The position numbers and the translations under genes are program-made. Under the pieces are notes generated by a model. The model was not told the origin of the DNA and did not search any database. It saw only the letters and a list, made by a program, of their open reading frames with translations. Of a DNA stretch of 64,000 nucleotides, positions 1 through 64,000 are shown one piece after another. The stretch covers positions 1-64,000 of the forward strand of contig JAFIGY010000022.1 of NCBI GenBank assembly GCA_017849435.1, in the 5' to 3' direction. Source of the stretch: Chitinophaga niabensis (GTDB lineage Bacteria > Bacteroidota > Bacteroidia > Chitinophagales > Chitinophagaceae). How positions within the stretch are numbered: position 1 is the first letter of the stretch; the number at the start of each line of letters is the position of its first letter.

Positions 1-342
1 CGCCCGGATGCGCACGAGCAGTTCCCGCATTTCAAAGGGCTTTACCAGGTAATCATCCGCACCGGCATCGAATCCTTCTACTTTATCATCCGTTGTACCG
101 AGTGCTGTGAGCATGATAATAGGGATGTCCGGCCGGGCTTCCCGGACCAGCTTGCAAAGATCAAGGCCGTTGATCTTTGGCAGGATCAGGTCGATGATGA
201 TCAGGTCAAAAGCCCCCGAGAGCGCCAGTTTCCTCCCCATTTCACCGTCAAACGCAGCCGTAACGTCAAAATCCTGCTCCTCCAACCCCCGCTTCACCAG
301 CTCGGCCACCCTGACCTCATCCTCTATGATTAAAATTTTCAC
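1..342 (-). CDS. OmpR-type response regulator, N-terminal part (cut by window edge)
   Basis: The 114 visible residues form a complete receiver domain. Acidic pair at 8-9 (IIEDE), phospho-acceptor Asp51 (LIIIDLILP), Thr79 (IIMLTA) and Lys101 (YLVKPFE) are all present. The DNA-binding domain would lie beyond position 1, so the OmpR/PhoB class is inferred from receiver type and context. The start is a GTG at 342, because no ATG precedes it in frame and VKILIIEDE fits the family N-terminus. It lies 52 bases downstream of the RND efflux gene in the same direction, so it probably regulates that pump together with a histidine kinase off the edge. It also has its own -7 element. Confidence 0.9.
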   Translation of the reverse strand, partial: MKILIIEDEVRVAELVKRGLEEQDFDVTAAFDGEMGRKLALSGAFDLIIIDLILPKINGLDLCKLVREARPDIPIIMLTALGTTDDKVEGFDAGADDYLVKPFEMRELLVRIRA

Positions 343-364
343 GGCGATACAATTTATGGCTATA

Positions 365-372
365 CAAAGGTA
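365..372 (-). promoter_or_regulatory. Putative -7 promoter element of the response regulator gene
   Basis: TACCTTTG on the minus strand matches the Bacteroidota -7 consensus TAnnTTTG. It lies 22 bases before the GTG start at 342. No clear -33 TTG was seen. It suggests that the regulator can be transcribed apart from the efflux genes. Confidence 0.4.
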
Positions 373-394
373 GCTAATCCCGGATGATAAGGCA

Positions 395-3300
395 TTATTT
401 TAGTATAGCCCCTTCCGTGATATCTGCCGATGGATGCAGCAATACCTGTTCATTGCCTGCTAACTGACCAAACACTTCCGTACTGTCGTTACTGCTGATC
501 CCTTCTTTCACATGGATAAAGCGGGTATGCCTGCCTTCATCCAGTGCAATGAGGTATTTGCCGGTAGTAGTGTTCACGATAGTGCTGCCGGGCACTACAA
601 AGGATTGCGCGTTCACTTTCAGCGGCAGCAATACTTCCGCGAACATCCCGGGTTTTACGAGGCGGTCTTCGGCCTGGATGTCCATTTCATAAGCCTCTGA
701 ACGCATACCGGCGCTCATGGCGCCTGCATAACGCGCAATTCGCGCCTGATAGGTTTTGCCGGGATTGCTGCTGAGCTGGTAAGACACCATGCCCTTGTCG
801 TCCACATTGAGATATTCCGGCGCGTATACTACCAGTCGCAATTTTTTCTCCTGCTGCAGCACCAGCGGCGGTTTGTCGCCTCCTTTGGTATCGGGCCCTA
901 CCAGCGCTCCCGGGTGTACGTTCCGCTCTGTGATGATCCCGTCAAAAGGAGCGGTAACGGTGAGATAAGCCATGGAGGTTTCAATGGCCGCCACGTTGGC
1001 CTTTTCTGCTTCCAGCGTAGCTTCATCTGCTTTCATGGTGGCTTTGGCGCTTTCCAGTTCGTAAGGAGATACGGCACCGGGTGTTTCGGCGGTTTTTCTG
1101 ATCCTTTCATAGCGATCCTTACTGTGCAGGGAAATGGCCTGCACCTGCGCATAACGGGCTTTGGCAGCCTGCAGGTGCTGCGCAATCTCCGGCGCTTCGA
1201 GCACCATCAATACCTGTCCTTTTCTTACCACCGTTCCCATATCCACCGGTACCTGCTTCAGGAAGCCGGTCACTTTGGGATAGATGGCTACAGCTTCAAA
1301 CGGCTTTAGCTCTCCCGGTAACTTCGCCACGGAAGAAAGCGGACGGCGAACCACCTGTGTGCACTCCACCGTTTGTACGGGTTGCGGTTTACCGGCCGTC
1401 ATATCTACCGGCTTGTGCGTATTCCCGCAGGCATTGGCAAGCAGCACGATGCCGATCAGCAGGGATGATAGTTTTAACATTTCTCCGAGTTTTTTTCTTT
1501 TCAGGTCCGGCAGTAAAGACGGACTTTCCAATGTTGATTTTTTCTGCATGGCGGCAAATGCCAGCGGTAATATGAAGAGCGCGGCAAACGTTGAAGCGAT
1601 CAGACCGCCGATCACTGCTCTGCCCAGCGGGGCGCTTTGTTCCCCTGCTTCACCCATGCCGGATGCCATCGGGATCATCCCGGCAATCATGGCAAGGCTG
1701 GTCATAAGAATAGGGCGAAGGCGGATACTGGCGGCCATCACGGCCGCTTTTTCAGCATCCCTGTATTCCAGGCGCAGCTGCTCCGCATTGGTAACGATCA
1801 GGATGGCATTCGCCACAGATACGCCGATAGACATGATGATGCCCATGTAGGATTGCAAATTGAGCGTGGAACCGGTTTGCAGCAGCAGCAACAGCGAACC
1901 GAGTATCACCGCGGGAACGGTGACCAGCACGGCCGCGGATAATTTAACGGATTGATAGTTGGCTGCCAGCAGCAGGAAGATGATTAGTACGGCGAAGGAT
2001 AATCCCGTTTGCAGACTGTCCATCGTTTCCGAGAACAGGCGGGACACCCCGAGTACTTCTGTTTTAATGCCTTTTGGCGGCTCGCCCATGTTGTGCAATA
2101 TCTGCTGCACGGCGGTTGTGGCGGTACCCAGATCTTTTTTGTGGATGTTGGCATTGATGGTGAGGAAGCGCCGGGGACCCATCCGGTCATATTCTCCTGG
2201 CACTTCTTTGGTGTTGAAAGTAGCCACATCCGCCAGTACCGGCCGCGCCTTGCCTCTGGTGAGGGATATCTCCTTCAGCTCGTCCACTGTTTGCATCACG
2301 TATTCGGGAACCTGTACCTGCACCTGGTAGGTATAGGCTGCTTTCTCATCGAGCCATTGTATTTTTTGTGTAAAGCGACTGGAAGAGGTGCTGGCGGTGA
2401 CCGAGCGGGCGATCTCATCTACCGTTACGCCCCATTGCGCGGCTTTGTCGCGGTCGATGTTGATCTCGATGGTGGGCATTTTGAGTGGCTGCGATATCTG
2501 TACGTCCCGCAGATAAGTTACTGTCTTCATCTTTTGCACGATGGTATCCGCATACTTCGCGATCTGCAGCATGTCTTTCCCCGCTACCCGTACTTCGATG
2601 GGTGTACTGGCCCCCTGGCTCATGATCTTCTCCGTCATGTCTATCGGTTCAAATGATAAGCGGACGCCGGGCATGCGGCTGGTGATATTGCGGCGGATGG
2701 CATCTTTCAGCACATCCATGTTCATATGATATTTTTCATCCAGCTGCACCTGCAGCACTGCTTCATGAGTACCGGCATTGAAGATGTATACATTGCTGGT
2801 GCCGTAGCTGGTGGGCACGAGCCCTACATAAGCTGAGCTCATATCAACATGATGCTCCACGGTAGTATCCACAATAGCGAGCGCCTGCTTCAACAGCACT
2901 TCGGTCCGCTCCAGCCGGGTACCATCGGGCGCTTTGAGCCGCAGCTGGAATTGTCCCGCGTTGGTCTTCGGCATCAGGTCTTTCCCGATATCCATAAAGC
3001 ACAATGCGGAGAGGAAGATCACAGCCAACAGATAGATGGCAACGATCAGCCGTTTTCGGGGCATCAGTTTTTCAAGGCGGCGCATGAAAGCGAGTTTCAG
3101 GCGCTGGAAGCGATCGTTCTTCTCCGGCTTGGCCTTTTCGTGCTCCAGGTGTTCGGCGATCTGTTCGATCTCCTGTTCATCCATCGCTTCGCCGGCATGC
3201 GCGTGAAAATGCCCGTGCCGGTAACGGAATTTTTCCTCCCGCAGCAGCCAGTTGGAGATCACAGGCACGAGACTTTGTGCGAGTATATAGGAAGCGATCA

Positions 3301-4708
3301 TGGCGAAGCCGATAGACAGGGAAAGCGGGAGGAACATCGCTCTGGGAATGCCGTTCATGACGAAGGACGGTGCGAATACCGCGAGGATGCACAGCAATAT
3401 CAATAACAGTGGAAAAGATATTTCCCGGCATGCCTCGAAGATAGCCTCTTTCCGGGGCTTGCCCATTTCAAGGTGCTGATGGATATTTTCTATCGTCACC
3501 GTTGCCTGATCCACCAATATGCCCACTGCGAGGGCGAGGCCGCTCAGCGTCATGATGTTGATCGTTTGGCCTGCGAGGCTTAGCAATAGCACGGCCGTGA
3601 AGATGGAAACGGGGATGGTGATGATCACTACAAGGCTGCTCCGCAGATCGCGGAGGAAGAGCAGCACTACAAGACCCGTAAGCAGCGCGCCGAGGGTGCC
3701 TTCGAAAATGAGGCTCTTCACGGCATTGGCCACGAATACGGACTGATCGAATTCGTAGGAGATGCGGATATCGTCCGGCAGCAGGCTCTGCATTTCGGGA
3801 AGCGTAGCTTTGAGGTCTTTCACTACCTGCCAGGTAGAAGCGTCCGCCGTTTTCACTACCGGGATGTACACGGAGCGTTTACCGTTCACCAATGCATAAT
3901 CCACCGTTACATCCATCCCGTCTGAAACCTTCGCCACATCACTGACGTAAACGGTAGCGCCCTGCTTTGTTTTTAAAGGGATGTGGTTAAACTCTTCTGC
4001 GGTTTTCTGTAATGTGTTGATCGTAGTGAGATACATGGTGTTACTCACCCGCAGGTTACCTGAGGGCGACATTACATTCGATTTGGCGATCGCGTCCACC
4101 ACATCGTCCGGCGCTACGCCGAAGCTCCGTAGTTTATCCGGGTCCACATTCACGATCAGTGAACGTGAGTTGGCGCCGAAGGGAGGCGGGGCGCTTAATC
4201 CCCGCACAGTGGCAAACATCGGGCGAACGCGCGTGGTGGCAAGGTCGTAGATCTCTTTCAGTGACCTGTTCTGGCTGGAGAACACCAGCTGGCCTACGGG
4301 CAGGGAAGATGCATCGAAACGCAGTACCTGTGGGGGGAGGGCGCCGGGCGGGAAAAACTTCATCGCCCTGTTCACCTGTAACGCCACCTGCGCCGATGCT
4401 TCGGCCATATCCGTACTTTCATAGAAGCTGAGCTTGATCATGGTAAGCCCCTGGATGTTGCGGCTTTCGATATTCTTTATCCCGTTCACATACAGGAACT
4501 GATCCTGCAAACGCGTGGAGAAAAAACCTTCCATCTGCTGGGCAGACATCCCCCCATAAGATTCTATCACGTAGATAGTCGGCAGGTTCAGTTTAGGAAA
4601 TATGTCGATAGGGATTTTCGGCACGGTGATCAGGGAGAATATCAGTACTCCCAGTACCAGTATGATCACTGTAACAGGTCTTTTAAGCGCACCTTTAACG
4701 AGATCCAT
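395..4708 (-). CDS. RND efflux permease fused in frame to its membrane-fusion adaptor
   Basis: 1437 residues. Residues 1-1076 are a full RND inner-membrane pump: TM1 near 11-30, periplasmic porter regions, TM4 with GILVDQATVTIEN carrying Asp400 for proton relay, and a closing TM bundle before residue 1060. Residues 1077-1437 are a complete periplasmic adaptor beginning with its own lipoprotein signal (MLKLSSLLIG, lipobox LANAC, Cys1094), then biotinyl-lipoyl halves and a hairpin. No stop separates them. An ATG at 1478-1480 preceded by GGAG could permit separate translation of the adaptor. A His-rich loop (His498, 500, 502, 504, 520, 523) follows TM6 and hints at metal export, but the substrate is unknown. 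It sits in an operon with the TolC-like gene 27 bases upstream. The paralogous pair at the other end of the window is unfused. Confidence 0.9.
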   Translation of the reverse strand: MDLVKGALKRPVTVIILVLGVLIFSLITVPKIPIDIFPKLNLPTIYVIESYGGMSAQQMEGFFSTRLQDQFLYVNGIKNIESRNIQGLTMIKLSFYESTDMAEASAQVALQVNRAMKFFPPGALPPQVLRFDASSLPVGQLVFSSQNRSLKEIYDLATTRVRPMFATVRGLSAPPPFGANSRSLIVNVDPDKLRSFGVAPDDVVDAIAKSNVMSPSGNLRVSNTMYLTTINTLQKTAEEFNHIPLKTKQGATVYVSDVAKVSDGMDVTVDYALVNGKRSVYIPVVKTADASTWQVVKDLKATLPEMQSLLPDDIRISYEFDQSVFVANAVKSLIFEGTLGALLTGLVVLLFLRDLRSSLVVIITIPVSIFTAVLLLSLAGQTINIMTLSGLALAVGILVDQATVTIENIHQHLEMGKPRKEAIFEACREISFPLLLILLCILAVFAPSFVMNGIPRAMFLPLSLSIGFAMIASYILAQSLVPVISNWLLREEKFRYRHGHFHAHAGEAMDEQEIEQIAEHLEHEKAKPEKNDRFQRLKLAFMRRLEKLMPRKRLIVAIYLLAVIFLSALCFMDIGKDLMPKTNAGQFQLRLKAPDGTRLERTEVLLKQALAIVDTTVEHHVDMSSAYVGLVPTSYGTSNVYIFNAGTHEAVLQVQLDEKYHMNMDVLKDAIRRNITSRMPGVRLSFEPIDMTEKIMSQGASTPIEVRVAGKDMLQIAKYADTIVQKMKTVTYLRDVQISQPLKMPTIEINIDRDKAAQWGVTVDEIARSVTASTSSSRFTQKIQWLDEKAAYTYQVQVQVPEYVMQTVDELKEISLTRGKARPVLADVATFNTKEVPGEYDRMGPRRFLTINANIHKKDLGTATTAVQQILHNMGEPPKGIKTEVLGVSRLFSETMDSLQTGLSFAVLIIFLLLAANYQSVKLSAAVLVTVPAVILGSLLLLLQTGSTLNLQSYMGIIMSIGVSVANAILIVTNAEQLRLEYRDAEKAAVMAASIRLRPILMTSLAMIAGMIPMASGMGEAGEQSAPLGRAVIGGLIASTFAALFILPLAFAAMQKKSTLESPSLLPDLKRKKLGEMLKLSSLLIGIVLLANACGNTHKPVDMTAGKPQPVQTVECTQVVRRPLSSVAKLPGELKPFEAVAIYPKVTGFLKQVPVDMGTVVRKGQVLMVLEAPEIAQHLQAAKARYAQVQAISLHSKDRYERIRKTAETPGAVSPYELESAKATMKADEATLEAEKANVAAIETSMAYLTVTAPFDGIITERNVHPGALVGPDTKGGDKPPLVLQQEKKLRLVVYAPEYLNVDDKGMVSYQLSSNPGKTYQARIARYAGAMSAGMRSEAYEMDIQAEDRLVKPGMFAEVLLPLKVNAQSFVVPGSTIVNTTTGKYLIALDEGRHTRFIHVKEGISSNDSTEVFGQLAGNEQVLLHPSADITEGAILK

Positions 4709-4735
4709 GGTGTAATTTTTAGATGTTGCGAATAT

Positions 4736-6142
4736 TTAGTTCCCGATCCGGCTGGTGAATATGGACAGATCGCCTGCCGCGCCGGCCTCCATCAATAAGG
4801 CTCTCCAGACGTTATTATACGCCGTCAGCTGATCAGCCGCGGCGCGGTTCAACGTGTACAGTGCCTGATACAGTTCCGGCAATGTGGACAATCCTGATTT
4901 ATACCTCGCATCTGATTGATTATATGCCTGCAATGCTGCTTCATATTGAAGCGGCGCCTCTTTTACCTGTTCCAGTGCCGTCGCCAGCCGCAGCCTCGCG
5001 CTGGACAATTCCGCATTGCTTTTCAAAACCGCTTCTTCCAGCAGGTAACTGTTGTACGATTGTTGCTGTAATGCGCTGTGGTACTGCTTCCTGACCTGTG
5101 GTACGGAAAGGATGTTCCAGCGGAAGGCAACGCCGGCCATGTAGTTCCATATACGAGGTCGAACGCCTTCCCAGAGGTTACTGTTCAGATGTCCATTCAT
5201 GTTATCAATCCCGCTTCCTCTCGTCCAGCCCGCGGAAAGCAGGCTCAATGAAGGGAAAACGGAACGTTTCACCGCCCTGGCGCGGGAAGCCTGCAGATCT
5301 ACAAGGGAGCGGTAATAGCGGAGCAGGGGTGCCTTCGATGTGTCTAAAGTTTCCTGCATCGGCAGCGTTGGCGGTATCCCGTTCGTTAATCCGGCCGTGT
5401 CGATCTCCTGTATGGGTTGCGATTGCCCGATCAGCTGCGCCAGCCTCACCTGTTGTGTTCTTTCATCCTGTTCCGCCTGTAACAGCGACAATTTTGCCTT
5501 GGCTACTTCTGCATTGGCCAGGGATGAATCCGCTCCGGGGCGCAATCCATTCAGTGTGTTAGCCATGATGGCGGAACGAAAGGCATTGGCGCGTTCCAAA
5601 TTCTGTTCCTGCGTATGCATGAACTGTTTCAGCGCAATGAGCAGGAGGTAGGCATCGGCTACTTTCACCTGTTGCTGGAACACTTCATTGTCCAGCTCGG
5701 CCTTTGTTTTCTGCAGGGCGCTTTCGGTAACGGCTATACCGGCTTTCACTTTCCCGAAATTGAAGAACTTCCAGTCCACGAGCATCGTGGCGAAGCTGGT
5801 CCACACACCCTGGTAAACCGGTTCTGCTCTTGTACCACCGGTCACGGAAATAGCGGTACCGTTGTTGGAATAGGCTGCGCCGGGTACGTTGTTCGTACTG
5901 GCAAAGAGGTATTGGTCCTGCACGATCAGTTGCGGCAGGTAGTTCATTTTCTCGGCGGCAATATCATACACCGCTGCTTTTTGTAATGCTTTTCTGGCTT
6001 TAATAGCGGGATAATTTTCGGAGCAAAGCTGCAGGGCCGTTTTAAGGTCCAGCATCCCGGTAGAATCTCCTGGTGCGGGAATGCCGGCATGGCCCTGCAT
6101 CGAGCACAAGGTGAAGATCAATCCCCAAATCCTGTTTCTCAT
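4736..6142 (-). CDS. TolC-like outer-membrane efflux protein
   Basis: 468 residues with an N-terminal signal peptide (about 1-20) followed by two outer-membrane-efflux-protein repeats rich in heptad alpha-helix. LDLKTALQLCSENYPAIKARKA near residues 31-52 is the usual first helix of the family. It would form the trimeric outer-membrane channel that docks to the RND pump. It is the upstream partner of the fused pump gene, 27 bases away, so the tripartite system is encoded as two genes. The length is normal for the family. Confidence 0.92.
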   Translation of the reverse strand: MRNRIWGLIFTLCSMQGHAGIPAPGDSTGMLDLKTALQLCSENYPAIKARKALQKAAVYDIAAEKMNYLPQLIVQDQYLFASTNNVPGAAYSNNGTAISVTGGTRAEPVYQGVWTSFATMLVDWKFFNFGKVKAGIAVTESALQKTKAELDNEVFQQQVKVADAYLLLIALKQFMHTQEQNLERANAFRSAIMANTLNGLRPGADSSLANAEVAKAKLSLLQAEQDERTQQVRLAQLIGQSQPIQEIDTAGLTNGIPPTLPMQETLDTSKAPLLRYYRSLVDLQASRARAVKRSVFPSLSLLSAGWTRGSGIDNMNGHLNSNLWEGVRPRIWNYMAGVAFRWNILSVPQVRKQYHSALQQQSYNSYLLEEAVLKSNAELSSARLRLATALEQVKEAPLQYEAALQAYNQSDARYKSGLSTLPELYQALYTLNRAAADQLTAYNNVWRALLMEAGAAGDLSIFTSRIGN

Positions 6143-6233
6143 GTTTTGTAGGAATTACAGCGTAACATCCCGCAGGGATTGCGTGATGTATGAAACAATC
6201 ATTCAGTCGATGGTCGGGTAGGGGTATGCGGGA

Positions 6234-6620
6234 TCATCGCAAGATGGCACAATGCTGCAGAAAGATCCGTTGGGGGGTAAAAGGAAGACGTGAAAAATGA
6301 TCCTGATGGATAGAAGGTTTGAAGAAAACCAGTATCTGCCGGAAGTTGCGAAGAACGAGGGCGAAGAAGGAGGGGCCCGGGGTGTAGGGTTCCTGGCCGA
6401 GTACTGCATCTTCCGCGCTGAGTAACTGCTGGCAGTTGTGCTCATCCTGGCGTTTACGTTGCTTGGCAACCAGCAGCTGCCAGTTGAGGTCTTTGGTGAG
6501 CAGTTGATTCAGGCAGATGTTATGGGTAGCAAGTGTCAAAAACATTCCCACTACCATCGATTTGAAAAGAACCGCTGATAGGAGGAAATAACTTTGCCAG
6601 CTGCGACCGTACTTCTTCAT
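6234..6620 (-). CDS. Small membrane-anchored protein of unknown function ahead of the efflux genes
   Basis: 128 residues with one hydrophobic segment near 10-30 followed by a soluble, basic and polar tail containing Cys, His and several aromatic residues. I do not recognise the family. It ends 91 bases before the TolC-like gene, in the same direction. A near-match to the -7 element (CACTTTTG) lies just upstream of its ATG. Support is moderate: start, direction, promoter-like site and operon position fit, but coding character is weaker than in its neighbours. It may be an accessory of the efflux system. Confidence 0.55.
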   Translation of the reverse strand: MKKYGRSWQSYFLLSAVLFKSMVVGMFLTLATHNICLNQLLTKDLNWQLLVAKQRKRQDEHNCQQLLSAEDAVLGQEPYTPGPSFFALVLRNFRQILVFFKPSIHQDHFSRLPFTPQRIFLQHCAILR

Positions 6621-6715
6621 ATTACAAAAGTGATTTTTTCCGGGGCTAAAGAAAAATAATGCGGATTAAAAATGCATTAAAATTGGGACGGCCGGTTAAA
6701 TGAGGGGATGGCACC

Positions 6716-7405
6716 TCATCCCGTTCTTACATTGAACAGATATCCTACCAGCGCTGTCATAGCCATGGCGGCGGTTCCCCAGAAACAGATACGCCATATG
6801 CCCTTGAACACGCTGGAGCCGCCGGCTCTGGCGGCAATAGTGCCCAGCAGTATCAGGAAGAAAATAGAAAAAGCATATTGCATTTCGATCATGTAGCGCA
6901 ATGGTGCAAAGAGGGAGAGCAGCAGCGGCAATGCGGCACCGGCTATAAATGAAGCGCCGGAGGCAAAGGCGGCCTGCAGAGGCCTGGCCTGCGTGATCTC
7001 ATTGATGCCCAGTTCGTCCCTCGCATGCGTGAGCAGCGCATCGTGACGGGAAAGCTGCACGGCCACCTGCATGGCCAGCGCTTCATCCAGCCCCCTGGAT
7101 TGATACAGTTTGGCCAGTTCTTTCAGCTCTACATCCGGCATGGTCTCCAATTCCCGCTTCTCTCTTTCAAGGTCCGCAGTTTCCACATCCGATTGAGAGC
7201 TCACGGATACGTATTCACCGGCGGCCATTGATAAAGCGCCGGCCACCATTCCGGCCACGGCGGCAAGAATGATCGGTTCCCGTTCATGGCTGGCCGCTGC
7301 AATACCTATCACGAGGCTCGTGGTGGACAGCAGGCCGTCGTTAGCACCCAATACAGCGGCCCTTAGCCAGCCGCTTCTGTTGATATAATGTTTTTCCAGT
7401 TCCAT
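6716..7405 (-). CDS. VIT1/CCC1 family transporter
   Basis: 229 residues. The N-terminus ELEKHYINRSGWLRAAVLGANDGLLS and TSLVIG are the signature first helix of the vacuolar iron transporter/CCC1 family. GMVAGALSMAAGEYVSVSSQSD is the second conserved helix. A central charged metal-binding helical domain (about 85-145) is followed by three more membrane segments. Known members move Fe2+ or Mn2+ across membranes. Start chosen at ATG 7405, which overlaps the stop of the dehydrogenase gene by one base (TGATG), showing translational coupling. A longer upstream reading is not similar to the family. Confidence 0.9.
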   Translation of the reverse strand: MELEKHYINRSGWLRAAVLGANDGLLSTTSLVIGIAAASHEREPIILAAVAGMVAGALSMAAGEYVSVSSQSDVETADLEREKRELETMPDVELKELAKLYQSRGLDEALAMQVAVQLSRHDALLTHARDELGINEITQARPLQAAFASGASFIAGAALPLLLSLFAPLRYMIEMQYAFSIFFLILLGTIAARAGGSSVFKGIWRICFWGTAAMAMTALVGYLFNVRTG

Positions 7406-8397
7406 CAGGATTTGTTTTTTGCAGGATGATATACTTCCGGGTTGATGATCTGTGGCATTGGTTCGTTCCGCAGCAGAGCCAGGATGTTTTCCGCTGCCAT
7501 CACGGCCATTTTGCTCCGCGTTTCCACGGTGGCGGAGCCGATGTGCGGTAATACACATACGTTGGGCAGGTTCAGCAGCGGATGGTGGCGATCCATCGGT
7601 TCGGGATCGGTAACATCGAGCCCAGCTCCCCGGATGACCTTGTTCCGCAAGGCCCCCAGCAGGTCCGCTTCGTTGTGCATGCTGCCACGGGCGGTGTTGA
7701 TGAAGATGGCCGAGGGTTTCATTTTTGCAAAAGCATGTTTGTTGAAAAGCCCCTTCGTTTCCGGGGAGAGGCTGGCGTGCACGGACAGGATGTCGCTTTG
7801 CTGAAGGAGTTCATCAAAAGAAACATATCGTGCATTAAGTATTTTCTCTGCTTCCGGCTGCCGGTGCCGGTTGTGATAAAGGATGTTCATCTGGTAGGCA
7901 GCTTTGCATTTCAACGCCAGTTCCATCCCTATTTTCCCCAGCCCGAAGATCCCCAGCGTCCGCCCCGTGACCTCCATCCCAAGGTTGGCAGTAGGATCGT
8001 AAAACCCCCATTCGCCGCGTTCAATGCTTTTGTGCATATAAAACGCGTTCCGGGAAACGGCCAGCATCAGCAGGAAGGCCACATCGGACGTGGCGCCGCT
8101 CAGCACGCCGGGCGTATTGCTGACCGGGATACGGTGTCGGGTAGCGGCGGCAACATCTACATTGTCGTATCCGGCGCTCATCAGGGCAATGCCTTTCAGA
8201 TGCCGGCTCTCCCACAGGAAATGATCATCTATTTTATTGGGTCCCACACTCAGCAGGGCATCCTGTTGTTTGCAGGCATTGATCAGCTCCTGCTGACTAA
8301 GCTCTCTTCTTTCAGCATACCGGGTTATCGTACAACCGGCCGCTTCCAGCAGTTGAAAGCCGCTTTCGGGGATTACCCGGGTAATAAGAACACGCAT
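7405..8397 (-). CDS. D-isomer 2-hydroxyacid dehydrogenase (glyoxylate/hydroxypyruvate reductase type)
   Basis: 330 residues. Substrate half near 1-95, then an NAD(P)-binding Rossmann core with GIFGLGKIGMELA. Catalytic residues: Arg in NTARGSMHNE, Glu in DVTDPEPM, His in LPHIGSATVETR. This fits the family that reduces glyoxylate, hydroxypyruvate or 2-ketogluconate, and the exact substrate cannot be read. It is first of a two-gene operon with the VIT transporter and faces away from the LuxR gene across a 160-base control region. Confidence 0.9.
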   Translation of the reverse strand: MRVLITRVIPESGFQLLEAAGCTITRYAERRELSQQELINACKQQDALLSVGPNKIDDHFLWESRHLKGIALMSAGYDNVDVAAATRHRIPVSNTPGVLSGATSDVAFLLMLAVSRNAFYMHKSIERGEWGFYDPTANLGMEVTGRTLGIFGLGKIGMELALKCKAAYQMNILYHNRHRQPEAEKILNARYVSFDELLQQSDILSVHASLSPETKGLFNKHAFAKMKPSAIFINTARGSMHNEADLLGALRNKVIRGAGLDVTDPEPMDRHHPLLNLPNVCVLPHIGSATVETRSKMAVMAAENILALLRNEPMPQIINPEVYHPAKNKS

Positions 8398-8482
8398 CTT
8401 CCTGACGTTAATTTGCTCTTCAAAATACCAAATTATGCCGCAATAACCGCAGCAAAGTTCTACAGTTTATGGTGATGATCCA

Positions 8483-8512
8483 TTGTACTTTCGGGATAAA
8501 TGGTTGTACTTT
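8483..8512 (+). repeat. Two direct copies of TTGTACTTT, 21 bases apart
   Basis: TTGTACTTT occurs at 8483-8491 and 8504-8512, start to start 21 bases, two turns of DNA. It lies in the divergent control region, just upstream of the putative LuxR-gene promoter, so it is a candidate operator, perhaps autoregulatory. Confidence 0.45.
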
Positions 8513-8542
8513 TTGCACAAAATGAGGAAAGTATTAAATTGT
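8513..8542 (+). promoter_or_regulatory. Putative promoter of the LuxR-type gene
   Basis: A TTG at 8513-8515 is followed after 19 bases by TAAATTGT at 8535-8542, close to the Bacteroidota -33/-7 pair (TTG, TAnnTTTG). The GTG start is 16 bases further on. Confidence 0.35.
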
Positions 8543-8558
8543 GTGAGCTTTTTTCCCT

Positions 8559-9359
8559 GTGAGTAAAAACATCAAGTCCATACCATTTTCCTATATCAAC
8601 CACCTGCAGGAAGTGCATTACAAAAAGAATGACATCGACCGGCAGGATGTCGATATGCTGCTGAACAGGTTTCGGCAGGTGAATCAGCTTCCCTTCAATC
8701 TTATTCCCGCTTTTTTTCTGCTGGACTATGTCAAAAGAGATTATGTGCTGGTTTCGGAAGGTGCAAAGTATATATATCAGTACAAGGCAGAGGATTTTAT
8801 GTATGGAGGGTTAGATATGTTGCTTTCGATCTTTAACAAGGATGACTTCAAAGTTTACAACGAGCAGCTGTTTGGTGCAAACTGGAAATTCCTCAAATCT
8901 GTTCCGCAGGAAACACATCGCGACTATATCTTTAATTTCAGCTTCCGGGTAAAGAACGGGAAAGGGCAGCTTATCCAGACCTATCAGCGTGGAAATTACA
9001 TCACATCTCCGGACGGACATCCATTGTACAGCCTGGGAATGATGATGAACGTTACGGGCCTGATGAACCCACGGGTCATGTATCACTCCATCGAGAAAGT
9101 AGAGCGAGGCCGTTTCGGAGAGGAGCAGATCATCGAGCAGAACTGGTTCTACCCCTATGAGGAGGATACCATTCTTACTGAAAGGGAGCGGGATATTGCC
9201 GGATACATAGCGGATGGATGGAGCATCAAGCAGATTGCTGATAAGCTCAACCTGACCGGGAATACGGTCGCGAATCACCGGAAGAACATGATGCGCAAGA
9301 CCAACACAAGGAATATGGCGGAACTGACCGCGTTCGTCTTGCGGAATCATATCATTTGA
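8559..9359 (+). CDS. LuxR-family transcriptional regulator with PAS-like sensor region
   Basis: 266 residues. Residues 1-180 resemble a PAS-like sensory fold (no receiver domain: no phospho-Asp pattern). Residues about 203-262 are a LuxR/GerE helix-turn-helix: LTERERDIAGYIADGWSIKQIADKL then TVANHRKNMMRKTNTRNMAEL. It would be a soluble DNA-binding regulator answering an unknown small ligand. Start is GTG at 8559, with an in-frame stop 15 bases upstream ruling out longer forms. It is divergent from the dehydrogenase/VIT operon, a plausible target. Confidence 0.88.
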   Translation: MSKNIKSIPFSYINHLQEVHYKKNDIDRQDVDMLLNRFRQVNQLPFNLIPAFFLLDYVKRDYVLVSEGAKYIYQYKAEDFMYGGLDMLLSIFNKDDFKVYNEQLFGANWKFLKSVPQETHRDYIFNFSFRVKNGKGQLIQTYQRGNYITSPDGHPLYSLGMMMNVTGLMNPRVMYHSIEKVERGRFGEEQIIEQNWFYPYEEDTILTERERDIAGYIADGWSIKQIADKLNLTGNTVANHRKNMMRKTNTRNMAELTAFVLRNHII

Positions 9360-9370
9360 TCCAATAAAAA

Positions 9371-9391
9371 CACCGCCGGGTTACGGCGGTG
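9371..9391 (-). terminator. Intrinsic terminator of the SGNH hydrolase gene
   Basis: Perfect 8-bp stem (CACCGCCG / CGGCGGTG) with a 5-base loop, followed on the minus strand by TTTTTATT. It ends minus-strand transcription 23 bases after the hydrolase stop codon. Confidence 0.75.
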
Positions 9392-9413
9392 CAGTTATAA
9401 GTGTTGACCGGGA

Positions 9414-10085
9414 TTACAATTTTACGATTTCCTTCATCATTGCTTCAGCTACCATGGCATTGCCTGTTTTATTCAGATGTACGCCATCTGTAGTAAGGAT
9501 ACCTTTTTCAGCGTCCGCTTCATTGTGCGCCGCGTCATACTCAGTGAAGAGTTTCCGCAGGTCACAAAGGGGAACCTGCGTATCCTGACTGATCTTGCGG
9601 ATGGCGTTGCTGTATTTGTCCAGCTCGGTATCCTGTGCATTGGCGCCATTCTTCTTTTCGCCGATCACCGCGGGCGTGCAGATCACCAGTTTGGCATGTT
9701 GCGCCTGCAGTTTTTTGATGAGCGCGCGGTAAAAGCCTTCGAATTTGGGCAGATCGGTACCGGTGTGGGAAGTGGCTTTGTGCCATACATCGTTCACACC
9801 GATATAGATCACTACAACGTCCGGTTGTTTGCTGATCACATCGTCTTCCATTCGCAGGTAGAGGTCGTATACCTTATTACCGCCGATCCCGGCACCGACG
9901 AGTTCGTAATTATCATTCCCCTTTTGCTGCAGCATCGTTCTCATCTGGCTGATATATCCCTCGGGCTGCACCGCTGCCTGGGTGATGGAATCTCCGAAGA
10001 AGATGACTTTTTTCTTTTTTGGTAACGTGGAAGAGAGCAATGCGAAGGCACTGCAAACGAGAAGCATGATGGATAGTCTTTTCAT
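9414..10085 (-). CDS. Secreted SGNH/GDSL hydrolase
   Basis: 223 residues with a signal peptide (1-20). SGNH blocks are all present: GDSIT with nucleophile Ser33, GIGGNK (Gly), IYIGVNDVW (Asn), and DGVHLN (Asp/His) near the C-terminus. Known members are periplasmic or extracellular esterases, including carbohydrate deacetylases and lysophospholipases. The substrate here cannot be told. It is a single-gene unit ended by the terminator at 9371-9391. Confidence 0.92.
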   Translation of the reverse strand: MKRLSIMLLVCSAFALLSSTLPKKKKVIFFGDSITQAAVQPEGYISQMRTMLQQKGNDNYELVGAGIGGNKVYDLYLRMEDDVISKQPDVVVIYIGVNDVWHKATSHTGTDLPKFEGFYRALIKKLQAQHAKLVICTPAVIGEKKNGANAQDTELDKYSNAIRKISQDTQVPLCDLRKLFTEYDAAHNEADAEKGILTTDGVHLNKTGNAMVAEAMMKEIVKL

Positions 10086-10163
10086 TGCTGTGGAAAAATT
10101 TTGAAAAAAATACGCATAATCATCGGGAGATCAAAGCGCCTTTTTAATAAATATCGCATTACG

Positions 10164-10185
10164 CCGGTTACAGTAATATAACCGG
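10164..10185 (-). repeat. Inverted repeat just after the pirin stop codon
   Basis: CCGGTTA and TAACCGG form a perfect 7-bp stem with an 8-base loop, starting directly after the pirin stop. There is no T-run right after the stem, so it is either a weak terminator or an mRNA 3'-end stabiliser. Confidence 0.4.
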
Positions 10186-10186
10186 G

Positions 10187-11044
10187 TTAATATTCGAGCG
10201 TTCCGAACAGGCCATTCTTATAATCGGTGATTGCCTGCTCCACCTCTTCTGCTGTATTCATCACAAAGTTATCTTTTGCGGCTACCGGTTCATCGATCGG
10301 TTCGCCGGAAAGGAACAGTATGCCGGCATCTTCCTGTGCCGTGAATGTGATCTCGTCGTTTTCTTTTTCAAAAACGATGAGATGGTGAAGGCTTACATTT
10401 TCCTGCCCGTTCACGAGGATGCTGCCTTTGTACACATAGAGCAATGCCTGGTAACCGGGAATGGCTTTGAGTTGTACCGTTTTTCCTTTATCCGCTGTAC
10501 CGATAATGGCGGTCACCGGGGTGAAGCTTTTCATGGGACTGCGTTTGCCTTCATATTCACCACTGGCAAGACGAAGCTGCACGCCCGGCTGCTCCAGTAC
10601 GGAAGGCAATTGTTCTTTGGGAGCGGATTGATAGTATGGCTCATCCCATTTGTGGGCTTTGGGAACATTCAGCCATATCTGGATGAATTCCTGTGTACCG
10701 CCTTTTTCGAGGAAAGCCCTCGTAGGCCCCTCGCTGTGAAGCAGCCCTTTTCCTGCAAACATCCACTGGATGCCGCCGGTGGAAATAGTACCGGAATGGC
10801 CGGCATTATCCATATGATACCCTTCCCCCTCGATCATGAAAGTGACGGGCGAGAATCCCCGGTGCGGATGCGGATGAATGCGGAGCGCGCCACCTGCTGC
10901 GATCTCTTCCGGACCGATATGGTGGATCACGATAAAAGGATTTGCAAAACGGAAATCCTTATGCGGCAACGATTGAATGACGGTCTCTTCTTCCGTGATC
11001 TTTTTCTCGCGGCCGGCCAGTATATGCAAGATGGCTTTTTTCAT
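10187..11044 (-). CDS. Pirin family protein
   Basis: 285 residues, bicupin. The N-terminal cupin holds the metal ligands in HPHPHRGFSPVTFMIEGEGYH, with a further HSEGP motif (GKGLLHSEGP). The C-terminal cupin-like half is shorter and lacks a full ligand set, as is normal. Family members are iron-binding proteins, some with quercetinase activity. Start chosen at ATG 11044, because the codons before it have only a TTG. The gene is divergent from the AraC-type regulator 65 bases away, which may control it. Confidence 0.92.
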   Translation of the reverse strand: MKKAILHILAGREKKITEEETVIQSLPHKDFRFANPFIVIHHIGPEEIAAGGALRIHPHPHRGFSPVTFMIEGEGYHMDNAGHSGTISTGGIQWMFAGKGLLHSEGPTRAFLEKGGTQEFIQIWLNVPKAHKWDEPYYQSAPKEQLPSVLEQPGVQLRLASGEYEGKRSPMKSFTPVTAIIGTADKGKTVQLKAIPGYQALLYVYKGSILVNGQENVSLHHLIVFEKENDEITFTAQEDAGILFLSGEPIDEPVAAKDNFVMNTAEEVEQAITDYKNGLFGTLEY

Positions 11045-11050
11045 AGCTCT

Positions 11051-11058
11051 CAAATTTA
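11051..11058 (-). promoter_or_regulatory. Putative -7 element of the pirin gene
   Basis: TAAATTTG on the minus strand fits TAnnTTTG and ends 6 bases before the ATG. A T-run sits where a -33 element would be. A start this close would give an almost leaderless transcript. Confidence 0.4.
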
Positions 11059-11109
11059 AACCATCCTGCCGGCACGAAAAAAATAATATCTTTAGCCAAG
11101 ATATTTTGT

Positions 11110-12237
11110 ATGAAGCTGGATGTTTTCTCTTTGCTGGTATTGCTGGGCGCTGTGCAGGCTTTGTTCTTCAGTGTTTTCCTGCTCTTTTCTCCTTCCAACA
11201 ACCGCGTGCAGAAACGCTCGCTGGCTTTCTTCATCTTCATTCTCAGTTACAACGGGTTTGAAACACTGAACTGGAGCACGAATGCCGGCGGTCTTTTTAA
11301 GCTGTTCGAGCTTTTCCCATTCATCGTGATCTTTGGGCTGGGGCCATCTCTTTATTTATACGTCCGCTCTTTTAACAATGAAGCGATGATCCCGAAAACG
11401 CGTAAACACTATATCATTATCTGGGTGGCGCTGGCGGTGCGTATTTCGCTGATCGTGCTGTGGATCTTGTCGAAAGATAAACAGCGGGCGGTTTCCATTG
11501 TGAACTGGACGTCCAGTATCGCGGAACTGTTAAGTGTGATCTGGTTCTGGGGGTATTATGTACTGGCCGTACGGGCATTCAGGAAGCTGGTGCCGGAAAA
11601 CACAAAGAATGGGTCCTGGGTACCGGAGGAAGCCGCATTGATTACCCGGTGGCTGAAAACGCTGCTGATCGTTATGGGGATCTTTGCCGTTACCTGGTTT
11701 GTAACCGTGATTGTGCCCACTTATGTCTATCATATCTGGTCCGGACCGCAGTATTATGTACTGGAAGTGATGCTCGTTGTGTTCATTTACTGGATCGGGT
11801 TTACAGGGTACCAGCGGACGAAGGTGATCTACATTACCCAGCAAAAGAAAACACAATCCTATTTCGATAACCTGCCTAAAGAAGAAGTGGAAGGGAGCGT
11901 TTCCGCCCTCCAACAAGCGATGGAACAGGACAGGCTGTACCTCGACCCCGATATCAATGTTAACAGCCTTGCCGCGCACCTTAAAATAAACCCCAAGACC
12001 CTTTCCGCAGTTCTCAACCAGCATTTGAACAAGGGATTTGCAGAATATGTGAATGCCTGGCGGGTAGAGGCTGTTAAAAAGATGATGCTGGACCCGGCCA
12101 ATGGTCACCTCACCATCACCGGTATGGCATATGAATGCGGCTTCAATTCACAGCCCACCTTCCAGCGGGCGTTCAAAACCCAAACCGGGCAAACGCCCCG
12201 GGAATTTCAGGCAATGTATATGCAAAACCTGTCCTGA
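11110..12237 (+). CDS. AraC-family regulator with N-terminal membrane domain
   Basis: 375 residues. About six or seven hydrophobic segments fill residues 1-225 (for example 5-27, 38-50, 68-85, 100-120, 180-205, 215-235). A C-terminal AraC helix-turn-helix pair spans about 270-370, with INVNSLAAHLKINPKTLSAVL and GMAYECGFNSQPTFQRAFK. Such proteins are common in Bacteroidota and are thought to sense a signal at the inner membrane. Divergence from pirin suggests a regulatory link. The ligand is unknown. Confidence 0.9.
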   Translation: MKLDVFSLLVLLGAVQALFFSVFLLFSPSNNRVQKRSLAFFIFILSYNGFETLNWSTNAGGLFKLFELFPFIVIFGLGPSLYLYVRSFNNEAMIPKTRKHYIIIWVALAVRISLIVLWILSKDKQRAVSIVNWTSSIAELLSVIWFWGYYVLAVRAFRKLVPENTKNGSWVPEEAALITRWLKTLLIVMGIFAVTWFVTVIVPTYVYHIWSGPQYYVLEVMLVVFIYWIGFTGYQRTKVIYITQQKKTQSYFDNLPKEEVEGSVSALQQAMEQDRLYLDPDINVNSLAAHLKINPKTLSAVLNQHLNKGFAEYVNAWRVEAVKKMMLDPANGHLTITGMAYECGFNSQPTFQRAFKTQTGQTPREFQAMYMQNLS

Positions 12238-12309
12238 TAGCATTCAAATCCGGATTTGAATAGGTCTGGCGGACATTTTCCGGTTGGTTTGCAGTCAAAA
12301 AGCAACACC

Positions 12310-14205
12310 ATGATTCGCCAGATGATCTTCTTATTTTTAGGCATGACCCTGACCTGCAAGGTGTGGTCACAAGTAGCCGGTTCCTACCAGTTCAATCCCG
12401 ATCCGGCCCATCTGTTCATTTTACAGGAAAAGAACGGGAAGTGGATATTGCGCGGCGATGAGAATCCCCGGCAGGAGATCGGGCTTACCCGGCTGCCCGA
12501 TGGGAAATATCAGCTGGATGGTATTCAGCCCGCCTCTATACTGCAATTTAATCATGACACGATGCAGTTAGGCCCCAATGGTGCAGTGAAAGCGGTCAGG
12601 ATCAGCGCTGCTACGGATTTTCCCGTTGCAAAAAGGGTGTCCAACCGGAAGAATGGATTCACCCGTGCAGACACCCTGCGGGGCATGCTTTCTCCCTTGC
12701 GCAGCTGTTACGATGTTACGTATTATCATCTTACGGTGGATATTGACCCGGTAAACCGCATGGTGGCGGGTAATTCCCTCATCCGGTTCCGCACGATGCA
12801 GTCATTCCGGCAATTGCAGATTGATCTGTACGAGAATATGGTGATCGACAGTATCATATATCGCCATCAAACCCTGTTTTACACCCGTGAATTCGATGCC
12901 GTGTTCGTTACATTCCCTCATAAACTTCCACAGGGCGCAATAGACGAGATCCGGGTCTTTTATCACGGCCGGCCGCAGGAGCCGGACCGGTCCGTACCCA
13001 TGAACGGAGGATTTGTGTGGCGGCAGGACGAGAACGGGAAACCATTCATACAGGTGATCTGCCAGGGCTCCGGCGCCAGCCTGTGGTGGCCGAATAAAGA
13101 TCACCTTTCCGATAAGGCGGACAGTGTGCTGCTCACCGTTACCGTTCCGGCTGGTTTGCAGAATATCTCCAACGGCCGCCTGCGCCGCCAGGAAGCAGTG
13201 CCGGGGAATAAAACCCTCACGGAATGGTTCGTCAGTTATCCCATTAACAACTACAACGTGAATGTCTGCATCGGAGATTTCCGGCATTTTTCTGATGTGT
13301 ATGTGCGGAAGGGTGATACCCTTACGCTGGATTACTATTGCCTGCCTTATCACCTGGACCGGGCAAAAGCCCTCGCCCCAAAAGTCAAACCAATGCTCGC
13401 AGAATTTGAGAAACATTTCGGGCCGTACCCTTTCCCCCGGGATGGTTTCAAACTGCTGGAAACCCTTCACCCCATGGAACATCAGAGCGCTGTGGGTCTC
13501 GGGCCGTTCATACAGGATACCACAGAGCTGAGCCGCCTGCTGTGGCACGAGGCGGCGCATGAATGGTGGGGAAATAATGTCAGCTGTAAGGATGTGGCCG
13601 ATTTCTGGCTGCATGAAGGCTTCGCAACCTACAGCGAGAAAATGATGATAGGGAGTACTTATGGCCCGGAAGCCGCACTGAACGCCCTGAAAGCCGAACG
13701 GCCCGCCAACCGGGAGCCGGTGATCGGGGTGAGGGATGTGAATCATATTTTTTATCCCCTGTGGGACGTGTATTCCAAAGGCTGCCGCGTGATACACACC
13801 CTTCGCAGTGTGATGAACAATGATGTGCGCTTCTTCAGTATCCTTCGCGGTATCCAGCAACAATTCCGTTATAAAACGGTGACGACATATGATATAGTGG
13901 ATTACATCAGCCGGCAGTCCCACCTCGACCTTACAGCTTTCTTCAACCAGTATCTCATCCAAACCAAAGTGCCCGAACTGCAGGTAATGTTCCAGGAACA
14001 GGCAGGCGGGCTGTTGGTGCGCTATCGCTGGAATGATGTAGTAGCAGGTTTTCGTATGCCCGTGAAGGTGACTCTCAATAATGGGCAGTATGCCTTCATT
14101 CACCCGGACGGGAACTGGAAACAATTGCTGGTAAAGGGATTGAAGCAGGAAGCGTTCAAGGTGGATCAAGATAATTTCTATGTGAAAATGAAGGAAGTGA
14201 AGTAA
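12310..14205 (+). CDS. Secreted M1-family metallopeptidase
   Basis: 631 residues with a signal peptide (about 1-22). Zinc-binding HEAAH at 413-417 with third ligand Glu436 (LHEGFATYSE) gives the HExxH-18-E spacing of M1 gluzincins. MEHQSAVGLGP is the divergent counterpart of the GAMEN exopeptidase motif typical of Bacteroidota members. An extra beta domain precedes the peptidase core. It probably trims peptides in the periplasm. Start set at ATG 12310, where the signal peptide begins; a TTG further upstream is unlikely. Confidence 0.92.
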   Translation: MIRQMIFLFLGMTLTCKVWSQVAGSYQFNPDPAHLFILQEKNGKWILRGDENPRQEIGLTRLPDGKYQLDGIQPASILQFNHDTMQLGPNGAVKAVRISAATDFPVAKRVSNRKNGFTRADTLRGMLSPLRSCYDVTYYHLTVDIDPVNRMVAGNSLIRFRTMQSFRQLQIDLYENMVIDSIIYRHQTLFYTREFDAVFVTFPHKLPQGAIDEIRVFYHGRPQEPDRSVPMNGGFVWRQDENGKPFIQVICQGSGASLWWPNKDHLSDKADSVLLTVTVPAGLQNISNGRLRRQEAVPGNKTLTEWFVSYPINNYNVNVCIGDFRHFSDVYVRKGDTLTLDYYCLPYHLDRAKALAPKVKPMLAEFEKHFGPYPFPRDGFKLLETLHPMEHQSAVGLGPFIQDTTELSRLLWHEAAHEWWGNNVSCKDVADFWLHEGFATYSEKMMIGSTYGPEAALNALKAERPANREPVIGVRDVNHIFYPLWDVYSKGCRVIHTLRSVMNNDVRFFSILRGIQQQFRYKTVTTYDIVDYISRQSHLDLTAFFNQYLIQTKVPELQVMFQEQAGGLLVRYRWNDVVAGFRMPVKVTLNNGQYAFIHPDGNWKQLLVKGLKQEAFKVDQDNFYVKMKEVK

Positions 14206-14226
14206 GGCTATGTCGTGATTATCGGG

Positions 14227-14234
14227 TATATTTG
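14227..14234 (+). promoter_or_regulatory. Putative -7 element of the VOC gene
   Basis: TATATTTG fits TAnnTTTG and lies 30 bases before the ATG at 14265. No TTG was seen at the -33 position. Confidence 0.45.
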
Positions 14235-14264
14235 GCAGGTACAACATCATTTAAAACCTGCATT

Positions 14265-14630
14265 ATGACAACGGAATGCGCTGCAACGATCTTCCATGTG
14301 AATGATCTGGAGTCCGCTTTAAAATATTATGTAGATGTGCTGGGCTTCGAAATAGATTTTCGTTATGATACCCTGGCGGGACTGAAGCATGGCGAGGTGC
14401 TGATTCATCTGTCCGGCCCCGCTTCGCACCCCAGCGTCGCGAAAAGGGCTGTGGGGCAGGGGCATGTTTACATTTTTTGCGATGAAGTGGACGAATATTT
14501 TGAGGATGTATCTCGCAAAGGAGCATTGCTGATGGTTCCGCCCGCCGATCGCGACTACGGGATGAGGGATTTTGCGGTCACGGATGCGGACAGCAATATC
14601 CTGGCCTTCGGCACCGGGATTGTGGGATAA
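14265..14630 (+). CDS. VOC superfamily (glyoxalase/bleomycin-resistance-like) protein
   Basis: 121 residues with two beta-alpha-beta-beta-beta modules: FHVNDLESALKYYVDVLGFEIDF, then YGMRDFAVTDADSNILAFG. This is the generic fold of small metal-dependent dioxygenases, glyoxalases and antibiotic-binding proteins. Some metal-ligand positions are present (His near the start, Asp and Glu in other strands), but the activity cannot be assigned. Start at ATG 14265 agrees with the -7 element upstream. Confidence 0.85.
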   Translation: MTTECAATIFHVNDLESALKYYVDVLGFEIDFRYDTLAGLKHGEVLIHLSGPASHPSVAKRAVGQGHVYIFCDEVDEYFEDVSRKGALLMVPPADRDYGMRDFAVTDADSNILAFGTGIVG

Positions 14631-14649
14631 GTGGCCGGAACTTGCGGGC

Positions 14650-14687
14650 TTCCTGTAACTTTTGAACGTTCTGCTCCGTTACAGGAA
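14650..14687 (+). repeat. 10-bp inverted repeat with a nested palindrome in the leader of a lipoprotein gene
   Basis: TTCCTGTAAC (14650-14659) and GTTACAGGAA (14678-14687) are perfect inverted copies. The loop holds the palindrome GAACGTTC (14664-14671). The right arm ends 12 bases before the ATG at 14700. No T-run follows, so it is not a normal terminator; operator or mRNA hairpin is more likely. Confidence 0.55.
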
Positions 14688-14699
14688 AAAACCTTGCGT

Positions 14700-15053
14700 A
14701 TGAAATTTGTCAGATTCCTCGTTCCTGTATTGTTATTGTTTGCCTTTGCGTGTAAGAAAGATAAGAACAAGATAAAAGCCTGCGGTGTGGATAATCCTGT
14801 TGAGAATCTTGCCTGGCTTAAAAAGGCGGTAGACAGTATGAATACGAGAAAAATGCCCGGAGACATTGGGCTTCTCACTTTTGAAGGACAGGATTACTTC
14901 AACATCCAACCGTTGCTGATGTCCTGCTACGCCTGCTACATTTATCGTTGTGACGGCACGCAGCTCGTTCATCCTGCTGATTCTGCGTTGATGCGAAGGA
15001 TTCGGATGGATAGCCCGGACCATTTCAAAGTGATCGCGCGATTTGGGTACTGA
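14700..15053 (+). CDS. Small lipoprotein of a Bacteroidota-specific family
   Basis: 117 residues with a lipoprotein signal (LLLFAFACKK, Cys19). The mature start ACGVDNPVENLAWLKKAVD is a signature I associate with a widespread but uncharacterised Bacteroidota lipoprotein family. A later YIYRCDGTQL strand contains another Cys. Surface or periplasmic location is likely. Start at ATG 14700 gives a proper signal peptide. It is tail to tail with the oxidoreductase gene, with 7 bases between stops. Confidence 0.8.
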   Translation: MKFVRFLVPVLLLFAFACKKDKNKIKACGVDNPVENLAWLKKAVDSMNTRKMPGDIGLLTFEGQDYFNIQPLLMSCYACYIYRCDGTQLVHPADSALMRRIRMDSPDHFKVIARFGY

Positions 15054-15060
15054 CATTGAT

Positions 15061-16077
15061 TCAATACCTTGCCTCTAATGCGAAAGCCTTTGCCAGCAAC
15101 CTGAAAGATTCCATCCGGAGCGCTGCGTTTTCGGCAATGGTACTTACCACAATTTCATCCACACCATATGCTGCGGCGAGCGACTCCAGTTGAGCCTTCA
15201 CGCGGGCGGGTGTTCCGGCAACATACCGCCCGCGGTTGAAGTTGATCCGCAGCTGTTCCTCCGGCATGTATTCCGTTTCCGCGATCTCCTCGTAAGAAGG
15301 AAGCGGTTTGATCAGCCCTCTGTCGATATGCAGCAGCCGGTAATCAAATACCGCCTGCCATTTCTCGACTTCTGTTTCATCTTCCGAGCAGAACACAAAT
15401 ATCCCGAAGTTGGCTTCTGGAGCCGGGAGCGATTTGGAAGGCTCGAAATGCGCCCGGTACTGCGCTACTACATCCGGTCCGCCCTGTGGATTGATGAAAT
15501 GCGCGAAAGACATGGCGGTGCCGAAATGTGCAGCCAGACTGGCACTGCCGCCGCTGGAGGTCAGCAGCCACATCGGTGGCACGGTTTCCGCCTGTGGCAT
15601 GGCTTTCACTTTTTCGTATATGCTTCCGGGTGATGACCTGTCCGTCATGAAATGTTGCAGGTCGATGATCTGCTGCACAAAATCCTTGTCGCTGAAAGTA
15701 TTCTGGGGGTTGAGCAATCTCGCCGTCAGGCGGTCGCCACCCGGCGCCCTGCCGATGCCGAGGTCAATACGCCCGGGGAAAAGGGCTTCCAGCATCCGGA
15801 AATTCTCCGCCACTTTGAGCGAACTGTGATTAGGCAGCATAACGCCCGCGGAGCCCAGCCGGATATGAGTGGTTTGGCCGGCCAGGAAAGCCATCAGCAC
15901 TTCTGGTGTGGAACCTGCGATACTGTTGATATTATGATGCTCTGAAAGCCAGAACCGCTTATACCCGAGCCGGTCCGCCAGCTCAGCGGTGGCTTTCGTT
16001 TCCAGCAAGGCTTCCCGGGTGGTGGCGCCTGTTCGTACGTGCGACTGGTCAAGGATACTAAGTGTTATAGGATTCAT
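15061..16077 (-). CDS. LLM-class (luciferase-like) flavin-dependent oxidoreductase
   Basis: 338 residues with the family pattern throughout: LSILDQSHVRTG at the N-terminus, FWLSEHHNINSIAGSTPEVL, IRLGSAGVMLPNHSSLKVAENF and PGRIDLGIGRAPGGD. These are the F420/FMN-binding TIM-barrel motifs of the YhbW/luxA-like single-component group. Cytosolic; substrate unknown. A weak -7-like site (TACCTTTA) lies 28 bases before the start. Confidence 0.9.
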   Translation of the reverse strand: MNPITLSILDQSHVRTGATTREALLETKATAELADRLGYKRFWLSEHHNINSIAGSTPEVLMAFLAGQTTHIRLGSAGVMLPNHSSLKVAENFRMLEALFPGRIDLGIGRAPGGDRLTARLLNPQNTFSDKDFVQQIIDLQHFMTDRSSPGSIYEKVKAMPQAETVPPMWLLTSSGGSASLAAHFGTAMSFAHFINPQGGPDVVAQYRAHFEPSKSLPAPEANFGIFVFCSEDETEVEKWQAVFDYRLLHIDRGLIKPLPSYEEIAETEYMPEEQLRINFNRGRYVAGTPARVKAQLESLAAAYGVDEIVVSTIAENAALRMESFRLLAKAFALEARY

Positions 16078-16227
16078 CTGATCTTCTGTTTCCGTGTTAA
16101 TCCGGTAAAGGTAAGCACTGTATACATTCCGGCAACTACGTACTTTTTGGTAACCAGGTTACCCGGGGTATAGCAGGAAAAAAATAAATGTCTATTTTGT
16201 GGGAGATCATTACAAAGTACCAACGTT

Positions 16228-17040
16228 ATGAAAACATTGCTTTATATCCCCGCATTCCTGCTGGGGATGCACCTGCATGATCCTGCACCTGTGCCGCAGG
16301 ATAAAGACCGGACCTTCGAAACCACCCCGGTATGGGCCGATGAGTTCAATTACAACGGGCTTCCGGACCCTCAGAAATGGGGATACAACACCGGCGGCAG
16401 CGGATGGGGCAACAATGAGCTGCAATATTATACCGGCGACGGGAATGCAGTAGTGGCCAATGGCGTGCTCACCATCACTGCCAGAAAGGAAGCGAAAGAG
16501 AACCGTCAATATACATCCGCGCGGCTCACTACCAAAGGGAAAGGCGATTTCCTGTACGGGCGTATCGAGGTGAAAGCCAAGCTGCCTTCGGGCAAGGGGA
16601 CCTGGCCGGCTATCTGGATGCTGCCGACCGTTCCCGAATATGGCGGCTGGCCAAAGTCCGGCGAGATCGATATCATGGAGCATGTGGGATATGATCCCGA
16701 TAACATTCACGTCACCATTCATACGCAGGCCTATAATCATGTTGCCGGTACGCAGAAATCCGGCACGAAAGTGATCGGGGGCTCCAGAACGGAGTTTCAT
16801 GTTTATCGTGTGGACTGGACGCCCGATGCGATCCGTGGGTATATCGATGATCAGCTGGTATTTACTTTTATGAACGAAGGCAAAGGTTCCGCTGCCTGGC
16901 CGTTCGACAAGAAATTCCATATCCTCCTCAACCTCGCCGTAGGCGGTAACTGGGGCGGTGCAAAGGGGGTGGACGAAACGGTCTTCCCTGCCACCATGGA
17001 AGTGGATTACGTTCGGGTATACAGGATGATCGAAAAATAA
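16228..17040 (+). CDS. Glycoside hydrolase family 16 (beta-glucanase/laminarinase type)
   Basis: 270 residues, signal peptide about 1-16, then one GH16 jelly-roll domain. The catalytic block GEIDIMEH places nucleophile Glu146, Asp148 and acid/base Glu151 in the ExDxxE form. FLYGRIEVKAKLPSGKGTWPAIWMLP is also diagnostic. It would hydrolyse beta-1,3 or mixed beta-glucans outside the cell or in the periplasm. It is not beside a SusC/D pair, so it stands alone. Its stop is 3 bases from the convergent desaturase stop. Confidence 0.93.
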   Translation: MKTLLYIPAFLLGMHLHDPAPVPQDKDRTFETTPVWADEFNYNGLPDPQKWGYNTGGSGWGNNELQYYTGDGNAVVANGVLTITARKEAKENRQYTSARLTTKGKGDFLYGRIEVKAKLPSGKGTWPAIWMLPTVPEYGGWPKSGEIDIMEHVGYDPDNIHVTIHTQAYNHVAGTQKSGTKVIGGSRTEFHVYRVDWTPDAIRGYIDDQLVFTFMNEGKGSAAWPFDKKFHILLNLAVGGNWGGAKGVDETVFPATMEVDYVRVYRMIEK

Positions 17041-17043
17041 TCG

Positions 17044-18108
17044 TTATACCGGCCTTCCCATTCTTTTCAGCAAACGTAAATGCGACCGTATACCGCCGAA
17101 ATAGCTGGTGTGGTTCGGCATGATCCCGTGCGCTTCAAGGATAGCGTACAATATCCGGCTGATGCATGGATAATGCACATGGTGAACATGCGGAAATAAA
17201 TGATGCGCGATGTGATTGTTGAAACCACCGAGGATAAAATTGGCGGTGGAACTGAAAGGATGCATGTCATTAGAGCTCTTCACCTGGTTCATCAGCCAGG
17301 AAGTTTTAATATATCCGTCCCCGTTAGTATCCGGATAGTCTGTCGCCTCTACGTGATGTGTAATCAGGAAAGTGAACAGGAGGAAGAGGGATTGCAGAAA
17401 ATGCATGCCGATGAAACCGCCCAGCACCACGTACCATGGCGGTGCAGAGAAAAGCAGCGGCAGCACAAGCAGGTAGGTGATATAACCGGTCTTCTGGAGC
17501 CAGAACGACAAATGGTAGCGAACACTTCTGCGGCCGCTGTACAGTAGCAACATATCTTTCACAAATATCCAGAACAGGGAATACAGGGTATATCCCAACG
17601 GCGCATACCAATGCTGGAAACGATGATACCAGCGGCGCCGGCTGCCGGGGAGCACACGGATCAGCCCGGATATTTTCAGATCGGGATCATAATCCGCCAC
17701 GTTCGGGGCGTAATGATGCTCGTAAATATGCCTTTGTTTCCAGGCTTCGGCATGTGCGCCTGTGAGTGTGTACAGGAGCGTGAAGCAGAGATGGTTCGCG
17801 TATTTGCTTTTGAAGACGGTGTTATGTGCGCAATCGTGGGAGAAATTGAACGCCAGCAAAACGGCCATCATGCCATATGCCATATAACAGCAGATGAAAA
17901 GCGCCGGGGTATGCACGAAGTAAAGCGCGGCATAACAACAGGCCGCCAGCGGGAGATAAAGCAGCAATTTCAGCCGGATCAGGCGCCGGGCGGCTTTCCG
18001 GTTCATCACGAGCTGTTCTTCCACCTGCCGGTAGATGGTTTTCAGCAATTGACTGTCTGCAGCGATATGAAAATGCTTATCCCGCAAACGATGCCGGTTT
18101 ATAATCAA
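17044..18108 (-). CDS. Membrane fatty-acid desaturase, second of a tandem pair
   Basis: 354 residues. Three His boxes of membrane di-iron desaturases are present: HDCAH, HIYEHH and NHIAHHLFPHVHH, between four hydrophobic spans. It would introduce a double bond into acyl chains of lipids or CoA/ACP esters. No ATG lies at the expected start. The likely start is TTG at 18108 (used here) or TTG at 18087, since the first 34 residues align with the N-terminus of the upstream paralogue. Either choice overlaps the upstream gene (32 or 11 bases), so translation is probably coupled. Confidence 0.85.
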   Translation of the reverse strand: MIINRHRLRDKHFHIAADSQLLKTIYRQVEEQLVMNRKAARRLIRLKLLLYLPLAACCYAALYFVHTPALFICCYMAYGMMAVLLAFNFSHDCAHNTVFKSKYANHLCFTLLYTLTGAHAEAWKQRHIYEHHYAPNVADYDPDLKISGLIRVLPGSRRRWYHRFQHWYAPLGYTLYSLFWIFVKDMLLLYSGRRSVRYHLSFWLQKTGYITYLLVLPLLFSAPPWYVVLGGFIGMHFLQSLFLLFTFLITHHVEATDYPDTNGDGYIKTSWLMNQVKSSNDMHPFSSTANFILGGFNNHIAHHLFPHVHHVHYPCISRILYAILEAHGIMPNHTSYFGGIRSHLRLLKRMGRPV

Positions 18109-19174
18109 TATTCCTGCCCATCGCCTTCAAAAAACGGAAATGTGCGGCAAGAGAACGGTGGTAGGGCATTTCCATATACACAATCCCGTGCTTCTCCGCC
18201 AGTTCCCGGAAAATGGGAAGGATGTTGAGGTAATGTACATGACAAATATTGGGCAGGAGATGATGCAATGCATGCGCATTGAAACCGCCGAGCGTCCAGT
18301 TAAAGAATACGCTGGAGGCGTTGTAATCCACGGACGTGCATAGCTGCAATTTCGGCCAGCTCATCTCCAGTTTCCCGTTCTCGTCCGCCACCGGATGGTG
18401 TACGTAATCCGACAGATGAGAAACGCCCAGCACGCCGGTGAACACAGCGGAGATCAGGAAGTGATTCAGGAGAAAGGCCAGCAGCACCGTTCCCCAGCCG
18501 AAAGGCAGGAGGTATACGGGAAGGATGATCATGTACCCGATGTAGAGGAGTTTGAAGGCGATTAGTTTGATGACCTCGGGGCGAGGGATCTCCACTTTGA
18601 TCGTGCGGCTGGTCCTGTTGAAGATCATCAGCGTTTCCCTGAACAGGAACCAGTTCAGGGAATAGAACAGATAGAGGAATGGCGCATAGATGTGCTGATA
18701 ACGGTGATACCATTTCAGCGGCTGATGGTCCGTCATCCTGATCAACGGATTATTCAACACATCAATATCGCTTCCTTCAATATTGGTATACAGGTGATGC
18801 GATTCATTGTGATTCTTTCCCCATACATAAGCATTATTGCCCTGAAGGTTGAAACTTAGCTGGAACAAGAGCCTGTTCCAGAATTTGCTCTTAACGGCTA
18901 CGCCGTGTGCCGCGTCGTGCGAAACATTGAATGCCGTCAGCAGGATGGATAATCCCATGAGCAGATAGGAGAGATAGAAGACCGGAAGTGAAGCAGTGGT
19001 AATCATCCGGAGATACAGGCAGATGTTAAGACTGAAATAGAGGACGATCTTGCACAGCATGGTGCGGTTGCCTGTTTTATGGATGCCGTTCCCGGAAAAG
19101 TAAGCCTCGGTTCTTTCCTGCAATTCTTTGTAAAAAACAGAGCCTTCGTCTTTAGAAAAGCGGATTTTCTTCAT
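18077..19174 (-). CDS. Membrane fatty-acid (acyl-CoA) desaturase, first of a tandem pair
   Basis: 365 residues. His boxes HDAAHG, HNESHH and HALHHLLPNICHVHY with four membrane spans mark a di-iron desaturase. It begins with IRFSKDEGSVFYKELQERTEAYF, a typical lead-in of the Bacteroidota acyl-CoA desaturase group. It is paralogous to the next gene and overlaps it, so both probably arose by tandem duplication and may act at different acyl positions. A good -7 element lies just before the ATG. Confidence 0.9.
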   Translation of the reverse strand: MKKIRFSKDEGSVFYKELQERTEAYFSGNGIHKTGNRTMLCKIVLYFSLNICLYLRMITTASLPVFYLSYLLMGLSILLTAFNVSHDAAHGVAVKSKFWNRLLFQLSFNLQGNNAYVWGKNHNESHHLYTNIEGSDIDVLNNPLIRMTDHQPLKWYHRYQHIYAPFLYLFYSLNWFLFRETLMIFNRTSRTIKVEIPRPEVIKLIAFKLLYIGYMIILPVYLLPFGWGTVLLAFLLNHFLISAVFTGVLGVSHLSDYVHHPVADENGKLEMSWPKLQLCTSVDYNASSVFFNWTLGGFNAHALHHLLPNICHVHYLNILPIFRELAEKHGIVYMEMPYHRSLAAHFRFLKAMGRNIDYKPASFAG

Positions 19175-19178
19175 ATTT

Positions 19179-19186
19179 CAAAGGTA
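19179..19186 (-). promoter_or_regulatory. Putative -7 element of the desaturase operon
   Basis: TACCTTTG fits TAnnTTTG. Only 4 bases separate it from the ATG at 19174, so the transcript may be leaderless. Confidence 0.45.
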
Positions 19187-19265
19187 TAATCCCCCAAAAC
19201 GAAGAAATATAGGCGGTTCGTGTGATAAAATCAATTTTAACATATTATATTTACGTGTAATAAAG

Positions 19266-20090
19266 ATGTGTAAAATGCAGTACCGCAGGCTTTTACTGGC
19301 GCTTATCGCCCTCGCGTTCTTTTCTTGTAAGAAGAATTCCAGTTCCGAGAATAATAATGACGGAACCAATGGTGTGTGTAACAAGGTGATGCAGCATATT
19401 GTCAAGTGGCAGAACCTCGTGATCGCTGATGAATACCTGGCGGTGAACTACGACGGGAGTGGCCGTTTGAATAATATCAAGATGAACCTAAGCCTTTCCG
19501 AATATCGAAATTCTACATTCGAATATGATAACAACGGGCGGATCAAACAGGCGATTGTGCGGGATAACCGGATCGGGAATATCGTGGATACCATTGTGTA
19601 CCGCTACAATGCCGCGGGGAAAGTGGATTCCATGTACATGAAGCAGGATAATGGCTGGCATTATATCCTTTCCTATGACGGCAACGGGAATGTGGTGAAG
19701 TTCTCTCTTTCCAGCGGCACTACCACGGAACATTACTGGGATCTCACCTATGATAACGGGAATATAAAGAGAGCGGTGCTCTACAACCGGAACAGCAACG
19801 GCACTTATGCCAAAGAAACCACGCTGGATTATACCTACGATGATCGCAAGAATCCTTTCCAGACTATTGCCATGTACATGTTCTACCTCGATGATGAGGA
19901 CCGTATCCTGCGTGTCTCAGGGCCGAATAATTTCATCAACGAAACATATACCCGTCAATCCAGCGGTAATACCGGTACTTCGGGATACAAATACAAGTAC
20001 AACGTGAATTGTTATCCGGAAACGAACCAGGTAACCTTGTCCGGTCAACCTGTATCATCCAATCCTTCGTTTGCTTACACTTATCAATAA
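19266..20090 (+). CDS. Lipoprotein with YD-like beta repeats
   Basis: 274 residues, lipoprotein signal ending FFSCKKNSS (Cys about 21). The mature chain repeats a short beta-hairpin pattern of the kind Y-x-Y-D/N-x-x-G-x-x (FEYDNNGRIKQ, YRYNAAGKVDS, LSYDGNGNVVK, LTYDNGNIKR, LDYTYDD), like RHS/YD repeats and the DUF4595-type lipoproteins of Bacteroidota. Function unknown; likely exposed on the outer membrane. ATG 19266 or 19275 could be the start, and both keep the signal. Confidence 0.82.
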   Translation: MCKMQYRRLLLALIALAFFSCKKNSSSENNNDGTNGVCNKVMQHIVKWQNLVIADEYLAVNYDGSGRLNNIKMNLSLSEYRNSTFEYDNNGRIKQAIVRDNRIGNIVDTIVYRYNAAGKVDSMYMKQDNGWHYILSYDGNGNVVKFSLSSGTTTEHYWDLTYDNGNIKRAVLYNRNSNGTYAKETTLDYTYDDRKNPFQTIAMYMFYLDDEDRILRVSGPNNFINETYTRQSSGNTGTSGYKYKYNVNCYPETNQVTLSGQPVSSNPSFAYTYQ

Positions 20091-20099
20091 GCCATCTGT

Positions 20100-22580
20100 T
20101 TATTGTTTAACGATCTTGATCTTCAACGCACCGTTATCGATCACTACAAAATAAACGCCACTCTTCCAGCCGGAGGTTTCTACGTTAGTGCCCGCATAAT
20201 AATATTGCGAACGATGCACGCGTGTTCCGGAAGCATTGAATACTTCCAGTTCGTGCGCGCCTTCGGTTAGCCCCGTGACATGGAAGCTGTTGCTGAACGG
20301 ATTCGGGGACGCCTGTGCCGTGATGATCAGTACCGTATTTGCCTTACCGGCCGCGGTGGCTGCTATGAGCGGTGAGCCGGGCTGGAACGTGATGGTGTTG
20401 CTATTGAACTGACGGCCGAGGGAGTCTTCCATCTTGAGTCTGTAATAAACCGTTTGCGTGGCATTCACATTGTCTGTGTAGCTGTAGCTGATATCCGTGT
20501 TGGAATTGCCTGCAGCGGGAATGGTGGTGAGTGTATTCCAGTCCCAGCCATTCGGGCTCTGCTGCACCATGAACTTCGCAGTTTGCTTTTCACGGGAAGT
20601 GGTCCACTGGAGCAGCTGGCTGTTCGGTTGCTTCACTCCGGAGAAGGTCTTTATCCTGAACGGCTGGATATACATAGAGTCCGGGATCACGGTGATCACA
20701 TTGCTGTAAACCCCTTGCCCCATCACGTTCTCCATCCGCAACCGGTAATAGAAATTGTACACCGGCACCATGGTCACGGTGTATCTGTAGTTCTGCAGGG
20801 TGCTGGAATTGCCGGTGGCGGGAATGAAGTCAATGATATCCCATCCTACGGAATCCGCACTGCGTTGTAATACGAACTTGTCCATATTGACTTCAGAAGC
20901 AGTTTGCCAGCTGATGATGTTGTTACTGAAATCAGCATACCCGCTGAAGCCCGTGAGGGTAACGAAGCCGGTGGAGGTGAAGCTTAGCTTCTGATTGCCG
21001 CTGTAGAAAGAACGGCCGGAAGTGTCTTCCATCCTGAGCCGGAAGTATACATCCTGTGTATAGGTACCACTGTCTGTGAAATTATATTGAAGCGGGGATG
21101 TAGAAGTGCCTGCGGCATTCACTGTTCCCGCGGCCGTCCAGTTCACGGCATCCATGCTGCGTTCAATGTTGAAGCGGCGGGTATTCTTTTCCGCTGCGGT
21201 GCTCCATTGCAGATACGGATTGCCATTCACGCGTGTAATGGAGAAGCTTTGCAGGATGAATGGAGTAGCGTACATCGGGTCCGGCTGGATGTTGATAGCG
21301 GCGGAGTATGTGTGGCTGCCTGTACTGTCTTCCATGTTCAAACGATAGTAGAATGCCTGTTGCGGCACCTGCAGATCGGTGTAGGCATAGTTTTGGGCAA
21401 CAGATGAAGTACCCCTGGCATTCACGATGGCCAGCTGGTTCCAGTTCAGAGAATCCGTACTACGTTCAATGCGGAACCATTTCGCACGGTTTTCCGATGC
21501 CGTTTGCCAGTTGAGTTTGCGTTGATCGAAGTCCGCAAGGCCGTTGAAATTGTTCAGTACAAAGGCTGCAGGCGGCGTGCCGGAGGAATATTTCACCCCT
21601 GCCGTATAGAATACCCTGTTATAGGTATCTCTCAGCATGAGGCGGTAAAAAATGTTACCGCCGGGCGGGGTATTGTCTGTGAAAGTATAATTATGCACAA
21701 CAATGGTGCTTCCATTTCCTGTAACAACGCCCGTGGAATCCCAGTTCAGGGAATCCCGGCTTCGCTGGATAATGTAATTGCCCATGTATCGTTCTGCATC
21801 GGTACGCCATTTGATGCCTGCTCCACTTCCCGGCGCTGCGAAAACGCTGAGCTGACTTAACCTGACGGGACCTTTGCAAAGCGTGTCCGGTATGCCTTTG
21901 GCCACGATGCGCTGGAACATGACCCGATGGGCGAAGTCATTCAGGTGAATACCATCGCCGGCGGCGTAAGTGGGATTGATCGTGCCATCGGGGTTGGCGA
22001 AGTCGGTCCAGAAGTCGATGCTCTTAGGCCCGAATCGCATAGTGATCCAGTCGCGCATATCCATCAGCGGCTGCCGCGGTGCGCCCCATAACTGATCACG
22101 TGGCTGCGTGGTAGTGACCCATATCGCTATGTTCAGCGAATCGGCTACGGCCACAATGCGGTTGAAGTTGGCTTTCTGTTCATCCAGTGTATAGCCGGCT
22201 GCGGCATCGTTGGAAGGAATGTTCATCAGGATGGCATCCGGGTTGAAATCATTCACGGCTCGTGTAATGTTTGCCGTTGGATCCGGGTTGGGGCGGGGAT
22301 TTCCGGCTACCACAGGCGGTACATACCAGCTTGGTTGTATGGAATAACTGGTGATGCCGCCAACGGCGATGTTATACACATGCCAGTCGGGGTGAATCGC
22401 TTCGAGATATACTTTCAGCCTTCGGCCGAAAGAGCTGTCTATAGTACTGGGACCATTCCATCCGGCTGCGGTGGAAGTACCTACGATAACGAGACGGAAA
22501 CCTTTGTCCGTACATTGTTGCGCATGCACAGCCGGCATGCTGATCAGCATATAGAGGATCAGTGCATAAAGTTGTCTCAT
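20100..22580 (-). CDS. Secreted SGNH-type protein with five beta-sandwich repeats and T9SS sorting domain
   Basis: 826 residues: signal peptide 1-20, SGNH hydrolase domain about 27-235, five repeats of about 100 residues (about 255-733), and a Por-type C-terminal sorting domain 752-826 (SPNPF start, GVYFV near the end). SGNH residues are Ser36 in GTSTA (instead of the usual GDS), Gly74/75, Asn124 and Asp209/His212. It would be exported by the type IX system and fixed on or released from the surface, acting as an esterase on a polysaccharide or glycan. The repeats probably act as spacers or binding modules. Confidence 0.88.
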   Translation of the reverse strand: MRQLYALILYMLISMPAVHAQQCTDKGFRLVIVGTSTAAGWNGPSTIDSSFGRRLKVYLEAIHPDWHVYNIAVGGITSYSIQPSWYVPPVVAGNPRPNPDPTANITRAVNDFNPDAILMNIPSNDAAAGYTLDEQKANFNRIVAVADSLNIAIWVTTTQPRDQLWGAPRQPLMDMRDWITMRFGPKSIDFWTDFANPDGTINPTYAAGDGIHLNDFAHRVMFQRIVAKGIPDTLCKGPVRLSQLSVFAAPGSGAGIKWRTDAERYMGNYIIQRSRDSLNWDSTGVVTGNGSTIVVHNYTFTDNTPPGGNIFYRLMLRDTYNRVFYTAGVKYSSGTPPAAFVLNNFNGLADFDQRKLNWQTASENRAKWFRIERSTDSLNWNQLAIVNARGTSSVAQNYAYTDLQVPQQAFYYRLNMEDSTGSHTYSAAINIQPDPMYATPFILQSFSITRVNGNPYLQWSTAAEKNTRRFNIERSMDAVNWTAAGTVNAAGTSTSPLQYNFTDSGTYTQDVYFRLRMEDTSGRSFYSGNQKLSFTSTGFVTLTGFSGYADFSNNIISWQTASEVNMDKFVLQRSADSVGWDIIDFIPATGNSSTLQNYRYTVTMVPVYNFYYRLRMENVMGQGVYSNVITVIPDSMYIQPFRIKTFSGVKQPNSQLLQWTTSREKQTAKFMVQQSPNGWDWNTLTTIPAAGNSNTDISYSYTDNVNATQTVYYRLKMEDSLGRQFNSNTITFQPGSPLIAATAAGKANTVLIITAQASPNPFSNSFHVTGLTEGAHELEVFNASGTRVHRSQYYYAGTNVETSGWKSGVYFVVIDNGALKIKIVKQ
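20382..21818 (-). repeat. Five tandem protein-coding repeats of about 100 codons
   Basis: Each unit encodes a variant of W-x-T-A-S-E ... ERS-x-D-S-x-N-W ... YRLxMED-x-x-G. They start near residues 255, 343, 445, 546 and 645 of the SGNH protein. The copies have diverged, so recent slippage is unlikely. Confidence 0.75.
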
Positions 22581-22649
22581 GGGGCCTGTTTAACGCGTTT
22601 AGCGGTTCGAGTGGTTCTTCCAGTAGGTGTGGAGGTAAAATTATTATAA

Positions 22650-22657
22650 CAAAGATA
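22650..22657 (-). promoter_or_regulatory. Putative -7 element of the T9SS SGNH gene
   Basis: TATCTTTG fits TAnnTTTG, 69 bases before the ATG at 22580. No clear -33 TTG. Confidence 0.4.
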
Positions 22658-22693
22658 GTAGGATTTCAACTACGTTTCATAGAACTGCGCACA

Positions 22694-24550
22694 TTAATTC
22701 TTCCTTAGAGTCACCTCGAGGCACAACAACCTCCCATCCATGGAAGACGCCAGCACCGTGTTGCCGTTCACGGGATGCACGGTGTTAACAAGACAGTTCG
22801 AGAACTTGTGCTTCCAGCGCAGGCTGCCATCCGATGCAGAGAAGGCATACACCACACCGGATTGTCCCGCTACATACACCGTATTGCCGTATTCGTTAAT
22901 GGGCGAAGGGCAGATTTCGTATCCCATTTCCACCGGGGATTGCCAGAGGATCTCCCGCGCAGCGGCCTGGGCGTTGATGGCAATGAGATGGCCCTGCATG
23001 GTTTTGGCGTAGATGCGGCTGCTGTCCTGCGAAATGCCCATTGATTCCCGCACGAGGTTCAGAGAATCCATGTTCTGCCAGTATATGGCGCCGTTACTGG
23101 TGTGAAGGGCGCGCATTTGCCTGTCAGGGGAAACGATGTAGACCTTCTGATCCACCGCTACCGGCCAGCAGGCGGCAGGGGAGAACATGCGGTTATCCGT
23201 GGGGTTGGTCCATACCCAGTTTCCGGCGCCGGAACCGGCGTTGAGTGCGTAGAAGTGGTTGGCCCAGGAACCGAAGAGTACCTGGTTGCCATACACCAGC
23301 GGTTTTGTTTCTACAAAGCCTTTCACACTGTCATAGTCCCAGCGCAGTTTACCGGTGGGTATCTCCCAGGCCCTGCAATGCCCGTCTGATCCTGCAATGA
23401 TCGCGAGATCGCGGTATAAAGCGGGGGAAGATACAATGGCTTTGCCGGTGGGTCTTTGCCATAGCAGTTTTCCATCGGAGTGGGACAAACAATATACGTT
23501 CCCGTCTGTGGAAGGAACGATCACATATTTTCCGGACACCAAAGGCGTGGCATATATTTTCCCTTTCGTGGAGAACTGCCAGCGGAGTTTTCCGTTGGAA
23601 AGGTTCACGGCTTTGATATCTCCGTTGGTGTTGGTGTAGATCACTTTGCCGTCAGCCACTGCCACAGCGCTTCCCATGTCTCCCGCTTCCTGTACGGTCC
23701 ATTTGACCTTTACCTGCGGATATTCGGCATTCATGGCATAAGAAGGCCTTGGAGGGTGCTGCATCCAATGATGACCGTTGAGCGCAACCCTGTGCCAGGC
23801 AGGCAGGGTTTGTACGCCGGGCCTGCGTTCATTGAACACAAGGGAGTCTGCGGTAACGGACACAATGTTGTACCCGCCGATCGCGGCTTTGGCCCGGAGG
23901 TTGGAACGGCACATGATACCGGGGATGCCTTCAAAATTGTAGGCCCTGTTCACATGCCCGTGTCCGCAAAGCATCGCTTTCACATTCCGGTCCCGCAGGC
24001 GGTCCAGCACATCGAACCAGTTATTCAGACTGCTGTCCTGCGGATAGTGGTTAATGTAGATAACAGGTTTTTGCCTGTCTGATTGTTGCTTCAATTGCGC
24101 ATCCAGCCATACGATATTCTCCCGCGGCACCTGGCCCGGTCCCATCCGCATGTTCGGGCCGCAGTTGGTACCGATGAACCAATATCCTTTATGTTCGAAA
24201 CTAAATGTTTCATCTCCGAAAACGGTCCGGAAAGTATTACAACCACTTTCGGACCATTTGGTATCGTGATTCCCGGGAATGATGTGCCAGGGTTTGTTCA
24301 GTTTGCTGATCACGCTTTTGGCCAGGCGCAATTCGTCATCAGACCCAAACTCTGTCACATCTCCCGAAAAGATCACGAATGCGATATCCTGTTGCCCGTT
24401 GATATCTGCCACCGTCCGTTCGAGGTCTTCCTGCCCGGTTTCAGTGCCTACATGGGTATCCGTCACTAACGCAAAACGGAACAGGGGATCCTGGCTGATA
24501 GCCGGAAGGGTACAGGCGAACAGGAAAATAAAAAGGAACGATGTTTTCAT
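22694..24550 (-). CDS. Calcineurin-like phosphoesterase fused to a PQQ-type beta-propeller
   Basis: 618 residues with a signal peptide (1-19). Metallophosphoesterase ligands are all visible: DTHVG (Asp31, His33), SGDVTE, GNHDTK, INHYPQD and GHGHVN. From about residue 280, repeated W-x-F/Y ... G-x-V-x-A-L units (SGKYVIVPSTDGNVYCLS, YGNQVLFGSWANHFYALN) form a BamB/PQQ-like propeller. It is a periplasmic or surface phosphatase or nucleotidase with a binding propeller. Start set at ATG 24550. It follows the barrel gene of the metal module by 37 bases in the same direction and may be co-transcribed. Confidence 0.88.
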   Translation of the reverse strand: MKTSFLFIFLFACTLPAISQDPLFRFALVTDTHVGTETGQEDLERTVADINGQQDIAFVIFSGDVTEFGSDDELRLAKSVISKLNKPWHIIPGNHDTKWSESGCNTFRTVFGDETFSFEHKGYWFIGTNCGPNMRMGPGQVPRENIVWLDAQLKQQSDRQKPVIYINHYPQDSSLNNWFDVLDRLRDRNVKAMLCGHGHVNRAYNFEGIPGIMCRSNLRAKAAIGGYNIVSVTADSLVFNERRPGVQTLPAWHRVALNGHHWMQHPPRPSYAMNAEYPQVKVKWTVQEAGDMGSAVAVADGKVIYTNTNGDIKAVNLSNGKLRWQFSTKGKIYATPLVSGKYVIVPSTDGNVYCLSHSDGKLLWQRPTGKAIVSSPALYRDLAIIAGSDGHCRAWEIPTGKLRWDYDSVKGFVETKPLVYGNQVLFGSWANHFYALNAGSGAGNWVWTNPTDNRMFSPAACWPVAVDQKVYIVSPDRQMRALHTSNGAIYWQNMDSLNLVRESMGISQDSSRIYAKTMQGHLIAINAQAAAREILWQSPVEMGYEICPSPINEYGNTVYVAGQSGVVYAFSASDGSLRWKHKFSNCLVNTVHPVNGNTVLASSMDGRLLCLEVTLRKN

Positions 24551-24587
24551 GGCAGCATGGTATATGCCGACAAAATACAAATTCCAT

Positions 24588-25511
24588 TTAAAATAAATAA
24601 GTGACATGCACCATCGCCCGGTTGCCGGCTTTCACATGCGAACCTGCGAGCGTTTGTGAAACGACCGGCTGAAAATTGGCACCGGCGGAAAAGGTGCCGA
24701 AAGCAGCCTCCAGTCCACCTGTAGCCAGCAAAGTATAGCCGCCGGAAATATCCACCTGCAGGCGATGGTCCTGATCCTTTGCCGCGGTTTCGTACAACAG
24801 ACCTGTGTTGGGTGCAATGCTTACCTGCCTGGCTACCCTGAACTTGTAATAGGCCAGAAGATTGGCGGTGAATTTGTTCCCGTAGCGGTAATCATACCGG
24901 TTCGCAGTGTTGATCTTGTAGCTGATGTTAGTATTGATGCCGGCATCCATCAAACGAACATCGTACATGGCATTCAGTGTGAAATCCGTGCTGGCGGTGC
25001 CGAGCTGGAAGTTATTGGGTGTTTCCTCATTTTCTTTCTTTTCCGACGGTTCATATCTGCCGGTGGGTACTTTGATGCCGCCGCCTATCCACAGGGATTG
25101 CACGAGCAATTTGTGATGGATCGTCTGCCGTTTGTTGAGTAACTGATAGTAACCTACTGCGGCCACATCTCCCAAACCTGCTTTCCGTATCGTATTGCCC
25201 TGGTTCTCCCGACTGTTGATGTTCAGTGGCACAAACCCCAATACCCGGAAGTGTTTCCCGATATTCCAGCCTCCCCAGACCTCAGCGGTCTGATAGGTTT
25301 CGCTGGTGGTGAGATAGGAGGTGGAGCCACCCGGACCAAGATGCGAACGCAATGTTTTGTACTGGTAACGGAATCCCATGAAGCGTTTGGAGAAATCCGG
25401 CAGCAGGCCGATATAGTAGCTGCCCACGCCGCATCCGCAGATGTCGCAGGCACGGGCTTCGTAAAAGCAGATGAGCAGGCCGGTTATCGATATCAATATT
25501 TTCTTCATCAT
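24588..25511 (-). CDS. Beta-barrel-like outer-membrane protein with N-terminal CxxCxC motif
   Basis: 307 residues. A signal peptide ends at about residue 20 and the mature protein begins CDICGCG (Cys22, Cys25, Cys27). The rest alternates amphipathic beta strands and ends in a strand closing with Phe (VHVTYLF), as outer-membrane barrels do. I recognise this as a Bacteroidota 'transporter' family often found next to MauG/MbnH-like genes, but its substrate is not known to me. The Cys motif at the periplasmic N-terminus suggests metal capture. It overlaps the upstream peroxidase gene by 4 bases (ATGA). Confidence 0.8.
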   Translation of the reverse strand: MMKKILISITGLLICFYEARACDICGCGVGSYYIGLLPDFSKRFMGFRYQYKTLRSHLGPGGSTSYLTTSETYQTAEVWGGWNIGKHFRVLGFVPLNINSRENQGNTIRKAGLGDVAAVGYYQLLNKRQTIHHKLLVQSLWIGGGIKVPTGRYEPSEKKENEETPNNFQLGTASTDFTLNAMYDVRLMDAGINTNISYKINTANRYDYRYGNKFTANLLAYYKFRVARQVSIAPNTGLLYETAAKDQDHRLQVDISGGYTLLATGGLEAAFGTFSAGANFQPVVSQTLAGSHVKAGNRAMVHVTYLF

Positions 25512-26515
25512 TCGGAGAAGCGTTTGTCTTTTACAAAATTTTTATCGTTCAGCGTGTTGAGAAAAAGGATGATCTGTTGTTTCTCTTCTTCCGTTAACGC
25601 AATGCCGCCTTTCAGCAACGGATCGAGGGTGGGCATGTCCTGTATGCCTCCTGCATAGTGGTCCAGCACCGCTTTAAGCGAATAGAAACGCCCGTCGTGC
25701 ATGTAAGGCGCGGTATACGCGAGATTGCGCAAACCCGGTACCCTGAAGCGGTATTTATCCGCGGGATGAAGAGTAACGGGATATCTGCCTTCATCGTTGT
25801 TAGGCCCTGCGCCGATGCCGTTGTTGCGGAAGGATTGATCCGTGAACAAAGGCTCCTGGTGGCATTGGCTGCATTTCTGCTGAAAGAGCCGGTAGCCCGC
25901 CTGTTCTTCCGCTGTAAATACAGGGCCCTGTTTGCGCATCACACTGTCGTATTTCGATTGATCGCTGACCAGCATCGCCATGAATTGAGAAAGGGCTTTC
26001 ATCATCCGCGCGGTATTCATTTCTTCCGAACCATACGCTTTTTTGAAGAGCGCGGGATAGGGTGGTGTGTTCCGCAGTTTTTTCAGCACGTTCTCAATGG
26101 TTTCATCCATTTCAACAGGGTTGGTGATGGGGGCTATGGGTTGCAGATCGATGTCAAACACGCCGCCGTCCCACATGAAAGTCCTGTTCCATGCGAGGTT
26201 CATAATAGGCGGTGAGTTGCGGGTCCCCAGCCGGTCGTCGATGCCATGGCTCACATCGTGGCCATGATGGGTGAACGCGGCGGATTGAATGTGACAGGAG
26301 CCGCAGGAAATGGTATTGTCCCGGGAAAGTCTGGGTTCGTAGAACAGCCGCCTGCCCAGTTCGAACTTTTCTTTTGTGATGGGTTCGGTGTACACGGCGG
26401 AAGGAAAGCCCACCGGCTGTTTAAAGCCGGTGAACGTTTCGGGAGCGGGTTCCTTTTTGCTGCAGGCGTACAGGAGCGTCAGCAGCAAAATGCGTTTAGT
26501 TTTCCGTATGATCAT
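25508..26515 (-). CDS. Di-heme cytochrome c peroxidase/MauG/MbnH-like lipoprotein
   Basis: 335 residues from ATG 26515, chosen because it starts a lipoprotein signal (LLYAC, Cys18). Two c-type heme sites: CGSCH at 71-75 and CSQCH at 215-219. Family blocks include GRRLFYEPRLS, GTRNSPPIMNLAW, FMWDGG, NPVEM and APYMHDGRF. Bacterial di-heme peroxidases reduce H2O2, while the MauG/MbnH branch oxidises Trp residues on a partner protein. The MbnP-like gene directly upstream, overlapping by 20 bases, favours the second role. Anchored in the periplasm. Confidence 0.88.
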   Translation of the reverse strand: MIIRKTKRILLLTLLYACSKKEPAPETFTGFKQPVGFPSAVYTEPITKEKFELGRRLFYEPRLSRDNTISCGSCHIQSAAFTHHGHDVSHGIDDRLGTRNSPPIMNLAWNRTFMWDGGVFDIDLQPIAPITNPVEMDETIENVLKKLRNTPPYPALFKKAYGSEEMNTARMMKALSQFMAMLVSDQSKYDSVMRKQGPVFTAEEQAGYRLFQQKCSQCHQEPLFTDQSFRNNGIGAGPNNDEGRYPVTLHPADKYRFRVPGLRNLAYTAPYMHDGRFYSLKAVLDHYAGGIQDMPTLDPLLKGGIALTEEEKQQIILFLNTLNDKNFVKDKRFSE

Positions 26516-27308
26516 GACGGAACATTTGGGTGTAGTTCGCGGAAATGAGCCTGCTGAAATCACTGAACATCACCGTGGGATTGTTGGCAATGCTAACGCT
26601 GGTGGAGCCGTTGAAGACTTTCAGGATGTCCGCCATCAGATGTACATTGGCTTCCCGGCCCTGACGTACTTTGGCTGTTCCGCCGGCGCGAAGGTCAACC
26701 GTGAAGGTTTTGATGTTATTGATGGTGGGTGCACTGTATCCACCGAATCCGCCGATATGGTAACGGAATTTGCGCAGTCCGTCCGGCCCAACGGGTGCCG
26801 CTGCTGAAATACCTTCCATCCTGAAAAAGATATAACCGCTGTTCCAGCCCCAGTACATGCCGGTTTCCATCGTACCCGCAGGGTCGAGGGCGCCTGTTCT
26901 CCGCTCAATGCCCATGGTACTGCGCAGACTGTCTACGCCCAGCACGAAGGAAATGGATGCGTACTCTGCTTCGGGTACGCGCACTTTCACGAATTGGGAA
27001 GATGCATTGGCTTCAGATATCAGGAAGTAACTGCTATCCTGCGGTACGCTGTATTCATCACCGTTCACGGTTTTTACTTTGATGTTGCTGATGAAGTACT
27101 GAAGCAGGGTAACCGAGAAAGATTCTCCGGAAGCATTGGCGTAAGTAGCCGTATTCAGCTGGAGGTTCCGGTCGCCAACGATATTGTCAAACTGGATCGA
27201 TAAGGTGGCTTTCTGATTTATATTGAATGTGGGTGTCGGGTCATCTTTTTTAGAGCAGGACATAAGGGTACCGGCCGCGAGGGCAGCAAAGATCAACAAA
27301 TGTTTCAT
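26496..27308 (-). CDS. MbnP-like lipoprotein (probable copper-binding partner of the di-heme enzyme)
   Basis: 270 residues, lipoprotein signal with Cys18 (LMSCSKK). The core matches the MbnP family by eye: YFISNIKVKT, LGVDSLR, GALDPAGTMETGMYWGWNSGY (split here as TGALDPAGTM and ETGMYWGWNSGY), FRYHIGG and NVHLMADILK. Trp153 and Trp155 in MYWGW, His184 and His223 are candidate modified or metal-binding residues; the tail ends FRHDH. In characterised MbnP a Trp is converted to kynurenine by MbnH and the protein binds copper. That chemistry is inferred here from family and neighbourhood. Confidence 0.82.
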   Translation of the reverse strand: MKHLLIFAALAAGTLMSCSKKDDPTPTFNINQKATLSIQFDNIVGDRNLQLNTATYANASGESFSVTLLQYFISNIKVKTVNGDEYSVPQDSSYFLISEANASSQFVKVRVPEAEYASISFVLGVDSLRSTMGIERRTGALDPAGTMETGMYWGWNSGYIFFRMEGISAAAPVGPDGLRKFRYHIGGFGGYSAPTINNIKTFTVDLRAGGTAKVRQGREANVHLMADILKVFNGSTSVSIANNPTVMFSDFSRLISANYTQMFRHDHTEN

Positions 27309-27391
27309 GATGTTTTACGAGTTAGATAGACACAATAAATTTTATAGTCCGGGTACGCATACCCGAACGGTCACGAAAAAAGCTATGCCGT

Positions 27392-27769
27392 TCAGGCTGC
27401 CGGCGGATGGAAAACAGATGTGGGCTGATCTACGGGGGAGCCGATGGAAGAGGGGATGTGCCTGTCATTCGCCAGTGTTATGCAAACAGCGGCCAGTGAA
27501 TGATCGGCTTTGATATGGGGGTAGAATATTTCGCTTTTGTTGTCAGCTTTGCGGAGCGGGCTTTCCTGATCTTTCTTTTGTTCTTCCGCCAGTTTTTTGG
27601 TGAGCTGGCAATGACCGTTACAATGTAACTCCGGTCTGTTGCGGTTTTCGCAGAGGTTCTTCGCAATGAATTCCTGGTTGATGCGGAAGCCGAGCATCAC
27701 CACATAACGGTCTCCCACCTGGCTAAGCCAGGTCAGCAGGAAAAAGATAGCGATCCATTGGTTCCGCAT
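27392..27769 (-). CDS. Small Cys-motif membrane protein heading the MbnP/MbnH-like operon
   Basis: 125 residues: one N-terminal hydrophobic segment (about 5-17), then KNLCENRNRPELHCNGHCQ with Cys40, Cys50 and Cys54 and two nearby His, then a charged linker and a His-containing C-terminal part. The pattern C-E-N-(x7)-C-N-G-x-C is familiar to me from small Bacteroidota proteins next to MbnP-like genes; function unknown. It looks like a metal-binding or thiol-redox module on the outer face of the inner membrane. ATG 27769 is chosen because a good -7 element lies just upstream. Confidence 0.75.
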   Translation of the reverse strand: MRNQWIAIFFLLTWLSQVGDRYVVMLGFRINQEFIAKNLCENRNRPELHCNGHCQLTKKLAEEQKKDQESPLRKADNKSEIFYPHIKADHSLAAVCITLANDRHIPSSIGSPVDQPTSVFHPPAA

Positions 27770-27775
27770 GATGTG

Positions 27776-27783
27776 CAAATGTA
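27776..27783 (-). promoter_or_regulatory. Putative -7 element of the metal-module operon
   Basis: TACATTTG fits TAnnTTTG and ends 6 bases before ATG 27769. It marks the probable start of a transcript running through four or five genes down to 24588 or 22694. Confidence 0.5.
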
Positions 27784-27816
27784 AGGTCTTGCGGATAAAT
27801 GTAAATATGATTTTGG

Positions 27817-28557
27817 TCATTCATCCATGCCACCATCGTTTCCTTTTTCCGTTTTGTTGCTGCCGGCAACGAGGGTGTTGATGGTGTTGATCTCGTCTTT
27901 TGTAAAGTAGCGCCATTGGCCGGGGGGAAGGTCTTTCAGCGTGATGTTCATGATACGCACGCGCCTGAGGGAAGTGACCGCATATCCCAACGCCTCGCAC
28001 ATCCGGCGGATCTGCCGGTTCAGGCCTTGTATAAGGATGATGCGGAATCGCTGCGGGCCTTCCTGTTGCACAAAACACTTTTTCGTATATACGCCCATAA
28101 TGCGTACGCCGCTGCGCATGGTTTTGATAAACTCGGGGGTGAGGGGTTTATCAACAGTTACGATGTATTCCTTTTCATGCTGGTTGCCCGCGCGAAGGAT
28201 TTTGTTCACGATATCGCCATCGTTGGTAAGGAAGATCAGTCCTTCCGATAATTTATCCAAACGCCCGATGGGAAAGATGCGGGAAGAATAATTGACATAG
28301 TCGATGATATTGGTCTTGTCTTTGAGGTCGGTGGTACAGGTAATGCCTTTGGGCTTGTTCAGCGCGATGTAGACGGTGGCCTTTTTCTTTCTGAGCGGCT
28401 CTCCATCGATCTCCACTACATCACCCGTACCCACACGGTTGCCTTTGGAGGCGATGTTATCGTTAATGGTTACACGGCCCTGTTCAATATATTTGTCGGC
28501 TTCCCTTCTGCTACAGAAACCGGTATCGCTGATGTATTTGTTAATGCTGATGTCCAT
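27817..28557 (-). CDS. rluF: 23S rRNA pseudouridine synthase, RluF type
   Basis: 246 residues. An S4 RNA-binding domain (about 1-60: INKYISDTGFCSRREADKYI) is followed by the RsuA/RluB/E/F catalytic domain with GRLDKLSEGLIFLTNDGD, where Asp is the nucleophile, and LIQGLNRQIRRMCEALGY. The RluF group modifies U2604 in 23S rRNA (and position 35 of tRNA-Tyr in E. coli). Start set at ATG 28557, matching the S4 domain start and a -7 element 9 bases upstream. The rather long acidic tail is not conserved. Confidence 0.88.
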   Translation of the reverse strand: MDISINKYISDTGFCSRREADKYIEQGRVTINDNIASKGNRVGTGDVVEIDGEPLRKKKATVYIALNKPKGITCTTDLKDKTNIIDYVNYSSRIFPIGRLDKLSEGLIFLTNDGDIVNKILRAGNQHEKEYIVTVDKPLTPEFIKTMRSGVRIMGVYTKKCFVQQEGPQRFRIILIQGLNRQIRRMCEALGYAVTSLRRVRIMNITLKDLPPGQWRYFTKDEINTINTLVAGSNKTEKGNDGGMDE

Positions 28558-28566
28558 ATCGCTGCG

Positions 28567-28574
28567 CAAAATTA
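28567..28574 (-). promoter_or_regulatory. Putative -7 element of rluF
   Basis: TAATTTTG fits TAnnTTTG, 9 bases before the ATG at 28557. Confidence 0.45.
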
Positions 28575-28646
28575 AAAATTTTGGGCGGAAACGGATCAGC
28601 AGCCTGAAAGCATTGTTGTATGAGTTTTCGCGGCCCCACTGACGCG

Positions 28647-29798
28647 TTATATCAACAGTATGTCTATCCGGTGTGCCTGTACCACCTGTACGCAATTGGA
28701 CCAGGAGAAAACAGTGAAGTAGCCATCCTGGGAGGCTACAAGCGCCAGTGCTTCCTGCTGGTCATGCACGAATTGTGCAGCGGAAAGATGCCGGGTGCCG
28801 CCGATATTGGAAGGATGTATCATTCTCGGTGTACCGTCCACTACCGGTTCGGAGAATAATACCTGCTCCACAGGTTCTGAGTGGCCGGCCCGCGCGATCT
28901 TAGCCCCGAAGGTAAGCAGCTGATGCCGGTCGTTGATCACGGTAGCGCCGTCTACCGCCGTGAGACCGGATATATTCTCGATCTCCCGCCGAAGGGCGTT
29001 CTGCCAGTATAATTCGCTGACCACATTACTGTCTTTGCAGATTAAATCCGCTACGCCGGAGAATACCGGGGAAATGGGGTATTGCAGGGGATGGATGATC
29101 GATTCCTTCCATCCGTCGTGGTGCGAAGGCGTCACCAGCAAAATACCACCGCGTTTATGCGCACGCATGGACACTGCCATTTGTATCAGCACGTTCACGG
29201 GATCGTTCCAGAGCGCGGAAGTATTCAACCCAAGGAGGGAGCGGAGGATGGCCGGACTGTCCGGCAGCAGGCCGCTGTTCTCGTTCACGATCTTCACCTG
29301 ATCCCCTTTCAGCATCGCCACATTGGTGAATTTGCCAAGTCCCCGGTTACTGCGGTGTTTGATCACCAGTAATCCCGGCTCGGAAACATCCAGTACAAAA
29401 CAATAGTTGGGTAATTTGGTGGTAGTGCCCCAGATGTACATTTCGTATTCATCGTACCACACGCCTACGTGTACACCAGCCCTTTCCACGCCGGGGGCCA
29501 GTTTGGAAAGTATTTTGCTGGTCAGGGGCAGTCGCTGGGAGAACAGGAGCGGTTTACCGGCCTGATCCGGGTGCAGAAAAGCCAGCGATATTCTCGGGGG
29601 AACGCCTTCCTCCCGTTGCAGACTGGCCCAGAAGGCCACATCTATCATCACTTCCACGGCTCTCGTGCCGGGAGGGGTGGCGAGTTCTTCTTCACTGTTC
29701 TCCGCAGCGGCAGCGATATGTTTCAGAAAATGTACGGCAATATTGCCGGCCACTTTGGACGCTGCCTGGTAGGTGGATGATTCGTATGCTGTTTCCAT
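28647..29798 (-). CDS. Diverged diadenylate-cyclase-like (DAC) protein with N-terminal sensor-like region
   Basis: 383 residues, no signal peptide or clear membrane span. Residues about 200-375 resemble a DAC (DisA_N) domain: RGGILLV strand, VDGATVI (DGA, 283-285) and GGTRHLSAAQFVHDQQEALALVASQDG (split: GGTRHLSAAQF, 333-343; EALALVASQDG). Canonical cyclases have DGA and RHR; here the second Arg is Leu338. Residues 1-195 look like the 'DACNV' sensor-type region annotated on many Bacteroidota proteins. It may make or bind a cyclic dinucleotide, but activity is unproven. It has the best promoter match in the window and is monocistronic. Confidence 0.7.
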   Translation of the reverse strand: METAYESSTYQAASKVAGNIAVHFLKHIAAAAENSEEELATPPGTRAVEVMIDVAFWASLQREEGVPPRISLAFLHPDQAGKPLLFSQRLPLTSKILSKLAPGVERAGVHVGVWYDEYEMYIWGTTTKLPNYCFVLDVSEPGLLVIKHRSNRGLGKFTNVAMLKGDQVKIVNENSGLLPDSPAILRSLLGLNTSALWNDPVNVLIQMAVSMRAHKRGGILLVTPSHHDGWKESIIHPLQYPISPVFSGVADLICKDSNVVSELYWQNALRREIENISGLTAVDGATVINDRHQLLTFGAKIARAGHSEPVEQVLFSEPVVDGTPRMIHPSNIGGTRHLSAAQFVHDQQEALALVASQDGYFTVFSWSNCVQVVQAHRIDILLI

Positions 29799-29816
29799 AG
29801 TTGCTTTTTCTCACCT

Positions 29817-29845
29817 CAAATGTAACTTTTTTAGTTTTTTCCCAA
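29817..29845 (-). promoter_or_regulatory. Promoter of the DAC-like gene
   Basis: TTG at 29843-29845 and TACATTTG at 29817-29824, separated by 18 bases on the minus strand, match the Bacteroidota -33/-7 pair. The ATG is 18 bases beyond the -7 element. Confidence 0.6.
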
Positions 29846-29921
29846 TTTTAGAGGGAGGAGTTCCAAAATAACAGCCGATTGCCTATATTGTTCTCTATCT
29901 GCATTTCACAATGCCCATCCC

Positions 29922-31862
29922 ATGAAAAGAACACTATGCCTGCTTTACGGCATATTATACCTGTGCGGATGGGTAGCTGCACAGGACCAGCATCCTTATA
30001 TACTCAATGGTTCGGCCACGCAAACGAGCTGTAATTGCTATGTGCTTACGGAAGACATCAAAAACCAGGGCGGCACGGTCTGGAATAAGAACAAAATAGA
30101 CCTGCGGGAATCCTTTAATTATGTGTTTGATGTGAATCTCGGTTGCAAGGACCTGGATGGCGCGGACGGCATTGGTTTCATTCTGCAGACGAGAGGCACG
30201 AATCTCGGCAGCTCCGGCGGGGGGCTGGGCTTCAAGGGGATCAGTCCGTCCCTCGGCGTACTGATCGATACCTACCAGAACCTCGGCGATCATGATCCCA
30301 CCTGGGATCATCTGGCGATACAGGCGAATGGAGACCTGGATCATGCCACCGCCAACAACCTGGCCGGGCCGGTGATGCTGCTGGATGGCGTGGAGAATAT
30401 CGAGGATTGCCAGTGGCATTTGTTCCGCATTAAATGGGATGCTTCCGCACACGTAATGGAAGTGAGCGTAGACGGGCAGCTCAGGCTGACCCTGAAAAAG
30501 GATATACTCAATGATATCTTTAACGGCGATCCGATGGTATTTTGGGGCTTTGCCGGTTCCACCGGCGGTCTTTCCAACAAGCAACAATTCTGCGCCGCAT
30601 TGCGCCCGGCTTTCGATTTTACAGGTGGACAGGTGCTTTGTGAAGGCACTCCCGCGAAGTTCCGGGACAATTCCAACTCCTTTGGCGTGATCACACGCTG
30701 GTGGTGGGATATGGGAGACGGTTCCCGGTCTGTTGTGGCGCAGCCCCCTCCGCATCAGTACCCTGCCGCCGGGAATTACCTGGTGAAACTGGTGATTGAA
30801 GACAACAGCGGCTGCATATCAGATACCCTGAAATCACCTGTTACCATCGGATCCTACCCGGTGGCGGATTTCAGCGCCAACACCCTCTGCCTCGGAACCC
30901 CGCTCAATGTCAAAGATCAATCGACCGTAAAAGTGGGGACGCTCCAGCAATGGCAATGGAACTGGGGCGATGGCACTACCTCCACCGTGCAGAACCCCGT
31001 GGCCCCCTATACCACTGCAGGATCGCACCCCGTGAAGCTCAAAGTGACCACCAAAGAGGGGTGCAGCAGTGAGGTGACGAAACAGATAGACGTACGGCCG
31101 ATGCCGAAAGTCAAAGCCAACGGGCGCAATGTCTGTATCGGGGAAGTATCGCAATTCACCGGCACTAACCTCACACCGCAGGTACCGGTGAAGGACTGGG
31201 CCTGGGAAATGGGGGATGCATCCATCGTGCGGGGAAAAGATATCAGTTATCGGTACACCGCCGGTGGGAAATACACGGTGAGACTGCATGCCATTAGTAA
31301 TGACGGTTGTGTGGCCGTGCCCTCAGACCTTCCCGTGGAGGTGGTTGCCTTACAGCTGGATGCAGGCCGGGATACGATCATTGCGCGGGATCAGCCGCTG
31401 CAGCTCAATGCCGTAGCGCAGGGGAGCAATCTGCGGTTCGTGTGGTCACCAGTAACCGGACTGGATGACCCTTACAGCGCATCGCCGAAAGCCTTCCTGC
31501 AAAAGGATCAGACGTACCACGTCACCGTCACTTCCCCGGAAGGATGTATGGGTGAGGGGGTCGTACGGGTTAAAGTGTATGAAGGCCCGGAATTCTATGT
31601 TCCCACCGCCTTTACGCCTAATCATGACGGGCATAACGACCAGTTCCGGGTGATTGCCGCCGGTGTGCCGCAGATCGATTTCTTCAGGATATGGAACCGT
31701 TGGGGGCAGGAGATGTACCGTACTTCCACTTTACCTGCGGTATGGGACGGTACGCTGAATGGCAAGCCTGCTGAAGCAGATACCTATGTGTGGATGGTGC
31801 AGGGGGTGGACTACAAAGGCAGGCGGTTCAGCAGGAAGGGCACGGTAACGCTTATACGATAA
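29922..31862 (+). CDS. Lectin-like/PKD-repeat protein with gliding-type (type B) T9SS C-terminal domain
   Basis: 646 residues: signal peptide 1-20, an L-type lectin-like jelly roll about 25-230 (ADGIGFILQTRG, LGVLIDTYQN, WHLFRIKWD), three PKD-like domains about 230-475 (WWWDMGDGS, WQWNWGDGT, WAWEMGDAS), an Ig-like module, and a C-terminal gliding-motility-associated domain about 560-646 (YVPTAFTPNHDGHNDQF, IWNRWGQEMY, VWDGTLNGKPAEADTYVW). It would be exported by the type IX system and act as a surface adhesin or glycan binder. It overlaps the convergent oxidoreductase gene by 11 bases. Confidence 0.9.
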   Translation: MKRTLCLLYGILYLCGWVAAQDQHPYILNGSATQTSCNCYVLTEDIKNQGGTVWNKNKIDLRESFNYVFDVNLGCKDLDGADGIGFILQTRGTNLGSSGGGLGFKGISPSLGVLIDTYQNLGDHDPTWDHLAIQANGDLDHATANNLAGPVMLLDGVENIEDCQWHLFRIKWDASAHVMEVSVDGQLRLTLKKDILNDIFNGDPMVFWGFAGSTGGLSNKQQFCAALRPAFDFTGGQVLCEGTPAKFRDNSNSFGVITRWWWDMGDGSRSVVAQPPPHQYPAAGNYLVKLVIEDNSGCISDTLKSPVTIGSYPVADFSANTLCLGTPLNVKDQSTVKVGTLQQWQWNWGDGTTSTVQNPVAPYTTAGSHPVKLKVTTKEGCSSEVTKQIDVRPMPKVKANGRNVCIGEVSQFTGTNLTPQVPVKDWAWEMGDASIVRGKDISYRYTAGGKYTVRLHAISNDGCVAVPSDLPVEVVALQLDAGRDTIIARDQPLQLNAVAQGSNLRFVWSPVTGLDDPYSASPKAFLQKDQTYHVTVTSPEGCMGEGVVRVKVYEGPEFYVPTAFTPNHDGHNDQFRVIAAGVPQIDFFRIWNRWGQEMYRTSTLPAVWDGTLNGKPAEADTYVWMVQGVDYKGRRFSRKGTVTLIR

Positions 31863-33216
31863 TTTCAGGATGCTTCCAGGGCTCGCGGTAAGGGCGGCGC
31901 AACAATGCTGTCGCTTCCCGGTCCCCCGTAATAATGCGTTTCTCCGGATCATAACTGAGCGGCCGGCCGGTTTGCATGGAAATATTGGCCAGAATACAAC
32001 TGGCAGTGGAGATATGCCCTTCGGCAATGTCCGCAACAGGGCGGCCGTTATGAGTGATCGCCGAAAGGAAATCCAGCATATGCAGCCGCGTGGCGGGCGC
32101 CGCATTCAACTCAATGTCCGGCTCCGTTACATCTTCCGGATATTTTTCTTTTTCAAACACCACATCTTTATGAATAGGCTCGCCATTACCGGAGGGAATG
32201 AAATCGTACTGCATGGTACTGGCTTTTAAGGTTCCCTTTTCTCCGTACAGCGTGAAGGCCCAGGGGTATTTAGGATCTGCGGGCGCTCCCCAGGTGCGGT
32301 GCTGCCACACACAGTTCAGATGATCGTATTCGAAGATGGCGGTTTGTGTATCCGCAATGTTTGATTTGCCTGTGGTTTGCACATAGATGCCGCCGGTGGA
32401 GGTGATACGTTTCGGCCAGCCAAGCTGCAGCATCCAGCGCACGGTATCGAACATATGGACGCACATGTCTCCCATAATACCATTGCCATACTCCATGAAG
32501 GTCCGCCACCAGCGTTTGTGTGGTATACCGTCATAGGGGCGCAGGGGCGCGGGGCCGGTCCACATATCATAATCGAGGAAATCCGGAACGGCCTGTACCG
32601 GCGGGTTGCCATTGGCCTGCATGTGATAATAACAGCACATTTCCACATGGGAGATCTTACCTAACAGTCCCGCCTCTACGATATTCTTTTTCGCATCTAT
32701 CAGGTGCGGTGTACTTTTACGCTGCGTGCCTACCTGTACTACCCGCTTGTATTTACGTGCCGCAGCTACCATCGCTTCACCTTCCATCACATCCACGCTG
32801 ATCGGCTTTTGTACATATACATGCGCTCCGGCTTTTATTGCCTCAATGGCCTGCAGGGCATGCCAATGGTCGGGCGTACCAATCAGCACAATATCCAGCT
32901 GGTTCTCTGCCAGCATCTTCCGGTAATCATTATACAACTTCGGCGTTTCATGCGAGGATTGCCGTTTGCTGACCATGGCAGCGGCTTCTGAAAGCATGTG
33001 TTTGTCCACATCGCACAATGCCACCACTTTTACGGGCGCTACCTGCATGAGACGGAACAGATCGCTTTTGCCGTACCAGCCCGTTCCGATCAGGCCTACG
33101 CGGTAGGGTTTGGTAGGATGGAGAATGTCCAGTGCATTTGCGCCCAGTGTACTGAGCACCAGCGAAGCGGTTGCGCCTTTCAGGAAACGGCGGCGGTTGA
33201 TGTTGAAATTTTCCAT
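31852..33216 (-). CDS. Tat-exported Gfo/Idh/MocA-family oxidoreductase
   Basis: 454 residues. NRRRFLKGATASLVLSTLGANA is a twin-arginine signal. A Rossmann domain follows (RVGLIGTGWYGKSDL, LCDVDKHML), then GTPDHWHALQAI and VYVQKPISVDVMEG, the family's catalytic lysine region with QKP in place of the usual EKP. The C-terminal half is the GFO_IDH_MocA beta-sheet domain. It would oxidise or reduce a sugar in the periplasm with a pre-loaded NAD(P). It belongs to the group common in Bacteroidota and Planctomycetes; substrate unknown. Confidence 0.9.
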   Translation of the reverse strand: MENFNINRRRFLKGATASLVLSTLGANALDILHPTKPYRVGLIGTGWYGKSDLFRLMQVAPVKVVALCDVDKHMLSEAAAMVSKRQSSHETPKLYNDYRKMLAENQLDIVLIGTPDHWHALQAIEAIKAGAHVYVQKPISVDVMEGEAMVAAARKYKRVVQVGTQRKSTPHLIDAKKNIVEAGLLGKISHVEMCCYYHMQANGNPPVQAVPDFLDYDMWTGPAPLRPYDGIPHKRWWRTFMEYGNGIMGDMCVHMFDTVRWMLQLGWPKRITSTGGIYVQTTGKSNIADTQTAIFEYDHLNCVWQHRTWGAPADPKYPWAFTLYGEKGTLKASTMQYDFIPSGNGEPIHKDVVFEKEKYPEDVTEPDIELNAAPATRLHMLDFLSAITHNGRPVADIAEGHISTASCILANISMQTGRPLSYDPEKRIITGDREATALLRRPYREPWKHPEIIV

Positions 33217-33316
33217 AATGAAATGTATAACGTGGCTCCTTTAAAAATACAGATTAAATAGTTAGCGTTTTTCAAAAAAGATGATTTGTGCGACATTTGT
33301 GGTTTTACAACAGTAC

Positions 33317-35350
33317 ATGAAAGTTTGCATAGCGGAAAAACCTAGCGTGGCAAAGGACATTGCGGAGGTGCTGGGCGCGAAACAGCGGAAGGACGGATAT
33401 TATGAGGGGAACGGATATTGCGTCACCTGGACCTTCGGGCATTTCTGTACCCTCAAGGAACCACATGACTATCATGAGCACTGGAAATTCTGGCACCTGG
33501 ACGATCTGCCGATCATTCCCGCCAGTTTCGGCATCAAGCTGATAGAAAATGCCGGTGCACAGAAACAGTTCGGTATCATCGAACGGCTGATCAAAGAATG
33601 CGAGGAAGTGATCAACTGTGGGGACGCGGGGCAGGAAGGGGAGCTTATTCAGCGATGGGTATTGCTGAAAGCGAAGTGCGCGGTTCCTGTGAAACGGCTG
33701 TGGATATCTTCTCTAACGGAGGAGGCTATACGGGATGGCTTTGCCCATCTTAAAGATGCGGAGCAATACAATAATCTTTATGCGGCGGGGAGTAGTCGCG
33801 CTATCGGCGACTGGCTGCTGGGAATGAATGCCACCCGGCTTTTTACGAAGAAATTCGCGGAAGGGAAAACCGTATTGTCCATCGGCCGCGTGCAGACGCC
33901 CACGCTGGCCATGATTGTACAGCGGCAGAAAGAGATCAACGCCTTTGTATCTGAAGAGTATTGGGAGCTGAAAACCCTCTACCGTGAAACCGAATTCACC
34001 GCCGTCATAGACCGTATCCGGCAGCAGGAGCGTGCTGTAAAGGGATTGGCTTATCTAAAGGAACATCCTTTCGAGATCGTTTCTTCGGAACGGAAGGAAG
34101 GGAAGGAAGGCAATCCCCGGCTTTTTGACCTTACTGCCCTGCAGGTGGAAGCCAATAAGAAATATGCCTATACGGCGGATGATACGCTCAAATACATCCA
34201 GAATCTCTACGAGAAAAAACTGGTCACTTATCCCCGCGTGGATACCACTTATCTCTCCGAAGACCTACATCCGAAAATTGCCGGCATCCTCGAGGCATTA
34301 ACCCCTTACAAACCTTTAACGGCGCCCATCCTCGCAAAACCGATCCCTAAACTCAAAACGGTGTTCGACGACAAGAAAGTGACCGATCACCACGCGATCA
34401 TTCCCACAGGTGTATACCCGGAAAACCTCCCGCTGGAGGAAAAACGGGTTTACGACCTGGTAGCACGCCGCTTCATTGCCGCTTTCTACCCGGAATGCCG
34501 CATCGCCAATACCACGGTGATGGGGAAAGTAGGGAAAGTGGAGTTCAGGGCCACGGGCAAGCAGATACTGGAACCCGGTTGGAAGGAGGTGTATGCTAAC
34601 GATACAAATGTGAAGAAAGAAGGAGAGGAAGAAGAAAAAATATTACCCGTGTTTGTGCCTGGCGAAAGCGGGCCGCATACACCCCGGATCCACCAGGGCA
34701 AGACCACCCCTCCCAAACCCTTTACCGAGGCCACTTTGCTGCGGGCGATGGAAACCGCGGGCAAACAGGTGGAGGACGAAGAGATGCGGGAATTGTTGAA
34801 AGACAATGGCATCGGTCGCCCGTCCACCCGTGCGAACATTATCGAAACCTTGTTCCGGCGTAAATACATCGAGAAGAAAAAAAAGAATATCTATGCCACA
34901 CAAACCGGCATCGACCTGATCGATACCATTCAGTCTGAATTACTGAAAAGCGCCGAGCTTACCGGTGCGTGGGAACGTAAGTTACGGATGATCGAGAAAG
35001 GAGCATATGCACCGGAAACCTTCAAGCAGGAACTCACACAAATGGTGACGGACCTTATCACGGAAGTGAAGCGCAATGCGCACAAAACGATCAGCGTGGC
35101 GCCGCCTGTTGCCCCAAAGCCCGAAGTGCCCGATGTACTGAAATGCCCTAAATGCAAGGAACATCCGATTAAGAAAGGGAACTCGGCCTGGGGATGCACC
35201 AATTTTAACGTCTGCGGATTTAAAATACCGTTTGTGTTTGAAGGAAAGAAACTGAGTGATAAACAACTGGCGGACCTTGTGAACAAAGGGAAGGTGAGGG
35301 GCGGGAAGCTGTTGCTGAATGAGCGGTTTGAATTGGTGAGCGCCTCCTAG
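33317..35350 (+). CDS. topB: DNA topoisomerase III
   Basis: 677 residues from ATG 33317, where the Toprim domain begins (KVCIAEKPSVAKDIAEVLG). Later blocks are NCGDAGQEGELIQRW, IGRVQTPTLAMIVQRQKEI and the active-site Tyr in LVTYPRVDTTYLSEDL. The C-terminal CPKC...CTNFNVC is a topoisomerase zinc-binding element. It relaxes and decatenates DNA by single-strand passage. No conjugation genes lie nearby, so it looks like a resident chromosomal copy. Its TAG stop overlaps the convergent gene's TAG in the palindrome CTAG. Confidence 0.93.
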   Translation: MKVCIAEKPSVAKDIAEVLGAKQRKDGYYEGNGYCVTWTFGHFCTLKEPHDYHEHWKFWHLDDLPIIPASFGIKLIENAGAQKQFGIIERLIKECEEVINCGDAGQEGELIQRWVLLKAKCAVPVKRLWISSLTEEAIRDGFAHLKDAEQYNNLYAAGSSRAIGDWLLGMNATRLFTKKFAEGKTVLSIGRVQTPTLAMIVQRQKEINAFVSEEYWELKTLYRETEFTAVIDRIRQQERAVKGLAYLKEHPFEIVSSERKEGKEGNPRLFDLTALQVEANKKYAYTADDTLKYIQNLYEKKLVTYPRVDTTYLSEDLHPKIAGILEALTPYKPLTAPILAKPIPKLKTVFDDKKVTDHHAIIPTGVYPENLPLEEKRVYDLVARRFIAAFYPECRIANTTVMGKVGKVEFRATGKQILEPGWKEVYANDTNVKKEGEEEEKILPVFVPGESGPHTPRIHQGKTTPPKPFTEATLLRAMETAGKQVEDEEMRELLKDNGIGRPSTRANIIETLFRRKYIEKKKKNIYATQTGIDLIDTIQSELLKSAELTGAWERKLRMIEKGAYAPETFKQELTQMVTDLITEVKRNAHKTISVAPPVAPKPEVPDVLKCPKCKEHPIKKGNSAWGCTNFNVCGFKIPFVFEGKKLSDKQLADLVNKGKVRGGKLLLNERFELVSAS

Positions 35351-36102
35351 GCAATCCTGTACACGCCCGTTTCCTCATACCGCGATGCCACAATGATAGC
35401 CGTATCCGCTGCATGCTCGGTGAACAGGGCATGTACCAGCGCGGGATCATTGTTGTCTCTGGAGAGGTGGGAAAGGAAAAGATGACTCATGTATGACGGC
35501 CGGTGCGTTTTGAATACTTCCAGCGCCTGGGTATTGGAAAGATGTCCTTTCCCGCCACGGATACGGTTTTTGAGAAAGTAGGGGTATCGTCCCTTTTCCA
35601 GCATTTCTTCATCATAATTCGTTTCGAGAAAAGCAGCATGACATTGTGAAAAATGACTGATCAACTGATCGCAGGGGATGCCGATGTCTGTGAAAACCCC
35701 AATCCGGATATTATCGTTGTGGATGATAAAGCTGTGCGGGTCGGATGCATCATGATGCTTGGGAAAAGCCGTGATCTGCAGCCGTCCGATCTGTATCGGT
35801 TCAAATGCGCGAAAAGAAAGGCCCTCCAGCTGCATGCCGCTGTGCGTAAGCGTGGGAGCAGTGATGTATACAGGAAGCCTGTATTTCCTTGCCAGCACGG
35901 GAACACCACGGATATGATCGGTATGTTCATGGGAAACGAATATCGCTTTCACTTTTTGCATGTGCAGGTTCAGGCGTTTCATCCGCCGCTCCGTTTCCCG
36001 GCAGGAAATGCCTGCATCTATCAGGATGGCCTCTTCTTCATTCCCGATGTAATAACAGTTCCCGTTGCTGCCGGAGTTCAATGATGTGATGTAAAGCGAC
36101 AT
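35347..36102 (-). CDS. MBL-fold metallohydrolase, WalJ/YycJ-like
   Basis: 251 residues from ATG 36102. N-terminus SLYITSLNSGSNGNCYYIGN and VSHEHTDHIRGV give the HxHxDH metal motif; further ligands are in FPKHHDASDP, and VFTDIG, HLFLSHLSRDNN complete the family pattern. Known YycJ-type proteins are nucleases acting in DNA or RNA repair. Start chosen by family; a longer reading only adds non-conserved residues. The gene is convergent with topB and divergent from susC. Confidence 0.88.
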   Translation of the reverse strand: MSLYITSLNSGSNGNCYYIGNEEEAILIDAGISCRETERRMKRLNLHMQKVKAIFVSHEHTDHIRGVPVLARKYRLPVYITAPTLTHSGMQLEGLSFRAFEPIQIGRLQITAFPKHHDASDPHSFIIHNDNIRIGVFTDIGIPCDQLISHFSQCHAAFLETNYDEEMLEKGRYPYFLKNRIRGGKGHLSNTQALEVFKTHRPSYMSHLFLSHLSRDNNDPALVHALFTEHAADTAIIVASRYEETGVYRIA

Positions 36103-36154
36103 TCCCGCAAAGAAAAGGAATTTGAAGGAGACCCGGGCAAAAAAACATAGGTAG

Positions 36155-36166
36155 TGGTCAAATTTT
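36155..36166 (+). promoter_or_regulatory. TGGTCAAA motif upstream of susC
   Basis: TGGTCAAATTTT lies 157 bases before the susC ATG and 53 bases from the WalJ-like ATG. The same 8-mer recurs at 44576 and 49677, in the control regions of the sugar operon and the AraC gene. Possible AraC site. Confidence 0.3.
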
Positions 36167-36322
36167 GGGTTGTAGAACGATATGACTATGCAGACCTTTA
36201 TGTGCGATCTATAGATCCACATGAACACGTTAGCGAAACTTTAAAAATTACTGCAGGAACAAAAGGCATTTCGTCAACCAGTGCCTTGAGGACTTTCATT
36301 ATTTAATTTGTCAAATAGCATT

Positions 36323-39300
36323 ATGATGAATCCAAAAAGATGTGTTTTTTGGGTACTGGGATGTATTTGCCTGGTAGTCCAATCTACAACCACCTATGCC
36401 CAGGGAACACCAGTAGCGGTTGACTCCGCTCGGGTTAATTCCAAAGCGTTGCAAACTATCAAAGGTATTGTTATCGACAAGGCACAGCGAACGCCGATCA
36501 GTGGCGCCAGTATTGCGGTCACGGGCGGAGGCCGGGGCACCGTAGCAGATGCGGACGGTCGCTTTGAAATAAAGGCATTGCCGAACAGCTGGCTGAAATT
36601 CACGATGCTGGGATATCAAACGGTAAATGTGCAGGCGCGGTCCGGCGAGATCCATGTAGAGATGGAACTCGCTACAAGAGACCTGGAAGAAGCAGTGGTG
36701 GTGGGTTATGGTACTCAGAAAAAAGAATTGCTGACCGCTTCGGTCGTGAATATGAAGTTCGATGACATCAAACGGAATACACCTACTACCTCAGTCGGGA
36801 ATCTCCTGGCCGGACAGCTGACGGGCGTAAGGATATCCACCCCCAGCGGTGTGCCGGGCAACCAGCCGGGTATCGTTATCCGTACCGGCAGCACTTTTAA
36901 CAGCAGCGGTAATAACCAGCCGGTGCTGTTCGTGATAGACGGCAAGATCAGCGGGTCCGGTGATTTCAATAACCTTAGTCCGAATGATATCGATAATATC
37001 ACTGTGTTGAAAGACGCCGCTTCCGCCGCGGCCTATGGAGCAAGGGCTGCCGGAGGCGTAGTGGTAGTGACCACCCGCACAGGAAAAACCGGTAAAACAA
37101 GCATCCAGTATTCTTTCAATACCGGCGTTGATAAAAGAACGAAGAACGCTCCGCTTACCACTGCCGTACAAACAGGCGAATTGTATAACCGCATTAATCC
37201 TAATTCTGATCCTGCCGGCTGGAAATGGGCAAAAAGTGATCTGGATTATTTCAGGAATATCAATAACGGATGGGGATATGATCAGCTCGGTGAGATCTGG
37301 CAGGATCCCTCCACCACAACGCATAACCTGAGCGCATCCGGAGGAACGGAAAAGGTCCGCTATTTCGTAGGCGGGTCTTATGTGAACCAGAACAGCTTCA
37401 TCAGGAATCTTTCTTATAAAAAATATAACCTCCGCGCCAACATCACCGCCGATATCACCGATCGCCTCCAGCTGTTCACCGGCTTAACGGTGAACAATAA
37501 CAAACGGTATTCCCCTCCCACAGATGCTTCTTTTAACGACTGGTATGGCAAACTGCGGATATGGCAGCCAGATCAGCCTGTATGGTCCGGCGGGGGAAAT
37601 CCTATCGATTATGGATGGATCATGAACATGGGCGCGCAGGTAAGAGGCGATGGAGGATATTATAACAGCGACGGGCTCAAACCTGTGCTGAACCTTAAAC
37701 TTACGTACAAGATACCGGGGATAGAAGGATTGAGCGCTGTGGCGCAATTCAATAAATCGTATACCAATAACCGGGACAAATGGTTTCAAAAACAGTACGA
37801 TCTCTGGGTGATGAAGAAAGACGGGCAGCATATCATCTCTACCAATGATGCAGATCTGCTTAGTCTCAAACGCTCTAACCAGATCGGTAAAAACTATATC
37901 CAGGAATCCTACTCCTGGAGCAACGACTATCAGCTGAACTTCCAGCTGAACTACGAGCGGACCTTCAATAAGGTGCACCACGTCAAAGGATGGCTCCTGT
38001 ACGAAAAAGCAGAAGCACAGGTGGGAGGGATATCGGCCGGTCGCGAGAACTTCCCGGTATATCTCACGGATCAATGGTGGGCTGCCAGCGGGGACCGCGC
38101 GGATAGTTATGCGAGCGGTACCACCAATATCACGACAGGCAGGAAATCATGGGTAGGACAGCTTTTCTACGACTATGACAGCAAATACATGATCACCGCC
38201 AGCTACCGGTATGACGGCTCCATGATCTTTGCGCCGGATAAGCGCTGGGGATTGTTCCCTTCCGTTTCCGCAGGATGGATCATCTCCAAAGAGAATTTCT
38301 TCCGGAATATCAAATCGATCGATATGCTGAAGCTGCGTGCCTCCGCCGGCCTTACCAGTGCGGATAACATCACCGGCTGGCAGTGGCAGCAAAGTTATTC
38401 GGCAGCGAATTCCGCATACCTGGGCACCGGGGGTGGCACCAACGTGGGCATCACTTATGGGAATATCATCAATCCCAACGTGACCTGGGAAAAGACCCTG
38501 AACTATAACGCCGGCGTGGATATAGACTTCCTGAAGAACTTCAATGCCAGCGCAGAATATTACTTTGTCAAAACCTATGATATCCTTGGCTCCCGCATCC
38601 AAACGATCCCGCCTACTTTTGCCCGCAGTATGCCGGCAGAGAACTATGGCGAGGTGCATGCACAAGGCGTGGAAGCCAGTATCGGTTATCGTAACAGCAG
38701 CGGCCACTTCAATTACTACGCGAACATCCTGGGCTCTTATGGCGGCGCTACCTACGTGATCAGGGATCAGAATGTGACCTATCCGTACCAGGACCAGATC
38801 GGAAGATCCACCACCCAGATCGTTACGCGGATCGCTGATCGCATCCTGCGCACACAGGCAGATGTGGACGCCTTCGTGGCACAAAACCCCAACTACAAAT
38901 ATTACGGCTTCGCACCCGCAGTAGGCCAGATCGTATACAAAGACCTGAGCGGACCTAACGGGAAACCAGATGGTATGATCGACGACTGGGACCAGCAGGT
39001 GGTAAAGAAAAATAACAACCCGATAGTAATAGGCGCCAACCTCGGCTTGGAATGGAAAGGGATCACGATAGATGCTACTTTCAGCGGAAACCTGCACCAG
39101 TGGAGATTCTACAATGATCTCGCTAACGGCGTGGAATGGAACCGGATGTGGACGAAATGGTATACTGATGGCTGGACGCCGGATAATCCCAACGGTTCCC
39201 TGCCCTGGCGCTATTCCACCAACGATGGTACCAGACGGGTGAATAATGACAATAGTACGTTCTGGCTTGTAAAAGCAGATTTCCTGCGCCTGCGGTTCCT

Positions 39301-39493
39301 CAATATCGGTTATAACCTTCCCGGCAGTCTTGTAAACAGGATCGGGTTTAAAGGACTCCGTTGCTACTTCAGCGGCACCAACCTCTTCGTGATCAGTAAG
39401 TTCAATAAGGATTACTATGATCCGGAAATGGGCAGCAATACGGCTTTCCCGGTGATGAAGAATTTCAACTTTGGCGTGAATGTGACTTTGTAA
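36323..39493 (+). CDS. SusC/RagA-type TonB-linked outer-membrane transporter
   Basis: 1056 residues. Signal peptide about 1-27 (ending TTYAQG), CarboxypepD-regulatory-like domain about 40-120 (IKGIVIDKAQRTPISGASIAV), a TonB-box-like stretch before the plug (DLEEAVVVGYGTQKK), plug domain, and a barrel to the C-terminal strand (NFNFGVNVTL). It imports oligosaccharides bound by the SusD partner 16 bases downstream. The first of two adjacent ATGs at 36323 is used. A 7-base TAATTTG lies 12 bases before it. Confidence 0.93.
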   Translation: MMNPKRCVFWVLGCICLVVQSTTTYAQGTPVAVDSARVNSKALQTIKGIVIDKAQRTPISGASIAVTGGGRGTVADADGRFEIKALPNSWLKFTMLGYQTVNVQARSGEIHVEMELATRDLEEAVVVGYGTQKKELLTASVVNMKFDDIKRNTPTTSVGNLLAGQLTGVRISTPSGVPGNQPGIVIRTGSTFNSSGNNQPVLFVIDGKISGSGDFNNLSPNDIDNITVLKDAASAAAYGARAAGGVVVVTTRTGKTGKTSIQYSFNTGVDKRTKNAPLTTAVQTGELYNRINPNSDPAGWKWAKSDLDYFRNINNGWGYDQLGEIWQDPSTTTHNLSASGGTEKVRYFVGGSYVNQNSFIRNLSYKKYNLRANITADITDRLQLFTGLTVNNNKRYSPPTDASFNDWYGKLRIWQPDQPVWSGGGNPIDYGWIMNMGAQVRGDGGYYNSDGLKPVLNLKLTYKIPGIEGLSAVAQFNKSYTNNRDKWFQKQYDLWVMKKDGQHIISTNDADLLSLKRSNQIGKNYIQESYSWSNDYQLNFQLNYERTFNKVHHVKGWLLYEKAEAQVGGISAGRENFPVYLTDQWWAASGDRADSYASGTTNITTGRKSWVGQLFYDYDSKYMITASYRYDGSMIFAPDKRWGLFPSVSAGWIISKENFFRNIKSIDMLKLRASAGLTSADNITGWQWQQSYSAANSAYLGTGGGTNVGITYGNIINPNVTWEKTLNYNAGVDIDFLKNFNASAEYYFVKTYDILGSRIQTIPPTFARSMPAENYGEVHAQGVEASIGYRNSSGHFNYYANILGSYGGATYVIRDQNVTYPYQDQIGRSTTQIVTRIADRILRTQADVDAFVAQNPNYKYYGFAPAVGQIVYKDLSGPNGKPDGMIDDWDQQVVKKNNNPIVIGANLGLEWKGITIDATFSGNLHQWRFYNDLANGVEWNRMWTKWYTDGWTPDNPNGSLPWRYSTNDGTRRVNNDNSTFWLVKADFLRLRFLNIGYNLPGSLVNRIGFKGLRCYFSGTNLFVISKFNKDYYDPEMGSNTAFPVMKNFNFGVNVTL

Positions 39494-39509
39494 CTAAAAC
39501 GTTTGTACA

Positions 39510-41312
39510 ATGAGATTAAAGAACATACTAACGATATTGCTCGGCGGCAGTCTCCTGTTCGCGGCCTGTAAGAAAGGGCTCGATTATGCGAACACCGGCG
39601 TTATCAGTCCGGATAACGTCTGGAAAGACCCGAATATGATCAAGGCTTTTCTGAATGATATTTACGGTGGGTTGATGCCCGGCTGGCCTTTCAATGGAGG
39701 GTCCAGTGATGAGGGCATCTCCACGGCCAAAAGCCTGGGAGAATATCAGCGCGGTATTGTGACCATCGCCAATACCAACACTTCCGTAAACTATACCTTT
39801 GTAGAGCGGATCAACTTTTTCCTGGATAATTTGTCGGGTGTTCCTACCACGGTACTCTCCGCGGACCTGAACAAGCAATACACCGCAGAAGCGAAATTCT
39901 GGCGGGCCTGGACTTACTGGGGAATGGTTAACACCCTTGGTGGTGTGCCGTTGATCCTCCATGCACAGGACCCCTCCAAAAAAGATGGGCTCTTTGTGCC
40001 GAGGAATAAAACTTCTGAATGCGTTGCACAAATCATCAAAGACCTTGACAGCGCCATTCTCCTGCTGCCGGGTGTATATCCGAATGCAACCGCAGATTAT
40101 GGCAGGATCACGAAAGTAGCGGCCATGGCCTTCAAAGGGAGGGTGTTGCTGGCTTATGCCAGCCCGCTTTTCAATCCCGGTAATAACGCTGCGCGCTGGC
40201 AGGCGGCATATGATGCCAACAAAGCAGCAGTGGATTATGCGGTGAGCCAGGGATACGGCCTGTTTTCCAACTACCGCAATATCTGGTATCAGAAGCGGAA
40301 TAAGGAAGTGCTTATGGCGAACCAGTTCATGTATCCTGCACATCCTGATAATTTCAATGGCATTCGCCCGGAACCGCTCACCAAAGACGCATCCAACAAC
40401 AATCAACCGCTGCTTTCATTGCTGCTGGCTTATCCGAAACGGGATGGATCACCGATGCAATTTGACAAAAGCATGCTGGCTGATCAGGCATACAATGCAC
40501 AGTTCCTCACAGATTTCTATACCAACCGGGACGATCGATTCTATACCACCATATTTTGCGGCGGAACGCCTTATCCTTGTCCGGATGAACTGTCCCCCAT
40601 TTATGTAAAAGGAAACAGCTTCTGGAATGTATGGCAGTGGGATGCTGTCAACAACAGGTATATCAACGCCCTGAGTATTATTCATCCGGGCATGCCGGGT
40701 AATCCGGGGATCACGGGATTCTTCGACCGTAAAGGGCTGGATACCACGGTCACGGCCGGTCTTGGCGGTCAGGCGCAGATCGACTGGATAGAGATAAGAT
40801 ATGCCGAATTGCTGATGAACTACGGAGAGTGCGCCAATGAAACCGGCAAAGCCGGGGAAGCGATCCAGGTACTGAAAGATATCCGTACAAGGGCAGGCAT
40901 TGCCGCCGGGCCGCAACAGAACTACGGCATTACAGCCACCACCCAGTCTGATATCCGCGAAGCGTATATACAGGAACGGCAGGTGGAATTCGCTTTCGAG
41001 AATAAACGCTTCAATGACCTGAGACGCTGGAAACGATACGATGTACTGAACAAACAAGGCGCACGTCATGGGCTATACATTACCCTGAAAACCGGCCAGA
41101 CCGTAACACCTGCTGATAATATCATGAACGGCACTGTGCGGGCGAAGTTCACCGCCAACTACATCGATAACCTGGATGGTGATCCCAACTTCAAGTTCAA
41201 CCTGGACCTGAACCACTGGTTCTGGGCGTTGAATCCCGCGCAGATATCACAATCCCAGAATGTGATGTTGCAGAACGTTGAATGGGGTGGTTCTTTTGAT
41301 CCACTGCAATAA
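39510..41312 (+). CDS. SusD/RagB-type nutrient-binding lipoprotein
   Basis: 600 residues with a lipoprotein signal (LLFAACKKGLDY, Cys20). N-terminal SusD-like helices (KAFLNDIYGGLMPGW), FWRAWTYWGMVNTLGGVPLI and C-terminal RagB domain (IREAYIQERQVEFAFENKRFNDLRRWKR, given here in part as QERQVEFAFENKRFNDLRRW) are all typical. It caps the SusC barrel and binds the glycan on the cell surface. The glycan cannot be read from the sequence; the GH92 neighbour suggests mannose- or related-sugar-containing chains. Confidence 0.93.
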   Translation: MRLKNILTILLGGSLLFAACKKGLDYANTGVISPDNVWKDPNMIKAFLNDIYGGLMPGWPFNGGSSDEGISTAKSLGEYQRGIVTIANTNTSVNYTFVERINFFLDNLSGVPTTVLSADLNKQYTAEAKFWRAWTYWGMVNTLGGVPLILHAQDPSKKDGLFVPRNKTSECVAQIIKDLDSAILLLPGVYPNATADYGRITKVAAMAFKGRVLLAYASPLFNPGNNAARWQAAYDANKAAVDYAVSQGYGLFSNYRNIWYQKRNKEVLMANQFMYPAHPDNFNGIRPEPLTKDASNNNQPLLSLLLAYPKRDGSPMQFDKSMLADQAYNAQFLTDFYTNRDDRFYTTIFCGGTPYPCPDELSPIYVKGNSFWNVWQWDAVNNRYINALSIIHPGMPGNPGITGFFDRKGLDTTVTAGLGGQAQIDWIEIRYAELLMNYGECANETGKAGEAIQVLKDIRTRAGIAAGPQQNYGITATTQSDIREAYIQERQVEFAFENKRFNDLRRWKRYDVLNKQGARHGLYITLKTGQTVTPADNIMNGTVRAKFTANYIDNLDGDPNFKFNLDLNHWFWALNPAQISQSQNVMLQNVEWGGSFDPLQ

Positions 41313-41336
41313 GGGTTGATTTTGGCAGGAAGGGGC

Positions 41337-41367
41337 TTGAAACGCTCTTTCCATTTAATTACTTTTG
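41337..41367 (+). promoter_or_regulatory. Promoter of the GH92 gene
   Basis: TTG at 41337-41339, 20 bases, then TACTTTTG at 41360-41367 match the -33/-7 pair. Transcription would start at about 41372, which favours the ATG at 41381 over that at 41372. It makes the GH92 gene independent of susCD. Confidence 0.5.
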
Positions 41368-41380
41368 GTGAATGCACGGT

Positions 41381-44300
41381 ATGAAGATAAAGTTGCTGGC
41401 AGCCATGATCAGTTGCGGCATGTATACAAACGTTTTTTCGCAGGATACAGGAGCGTACGGAACGATCTGGCAGATCGACAAAAAAGACGGGTCTGCGAAC
41501 GAGTTCGCGTTGGCTCCCGGCGGGTATCGCTCTTTTGTAGCTGCTTTCGGTGGAGAGAATACGGTCTATAACATCGGTTATTCCACAGCCGGCAAACACT
41601 GGCCTTACGTATTACCCGGCCCGTTGGACAGCTGGGCCGGAGGCGGGTATTGGGCCGGATTCTATCCGCGTCATTTCCCCCGTATCTTCTTCCGTCTGCC
41701 ATCAATCGGGCAACAATCATTTACGCTCAACATCGGATTTGCAGATGCAGCGGCGAAAAATGCGCCTTCGGTAGAGATAGATATCAACGGTCATCGTATT
41801 ATACGGCCATTACAAGCCGGGAACGGCAAACAATTGACAGATCCGCAAGCCGGAGGGCAGTCACAATCGATTACGGCAGATGTACCGGCCGCCTGGCTGA
41901 AAGCAGGCATGAACATAGTGCAGTTGGGCAGCAAAACAGGTTCCTGGGCGGTATTTGATTATATCACTTTTGAATCGGACAAACCGGTGAAGATCGCTCC
42001 GGCGGCCAATACGCTGGTGCTCTCGGCGCAGGCGGCAGGATTTGAATATCTCCGTAACGGCAAACGCTCACAACCACTATTGTTGGATCTCTGCCTGCTG
42101 GATACCGCGCAGACCCTGCGTATTGCTGTAGACGGGTTGCCGGCCGTTAGCCGGAAAGTGGAAAAAGGACACAGTACCCTCGAGATCCCGCTTCCTGCAA
42201 GCCCCCGCTCATTCACCAGCCATATGAAAGTATGGGCGGACGATGCGCTCGTGTACACCGGTGAAATAACAAGGGCACCGCAACCATTGCACACACCGGC
42301 TGATTACGTGGACCTGCTCATCGGAACAGGCAACTCAAGGTGGATGTTCAAACCCGGCCCTTCACTTCCGCTCAGCATGGTGCAAATCGCGCCGGATAAC
42401 CAGGATCAGACATGGAAGGCCGGGTATGAATATACGATCGACAATATCATGGGCTTCAGCCATTTTTCAGACTGGACCATTTGCGGTCTGCTGATGATGC
42501 CCACCGGCGGAAAGCTGCAGGTGAACCCGGGCCGGGAGAATGAGCCGGACAGCGGCTACCGGTCCCGGATCGATAAAAGCACAGAGAGCGCCCGCATCGG
42601 AAAGTATAGTGTGTTCATGACAGATACCCGCATCAAGGCAGATATCACCGCTACCCAAAGGGCATCCATGCAACAATACACTTTTCCGAAAATGGATAGC
42701 GCCCGCATCCTGATCGATCTGTTCACTCCCAACGAATACCCGCATAACCTGGTGGATGCAAAGGTGACCCGCGTGAGCGATACAGAGATCGAAGGATATG
42801 CCACTTACTATAACGCATCCACAGGTTATACGCTGCAACAATCCTATACCGTCTATTTCGTGGTACAATGCAACAAGCCTTTCCGCTCCATGGGTGGCTG
42901 GGTGAATAACCAGGTGCCGCCTGTTACAGGCTACATCCCCGGCTGGAAGATGGACCATGAATTTGCATCGCCGCCGGAGATACGGTATGATATCAACGAG
43001 TTGAAAGGAAAGGGAGATGCCGGCGTATTCCTGAATTACAGCACGCAGGCAGGGGAAACGATCAAAGTGCGGACCGGCGTATCGCTGGTGGATATGAAGG
43101 GCGCGAGGAACAATCTTGTTACGGAGATCAACCGGCCGTTTGACTGGGATTTTGACGCAGTGGTGAACAACCAGCGAAAAGTATGGAACGAGTATTTAGG
43201 TCGCGTTGAGATCACAACAGACGATTATTTACAGAAAGTGAAATTTTACACGAACCTCTATCGGGCATTGGCTGCTAAAGCCAGCTGGACCGATGTGGAC
43301 GGACGATTTACAGATGAAAATGAGCAGATCCGCAGCATACCTCCCGGGGACTGTATTGTGAGCGGAGAGTACTGGAACACGTTCTGGAACAACCAGCAGC
43401 TCTTTAACCTCGTGGCGCCGGAGATCTCCTCCCAGTGGGCGAAATCAGCCATCGCGCTGTATAAGAACTCGGGCTGGTTCAATACAGATCCGGCGGGAGT
43501 GGAGCATACCGGCGTAATGGTGGCCATGCACGTGGTATCCCAGATACAAGGCGCCTGGCAGAGCGGTATCCGAGATTTTGACCTGCCTGCCGCTTTTGAA
43601 GGATTGAAGAAGATGCTGACCACGCCTCCGCAAAAGTATGCCGGTGGCGGAACGGTAGGGGTGGAAGATATTGTTCCTTACCAGCAGTACGGTTATATTC
43701 CCAAAGGAATGGGGGCGGTATCCAACACCATGGAATACGCATACGATGATTATTGCCTGTCGCAAATGGCATTGGTATTGGGGAAGAAGGAAGACGCGCA
43801 GTTCTTCGGGAAGCGATCCGGAAACTGGAAGAACCTGCTGGACGCCCGTACCGGTTTCATCCGCCCTAAAACGAAAGAAGGGGAATGGGTATCTCCGTTT
43901 GATCCTTATCATACGCCGGGCTTCGTGGAAGGTAATGCATTCAATTACACCTGGTTTGTGCCGCAGGATCCGTTGGGGCTCATTGCCGCTATCGGAAAGG
44001 GAAGGTTCATCAACTGCCTGGACAGTGCCATGATAAAATCGGCTCCGGCCAACTTTAACGCTCTCGGAGATAATTTTTCCGCTTACCCGATCAATCACGG
44101 TAACGAACCTACGATGCAGGTAGCTTATCTTTTCAACTGGGCTGGTGCTCCCTGGCTTACGCAAAAGTGGGCACGGGCCATTCAGGAACAATATTATGGA
44201 TGTACACCCTACGACGCTTATCCGGGGGATGAAGATCTGGGGCAGATGAGCAGCTGGTTCGTCATGAGCGCGATCGGTTTGTTTCAAATGGATGGCGGCT

Positions 44301-44566
44301 GTTCGGTGACGCCGGTATACGAAGTGGGCAGTCCGCGTTATCCCGCAGTCACATTGCACCTGAACGGAAAATACAACCGGGGGAAATCGTTTGTGATAGA
44401 AGCTGTGGGCGCTTCAAAAGAAAACAAATACATCCGCAGGGCTTTACTGAACGGGAAGGAATGGAAGGATTTCAGGATACCGCAAAGCGAGGTGCTTAAA
44501 GGTGGGAAACTGACGCTGGAAATGACAGACCGGCCGGTGAAAAACGGTTTCGGACGGTTAAAATAA
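41381..44566 (+). CDS. GH92-family exo-glycosidase with N-terminal PL4-type carbohydrate-binding-like domain
   Basis: 1061 residues. Signal peptide about 1-20. Residues about 25-190 resemble the C-terminal jelly-roll domain of family 4 polysaccharide lyases (GTIWQIDKKDG, YWAGFYPRHFPRIFFRLP, SVEIDINGH). From about 305 the GH92 enzyme follows: YVDLLIGTGNSRWM, GYEYTIDNIMGFSHFSDW, GNEPTMQVAYLFNWAG, and the acidic GDEDLGQMSSWFVMSAIGLF that carries the catalytic acids. Known GH92 enzymes are calcium-dependent inverting alpha-mannosidases. Missing the usual family-wide start, it is about 300 residues longer than most. Start 41381 is preferred from promoter position. Confidence 0.88.
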   Translation: MKIKLLAAMISCGMYTNVFSQDTGAYGTIWQIDKKDGSANEFALAPGGYRSFVAAFGGENTVYNIGYSTAGKHWPYVLPGPLDSWAGGGYWAGFYPRHFPRIFFRLPSIGQQSFTLNIGFADAAAKNAPSVEIDINGHRIIRPLQAGNGKQLTDPQAGGQSQSITADVPAAWLKAGMNIVQLGSKTGSWAVFDYITFESDKPVKIAPAANTLVLSAQAAGFEYLRNGKRSQPLLLDLCLLDTAQTLRIAVDGLPAVSRKVEKGHSTLEIPLPASPRSFTSHMKVWADDALVYTGEITRAPQPLHTPADYVDLLIGTGNSRWMFKPGPSLPLSMVQIAPDNQDQTWKAGYEYTIDNIMGFSHFSDWTICGLLMMPTGGKLQVNPGRENEPDSGYRSRIDKSTESARIGKYSVFMTDTRIKADITATQRASMQQYTFPKMDSARILIDLFTPNEYPHNLVDAKVTRVSDTEIEGYATYYNASTGYTLQQSYTVYFVVQCNKPFRSMGGWVNNQVPPVTGYIPGWKMDHEFASPPEIRYDINELKGKGDAGVFLNYSTQAGETIKVRTGVSLVDMKGARNNLVTEINRPFDWDFDAVVNNQRKVWNEYLGRVEITTDDYLQKVKFYTNLYRALAAKASWTDVDGRFTDENEQIRSIPPGDCIVSGEYWNTFWNNQQLFNLVAPEISSQWAKSAIALYKNSGWFNTDPAGVEHTGVMVAMHVVSQIQGAWQSGIRDFDLPAAFEGLKKMLTTPPQKYAGGGTVGVEDIVPYQQYGYIPKGMGAVSNTMEYAYDDYCLSQMALVLGKKEDAQFFGKRSGNWKNLLDARTGFIRPKTKEGEWVSPFDPYHTPGFVEGNAFNYTWFVPQDPLGLIAAIGKGRFINCLDSAMIKSAPANFNALGDNFSAYPINHGNEPTMQVAYLFNWAGAPWLTQKWARAIQEQYYGCTPYDAYPGDEDLGQMSSWFVMSAIGLFQMDGGCSVTPVYEVGSPRYPAVTLHLNGKYNRGKSFVIEAVGASKENKYIRRALLNGKEWKDFRIPQSEVLKGGKLTLEMTDRPVKNGFGRLK

Positions 44567-44575
44567 CACGTAAAT

Positions 44576-44585
44576 TGGTCAAAAA
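44576..44585 (+). promoter_or_regulatory. TGGTCAAA motif upstream of the sugar operon
   Basis: TGGTCAAAAA lies 30 bases before the -7 element of the aldo/keto reductase gene, a usual activator position. See copies at 36155 and 49677. Confidence 0.35.
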
Positions 44586-44586
44586 G

Positions 44587-44610
44587 GGCATGGTATTACT
44601 GCTCCATGCC
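44587..44610 (+). repeat. Perfect inverted repeat in the sugar operon promoter
   Basis: GGCATGG and CCATGCC are 7-bp inverted copies with a 10-base spacer, directly before the -7 element. There is no T-run, so an operator is likelier than a terminator. Confidence 0.45.
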
Positions 44611-44614
44611 GGGT

Positions 44615-44622
44615 TACATTTG
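44615..44622 (+). promoter_or_regulatory. Putative -7 element of the sugar-catabolism operon
   Basis: TACATTTG fits TAnnTTTG, 13 bases before ATG 44636. The -33 region lacks a good TTG, as expected of an activator-dependent promoter. Confidence 0.5.
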
Positions 44623-44635
44623 AATTAGAACAGTT

Positions 44636-45529
44636 ATGCATCTGGAACGTCTGGTATTGGGAACAGCGGGATTAGGAGGGATCTGGGGGAAAGTGCCCCC
44701 GGAGGCGTCTGTACGCGCGATCCTCAACGCCCTCGCCCACGGGATCACTGCCATAGATACAGCGCCTGCGTACGCTGATGCGGAGCGGTATGTGGGCTAT
44801 GCCTTAAAGGAATGGTCCGGCGCAGCTCCCTTCATCAGCTCAAAAGCCGGTCGGCTGAAAGGATATGCGCCTGATGAAGGCCACTACGATTACAGCAGGG
44901 ATGCCATGTTCCGCAGCGTGGAAGAAAGCCTGACGCAATTGGGCGTTCCGGTACTGGACCTTTTGTTACTGCACGATCCGCAGCAGGTGAGCGAAGCGAA
45001 TTCCGCCGCTGTTGTGGCCACTATGCAGGAACTAAAAGAAAAGGGCTATGCAAGGGCGATCGGCATTGGCGGAAACCCTCCGGACTGGGTATGGCCATGG
45101 CTGCAACAACACGTTTTTGAAGGACTGATGGAATACAACCGGCTGAACGCCTGCCATACCGACGCCTTGGGCGGATCATTAAAATTCTGCGAAGAGCAGG
45201 GTATCCGCTATTTCGCCGCAAGTCCGCTGCATATGGGATTGCTGGGCAAGGCTTACGGATCGTTTATCAAAGCGCCGCCGGCATGGCTGTCGCAGCAGGA
45301 TATTGAAAGAGCACGTTCTTTACAGGAGATAGCGCAGGAGGAAAATATGCCGCTACCGGCGCTGGCCCACCGCTTCCTCCTGTCCCTCCCGCATCCTTTC
45401 CATATCGTAACAGGAGCATCCAACCCGGAAGAACTAAGCGCCACACTGGCGCATTTTAAAGCAGGCCCATTACCGGAAGGCCTTTCCAACAAAATTTTGA
45501 AAAACAGCAAGGTAACATATATCACATGA
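44636..45529 (+). CDS. Aldo/keto reductase, probably a sugar dehydrogenase
   Basis: 297 residues, single (alpha/beta)8 barrel. The catalytic tetrad is visible: Asp in IDTAPAYAD, Tyr in the same block, Lys in ISSKAGR, His in LLLLHDPQ. The chain resembles the L-galactose/L-fucose dehydrogenase branch, which oxidises an aldose to the lactone with NAD(P). Operon partners (enolase-type dehydratase, symporter, mutarotase) fit that role; sugar identity is an inference. Its stop overlaps the next gene by ATGA. Confidence 0.85.
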   Translation: MHLERLVLGTAGLGGIWGKVPPEASVRAILNALAHGITAIDTAPAYADAERYVGYALKEWSGAAPFISSKAGRLKGYAPDEGHYDYSRDAMFRSVEESLTQLGVPVLDLLLLHDPQQVSEANSAAVVATMQELKEKGYARAIGIGGNPPDWVWPWLQQHVFEGLMEYNRLNACHTDALGGSLKFCEEQGIRYFAASPLHMGLLGKAYGSFIKAPPAWLSQQDIERARSLQEIAQEENMPLPALAHRFLLSLPHPFHIVTGASNPEELSATLAHFKAGPLPEGLSNKILKNSKVTYIT

Positions 45530-46698
45530 GCAGGATAGATGCCGAGATTTTCAATATTGTAAAAGTTCGAATCAATGTACTCGAACCAGTGACTGCTGTA
45601 ACTCCTTTCCAGGATGCAACGATGGGCCCGTTCCTGACGTTTGGCCTTGCCATGATCACGCTGGAAGACGAGAACGGGATACAAGGAGAAGCGCCGGTTT
45701 ACAGCACGTATACCAACATCCTTGAAGCCTGTTTCCTGCCGATCCTGCTGCATTGCAAGAACATTCCCTACACGGAATTGTATCGCAGGTTATACTGGTC
45801 CATCCGCAACGAAGGTTTCCGGGGCCCGGCAGCGGCCTTACTGGGACAGGTGGACATGGCGTTGCACGACCTTGCCGCCCGGCGGCACCAGTTACCGCTT
45901 CACCGCTACCTTGGCAGTGAGCGGGATGAGGTGAAGGTGTATGGCAGCGGCGGTGGTACTAACTATACCTATCGGCAGCTGGAAACAGAGGCCCGTTATT
46001 TCCTTGATACCGGCCTGGATTGCTATAAAATGAAGATCGGGAAGGATTTTGGTTCGGATATGGCAGGCGATGTGGAAAGGGTGAAATTCGTGCGCAGTCT
46101 TTTGGGACCGGATGTACAACTGGCAGTGGATGTGAACCAGGTCTGGACCCGTGAGCAGACGCTTCGTTTCATTGACCTCGCAGGGAGTGTGAACCTTGCC
46201 TGGATAGAAGAGCCCGTACATTCCGCCGGATACGAGCAGATCAAAATGCTTTGTGAAGCTTCCCCCATCACTATTTCCTTTGGCGAATCCGAACGTACTT
46301 CCAGGATGTTCCCTACACTGGTGAACCTGGGCGTTCGTCATCTGCAGCCGGTGCCCACACAGCTGGGCGGTGTGAAGGAATGGATGGAAGTGAGGGATCT
46401 GGCGGCTGCTTCCAACATTGCATTTTCCTCCGGGGGATACTCCCTGTACACGGCAAGTCTGATGGCAACAGCGCAGGATGATTGCAGGGTGGAGTATCTT
46501 TATTCGATCATGCATGGGCTGGAAAAGTATTTCAGCGTACGGCCGGCGTGGAAGCAGGGGAGGCTGGTGATGCCCGGGGTGGAGGGGATTCCGGTGCGGG
46601 TGGATTGGGATTACTGGACCAGGGCCGGCAAAATAACCCGTACACAAACGTGGGTAGAATCATCCGTAAAGGCATATCTGCCTAATGTGTCTCTGTAA
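45526..46698 (+). CDS. Enolase-superfamily (mandelate racemase/muconate lactonizing) enzyme
   Basis: 390 residues: capping domain about 1-125, then a barrel with Lys168/Lys170 (CYKMKIG), metal ligands Asp202 (AVDVNQ), Glu228 (WIEEP) and Glu254 (FGESE). The His-Asp dyad of classic mandelate-racemase acid-sugar dehydratases seems absent: the QPD position reads LQPVPTQLGG, and the His strand reads SSGGYSLYTA. It would act on a sugar acid by proton abstraction through the KxK lysine. It overlaps the aldo/keto reductase gene by 4 bases, so the two probably act in sequence. Confidence 0.85.
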   Translation: MSRIDAEIFNIVKVRINVLEPVTAVTPFQDATMGPFLTFGLAMITLEDENGIQGEAPVYSTYTNILEACFLPILLHCKNIPYTELYRRLYWSIRNEGFRGPAAALLGQVDMALHDLAARRHQLPLHRYLGSERDEVKVYGSGGGTNYTYRQLETEARYFLDTGLDCYKMKIGKDFGSDMAGDVERVKFVRSLLGPDVQLAVDVNQVWTREQTLRFIDLAGSVNLAWIEEPVHSAGYEQIKMLCEASPITISFGESERTSRMFPTLVNLGVRHLQPVPTQLGGVKEWMEVRDLAAASNIAFSSGGYSLYTASLMATAQDDCRVEYLYSIMHGLEKYFSVRPAWKQGRLVMPGVEGIPVRVDWDYWTRAGKITRTQTWVESSVKAYLPNVSL

Positions 46699-46716
46699 AA
46701 AATAAACTGCAATCAT

Positions 46717-48279
46717 GTGAATGTTACATTAGCCGGAATTGATCTTGTTATACTGGCCATTTATATCGTCGCACTGCTGGTGATCGGCTTTTATCTCAAT
46801 ACACGGAACAGGTCGTCAATGAAAGATATTTTCCTCGGTGGAAGATCCCTCAAATGGTGGCAGATCGGTTTCTCCCTTTTTAGCGCCAATGCGGGCCCCA
46901 TGATGCTGGTAGGTTTTGCGAGCATCGGCTTTACACAGGGTGTGGTGGGCAGCAATTTCGAATGGCTCGCCTGGATATTTATCTTTCTGCTGTCGATGGT
47001 GTTCCTGCCGCATTATATTTCCACAAAGGTCTCTACCATGCCGCAGTTCCTCCTGCTGCGCTTTGGGAAACGGTCTTATAATTTCCTGGTGATATACAGC
47101 CTTTTGTCCATTCTCGTGGTATGGCTGGGAAGCGCATTGTATGCAGGCGGACTGATCATTTCCCAGATATTCCGGTCAACGCTGATACAATCGGTATTGA
47201 TCATTGCAATCATCGCATCGAGCTTCACTGCCATCGGCGGATTGAAAGCGGTAGTAAGAACGGGGATATTCCAATCCCTCATCATCATATTTTCTTCCAT
47301 CATCCTCACTTTCCTCGCCCTTCAGAAGATCGGCGGGCTGCATGCATTCATGGAAGCGGTGCCCTTCGGGCACTGGAAATTGTTCCGCCCGGCGAGCGAT
47401 CCGGAATATTCATGGGTGGCGGTGATTGTGGGATATCCCGTTGTGGCGATCTACTATTGGTGTGCAGATCAAACGATTGTGCAGAAGATGCTCGGAGCAA
47501 AAGACGTGCGGGAGGGACAATACGGCGCGATCTTTATTTCCGTACTGAAGATCATTATGCCGCTTATTTTCATTTTTCCCGGCATCATGTGCTATGTACT
47601 GTTCCGGGACGTTGCAAAACCGGATAATGCTTATATCACGCTTGTAAGCCAGATCATGCCGCATGGTTTGCTCGGGTTATGTGTGGCGGCATTGATCGCT
47701 GCGTTGATAGATACCGTGTCATCCGGACTCAATTCATTCAGTACCGTTTTTACGCTGGATGTGCTGGCCCGGATGAAACAAATGGATGAGCCCGCGAAAC
47801 GCAGGGCCGGTCAATGGATCACATTGCTGGCTGCAGGGCTGGCCGTGGGGATTGCTTATCTGTTCTCTTTATCAGGGAAAGGTTTTTTTGAATTGAGTCA
47901 GGGGCTGGTATCCATTCTGGCGCCACCGCTTTCCGTGGTGTTCCTGGCCGGTATTATCTGGAAACGGGTGAATAGTCTGGCTGCGGAGATCGTGCTGTAT
48001 GGCGGCGGCCTGGTATGCCTGATCGTGGGAGCCTGTCATGTGCTGAGTTATCCATCAAAAGAATTCTGGCCACACTTCCTGCTGCTGTCTTTTTATCTTT
48101 TCCTGGCGATGGCGGTGGTGATCGTTGTTGTTACTTTGTGCACGAAGCCCCCGGCCGTTAACCCCCTTCCATCGATCATCGATACCTGGCGCCAGTCAGG
48201 CGGGAGGGGAAGCCGGGTATGGTGGCTGTGGGTGCTGCTCGCAGTGGTAATGTGCGGGATCTATTTAACTTTCAGTTAA
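46717..48279 (+). CDS. Sodium:solute symporter (SSS family)
   Basis: 520 residues with about 13-14 membrane spans. SSS features include DIFLGGRSLKWWQIGFSLFSAN near residue 35-56, SFTAIGGLKAVVRTG, and YYWCADQTIVQKMLGAKD. Members import sugars, myo-inositol or amino acids with Na+. In this operon it probably brings the released monosaccharide into the cytoplasm. Start is GTG 46717; the ATG two bases earlier is out of frame and stops at once. It begins 18 bases after the enolase-type gene. Confidence 0.9.
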   Translation: MNVTLAGIDLVILAIYIVALLVIGFYLNTRNRSSMKDIFLGGRSLKWWQIGFSLFSANAGPMMLVGFASIGFTQGVVGSNFEWLAWIFIFLLSMVFLPHYISTKVSTMPQFLLLRFGKRSYNFLVIYSLLSILVVWLGSALYAGGLIISQIFRSTLIQSVLIIAIIASSFTAIGGLKAVVRTGIFQSLIIIFSSIILTFLALQKIGGLHAFMEAVPFGHWKLFRPASDPEYSWVAVIVGYPVVAIYYWCADQTIVQKMLGAKDVREGQYGAIFISVLKIIMPLIFIFPGIMCYVLFRDVAKPDNAYITLVSQIMPHGLLGLCVAALIAALIDTVSSGLNSFSTVFTLDVLARMKQMDEPAKRRAGQWITLLAAGLAVGIAYLFSLSGKGFFELSQGLVSILAPPLSVVFLAGIIWKRVNSLAAEIVLYGGGLVCLIVGACHVLSYPSKEFWPHFLLLSFYLFLAMAVVIVVVTLCTKPPAVNPLPSIIDTWRQSGGRGSRVWWLWVLLAVVMCGIYLTFS

Positions 48280-48288
48280 AGCCGGTAT

Positions 48289-48705
48289 ATGTATCGATTT
48301 ACCTTTTTTATTGCCTGCTGGCTGTTTGCGGCAGCTTGTAATGCAGGGAGAACAGAGAAGCTGGAGGACAAGGTGTTTGTGGTGAACATCGTTCCGGATG
48401 AAAAGAAGTTGCAGGAGTACCTCGAATATCATCGCCATATCTGGCCGGAGGTGGAAAAGGGTTTTCAAAAAGCCGGATACCGCAAGATCAAATTGCTGCG
48501 CCGGAATCACCTGGTAGTGATGATCGTAACGGTGCCGGAAGGGGCCGATCTCGGAAAGATGGGTAAAGTAGCGGAATCGTATGACAAACGCTGTGCGGAA
48601 TGGAATCAGCTGATGAGTAGCTATCAGCAGGGGATCCCGGGTACGGAACCCGGACAGACATGGACGGAAACGGCGCCTTTTTATATATTCCGGAATGATA
48701 ACTGA
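48289..48705 (+). CDS. Lipoprotein of the L-rhamnose mutarotase family
   Basis: 138 residues. The first 20 form a lipoprotein signal (LFAAACNAG, Cys17). The rest is the RhaM/DUF718 dimeric alpha-beta fold: YLEYHRHIWPEVEKGFQKAGY with His48/His50 and the WPE motif, then IKLLRRNHLVVMIVT. RhaM interconverts anomers of L-rhamnose, with related proteins for L-fucose; RhaM is normally cytosolic, so a lipid-anchored periplasmic form is unusual. It probably equilibrates the sugar before uptake by the symporter 9 bases upstream. Confidence 0.85.
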   Translation: MYRFTFFIACWLFAAACNAGRTEKLEDKVFVVNIVPDEKKLQEYLEYHRHIWPEVEKGFQKAGYRKIKLLRRNHLVVMIVTVPEGADLGKMGKVAESYDKRCAEWNQLMSSYQQGIPGTEPGQTWTETAPFYIFRNDN

Positions 48706-48710
48706 TCAGC

Positions 48711-49583
48711 TTATTTTTCCGGAGCTGTTTCATACTGCTTCATAAATTCCCTGGGCGAAAGCCCCTTCACTTCCTTGAAATGCTTGTTGAAGTTGGAAAT
48801 GTTGTTATAGCCGCTGAGATAACATGCTTCTGTTACGTTATGATTGCCCTCCAGCAGCAATTTAGCGGCATGCCCTATCCGCACTTCCTTGATGAAATCA
48901 ATCAGCGTACGATTGGTGCGCGCCTTGAAGAAGCGACAGAATGCCGCGGGAGACATCGGAAGAATGTCCGCCACCGTTTTCAGGGTGATCTCCTGCTTGA
49001 AATTCGTGAATATGTGATCAAATACTTTGTTGATCTTTTGCGCATCCCCGGAATTGTTAACCGCGTGATAATAGGGCGATGAAAGCACCCGGCAATGTTC
49101 GGATTTCGCCAGCACGTCCAGCAGGCTTAACATCTGCGCTGCCCGCGTCATCCCGGAGGAGAAAAGCATCTGCTGCATGATCATCTTGGCACTGGCGACG
49201 GTGGGGCCGGAAAAGGAAAGCCCTTTCGCCGCTTTGTCAAACAGCACATTCAATTGTTTGGCCTCCGGTGTTTCCAGCAATTGCCTGCCGAGGAAATCAG
49301 GGAAGAAATGGATCACGATCGCCTGCGGCTGGACCATCGGGTCCAGCACAGTGTAATATTGCCAGCAATGCGGAAGATAGCTGCCCAGCAACACCAGCTC
49401 AGGCCCTTCGAAATCTTCAATATGATCCCCAATGAACCTTTTCCCGCTACAATTCTCCAGCAGCGCGATCTCAAAATTGATGTGAGACCTGAGTACGGTG
49501 TACCTCTTTATTTCCTGGAACTCTGATCTGATCGTGAAAGACTGGTCAGGCGGGAAAGTGAAATTTTCATATATGTACTGCAT
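48711..49583 (-). CDS. AraC-family regulator (probable controller of the sugar locus)
   Basis: 290 residues. N-terminal cupin-like ligand domain about 1-165. C-terminal AraC helix-turn-helix pair about 190-285: ITLKTVADILPMSPAAFCRFF, and VTEACYLSGYNNISNFNKHFKEVKGLSPREF (two parts: VTEACYLSGYNNISNFNKHF, KEVKGLSPREF). It is convergent with the mutarotase gene (5 bases between stops) and has TGGTCAAA-type sites upstream. It would sense a sugar or sugar acid and activate the PUL and operon. Confidence 0.9.
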   Translation of the reverse strand: MQYIYENFTFPPDQSFTIRSEFQEIKRYTVLRSHINFEIALLENCSGKRFIGDHIEDFEGPELVLLGSYLPHCWQYYTVLDPMVQPQAIVIHFFPDFLGRQLLETPEAKQLNVLFDKAAKGLSFSGPTVASAKMIMQQMLFSSGMTRAAQMLSLLDVLAKSEHCRVLSSPYYHAVNNSGDAQKINKVFDHIFTNFKQEITLKTVADILPMSPAAFCRFFKARTNRTLIDFIKEVRIGHAAKLLLEGNHNVTEACYLSGYNNISNFNKHFKEVKGLSPREFMKQYETAPEK

Positions 49584-49590
49584 AAACCCC

Positions 49591-49610
49591 CATGCTAAAA
49601 CATGCTAAAA
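49591..49610 (-). repeat. Tandem direct repeat of CATGCTAAAA
   Basis: Two perfect adjacent 10-base copies, 8 bases upstream of the AraC start codon. One turn of DNA per copy, as expected for side-by-side protein binding in the AraC leader. Confidence 0.5.
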
Positions 49611-49633
49611 ATAGTCAAATTCTCCAAAATATC

Positions 49634-49673
49634 GCAGTGTGCAAAAAGGAATTACACTGCAAAAAAGCACTGC
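49634..49673. repeat. Inverted and direct half-sites (GCAGTGT / CACTGCAAA)
   Basis: GCAGTGT at 49634-49640 and ACACTGC at 49654-49660 are inverted copies 13 bases apart. CACTGCAAA recurs directly at 49655 and 49668. Candidate operator cluster between the two divergent genes. Confidence 0.45.
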
Positions 49674-49676
49674 AAA

Positions 49677-49687
49677 TGGTCAAATTT
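49677..49687 (+). promoter_or_regulatory. TGGTCAAA motif in the AraC control region
   Basis: TGGTCAAATTT is identical over 11 bases to the copy at 36155. A near copy, TAGTCAAATT, lies at 49612-49621. They may be autoregulatory AraC sites. Confidence 0.35.
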
Positions 49688-49856
49688 AAAGTAGTGCGGG
49701 CATTATCATTGTAGGAAATTTATGACCGCCTGGCTCTTCTACATGAAAAGTATTCAGTGAGGTATATTCCACATTCAACATAAATGTGTATGCATTAACT
49801 AACATAGCTGTGGTCAGCGTGGAAAAATGTCATATAGACGATTAACGATGAATCAG

Positions 49857-49879
49857 ACGGGCGTTTTGTACGCCCGTTT
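49857..49879 (+). terminator. Terminator-like hairpin 1 in the leader
   Basis: ACGGGCG and CGCCCGT pair over 7 bp with a 7-base loop, extendable by two pairs outside, and are followed by TTCTT. No plus-strand gene ends here. Confidence 0.55.
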
Positions 49880-49907
49880 CTTACAATCATCAGGCGATCT
49901 TTTTCAG

Positions 49908-49937
49908 GCGGAAGCGGGCAGGCGTTTCCGCTTTTTT
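49908..49937 (+). terminator. Terminator-like hairpin 2, just before the next ATG
   Basis: Two overlapping pairings are possible: GCGGAA with TTCCGC (49908-49931), or AAGCGG with CCGCTT (49912-49933). Both run into six T residues ending at 49937, 9 bases before the ATG. The choice of pairing could be regulatory. Confidence 0.5.
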
Positions 49938-49945
49938 AAAACGAT

Positions 49946-52249
49946 ATGATGGCAGGATCAACGCTTTTATGGATACTTCTTCTTTCGGTACACGGATATG
50001 GGCAGACGCAACCGTCCATCCCGCAGGAACTTCACGGAGCGCTCAGCGTGGCCGTTAAGCACTATAACGGTACATCGCTGATATCAGAAGAGAAATTTAA
50101 CGGGAACATTCTTGAAACCGGCAATTGCCGCTGGCAACTGGATTGGAAAGTAACAGCTCCATCGAAGGACGGGATGGAATGTACGCTTACGTGTAAACTG
50201 CAGCGCGGCAGCGCGCCTGCTTCGGCGCTGGCGGTTTCATTCGATTTCGGGAAATGGGAAGCACGCAATTACGTGATGGTGCCGGGGATCGTTTACAACG
50301 GGAACCGCTACCGTACCATCGGGAATGGATATAACCCGCAGTATCCGCGGGATATGTATTACAACCAGGCCGTGCCGGTCACGCTCTCAAACAATCCCCG
50401 ATTGTCAGCAGACAAGGGTGATGCTTCGCTGGTAGAATTGCAGACAAACAATACTGCGGTGCCTGCCATGAGCTTCTTTTCTCCTGCGCTCCGGAAAGGA
50501 TGGATCGTTTTAACGGAGCAACAAACCCGTTGGGGGAATAGCGGATTGACGATACGGGAAAATGCGGATAAAGACAGTTGCTCCTTTGGTATTTCCGCCC
50601 CGGCGGTTCGCCGGCTGGCGGCAGGTTTCGGGGATTTTCATCCCAGCGGGGACCAGGCACCGGACTGGCAGGAAGGAGATGAAGTGTCCATCCGTTTCCG
50701 TATGTATGCATTCGATGCGGATAATATCCCTGCACTGCTGGAAAAATTCATGACCGTGCGGAAAACCGTTACGGGTCCGAATACACCGCGGAACCTTTTG
50801 CCGATGAGTGAGCTTGTGGCAGCAGGTACCCGGATATGCAGCGGTAATTTCTCCGTTCAGCCCGTGGGGAACTACTATCTGCCGGAGAACAGCAAAGATT
50901 TCCAGCTGGGATGGGTGAGCGGGATGATCAATACCTTTCCCATGCTGGCGCTGAACGACAGCACAGAACGCCGGCGGGTATCGGAAGAACTGGATTTTAT
51001 TACGGCAAAGATGCAGGGCGGAAGCGGTTTTTTCTATGGAACGATCACCGCTAACGGGCAGGTCCGTACGGAAAAAGCGCCCCCTGATTTTCCTGCCGTA
51101 CAGGCGCTTGTGCGCAAGAACGGCGATGTATTGTTCTGGCTCATGAAACACCTGATGCTGTTGAAGGCACAAGGATACGGCAGGAGCATCAAACCAGCAT
51201 GGGAGGAAGCTGCAAAACGGCTGGCAGACGCCTTTACGCGCAACTGGAAGAAGTACGGGGAGTTCGGGCAGTATATTGTACCTGAGACCGGGGAGATCGC
51301 TGTATTCAACTCCAGTTCCGGCGCCATTGTTCCTGCCGGTCTGGCGCTCGCGTCCGCCTACTTCAAACATCCCGGCTGGTTGCAAACGGCCACAGCAGCA
51401 GCGGATTTCTATTACACACGGGATATCCTGCAACGTGGTTTTACCGGCGGGGGATGTGGGGATATTTCGCAGGATGCAGATTCCGAATCCTGCTTCGGCT
51501 TCCTTGAATCACTTATGGCTTTATATCAATATACCGGAAAACAGATATGGTTACAGCGTGCAAAAGTACAGGCCGCGCTGTGTGCTACCTGGACGCTGGC
51601 TTACGATCCCGTATTCCCGGCCACCAGCGCCATCGGAAAGCTGGGTGGAAAAATGGCCGGCGCCGTTTGGGCCAGCAGTCAGAATAAACATGCAGCACCA
51701 GGTGTGTGCACTTCTTCTGCCGACTACCTTTTCAAACTGTATCGCGCAACGGGAGATAAGCGATATGCAGCATTGATCAGGGATATACAACATGCGCATG
51801 CCGAAGCAGTGAATATGCCCGGCCACATCACTACGAATTACCTCACCGGCTCCAGTATGGAACGTATCCAGCCGAGTGATGCGGAAGGAAAAGGCAGTAT
51901 CGGGAATTTCATTCATACCCGCAATTCCTGGACGGAAACAGACGGCATCCTGATGGCGATGGAGATCCCGGGTATTTATCTGCAAACGGATACCGACCAG
52001 CTGTATGTTTTCGATCATATAACAGTTACACGGGTTTCCCGTACGATGCTTTCTTTAACCAACAAAACATCGTACAATGCGGAAGTTGCGGTAATGGCGG
52101 AAACCAGCCGTATGGCCACCCGGCCGATGGGATATACGACATTCACAAAATGGCCGAAGGTAAAGGTCAAAGCGGGAGAAACTGTGGTTATGACCGTATC
52201 ATTCCCAGCCGGAAAGGGAGGATCTCCACAGTGCAAAGTGATGAAATAG
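49946..52249 (+). CDS. Large secreted protein of unknown function, probable alpha/alpha-toroid enzyme
   Basis: 767 residues with a signal peptide (about 1-20). An N-terminal beta-rich region (about 25-260) is followed by a helical region about 300-650 with repeated helix pairs and small-residue turns (WVSGMINTFPMLAL, FFYGTITANGQV, GGGCGDISQDADSESCFGFLES, GTRNSW-like HTRNSWTETDGILM), then a C-terminal beta domain. This layout is that of six-hairpin glycosidases or lyases, but I do not recognise a family. Position next to the AraC gene and sugar operon suggests a role in the same glycan pathway. Confidence 0.8.
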   Translation: MMAGSTLLWILLLSVHGYGQTQPSIPQELHGALSVAVKHYNGTSLISEEKFNGNILETGNCRWQLDWKVTAPSKDGMECTLTCKLQRGSAPASALAVSFDFGKWEARNYVMVPGIVYNGNRYRTIGNGYNPQYPRDMYYNQAVPVTLSNNPRLSADKGDASLVELQTNNTAVPAMSFFSPALRKGWIVLTEQQTRWGNSGLTIRENADKDSCSFGISAPAVRRLAAGFGDFHPSGDQAPDWQEGDEVSIRFRMYAFDADNIPALLEKFMTVRKTVTGPNTPRNLLPMSELVAAGTRICSGNFSVQPVGNYYLPENSKDFQLGWVSGMINTFPMLALNDSTERRRVSEELDFITAKMQGGSGFFYGTITANGQVRTEKAPPDFPAVQALVRKNGDVLFWLMKHLMLLKAQGYGRSIKPAWEEAAKRLADAFTRNWKKYGEFGQYIVPETGEIAVFNSSSGAIVPAGLALASAYFKHPGWLQTATAAADFYYTRDILQRGFTGGGCGDISQDADSESCFGFLESLMALYQYTGKQIWLQRAKVQAALCATWTLAYDPVFPATSAIGKLGGKMAGAVWASSQNKHAAPGVCTSSADYLFKLYRATGDKRYAALIRDIQHAHAEAVNMPGHITTNYLTGSSMERIQPSDAEGKGSIGNFIHTRNSWTETDGILMAMEIPGIYLQTDTDQLYVFDHITVTRVSRTMLSLTNKTSYNAEVAVMAETSRMATRPMGYTTFTKWPKVKVKAGETVVMTVSFPAGKGGSPQCKVMK

Positions 52250-52484
52250 TGACGGGGTCTTTGGCAACGATCTCTTTCGCAGCCGCTTCATCTTCCACTT
52301 CCACAACCCCTAACCCCCAGGCCCCCCGGGGATCAAAAACAGGTCCGAATATCAACGCGATCTTCCTGTTGCAAAGGTCCGCCCAGTAAGCAGCGTGCGA
52401 CTGCATAATGGCGGCTTCCTCCGGCGTGATGTCCATCGGGAAAGTAGCGCGGGGAGCGATCAGCCTGAATACGAAATGAGCCAT
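52188..52484 (-). CDS. YciI-like (YCII-related) domain protein
   Basis: 98 residues from ATG 52484: AHFVFRLIAPRATFPMDITPEEAAIM, HAAYWADLCNRKIALIFGPV, WGLGVVEVEDEAAAKEIVAKD (given in parts) and the closing VEILPFRLGMI. These are the ferredoxin-like YciI fold with its His/Asp pair region. Small cytosolic protein of unclear activity. The last 62 bases overlap the 3' end of the convergent large gene; both C-termini look genuine. Codons upstream of 52484 are not conserved-looking. Confidence 0.82.
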   Translation of the reverse strand: MAHFVFRLIAPRATFPMDITPEEAAIMQSHAAYWADLCNRKIALIFGPVFDPRGAWGLGVVEVEDEAAAKEIVAKDPVTISSLCTVEILPFRLGMIRS

Positions 52485-52632
52485 AGCGATGTGGTTGTAA
52501 CTGTTCGGCTGAAAGATAAGAAGTTTTATGGCAATATTTCCCGCTCTCATCCTCAGTGCATAAAACAATGGCACCATACTTGTTCTCCTGTTAACCCAAA
52601 GCCCTATCGGCACTTAAACTGCTTTTCAGCGC

Positions 52633-53037
52633 ATGAAAGAAAAGATCACATGTTTTCTTATTGACGACGACCCGGATGACCATGAGTTCTTTTTGCACGC
52701 CATAGACGAGCTGCAACGGGAAATCGAATGCTTCTTTGCAAGCGATGGGGTAAAGGCGGTCAGAAAATTAAAAGAAGAACAGCATTTCACACCGGATTAT
52801 ATTTTCCTTGACCTGAACATGCCTTTAATGGATGGTAAAGCATGTTTGAGGGAGATCAAAAAGCTGGACAGAGTGAAGGATATTCCCGTGATCATCTGCT
52901 CTACTTCCACCCGCCCGGAAGATAAAAAGGACGCCCTCCGCCTCGGAGCCACTGCTTATCTCGTTAAAGAATCCAGCATCGGGCTGCTGCGCGAAAAACT
53001 TCACGCGATCTTCGAAGGCCGGGGCGCTATACGCTGA
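52633..53037 (+). CDS. Single-domain response regulator (CheY-like)
   Basis: 134 residues, receiver only. Acidic pair in LIDDDPDDHEFF, phospho-Asp in YIFLDLNMPLMDG, Thr/Ser in IICSTSTRPED, Lys in AYLVKESS. No output domain, so it works by protein contact or as a phosphorelay shuttle. The DDDPDDHEFF N-terminus is typical of the RCP-like Bacteroidota group often paired with hybrid kinases. No kinase lies nearby. Confidence 0.92.
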   Translation: MKEKITCFLIDDDPDDHEFFLHAIDELQREIECFFASDGVKAVRKLKEEQHFTPDYIFLDLNMPLMDGKACLREIKKLDRVKDIPVIICSTSTRPEDKKDALRLGATAYLVKESSIGLLREKLHAIFEGRGAIR

Positions 53038-53050
53038 AAGAAAGATGGAG

Positions 53051-53296
53051 CTATTTCGACGCTCGTTTCCGTACAGTAGTACGTTTGAAGCCGGCTTTTT
53101 TTACAGTGTTCCTTTTCTTAACGGTCTTCCTTGGAACCTTTTCGCCTTCTTCCCTCGCTTCCGATAATCCTATGGCTATTGCCTGCCTTGGGTTGGTCAC
53201 TTTCGTGCCGCTGCGGCCGCTTCTTAATTTCCCTTCATGCATTTCATGCATCGCTTTGGCTACTTTTTCAGCGCTTCGCCTTGAATATTTTGCCAT
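53051..53296 (-). CDS. Small basic DUF6496-like protein
   Basis: 81 residues. VTNPRQAIAIGLSEAR is a motif I associate with DUF6496-type proteins. The C-terminal third is almost only Lys, Arg, Thr and Val (VKKRNTVKKAGFKRTTVRKR), like bacterial histone-H1-like tails, so nucleic-acid binding is plausible. Monocistronic; convergent with the response regulator gene, 13 bases apart. Confidence 0.8.
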   Translation of the reverse strand: MAKYSRRSAEKVAKAMHEMHEGKLRSGRSGTKVTNPRQAIAIGLSEAREEGEKVPRKTVKKRNTVKKAGFKRTTVRKRASK

Positions 53297-53560
53297 AACC
53301 AGCGTTTTTCAGGTGTAAGGATCGGGTTTACATCCTATCCAGCCTCAAAATGCAAGCCATATGTACGGCGGGTAAATATGCTGTCAAAAATGATGTGGAT
53401 GGGTAATTTCAGGGATACCTGTAGAATTTCTTCCGCTGCCTTTTATGCATGAATTTTATTTGAGATGTTTAGCCGGCATTGAATATTCTTTCTATATACC
53501 GGAAAATAAATCATGTGTGAGGGTACATGCTGGCATGATTCTTTTATTGTATGTAGTGGA
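53297..53560. other. Intergenic stretch before the TPP riboswitch
   Basis: 264 AT-rich bases with no gene seen on either strand. It must contain the promoter of the riboswitch transcript; only a loose candidate (TTTTATTG near 53543) was noticed. Confidence 0.5.
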
Positions 53561-53650
53561 GTTTCTTAAAAGGGGTGGTTTGGTAAAACAAATCTGAGAA
53601 TACACCCTTACACCTGATCTGGATAATGCCAGCGTAGGAAACAAAGAAAC
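53561..53650 (+). promoter_or_regulatory. TPP (THI-element) riboswitch
   Basis: All conserved parts of the thiamine-pyrophosphate aptamer are present in order. P1: GTTTCTT (53561-53567) with AAGAAAC (53644-53650). P2: GGGTG (53573-53577) with CACCC (53603-53607). P3: TTTG with CAAA around 53579-53592. The pyrimidine-sensing CTGAGA is at 53594-53599. The pyrophosphate-sensing arm begins ACCTGATCTGG near 53612 and closes with AATGCCAGCG and TAGG; CTGG (53619-53622) pairs with CCAG (53629-53632). It is read on the plus strand, 51 bases before the universal stress protein gene. Confidence 0.93.
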
Positions 53651-53654
53651 ATCT

Positions 53655-53680
53655 GGGGCTCCGGTGAAAACCGGAGCCTC
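53655..53680 (+). repeat. Stable hairpin after the TPP aptamer (probable expression platform)
   Basis: GGCTCCGGT (53657-53665) and ACCGGAGCC (53670-53678) pair over 9 bp around a GAAA loop, extendable by two outer pairs. No T-run follows, so it is not a standard terminator. It lies 21 bases before the ATG and may control ribosome access. Confidence 0.65.
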
Positions 53681-53701
53681 TGTACGTTAAATCTGTCTGC
53701 C

Positions 53702-54547
53702 ATGCAATCACTACTTGTTTTAACGGACCTTTCAGGCGCGGCCTTTCATGCGGCAGAATTTGCCTGTTCTTTGTCGAGGCAGATGCATAGCCGCCGCATC
53801 CTGCTTTTTCACGCCTATCACACATTCATTCCTGCCACGGATATTCCTGTTTCCACCGGCCGGGAGAACCGGAAAATAGAGGAAGAGATCAACCGTACGC
53901 TGGAGACCTGGGCAGATCAGTTAAAAGGGCAGGTCAACCCCGGTACGGAGATAGCAGTAAGAACAGAGGATGCTGTACTGGCCACTGTCGTGAACGAGCT
54001 GTGCCGGCAGGAAAAGATCGATATGATTATTATGGGAGTCACCGGGAAGTCCGTGCTGCGGGAAACTTTCATCGGCAGCAAAGCGATCCAGGTGCTGGAT
54101 ATCAGCGAATGCCCGGTATTGCTGGTGCCGCCGGAAACCGCGGTGGCGCCGGTGGAGAATGTCATCTTTGCAACAGACCTGAAGAAAGTATCCGCTACAA
54201 CTCCCTTGCAGGAACTGGAAAGCCTGTTGCACGATATTCCGGCGCATCTGTGGGTACTGAATGTGGAACATCCGGATGAGCGGTATTCGCCGCAGTTACG
54301 GGAAGAGCTGACTGATCTGCATACGCTGCTGCAGCAATATGATCCGGAATACCGGTTTTCCATTCATGAAGATATTGTACAGGGGATTATCACGTTTGCG
54401 GAGGAAAGATCCTGCCCGCTGGTGATTGTGGTGCCCAGGAAGCATGGTTTGTTCCACAGCAGCATTACCCGGAAGCTGGTGCGTCGTTTACACGTTCCCG
54501 TTATCGCTATCCCGGAAAGGAAGTATTCGCCTACGCAGGTCGGGTAA
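53702..54547 (+). CDS. Tandem-domain universal stress protein (UspA family)
   Basis: 281 residues with two Usp folds. The first (about 1-142) has LVLTDLSGAAFHAAEFACSL and the nucleotide-loop-like MGVTGKSVLRETFIGSKAIQVL then CPVLLVPP. The second (about 150-275) is more diverged: VIFATDLKKVS and a C-terminal HVPVIAIPE with HSSITRKLV. Known Usp proteins bind ATP or act in stress survival. Control by a TPP riboswitch would be unexpected for this family. ATG 53702 is the only start that keeps the first strand. Confidence 0.9.
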   Translation: MQSLLVLTDLSGAAFHAAEFACSLSRQMHSRRILLFHAYHTFIPATDIPVSTGRENRKIEEEINRTLETWADQLKGQVNPGTEIAVRTEDAVLATVVNELCRQEKIDMIIMGVTGKSVLRETFIGSKAIQVLDISECPVLLVPPETAVAPVENVIFATDLKKVSATTPLQELESLLHDIPAHLWVLNVEHPDERYSPQLREELTDLHTLLQQYDPEYRFSIHEDIVQGIITFAEERSCPLVIVVPRKHGLFHSSITRKLVRRLHVPVIAIPERKYSPTQVG

Positions 54548-54593
54548 AAAAATTATGATTGATTCGTTCAAAAGCTTATCTTGGCGGTATAAA

Positions 54594-54646
54594 CAGGAAA
54601 TGGTGTCTTCCTGACCCAAACCGCTTCTCAAGCTGATGGCGCCTAC
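54594..54646 (+). promoter_or_regulatory. Fluoride (crcB-type) riboswitch
   Basis: Matches the known crcB aptamer layout. P1: CAGGAA (54594-54599) with TTCCTG (54608-54613). Its loop ATGGTGTC carries GGTGTC (54602-54607), which can form the pseudoknot with GGCGCC (54638-54643). Then AAACC, a short stem GCTT/AAGC (54623-54626, 54630-54633), and the conserved TGATGGCGCCTAC end. A CAACC-GCAA-GGTTG hairpin (54656-54669) follows and may be part of the expression platform. It directly precedes a CLC-F-like gene, the expected target. Confidence 0.92.
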
Positions 54647-54689
54647 AAATGAATGCAACCGCAAGGTTGATAAACTGTTATTTGTAGGT

Positions 54690-55994
54690 ATGAAAAAAAT
54701 CCGTAATCCTTTCGAGCAGATTTTCGTTGCGAAACATTTACTGTACTGGACTTTACTGGCAGTGCCCGTATCACTGGCGGCCGGTTCTCTTGTAGCCTTC
54801 TTTCTCTGGTCTCTGGATGAAGTAACGCGGTTCCGCTGGGAGCACTCGTGGTTATTGTTTCTCCTGCCGGTGGCAGGTGTGGCTGTCCATTTTCTGTATA
54901 AACTATGGGGAAAGAACGCAGAAGCCGGTAATAATCTCATTATGGATGAGATTCATCAACCCGGCGGAGGCGTACCGGCACGAATGGCACCGCTCGTATT
55001 GCTGACCACACTGATCACGCACCTGTTCGGCGGTTCGGCGGGAAGAGAAGGAACGGCGGTGCAGATCGGCGGGAGCATGGCAAGCCTGTTGGCCAAATGG
55101 TTCAAACGCTCCAAAGAAGATCTGCGTATGATGCTGATGATGGGTATTGCAGCCGGATTCGGAGCAGTGTTCGGAACACCGCTCACCGGAGCCATCTTTG
55201 CGTTGGAAGTGCTCGCCATCGGCAGGATCAAATATGACGCGCTCGTCCCTTGCCTGATCGCCAGTGTATTCGCAGATATAGTATGTACAGCCTGGGGGAT
55301 CGAACACACGCGCTATCACATCCTTTTCAGGTCCATGAACGATCACCGGCTGATCGATTTTCTGTTACTGGGAAAAGTGATCCTGGCCGGTGTAGCATTT
55401 GGATTGGCCGGCTGGCTTTTTGCAATGGCTTCACGGCAGATAAAATCCCTCGCCCAAAAAGCCTTCCCGTCCCGCCAATGGCTCATTCCCCTGACCGGTG
55501 GCTGCATCGTGATCCTGCTCACTTTCATCGCCGGAACGGAGGATTACCTCGGCCTCGGCGTTACCGCTCATAATCCCGGCGGTATTTCAATCGTCAGTGC
55601 CTTCCACAGCAACGGCGTTACGCCCTGGAGCTGGCTCTGGAAGCTGATCTTCACAGCAGTCACGCTGGGCATGGGTTTCAAAGGCGGAGAAGTGACGCCG
55701 CTTTTCTTCATCGGAGCGGCGCTGGGTAACACACTTGCCATGATCGCCGGTGCGCCGGTGGATCTGTTTGCGGGACTGGGCTTTATTGCAGTGTTCGCCG
55801 CAGCAACGAATACGCCCATCGCCTGCACACTGATGGGCGTGGAACTCTTCGGCGCCGATCATGTTCTGTATTATGCTGTGGCCTGCTTTACCGCGTATTA
55901 CTTTAGCGGGCATACAGGGATCTATCATGCGCAGCGCGTTGCCGTGCGGAAGCATGATGTGAAAGCAGAGAAGGAAAGCCGGAAGATTGATTAG
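54690..55994 (+). CDS. CLC-family antiporter, probable fluoride/proton exchanger (CLC-F)
   Basis: 434 residues with about ten membrane helices. [17 protein letters not shown] (gating Glu120 in GREGT rather than GREGP) and NNLIMDEIH in place of the chloride-selective GSGIP loop are features I associate with the fluoride-exporting CLC-F branch. [20 protein letters not shown] and [16 protein letters not shown] are the other conserved blocks. The fluoride riboswitch upstream supports this substrate. An ATG at 54636 lies inside the aptamer, so ATG 54690 is taken as the true start. Confidence 0.9.
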
Positions 55995-56028
55995 GAGGAG
56001 GCTTGAATTAAACAAAACTGAAAATCAC

Positions 56029-56418
56029 TCACCCCGCGGGTTCAAACAGTTCGATCAGGTTACCGGAGGGGTCCATCAGCAGTACCTGTTTGCCGCCTGC
56101 TCCGGTGATAATATCATTGCGGAATACGGCGCCTTCTTTCTTCAACCGGTTAACCATGTCTTCAAGGTCTTTCACCACAATGCGGATGCGGTTCCATCCG
56201 CCGGGTGCCGGAAGTGTACCATCCGGCATAGCCTGACCGGCCGCACCTGCGCCGGGCTGATTCATGAAAATACGGAGATTGCCTCTTTGTATATCTGCAT
56301 AAGCCGGTCCTGCCTGCATGTTGATGGTAAACCCGAGGAACTTCGTATAAAAATCCACGGCTATTTCTGCATCATGCACAATATATCTTACCCCCACAAT
56401 CGATTCATTTGTTTCCAT
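56029..56418 (-). CDS. VOC superfamily protein
   Basis: 129 residues with two VOC modules: VGVRYIVHDAEIAVDFYTKFLGF and WNRIRIVVKDLEDMVNRLKKEGA (in parts), ending LLMDPSGNLIELFEPAG with a metal-ligand-like Glu. Generic glyoxalase/dioxygenase fold of unknown substrate. Divergent from the ECF41 sigma gene and close to its oxidoreductase partners, so it could belong to the same response. Confidence 0.87.
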   Translation of the reverse strand: METNESIVGVRYIVHDAEIAVDFYTKFLGFTINMQAGPAYADIQRGNLRIFMNQPGAGAAGQAMPDGTLPAPGGWNRIRIVVKDLEDMVNRLKKEGAVFRNDIITGAGGKQVLLMDPSGNLIELFEPAG

Positions 56419-56463
56419 AGCTGCAAAGGTATGTCTGCTAAATTAAGTGTATTTTGCCACTTT

Positions 56464-57300
56464 ATGGAAACGCTCCGGCCTTTATTAACGACTTACGCTT
56501 ACAACATCACAGGTTCCCTTGAGGAAGCAAAGGATATCGTACAGGATGCTTACCTGGCTTATGTACAGGCGGATACAGCGGCAGTGCGGGACCCGCGTGC
56601 ATATCTCATCCGTACGGTGATCAACTTTTCCATCAATCATAAAAAGAAACAACAACAACGTATCAGCGCTTATACCGGCGAATGGCTGCCGGAGCCGGTT
56701 TCGACGGATAATGCGGAGGCAGCCCTCATCCGCAAAGATGTATTGTCTTATTCCCTGATGGTATTGCTGGAACAACTGAATGCCCGCCAGCGCGCAGTGT
56801 TCATCCTGAAAGAAGCATTTGATTATGATCATGCGGAGATCGCGGAAGTGATAGGGATCACAGAAGCTTATTCAAGGCAGGTATTGCGCCGCGCAAAGAA
56901 ACAGTTGAATGAAACGGGAGAGGCGACGGATAGAATGGTAGATGCAGCGCAGCTGGATAAATATCTGGAACTGATTCGTACAGGAGATATGCAACGGCTG
57001 GAGAAGATGTTGTGTGCGGATGTAGCTTCAACCTCCGATGGTGGCGGCAAAGTGGCAGCAGCGCTGAAACCTGTCTATGGCTGGCAGGATGTTGCGGCGT
57101 TTATTACGGGTATCTATCGGAAGTTTTACGGCGATGCCCTTATTGAAAAAGGCATGATCAATCATCAGCCTGCATTGTTCTATTATCATGATGGCAGGAT
57201 CGTTACCTGCCAGATCTTTTCCTTCCTGAACGGGCGTATCCATCGCATATTCTTTATGCGCGATCCGCAAAAACTCTCGGCATTGCAGAAAAATCCCTGA
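56464..57300 (+). CDS. ECF41-type (SigJ-like) RNA polymerase sigma factor
   Basis: 278 residues. Sigma region 2 about 5-65 (GSLEEAKDIVQDAYL), region 4 about 92-150 (LNARQRAVFILKEAFDYDHAEIAEV, in two parts: LNARQRAVFILKEAF, DYDHAEIAEV). A SnoaL-like C-terminal domain follows from about 165. Three ECF41 hallmarks are visible: WLPEP (74-78) in the linker, DGGGK (192-196), and an NPDKL-like DPQKL (267-271) near the end. Such factors need no separate anti-sigma; the C-terminal domain modulates activity. Start at 56464 follows a TATTTTG element; ATG 56431 is an alternative. Confidence 0.9.
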   Translation: METLRPLLTTYAYNITGSLEEAKDIVQDAYLAYVQADTAAVRDPRAYLIRTVINFSINHKKKQQQRISAYTGEWLPEPVSTDNAEAALIRKDVLSYSLMVLLEQLNARQRAVFILKEAFDYDHAEIAEVIGITEAYSRQVLRRAKKQLNETGEATDRMVDAAQLDKYLELIRTGDMQRLEKMLCADVASTSDGGGKVAAALKPVYGWQDVAAFITGIYRKFYGDALIEKGMINHQPALFYYHDGRIVTCQIFSFLNGRIHRIFFMRDPQKLSALQKNP

Positions 57301-57304
57301 AAAC

Positions 57305-57331
57305 TGTCACGTTTCCATCGCTTTGTTTGTC
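57305..57331 (+). promoter_or_regulatory. ECF41-dependent promoter
   Basis: TGTCACG (57305-57311), 16 bases, then TGTC (57328-57331). This differs by one base in each box from the published ECF41 consensus TGTCACA / CGTC. The ATG of the decarboxylase-family gene is 26 bases on. Confidence 0.7.
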
Positions 57332-57357
57332 TTTATACAGAAACAAATTTTAGAACG

Positions 57358-57822
57358 ATGGAAAGAATCAGTCACAACGAATTACCCGAAGGCTTTTTAG
57401 GCGTATTGAAACATGTACAGGCGTATATCGATCGTTCCGGTCTGGATAAACAGCTGGTGGAATTGATGTGCATGCGGGTATCGCAGTTGAACAGCTGTGC
57501 GCGTTGTTTGGATATGCATTATAAAGATGCGCTCCTTGTAGGAGAAACGCCACTTCGCCTCATTTCCGTATCCGCCTGGCGTGAAACACCCTATTATTCC
57601 GCAAAAGAACGGGCAGTACTGGCCTTTGCGGAAATGCTTACCAAAATGCCGGATGATACAGGCAGCGAGCATATTCATGACGAACTGCGGGAACATTTCA
57701 CCACGCAGGAAATTGCATATCTGACGCTGGCGGTGGCACAGATTAACACCTGGAACCGGGTGGTAAGGTCTTTCGGCTCCACGCCGGGGAATTATGTAGC
57801 GGGCTCCCGGAGAGCAGAATAA
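57358..57822 (+). CDS. Carboxymuconolactone decarboxylase/AhpD-family protein
   Basis: 154 residues, all-helical. The catalytic CxxC-xxx-H is SCARCLDMH with Cys47, Cys50 and His54, as in AhpD-type peroxidase-linked proteins. It fits the group that is the standard neighbour and target of ECF41 sigma factors. It probably handles peroxide or a reactive organic compound in the cytosol. An ECF41-type promoter lies directly upstream. Confidence 0.9.
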   Translation: MERISHNELPEGFLGVLKHVQAYIDRSGLDKQLVELMCMRVSQLNSCARCLDMHYKDALLVGETPLRLISVSAWRETPYYSAKERAVLAFAEMLTKMPDDTGSEHIHDELREHFTTQEIAYLTLAVAQINTWNRVVRSFGSTPGNYVAGSRRAE

Positions 57823-57839
57823 TCAGCGCCCTTTCCCTG

Positions 57840-58781
57840 TCAGGATCGTGTAGTCGTTGGCGTTTGCTGCACGGTAGCGATCACGCCTTCTTCATACGTG
57901 GTGGGCCTGAATTGAAACCGACGTTCGAACCTGCTGCTGTCGAAAATATAGTCGCGGTCGTACTGATAGAACATTTCCGCCAGCTCCTTCATGATCGGCA
58001 CAAATACGCCGATGGTGGAGGCCAGCCATTGCGGCATCACGGAATAACGTGGTGCTGTTTTCATGATCCGGGCGAACAGCTGTATCCATTCTTCTCCCGT
58101 CAATACGGCGGGATGTGTAGGCAGATGCCATACCTGGTTGAAGGCGTCAGGCGTGTTACCCAGCATGGCCGTAGCTTTTGCGGCATCCGGGGTATAGGTG
58201 AAGGAATGTTTTTTATGTGCGTCGGCAAACCAGTTGGCTTTTTTGCCTTTGAGGAAATTCTTATACACCAGTTCGTTCATCACGCTCGTTTGACCTGTAC
58301 CCGGACCATAAAAATCCGCGGAACGTGCAATGAGCGCCGTGATGTTTCCCTGTTCCACCTCCTGCATCAGCATTTGCGCGATCTGCGCTCTTACCTTTCC
58401 TTTTTTGGTGGAGGGATTGACGGGAGTGGTTTCGGTCATTGGGGAGAGGGCATTCCTGTCGTACATGTAAATATTGTCAAAGAAAACGAGCCTGCTGCCA
58501 TGAATGCGGCAGGCTTCGATCACATTCCGCATTAAAGCCGGCCACTGACTGCGCCATATCCTGATATTGTAAGGGAATCCGATGGTGAGATACACTACAT
58601 CCGAGCCTTCCACGGCTTGCAGCACCTGTTCACGGTCCGTAAGATCCGCCGGGAAAAGTTCATCTCCCGGATTTTCCTTTTCCGGATTGCGGCTGACGAG
58701 ACGGATCTGATCTGTATACGCTGCCAGTTCTCTGGCCAGGAATTTGCCGATCGCACCGCCGGCACCGAGGATGGTTTGCAT
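57840..58781 (-). CDS. NAD(P)-binding epimerase-like protein
   Basis: 313 residues. The N-terminus QTILGAGGAIGKFLARELA is a Rossmann GxGGxxG nucleotide loop. DVVYLTIGFPYN, LVFFDNIYMYD and RSADFYGPGTGQ resemble extended short-chain dehydrogenases of the NAD-dependent epimerase type, but the YxxxK pair is not clear. ECF41 genes are often linked to such 'COE' (carboxymuconolactone decarboxylase, oxidoreductase, epimerase) genes. It is convergent with the decarboxylase gene. Confidence 0.85.
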   Translation of the reverse strand: MQTILGAGGAIGKFLARELAAYTDQIRLVSRNPEKENPGDELFPADLTDREQVLQAVEGSDVVYLTIGFPYNIRIWRSQWPALMRNVIEACRIHGSRLVFFDNIYMYDRNALSPMTETTPVNPSTKKGKVRAQIAQMLMQEVEQGNITALIARSADFYGPGTGQTSVMNELVYKNFLKGKKANWFADAHKKHSFTYTPDAAKATAMLGNTPDAFNQVWHLPTHPAVLTGEEWIQLFARIMKTAPRYSVMPQWLASTIGVFVPIMKELAEMFYQYDRDYIFDSSRFERRFQFRPTTYEEGVIATVQQTPTTTRS

Positions 58782-58913
58782 AAGATATTTTTTGCCCGCT
58801 CAAATTACAGAAAATGCGTTACAATGAGATATTTTCATGAGCGTTGTTTCGGTAGCTAACGACCGTTATCTTTCTAAAAATCAGTAACTTCCGCTCGTCA
58901 TCAAAGATCTTAA

Positions 58914-59597
58914 ATGAAACGGGAGTTGCTCCTTACGGCAGATGGCTCACATACTATGGCGGTTCCCGCCATGGACGTGACCTATCACAGCAGGTACGGC
59001 GCTGTGCAGGAAAGCATGCATGTTTTTATTCATGCCGGTCTGCATAACGTCACCGCGCTTCCGGAAGGAGAGACGTTGCATGTGCTGGAGATGGGCTTCG
59101 GCACGGGACTGAACGCCCTGCTTACGTTCCGCGAAACCTTGAAGAACGGAAGAAGTGTATACTACCGGACGGTTGAACTGTTCCCGCTCACGGAACAGGA
59201 AGCATTGATGCTGAATTACGTGGAGCAACTTGGGGATCCTTCTTTGGGAGAAGTGTTCGCGGGAATGCATGCGGCGCCCTGGGGCGAGGATGTACAACTA
59301 ACCCCGGCATTCACTCTGCACAAATCGCAGGCAAACTTCCCGGATCTTCAGATGGACAACGTATTCCATCTTGTCTACTACGATGCCTTCGCCCCCGGCG
59401 CACAACCGGAATTATGGGAACAGCCGGTATTCGAAAAGCTGTTCCGTTCATTGCATCCCGGTGGTACGCTTGTCACTTATTGTAGCAAGGGCAATGTACG
59501 GAGAAACATGACCGCCGCGGGATTCCGGGTGGAGAAACTCCCTGGCCCCCGGGGTAAAAGAGAAATGCTGCGAGCTGTTAAACCATCTATGTCCTGA
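58914..59597 (+). CDS. mnmD: tRNA (5-methylaminomethyl-2-thiouridine) methyltransferase, MnmD-like
   Basis: 227 residues. SAM-binding block LHVLEMGFGTGLNALLTF and the MnmC-N/MnmD signature YYDAFAPGAQPELWEQPVF and LVTYCSKGNVRR are present. The FAD-dependent oxidoreductase half of MnmC is missing, so it is the stand-alone MnmD form that makes the last methylation of wobble uridine. It is followed after 2 bases by a second methyltransferase gene. Confidence 0.9.
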   Translation: MKRELLLTADGSHTMAVPAMDVTYHSRYGAVQESMHVFIHAGLHNVTALPEGETLHVLEMGFGTGLNALLTFRETLKNGRSVYYRTVELFPLTEQEALMLNYVEQLGDPSLGEVFAGMHAAPWGEDVQLTPAFTLHKSQANFPDLQMDNVFHLVYYDAFAPGAQPELWEQPVFEKLFRSLHPGGTLVTYCSKGNVRRNMTAAGFRVEKLPGPRGKREMLRAVKPSMS

Positions 59598-59599
59598 AT

Positions 59600-60364
59600 A
59601 TGCCCTGGAACCCGGAAACATATAACAAGTTTAAGAAAGAAAGGAACCTTCCGTTCTATGACCTGCTGGCGCTGATTGCCGTGAAGCCCCGCCTGACCGT
59701 GCTGGACCTCGGCTGCGGCACCGGGGAACTGACGCGTATGCTGGCGGATGCCCTGCCTGACGCATCGGTTACCGGCATTGATGCCTCCGCGGAAATGCTA
59801 CGGGAATCCGTGCAGTTTGAACGCGCCGGTCTGCGTTTTTATCTGCAGTCCATCGAAGAAACCCTACAATCGGATGAACAGTACGATCTCATATTCTCCA
59901 ACGCCGCTATCCAGTGGGTGAACGATCATCCTGTGCTGCTGCCGCAGATTATCGCCAGGATCAGGGCGGGCGGACAATTAGCCATCCAGTTACCCTCCAA
60001 TCACCATAGCTTCACGCATACCGGCATCCGGGAACTTGCGGCCCGGGAACCTTATGTAACGGCATTGAACGGGTGGAACAGGGAGTCGCCGGTGTTACCG
60101 CCGGAAACGTATGCAGAGATCCTGTTTAACAACGGGGGAGGCAATATCCGTGTATTCGAAAAAGTGTATCCTCATGTATTGCCTGACGCCGCGGCATTGG
60201 TAGAATGGACTTCCGGCACGGCCCTTGTGCCTTATATGGAAAGACTGCCGGATCATCTGCAACAACAGTTCAGGCTGGAGTACGCGAAGATGATTGCAGC
60301 GCAAACGCGCAGTGTGCCGGTCTTTTATCCGTTTAAACGGACGTTGATGGCCGCGGAGTTTTAA
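59600..60364 (+). CDS. Class I SAM methyltransferase, trans-aconitate 2-methyltransferase-like
   Basis: 254 residues. PWNPETYNKFKKERNLPFYDLLALI is the Tam lead-in, followed by VLDLGCGTGELTRMLAD (motif I), GIDASAEML, and IFSNAAIQWVNDH. Tam methylates trans-aconitate; in Bacteroidota the true substrate is untested. Two bases after mnmD, so probably co-transcribed. Convergent with the second efflux adaptor gene. Confidence 0.88.
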   Translation: MPWNPETYNKFKKERNLPFYDLLALIAVKPRLTVLDLGCGTGELTRMLADALPDASVTGIDASAEMLRESVQFERAGLRFYLQSIEETLQSDEQYDLIFSNAAIQWVNDHPVLLPQIIARIRAGGQLAIQLPSNHHSFTHTGIRELAAREPYVTALNGWNRESPVLPPETYAEILFNNGGGNIRVFEKVYPHVLPDAAALVEWTSGTALVPYMERLPDHLQQQFRLEYAKMIAAQTRSVPVFYPFKRTLMAAEF

Positions 60365-60388
60365 CCGGCTTTATAAGCATAAATACGA

Positions 60389-61489
60389 TTACTTTTTAAC
60401 CTTCCAGTACGCCGTTGTCTCCGGCTTGCGCTCATCAGTAGCCTTCACCAGTAATGTGTCTCCGGCCGCGATATTTCCAAATACTTCAATACCTGCATCC
60501 GTTGTCATACCTTGTCTTACATCAACCCATTGCGCTTTACCCTCATGAACACGGATCACAAATTTTCTTTCCTGCGTGGTGGCGATGGCGGTAGGAGGAA
60601 CCATAAAGGAAGCGCCGGATCGTTCCATCTTTATCTTCACATAAGCAAATGCGCCGGCTTTCAGTTGTTGCCGGGTATTATCTACCATAAACTCCCAAAG
60701 CTCTGTACGCGTTGCAGGATCGATCGTGCCGGACTTCCGGCTGGGGACTGCCGTAAATGTGCTCGTCGGGTATGCATCTACCCTGAACGCTATTTCTTTA
60801 AGAGCAGCAGCTGTGCTCACATATATTTCGGGAATAGCGGCTCTCAAACGAAGCTTATTATTGTGTTGAATAGTGAACAGCATCGTGTTGATGCCTGCAA
60901 GCGCGCCGGGATCTGCATTTCTGGCTGTAATGATCCCATCGAACGGTGCAGTGACATAGAGATAGCCGGATACTGCTTTGTAAGCCTGCGATTGCCGGTG
61001 AACGGCTTCGAAGGTAGCACTGTCCGCCAGCATCTGCTGCCGGCTCCGTTCGAGGTCCACCGGCGCCACGATCCCCGGTGTTTGCGCATTGGAAGCGCGA
61101 CGCAGCCTCTCATAATGATCTTTGCTGGAAGCCCATTTCGCTTTGGCGGATTGCAATGCAGCTTCTGATTCTGCGAACCTGCTATTCACTTCCGGCGCTT
61201 CGATCACCGCCAGCGTCTGACCTTTCCTCACCCTGTCTCCCAGATCTGCTTTCATCTCCCGTACAAATCCCTGCACTTTGGCGTAGAGCACAGCCTGTTC
61301 ATAGGGAAACAGCTCTGCTGGCAGCTCCACCGTTTTTCGCGCGGTATCTGCTTTCAGAATGAATACTGGTACGGTGTCCTGCACTGTAGCTGCTCCGGAT
61401 GCACTGGTCGGCTGACCGGCCTGGTTACAGGCTGCCAGCGAGATACAGGTGGAAAGGAAAAAGATCGTTCTGATATTAATGTTTGTCAT
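60389..61489 (-). CDS. RND efflux membrane-fusion lipoprotein
   Basis: 366 residues from ATG 61489. Lipoprotein signal ends LAACNQ (Cys19). Lipoyl-like and hairpin domains follow: YAKVQGFVREMKADLGDRVR, GQTLAVIEAPEV, YLYVTAPFDGIITARNADPG. It bridges the RND pump and an outer-membrane channel. It overlaps the pump gene by 14 bases in another frame, unlike the fused version at 395-4708 to which it is paralogous. No TolC-like gene is seen in the visible part. Confidence 0.92.
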   Translation of the reverse strand: MTNINIRTIFFLSTCISLAACNQAGQPTSASGAATVQDTVPVFILKADTARKTVELPAELFPYEQAVLYAKVQGFVREMKADLGDRVRKGQTLAVIEAPEVNSRFAESEAALQSAKAKWASSKDHYERLRRASNAQTPGIVAPVDLERSRQQMLADSATFEAVHRQSQAYKAVSGYLYVTAPFDGIITARNADPGALAGINTMLFTIQHNNKLRLRAAIPEIYVSTAAALKEIAFRVDAYPTSTFTAVPSRKSGTIDPATRTELWEFMVDNTRQQLKAGAFAYVKIKMERSGASFMVPPTAIATTQERKFVIRVHEGKAQWVDVRQGMTTDAGIEVFGNIAAGDTLLVKATDERKPETTAYWKVKK

Positions 61490-64000
61490 AAGTCTTGCTG
61501 TTTTCATCATCAGGATCAAGGGATACGGATCGATATGCACGTCTGCCGGCAAACAGATGATAAATGTGCGGAAGGAAGAACAGTACGCTGATAGCGGAAA
61601 ATACCAGTCCCCCGATCACCGCCACGCCCAGCGGAGCTGTTTGGTCGCCTCCTTCTCCAAGCCCCAGCGACATGGGAAGCATGCCCGCAATCATCGCGAT
61701 GCAGGTCATCAGGATAGGTCTGATACGCGCACCGGCTGCCTGCAGATAAGTATGCGGTTCACCGGTTTTCCGCAACTGTTCCGCATGGGTAATGAATAAC
61801 ACCGCATTGGCAATCGCTACGCCAACGGCCATAATAGTACCCATATAGGATTGTATGTTGAGCGAATGGCCCGTCACCAGCAAAGCGAGCAAAGAACCGA
61901 CGATTACTGCCGGGATCACAGACAAGGTAGTAATGGCGATGCGGAACGATTGAAAATAGACGGTCATCAACAGGAAGATCACCACGACAGCTACTCCTAA
62001 ACCGGTTTGCAGGCTGGAAAGCGTTTCCTGCAGCAGGTCCGGCTGCCCGCGCAGAATGATCTTTGCGCCATTCGGTAATTTGCCGAACGCAGCGATGGAC
62101 GCCCTGACCTGCCTGAAGACGCTGCCAGGATCCTGCCGGTGAATATTGGCAGTGATGGTCACATATCGTTGCTGGTTCAGCCGGTCGTATTCTCCGGGGA
62201 TCACGGTTTGTTTCCAGGACGCCACTTCGCTAAGATAATGCGTGGTGCCCATTCCGCCGGATACAGGGATTGCTTCGAGTGCAGCGGTGCTGTTCATCCG
62301 GTATTCCGGGTATTGTACCTGTACCTGGTAAGCAGTGCCGGTGGCCTTATCCAGCCAATAGCTGGGAGCGGTGAACCGGCTGGAGGAAGTAGCGGCAGTG
62401 GTGGACCTGGCGATCTGTTCGCTGGTAATACCCAATTGTCCGGCTTTAACCCGGTCCACATCGAGCCGGATAGCAGGATAATCCAATGGTGTGGCTATCT
62501 GAAGATCGCGGAGCGATGGGATGGCGGAAAGCCGTTGCATCAGCTGTCCGGCTGTTTTGCGTCCTTCCGCAAGATTGCGGTTCACAACGGAGATTTCCAG
62601 TGGATTAGTGCTGCCAAGGTTAAGCACCTGTTCTACGATATCACCCGGCTCGAAAGATATCTTCACCTCTGGCATCGTTTTACTGACGGCCGCTCTTAAC
62701 TGCTCCTTGAACGCGGCCACACGGATCACACCTTTTTTCAGCTTGATGCGCGTAACGGATTCATGGGGGCCTCCGGTCCACAAATGAATGTAATTCACGG
62801 GGTAGCTGGAGGGTTGTGTGCCGATAAAAGCGGAGGATATATCAGTATTATCTTTTCCGGCAATACTGTCTGAAAGCTGCAAGAGCTTCCTGGTAGCATC
62901 TTCCGTTCGTTCAAAACGTGTACCCACGGGCATGCGTAAACGAACCTGCACCTGCCCGCTGTCTGACGAAGGGAAAAGCGCCGTGCCGGTAAACATCAGC
63001 AATAACGCCGCCAATGCGAATGAGCAAAGCAGGAATAATATCGTGATGCTTTTGAATCTTCCCTGCAGCCGCTGCCCATATGCTTCATAACGCCGCTTCA
63101 TCCGCCCGGAGAAAACAGGATCAGCATCGTGTGAAAGGTGATCTTTTAATAACCAGTTCGCTACAACTGGCACGAAGGTTTGGGATAAAAGAAAAGATGC
63201 GATCATGGCAAACCCAACTGCCAGCGACAAAGGCATGAACATCGCTTTGGGGATGCCGCTCATGAATAGCGCCGGTACAAAAACCGCCAGGATGCTGAGC
63301 AGGATCAGCAACTTGGGACCGGCTATCTCCCGGCAGGCATCTGCGACCGCCCGCGCGCGACGCTTTCCCTGCTCCATGTGGCGATGAATATTCTCGATCG
63401 TTACCGTTGCTTCATCCACCAAAATGCCTACAGAAAGCGCAAGCCCCCCCAGTGTCATGATGTTGACGGTTTGCCCGGCGAGATACAGGCAGGTGGCGGA
63501 TGTGAGCAGTGCCAGCGGAATGGTCAGCACAACGATCAGGGCGCTTCTGCGATCCCGGAGAAACAGCAATACCATCAACCCTGTAAGCAGGGCACCCAGG
63601 CCGCTTTCAAACAGGAGGCTTTTGAGGGCATTGACCACATAGCCGGACTGATCGAAAGCATAAGACACCCGGATGTCATCCGGGATGGCGGCCTGCATAT
63701 CCGGCAAAGCGGCCTTTACTCTTTGCACAACATCCCAGGTGGACGCATCCGCTCTTTTCGTAACAGGGATATAAACAGAACGTTTGCCATTGATCAATGC
63801 GTAGCTGGTGGTTACATCCGCACCCAGACTAACATTGGCAATGTCTTTGACATATATGGCAGCACCGGCGCCCAGCTGCAGCGGCATGTTCTGGATATCC
63901 TGCAGGGTCTCGATCATGCTGTTCTGCGGAGTGATATAAGTAGTGTCTCCGATGCGTACATTTCCTGCCGGGGCAATACTGTTGAACTTTACAAGCGACT
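61476..64000 (-). CDS. RND efflux permease, C-terminal part (start lies beyond window edge)
   Basis: The open frame runs through the right edge: codons before the first internal ATG (63917) read on without a stop and align with residues about 206-240 of the fused pump. Visible: TM4 GILVDEATVTIEN, porter domains, and the last TM bundle ending LFFLPHIYHLF. About 840 codons are seen, so some 200 are missing. It lacks the His-rich loop of its paralogue. It forms a coupled pair with the adaptor gene downstream. Confidence 0.92.
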   Translation of the reverse strand, partial: SLVKFNSIAPAGNVRIGDTTYITPQNSMIETLQDIQNMPLQLGAGAAIYVKDIANVSLGADVTTSYALINGKRSVYIPVTKRADASTWDVVQRVKAALPDMQAAIPDDIRVSYAFDQSGYVVNALKSLLFESGLGALLTGLMVLLFLRDRRSALIVVLTIPLALLTSATCLYLAGQTVNIMTLGGLALSVGILVDEATVTIENIHRHMEQGKRRARAVADACREIAGPKLLILLSILAVFVPALFMSGIPKAMFMPLSLAVGFAMIASFLLSQTFVPVVANWLLKDHLSHDADPVFSGRMKRRYEAYGQRLQGRFKSITILFLLCSFALAALLLMFTGTALFPSSDSGQVQVRLRMPVGTRFERTEDATRKLLQLSDSIAGKDNTDISSAFIGTQPSSYPVNYIHLWTGGPHESVTRIKLKKGVIRVAAFKEQLRAAVSKTMPEVKISFEPGDIVEQVLNLGSTNPLEISVVNRNLAEGRKTAGQLMQRLSAIPSLRDLQIATPLDYPAIRLDVDRVKAGQLGITSEQIARSTTAATSSSRFTAPSYWLDKATGTAYQVQVQYPEYRMNSTAALEAIPVSGGMGTTHYLSEVASWKQTVIPGEYDRLNQQRYVTITANIHRQDPGSVFRQVRASIAAFGKLPNGAKIILRGQPDLLQETLSSLQTGLGVAVVVIFLLMTVYFQSFRIAITTLSVIPAVIVGSLLALLVTGHSLNIQSYMGTIMAVGVAIANAVLFITHAEQLRKTGEPHTYLQAAGARIRPILMTCIAMIAGMLPMSLGLGEGGDQTAPLGVAVIGGLVFSAISVLFFLPHIYHLFAGRRAYRSVSLDPDDENSKTYDKH

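Follow-up and report, generated by a model that had tools for sequence, protein, structure and literature searches.

The TPP aptamer that lies ahead of a universal stress protein (Usp) gene in the window, the whole 64,000-nucleotide stretch of DNA analysed here, is best explained as one copy of a free-standing, family-wide TPP-aptamer RNA gene, which would have a promoter and a terminator of its own and may act in trans. This explanation as a whole is given a probability of about 0.7, and its first part, the existence of a free-standing TPP-aptamer RNA gene as such, appears very probable. The comparison across the genus and the family establishes, at the level of sequence, the promoter-like block, the aptamer and the terminator of this unit, as well as their joint conservation and their independence from any one downstream gene.

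Riboswitches are commonly regarded as leaders of the genes under their control. If the explanation is true, an aptamer for a metabolite can itself be what a gene encodes, and the state of a central coenzyme might be tied to stress-type genes. For the purposes of annotation, it would also caution against assigning the gene that happens to come next (here Usp) to thiamine metabolism.

The Aptamer and Its Surroundings in the Window

The covariance-model scan of the whole window (cmscan) recovered the aptamer at full length as RF00059, at 56.5 bits against a gathering cut-off of 54.3 (E 2.1e-8), which confirms the preliminary description, where a TPP aptamer in the plus-strand sense had been read from the letters and the span 53561-54547 had been correctly delimited. 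The order proposed there, in which the aptamer is followed by a GAAA hairpin and then by the Usp gene, holds as well, with 44 nt between the model match and the Usp ATG and 21 nt between the hairpin and this start codon (Table 1). The Usp reading frame matches PF00582 at 77.6 bits, above the curated cut-off of 24. It had also been stated that no thiamine gene is nearby, and a Pfam scan of 15 proteins encoded from 46717 to 60361 recognised none, a 767-aa open reading frame at 49946-52249 being without any Pfam match. A genome-wide search returned three RF00059 TPP aptamers in the window's genome, all of them above the cut-off; of the other two, one precedes a thiS-like start (C16) and one a receptor-like gene (C4), these genes being named by eye.

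Table 1. Coordinates of the features of the window copy, in positions of the window.
Feature	Position	Strand	Evidence
Promoter-like block TGGCATGATTCTTT, -24-like element	53531..53544	+	matches [TC]GGCA[CT] of genus copies
Putative transcription start, about 25 nt past GG, just 5' of helix P1	53557..53560	+	spacing to YAGA consensus
TPP aptamer, CUGAGA element, helices P2-P5	53561..53657	+	RF00059 56.5 bits; covariation over 51 copies
GC-rich hairpin GGGGCTCCGGT-GAAA-ACCGGAGCCTC, former intrinsic terminator	53655..53680	+	
Decayed T-tract TGTACGTTA, 4 T of 9	53681..53689	+	
Universal stress protein (Usp), 281 aa	53702..54547	+	PF00582, 1.9e-21

Judged by their letters, the block, the aptamer and the hairpin of the window copy are those of the free-standing class described below, and it is the loss of the T-tract that makes this copy exceptional. 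The stem-loop GGGCTCCGGTGAAAACCGGAGCC is letter-identical in a relative (L079 of genome G020), in which it is followed by TTTTTTGTG, with six T. In the equilibrium fold, the window hairpin folds apart from the aptamer with a pair probability of 0.99, and the Usp start codon is left unmasked by the aptamer in the predicted structure. Given the loss of the terminator T-tract, read-through into Usp is probable in the window genome, and some of the transcripts probably extend into this gene. Since the 21 nt that separate the hairpin from the ATG leave hardly any room for a second promoter, Usp is probably transcribed through the RNA.

Other features flank the locus. Right behind Usp, a fluoride riboswitch (RF01734, 52.3 bits) occupies 54587-54652 (+), and directly 3' of it stands a CLC-type channel gene (PF00654) at 54690-55994 (+), whose start codon at 54690 was chosen by us, the two forming an ordinary fluoride-export arrangement. 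Upstream of the aptamer lies a DUF6496 gene (MAKYS...) at 53051-53296 (-), and the free-standing copy of another genus (L240, genome G168) is likewise preceded by a protein that begins similarly.

Copies of the Aptamer in the Genus

In 79 genomes of the genus, RF00059 yielded 218 matches, with at least one in every genome. Besides the two standard-looking ones, 60 further copies were taken with approximately 4 kb per side, and the genomic context was viewed for 85 different copies of the 218, drawn from these 60, the window copy and 31 loci from the searches. Fifty of the 60 were classed, together with the window copy, as free-standing; these 51 copies come from 49 genomes, and at least 49 of the 79 genus genomes, as a lower bound, have a TPP aptamer with no recognised thiamine gene under its lead. 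The other ten of the 60 are leaders, each followed immediately by a gene in the same direction: five belong, by eye, to thiM-thiE-thiD-tenA-like operons, one to a thiS-like start and two to receptor-like genes, and the remaining two (L108 and L120) lie before an acyl-CoA-dehydrogenase-like gene and have no terminator.

The last two represent another TPP leader type without a thiamine gene. The product at L120 matches the acyl-CoA dehydrogenase C-terminal domain by Pfam, and both loci adjoin what looks by eye like a sigma/anti-sigma pair.

Three of the free-standing copies look decayed, with scores of 33.6-34.2 bits, namely L102 and L116, in which the terminator is missing, and L123, in which it is present; two of the 49 genomes hold decayed copies only (L102 and L116). 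In these two, a second partial aptamer-like stretch comes after the decayed aptamer, near 4001-4170 and in the aptamer-forward orientation, in a manner that resembles a tandem duplication. Two free-standing units per genome are also found in some cases, such as G118, G138, G696 (approximately 5 kb apart), G070 and G021, and the free-standing unit therefore duplicates or moves.

Terminator and Fold

A strong hairpin with at least five T in nine bases lies directly past the aptamer in 48 of the 51 free-standing copies, the exceptions being the window copy, L102 and L116, a count which is not blind, as the classes were set after the sequences had been viewed, and which becomes 48 of 53 when L108 and L120 are included. 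No terminator follows the aptamer at any of 29 other TPP loci of the genus, nor in any of the ten leader copies, five of which are also among the 29, and the block is found at one of the 29 loci (L045). By eye, 28 of the 29 loci stand ahead of thiS-, thiM- or receptor-like starts, L037 being ambiguous. Given that the 29 other genus leaders have no terminator and a single block among them, the free-standing units are not simply broken TPP leaders.

In equilibrium folds computed without ligand, the pair probability of the terminator reaches at least 0.9 in 43 of the 51 copies, and a classic antiterminator, considered as a candidate, was rejected on these grounds. No expression platform was found either, the hairpin being independent of the aptamer in the fold of the window copy. 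In all seven of the folds drawn out, the 5' end is paired with a stretch that lies a short way ahead of the terminator.

The helices covary over the 51 rows, in which 107 cells have changed on both sides and are still paired, versus 38.5 in shuffles, these counts being inflated by the relatedness of the sequences. Both-sided changes occur in 13 of the 21 pairs, including all seven terminator pairs, P4 is paired in 100% and P5 in 99.5% of the cells, and compensatory changes are spread across the genus in P3, P4, P5 and the terminator. Further pair types, a weak measure, amount to 31 versus 28.3, a value reached in 38 of 500 shuffles. The TPP core residues are kept in the genus alignment, in which no conserved stretch that could serve as an antisense seed was found beyond those of the aptamer, of P1 and of the terminator, and because of this lack of conserved sequence a single fixed antisense target is unlikely.

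The Promoter-Like Block

Upstream of the aptamer, the motif [TC]GGCA[CT] is present in every one of the 40 genus copies that remain when a group of 11 copies placed at the 3' end of DUF4142 genes is set aside, and its GG lies 28-44 nt before the aptamer match in these 40. In 53 of 53 rows, of which 40 are from the genus and 13 from other genera (the latter chosen partly for GGCA, not for the T), a T stands ten bases past the first G, and a YAGA consensus appears at approximately 25 bases in the same rows.

The block corresponds to the TGGCAC of the -24 element of sigma-54 promoters, and its core and spacing resemble the sigma-54 consensus as quoted in a passage of PMC12316311. The window's genome has one copy of rpoN. 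On the other hand, the -12 position is poorly kept, with T in 29 and G in 11 of the 53 rows at the 12th base after the first G and C in 22 and T in 15 at the 13th, and the canonical sigma-54 pattern matches no more than four times in this genome versus once in the control. The block thus resembles the -24 half of a sigma-54 promoter, and the sigma-54 label is a weak one because the -12 GC is poorly kept.

A broad regulon based on the block in the window's genome was also considered and rejected, given that a looser block pattern gave eight matches versus seven for the reversed control, mostly within genes. Upstream of the block, CTGTAGC occurs in 10 of 40 copies versus 0 of 160 control stretches, in sequences that are related and at positions that vary, and its possible role as an enhancer site is a lead only.

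Neighbouring Genes and the Relation to Usp

The next open reading frame of at least 100 aa is convergent in 27 and co-directional in 24 of the 51 free-standing copies, versus ten of ten co-directional among the leaders in the same test, and a split of 27 versus 24 is as expected of a unit without a partner gene. The co-directional next gene lies within 150 nt in 13 of the 24 copies. Usp is a neighbour in 17 of the 51, being co-directional in three (the window copy, G033 and G061), convergent in five and divergent in nine, and the other 34 copies are accompanied by endonuclease V, DUF763 or MgtC genes (11), lie behind or beside DUF4142 genes (14), or have other genes next to them (9).

The remaining co-directional neighbours, scanned by Pfam with one representative per gene group, include a HAD hydrolase, a beta-lactamase-family protein, a GxGYxYP glycoside hydrolase, a MauE protein, a sodium/hydrogen exchanger (two matches) and a family-43 glycosyl hydrolase, and four have no Pfam match. 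No recognised thiamine gene is present among these co-directional representatives, four of them being without a Pfam match, nor between the aptamer and Usp in G033 and G061, which argues against the suggestion in the preliminary description that a thiamine gene had been lost from the spot. The element is not the 5' leader of a thiamine gene in its present setting, since Usp is not a recognised thiamine gene and 27 of the 51 next genes are convergent. The Usp proteins linked to the TPP unit do not form one clade in a tree with other sampled Usp proteins; a search for related loci with the Usp protein returned distant Usp genes only, and a search of plasmids returned short aptamer matches only.

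It had been proposed that the aptamer directly controls Usp, and that the same pair should be sought in relatives. The pair does recur in the same order in G033 and G061, in both of which the T-tract is kept, and 34 of the 51 copies have neighbours other than Usp. As a general explanation direct control is not supported, given that 14 of the 17 Usp-linked copies are not placed co-directionally ahead of Usp. It is partly alive for the window, in which the decayed T-tract makes read-through into Usp likely.

A cis riboswitch by which the state of TPP decides the expression of Usp in the window genome, G033 and G061 may be envisaged. The gene starts 45 nt past the end of the aptamer in the window and 49 nt in G061 (129 nt in G033), the two shorter distances leaving little room for a separate promoter, and the loss of the T-tract allows window transcripts to reach Usp. 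A possible pairing of the J3/2 region with the 5' arm of the terminator, seen by eye in G033 and G061, is in favour of this reading, but it is not seen in the window copy, and the terminator wins in the ligand-free equilibrium folds of all three (0.99 in the window, 1.00 in G033 and 0.98 in G061). As the aptamer does not cover the Usp start codon in the predicted fold either, and most Usp-linked copies have another arrangement, this reading is considered unlikely. We conclude from the arrangements compared that Usp is one neighbour among several, found in three orientations, and that the element is not a Usp riboswitch.

The convergent neighbours of 27 copies also invite the idea of a cis-antisense device, in which read-through past the terminator would yield an RNA antisense to the convergent gene, in line with the antisense SAM-I riboswitch described in a passage of PMC2258182. 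However, the neighbours vary among lineages and orientations, and the terminators look constitutive in the equilibrium folds, which makes such a device highly improbable.

Distribution in the Family

Beyond the genus, RF00059 gave 150 matches in 98 genomes of the family (97 genera), and 90 of these were scored, consisting of 60 regions that favour multi-copy genomes and 30 loci from the search. In a fixed scan of the 90 other-genus aptamers, 13 have both the block and the terminator, three the terminator only, two the block only and 72 neither (Fisher p 3.3e-11). The 13 complete copies represent 11 genera; L214, which is cut by a contig end, has neither the block nor the terminator.

A strict pattern of block plus aptamer was found in 26 of 394 family genomes and in 20 of 101 genera, and its reversed control gave none among the matches listed. 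The terminator is present in 18 of the 28 strict-pattern matches, and the other ten consist of G118, which has a terminator by the fixed scan, the window copy, two with a weak hairpin and six without. Taken together, the fixed scan and the strict pattern place the block and the terminator jointly in 22 genera, the window's genus included.

No pair of block and terminator was found outside the family in a pattern search of 395 genomes of the class, a search of low sensitivity that matched, besides the window, three genomes outside the family, all three without a terminator. Tried on ten genus genomes, the strict pattern matched three of the five known block units (G000, G026 and G083) and missed G033 and G064. 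Because the pattern misses some true units, the restriction of the unit to the family is likely rather than demonstrated.

In three genomes of other genera (L164, L183 and L221), a TPP aptamer with a terminator and without the block precedes one kind of gene (WFFNREHTDTYEQWYEGRYKRAE in L183). Its product in L183 is of the methyltransferase family by Pfam, the genes of the other two start alike by eye, and this kind of gene is possibly an unrecognised one under TPP control.

The distribution also bears on whether the units are orphaned relics, i.e., functionless leftovers of the leaders of deleted thiamine genes. Recent orphaning is named as a possibility in a passage of PMC2258182, and the decayed appearance of L102, L116 and L123 would fit such an origin, but the compensatory changes in P3, P4, P5 and the terminator across the genus, and the joint retention of block and terminator in 22 genera, leave this explanation with the slightest of chances.

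The DUF4142 Group and the Proposed Mode of Action

In 11 copies without the block (L070, L074, L081, L090, L099, L103, L104, L114, L124, L125 and L127), a DUF4142 gene ends 3-14 nt ahead of the aptamer match, as counted from its stop codon (nine assigned by gene call and two by sequence), and the aptamer therefore lies within the 3' end of the DUF4142 gene, before its terminator. A TGGCAYAATCTTTTC-like block stands at the start of these DUF4142 genes, in nine of nine by script and in two more by position, and is present in 11 of 12 members of the whole DUF4142 protein cluster. The block also stands, in nine of nine cases, at a small lipoprotein-like gene found near the endonuclease V group, and Usp genes are absent from the block matches at gene starts in these loci. 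Among genes of at least 80 aa in the same loci, the block is found at 34 of 459, versus 2 of 459 for the reversed motif, a comparison which overstates independence because the loci are related.

These matches are a hint that the RNA may share its control with stress-type genes. The idea that vitamin status is wired to a stress response, raised in the preliminary description, survives in this other form, in which the DUF4142 genes with a 3' aptamer share the promoter-like block.

The free-standing RNA gene would operate as follows. A promoter whose TGGCAY block resembles the sigma-54 -24 half would drive transcription of a complete TPP aptamer closed by the P1 helix, which would begin close to the 5' terminus of the transcript. 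A small RNA of approximately 130-150 nt, whose fold or stability may follow TPP, would then be ended by an intrinsic terminator that is predicted to form with or without bound TPP. As a TPP-gated regulator, this RNA would work in trans among a set of stress-type genes, some of which share its promoter block.

Trans action as a TPP-gated regulator is tentatively regarded as the most likely mode, and with a single fixed antisense target being unlikely, a protein partner, lineage-specific targets or TPP buffering are the candidates for how the RNA works. As a buffer or decoy, the aptamer would be produced in large amounts under stress, soak up TPP and so de-repress the two true thiamine riboswitches. 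The two other TPP leaders of the genome are possible beneficiaries, little apart from the aptamer, P1, the promoter block and the terminator is conserved, and in the printed folds both ends of the RNA lie close to paired regions that close it. Against this, the number of RNA molecules would need to approach the TPP pool, which is costly, and buffering is quite unlikely to be what the RNA does.

In its most specific form, the proposal of a free-standing RNA gene reads that a TPP-binding small RNA with a promoter of alternative-sigma type, found family-wide, might report coenzyme status in trans to a stress or stationary-phase programme, one branch being a bacterial 3'-end TPP aptamer in a DUF4142 gene with the same block; this form is possible and still somewhat doubtful.

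Comparison with Known Systems

The unit agrees with the TPP riboswitch (THI element) RF00059 in its full-length match, in CUGAGA and P2-P5, and in the covariation of P3-P5. It differs from these riboswitches in that the free-standing group at large has no gene-linked expression platform and carries its own terminator and a promoter-like block.

Among RNAs of related kind, SreA of Listeria is a SAM riboswitch RNA ended by a terminator, which exists as a small RNA and also acts in trans, as described in a passage of PMC8079631. The TPP unit shares with it an aptamer RNA ended by a terminator, but SreA originates as a genuine cis riboswitch that leads an operon, whereas the free-standing TPP units have no cis gene in common and would act in trans by inference. 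The same source describes Rli55 and AspocR, in which vitamin B12 riboswitches control non-coding RNAs in Listeria. Here too, a ligand of vitamin type is sensed by an RNA that leads no protein gene, on the TPP side as judged from sequence, and the difference is that the RNA under the control of the riboswitches of Rli55 and AspocR is longer and includes an antisense or protein-binding portion, while the TPP unit consists of the aptamer and then the terminator only.

Barrick and Breaker (2007; PMC2258182, in one of its passages) reported a handful of good aptamers that are not upstream of related genes, for which trans-acting antisense RNAs or recent orphaning were suggested. Unlike these orphans, the TPP class is defined by a common block and terminator, which occur jointly in 22 genera. 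The portions of the open-licence literature searched, including those of PMC2258182, PMC8079631, PMC10043782 and PMC12316311, contained no description of a comparable free-standing TPP RNA or of a TPP-Usp pair. As described in these passages, neither SreA, Rli55 and AspocR nor the orphans of 2007 are a gene-less aptamer RNA that has been retained over many genera.
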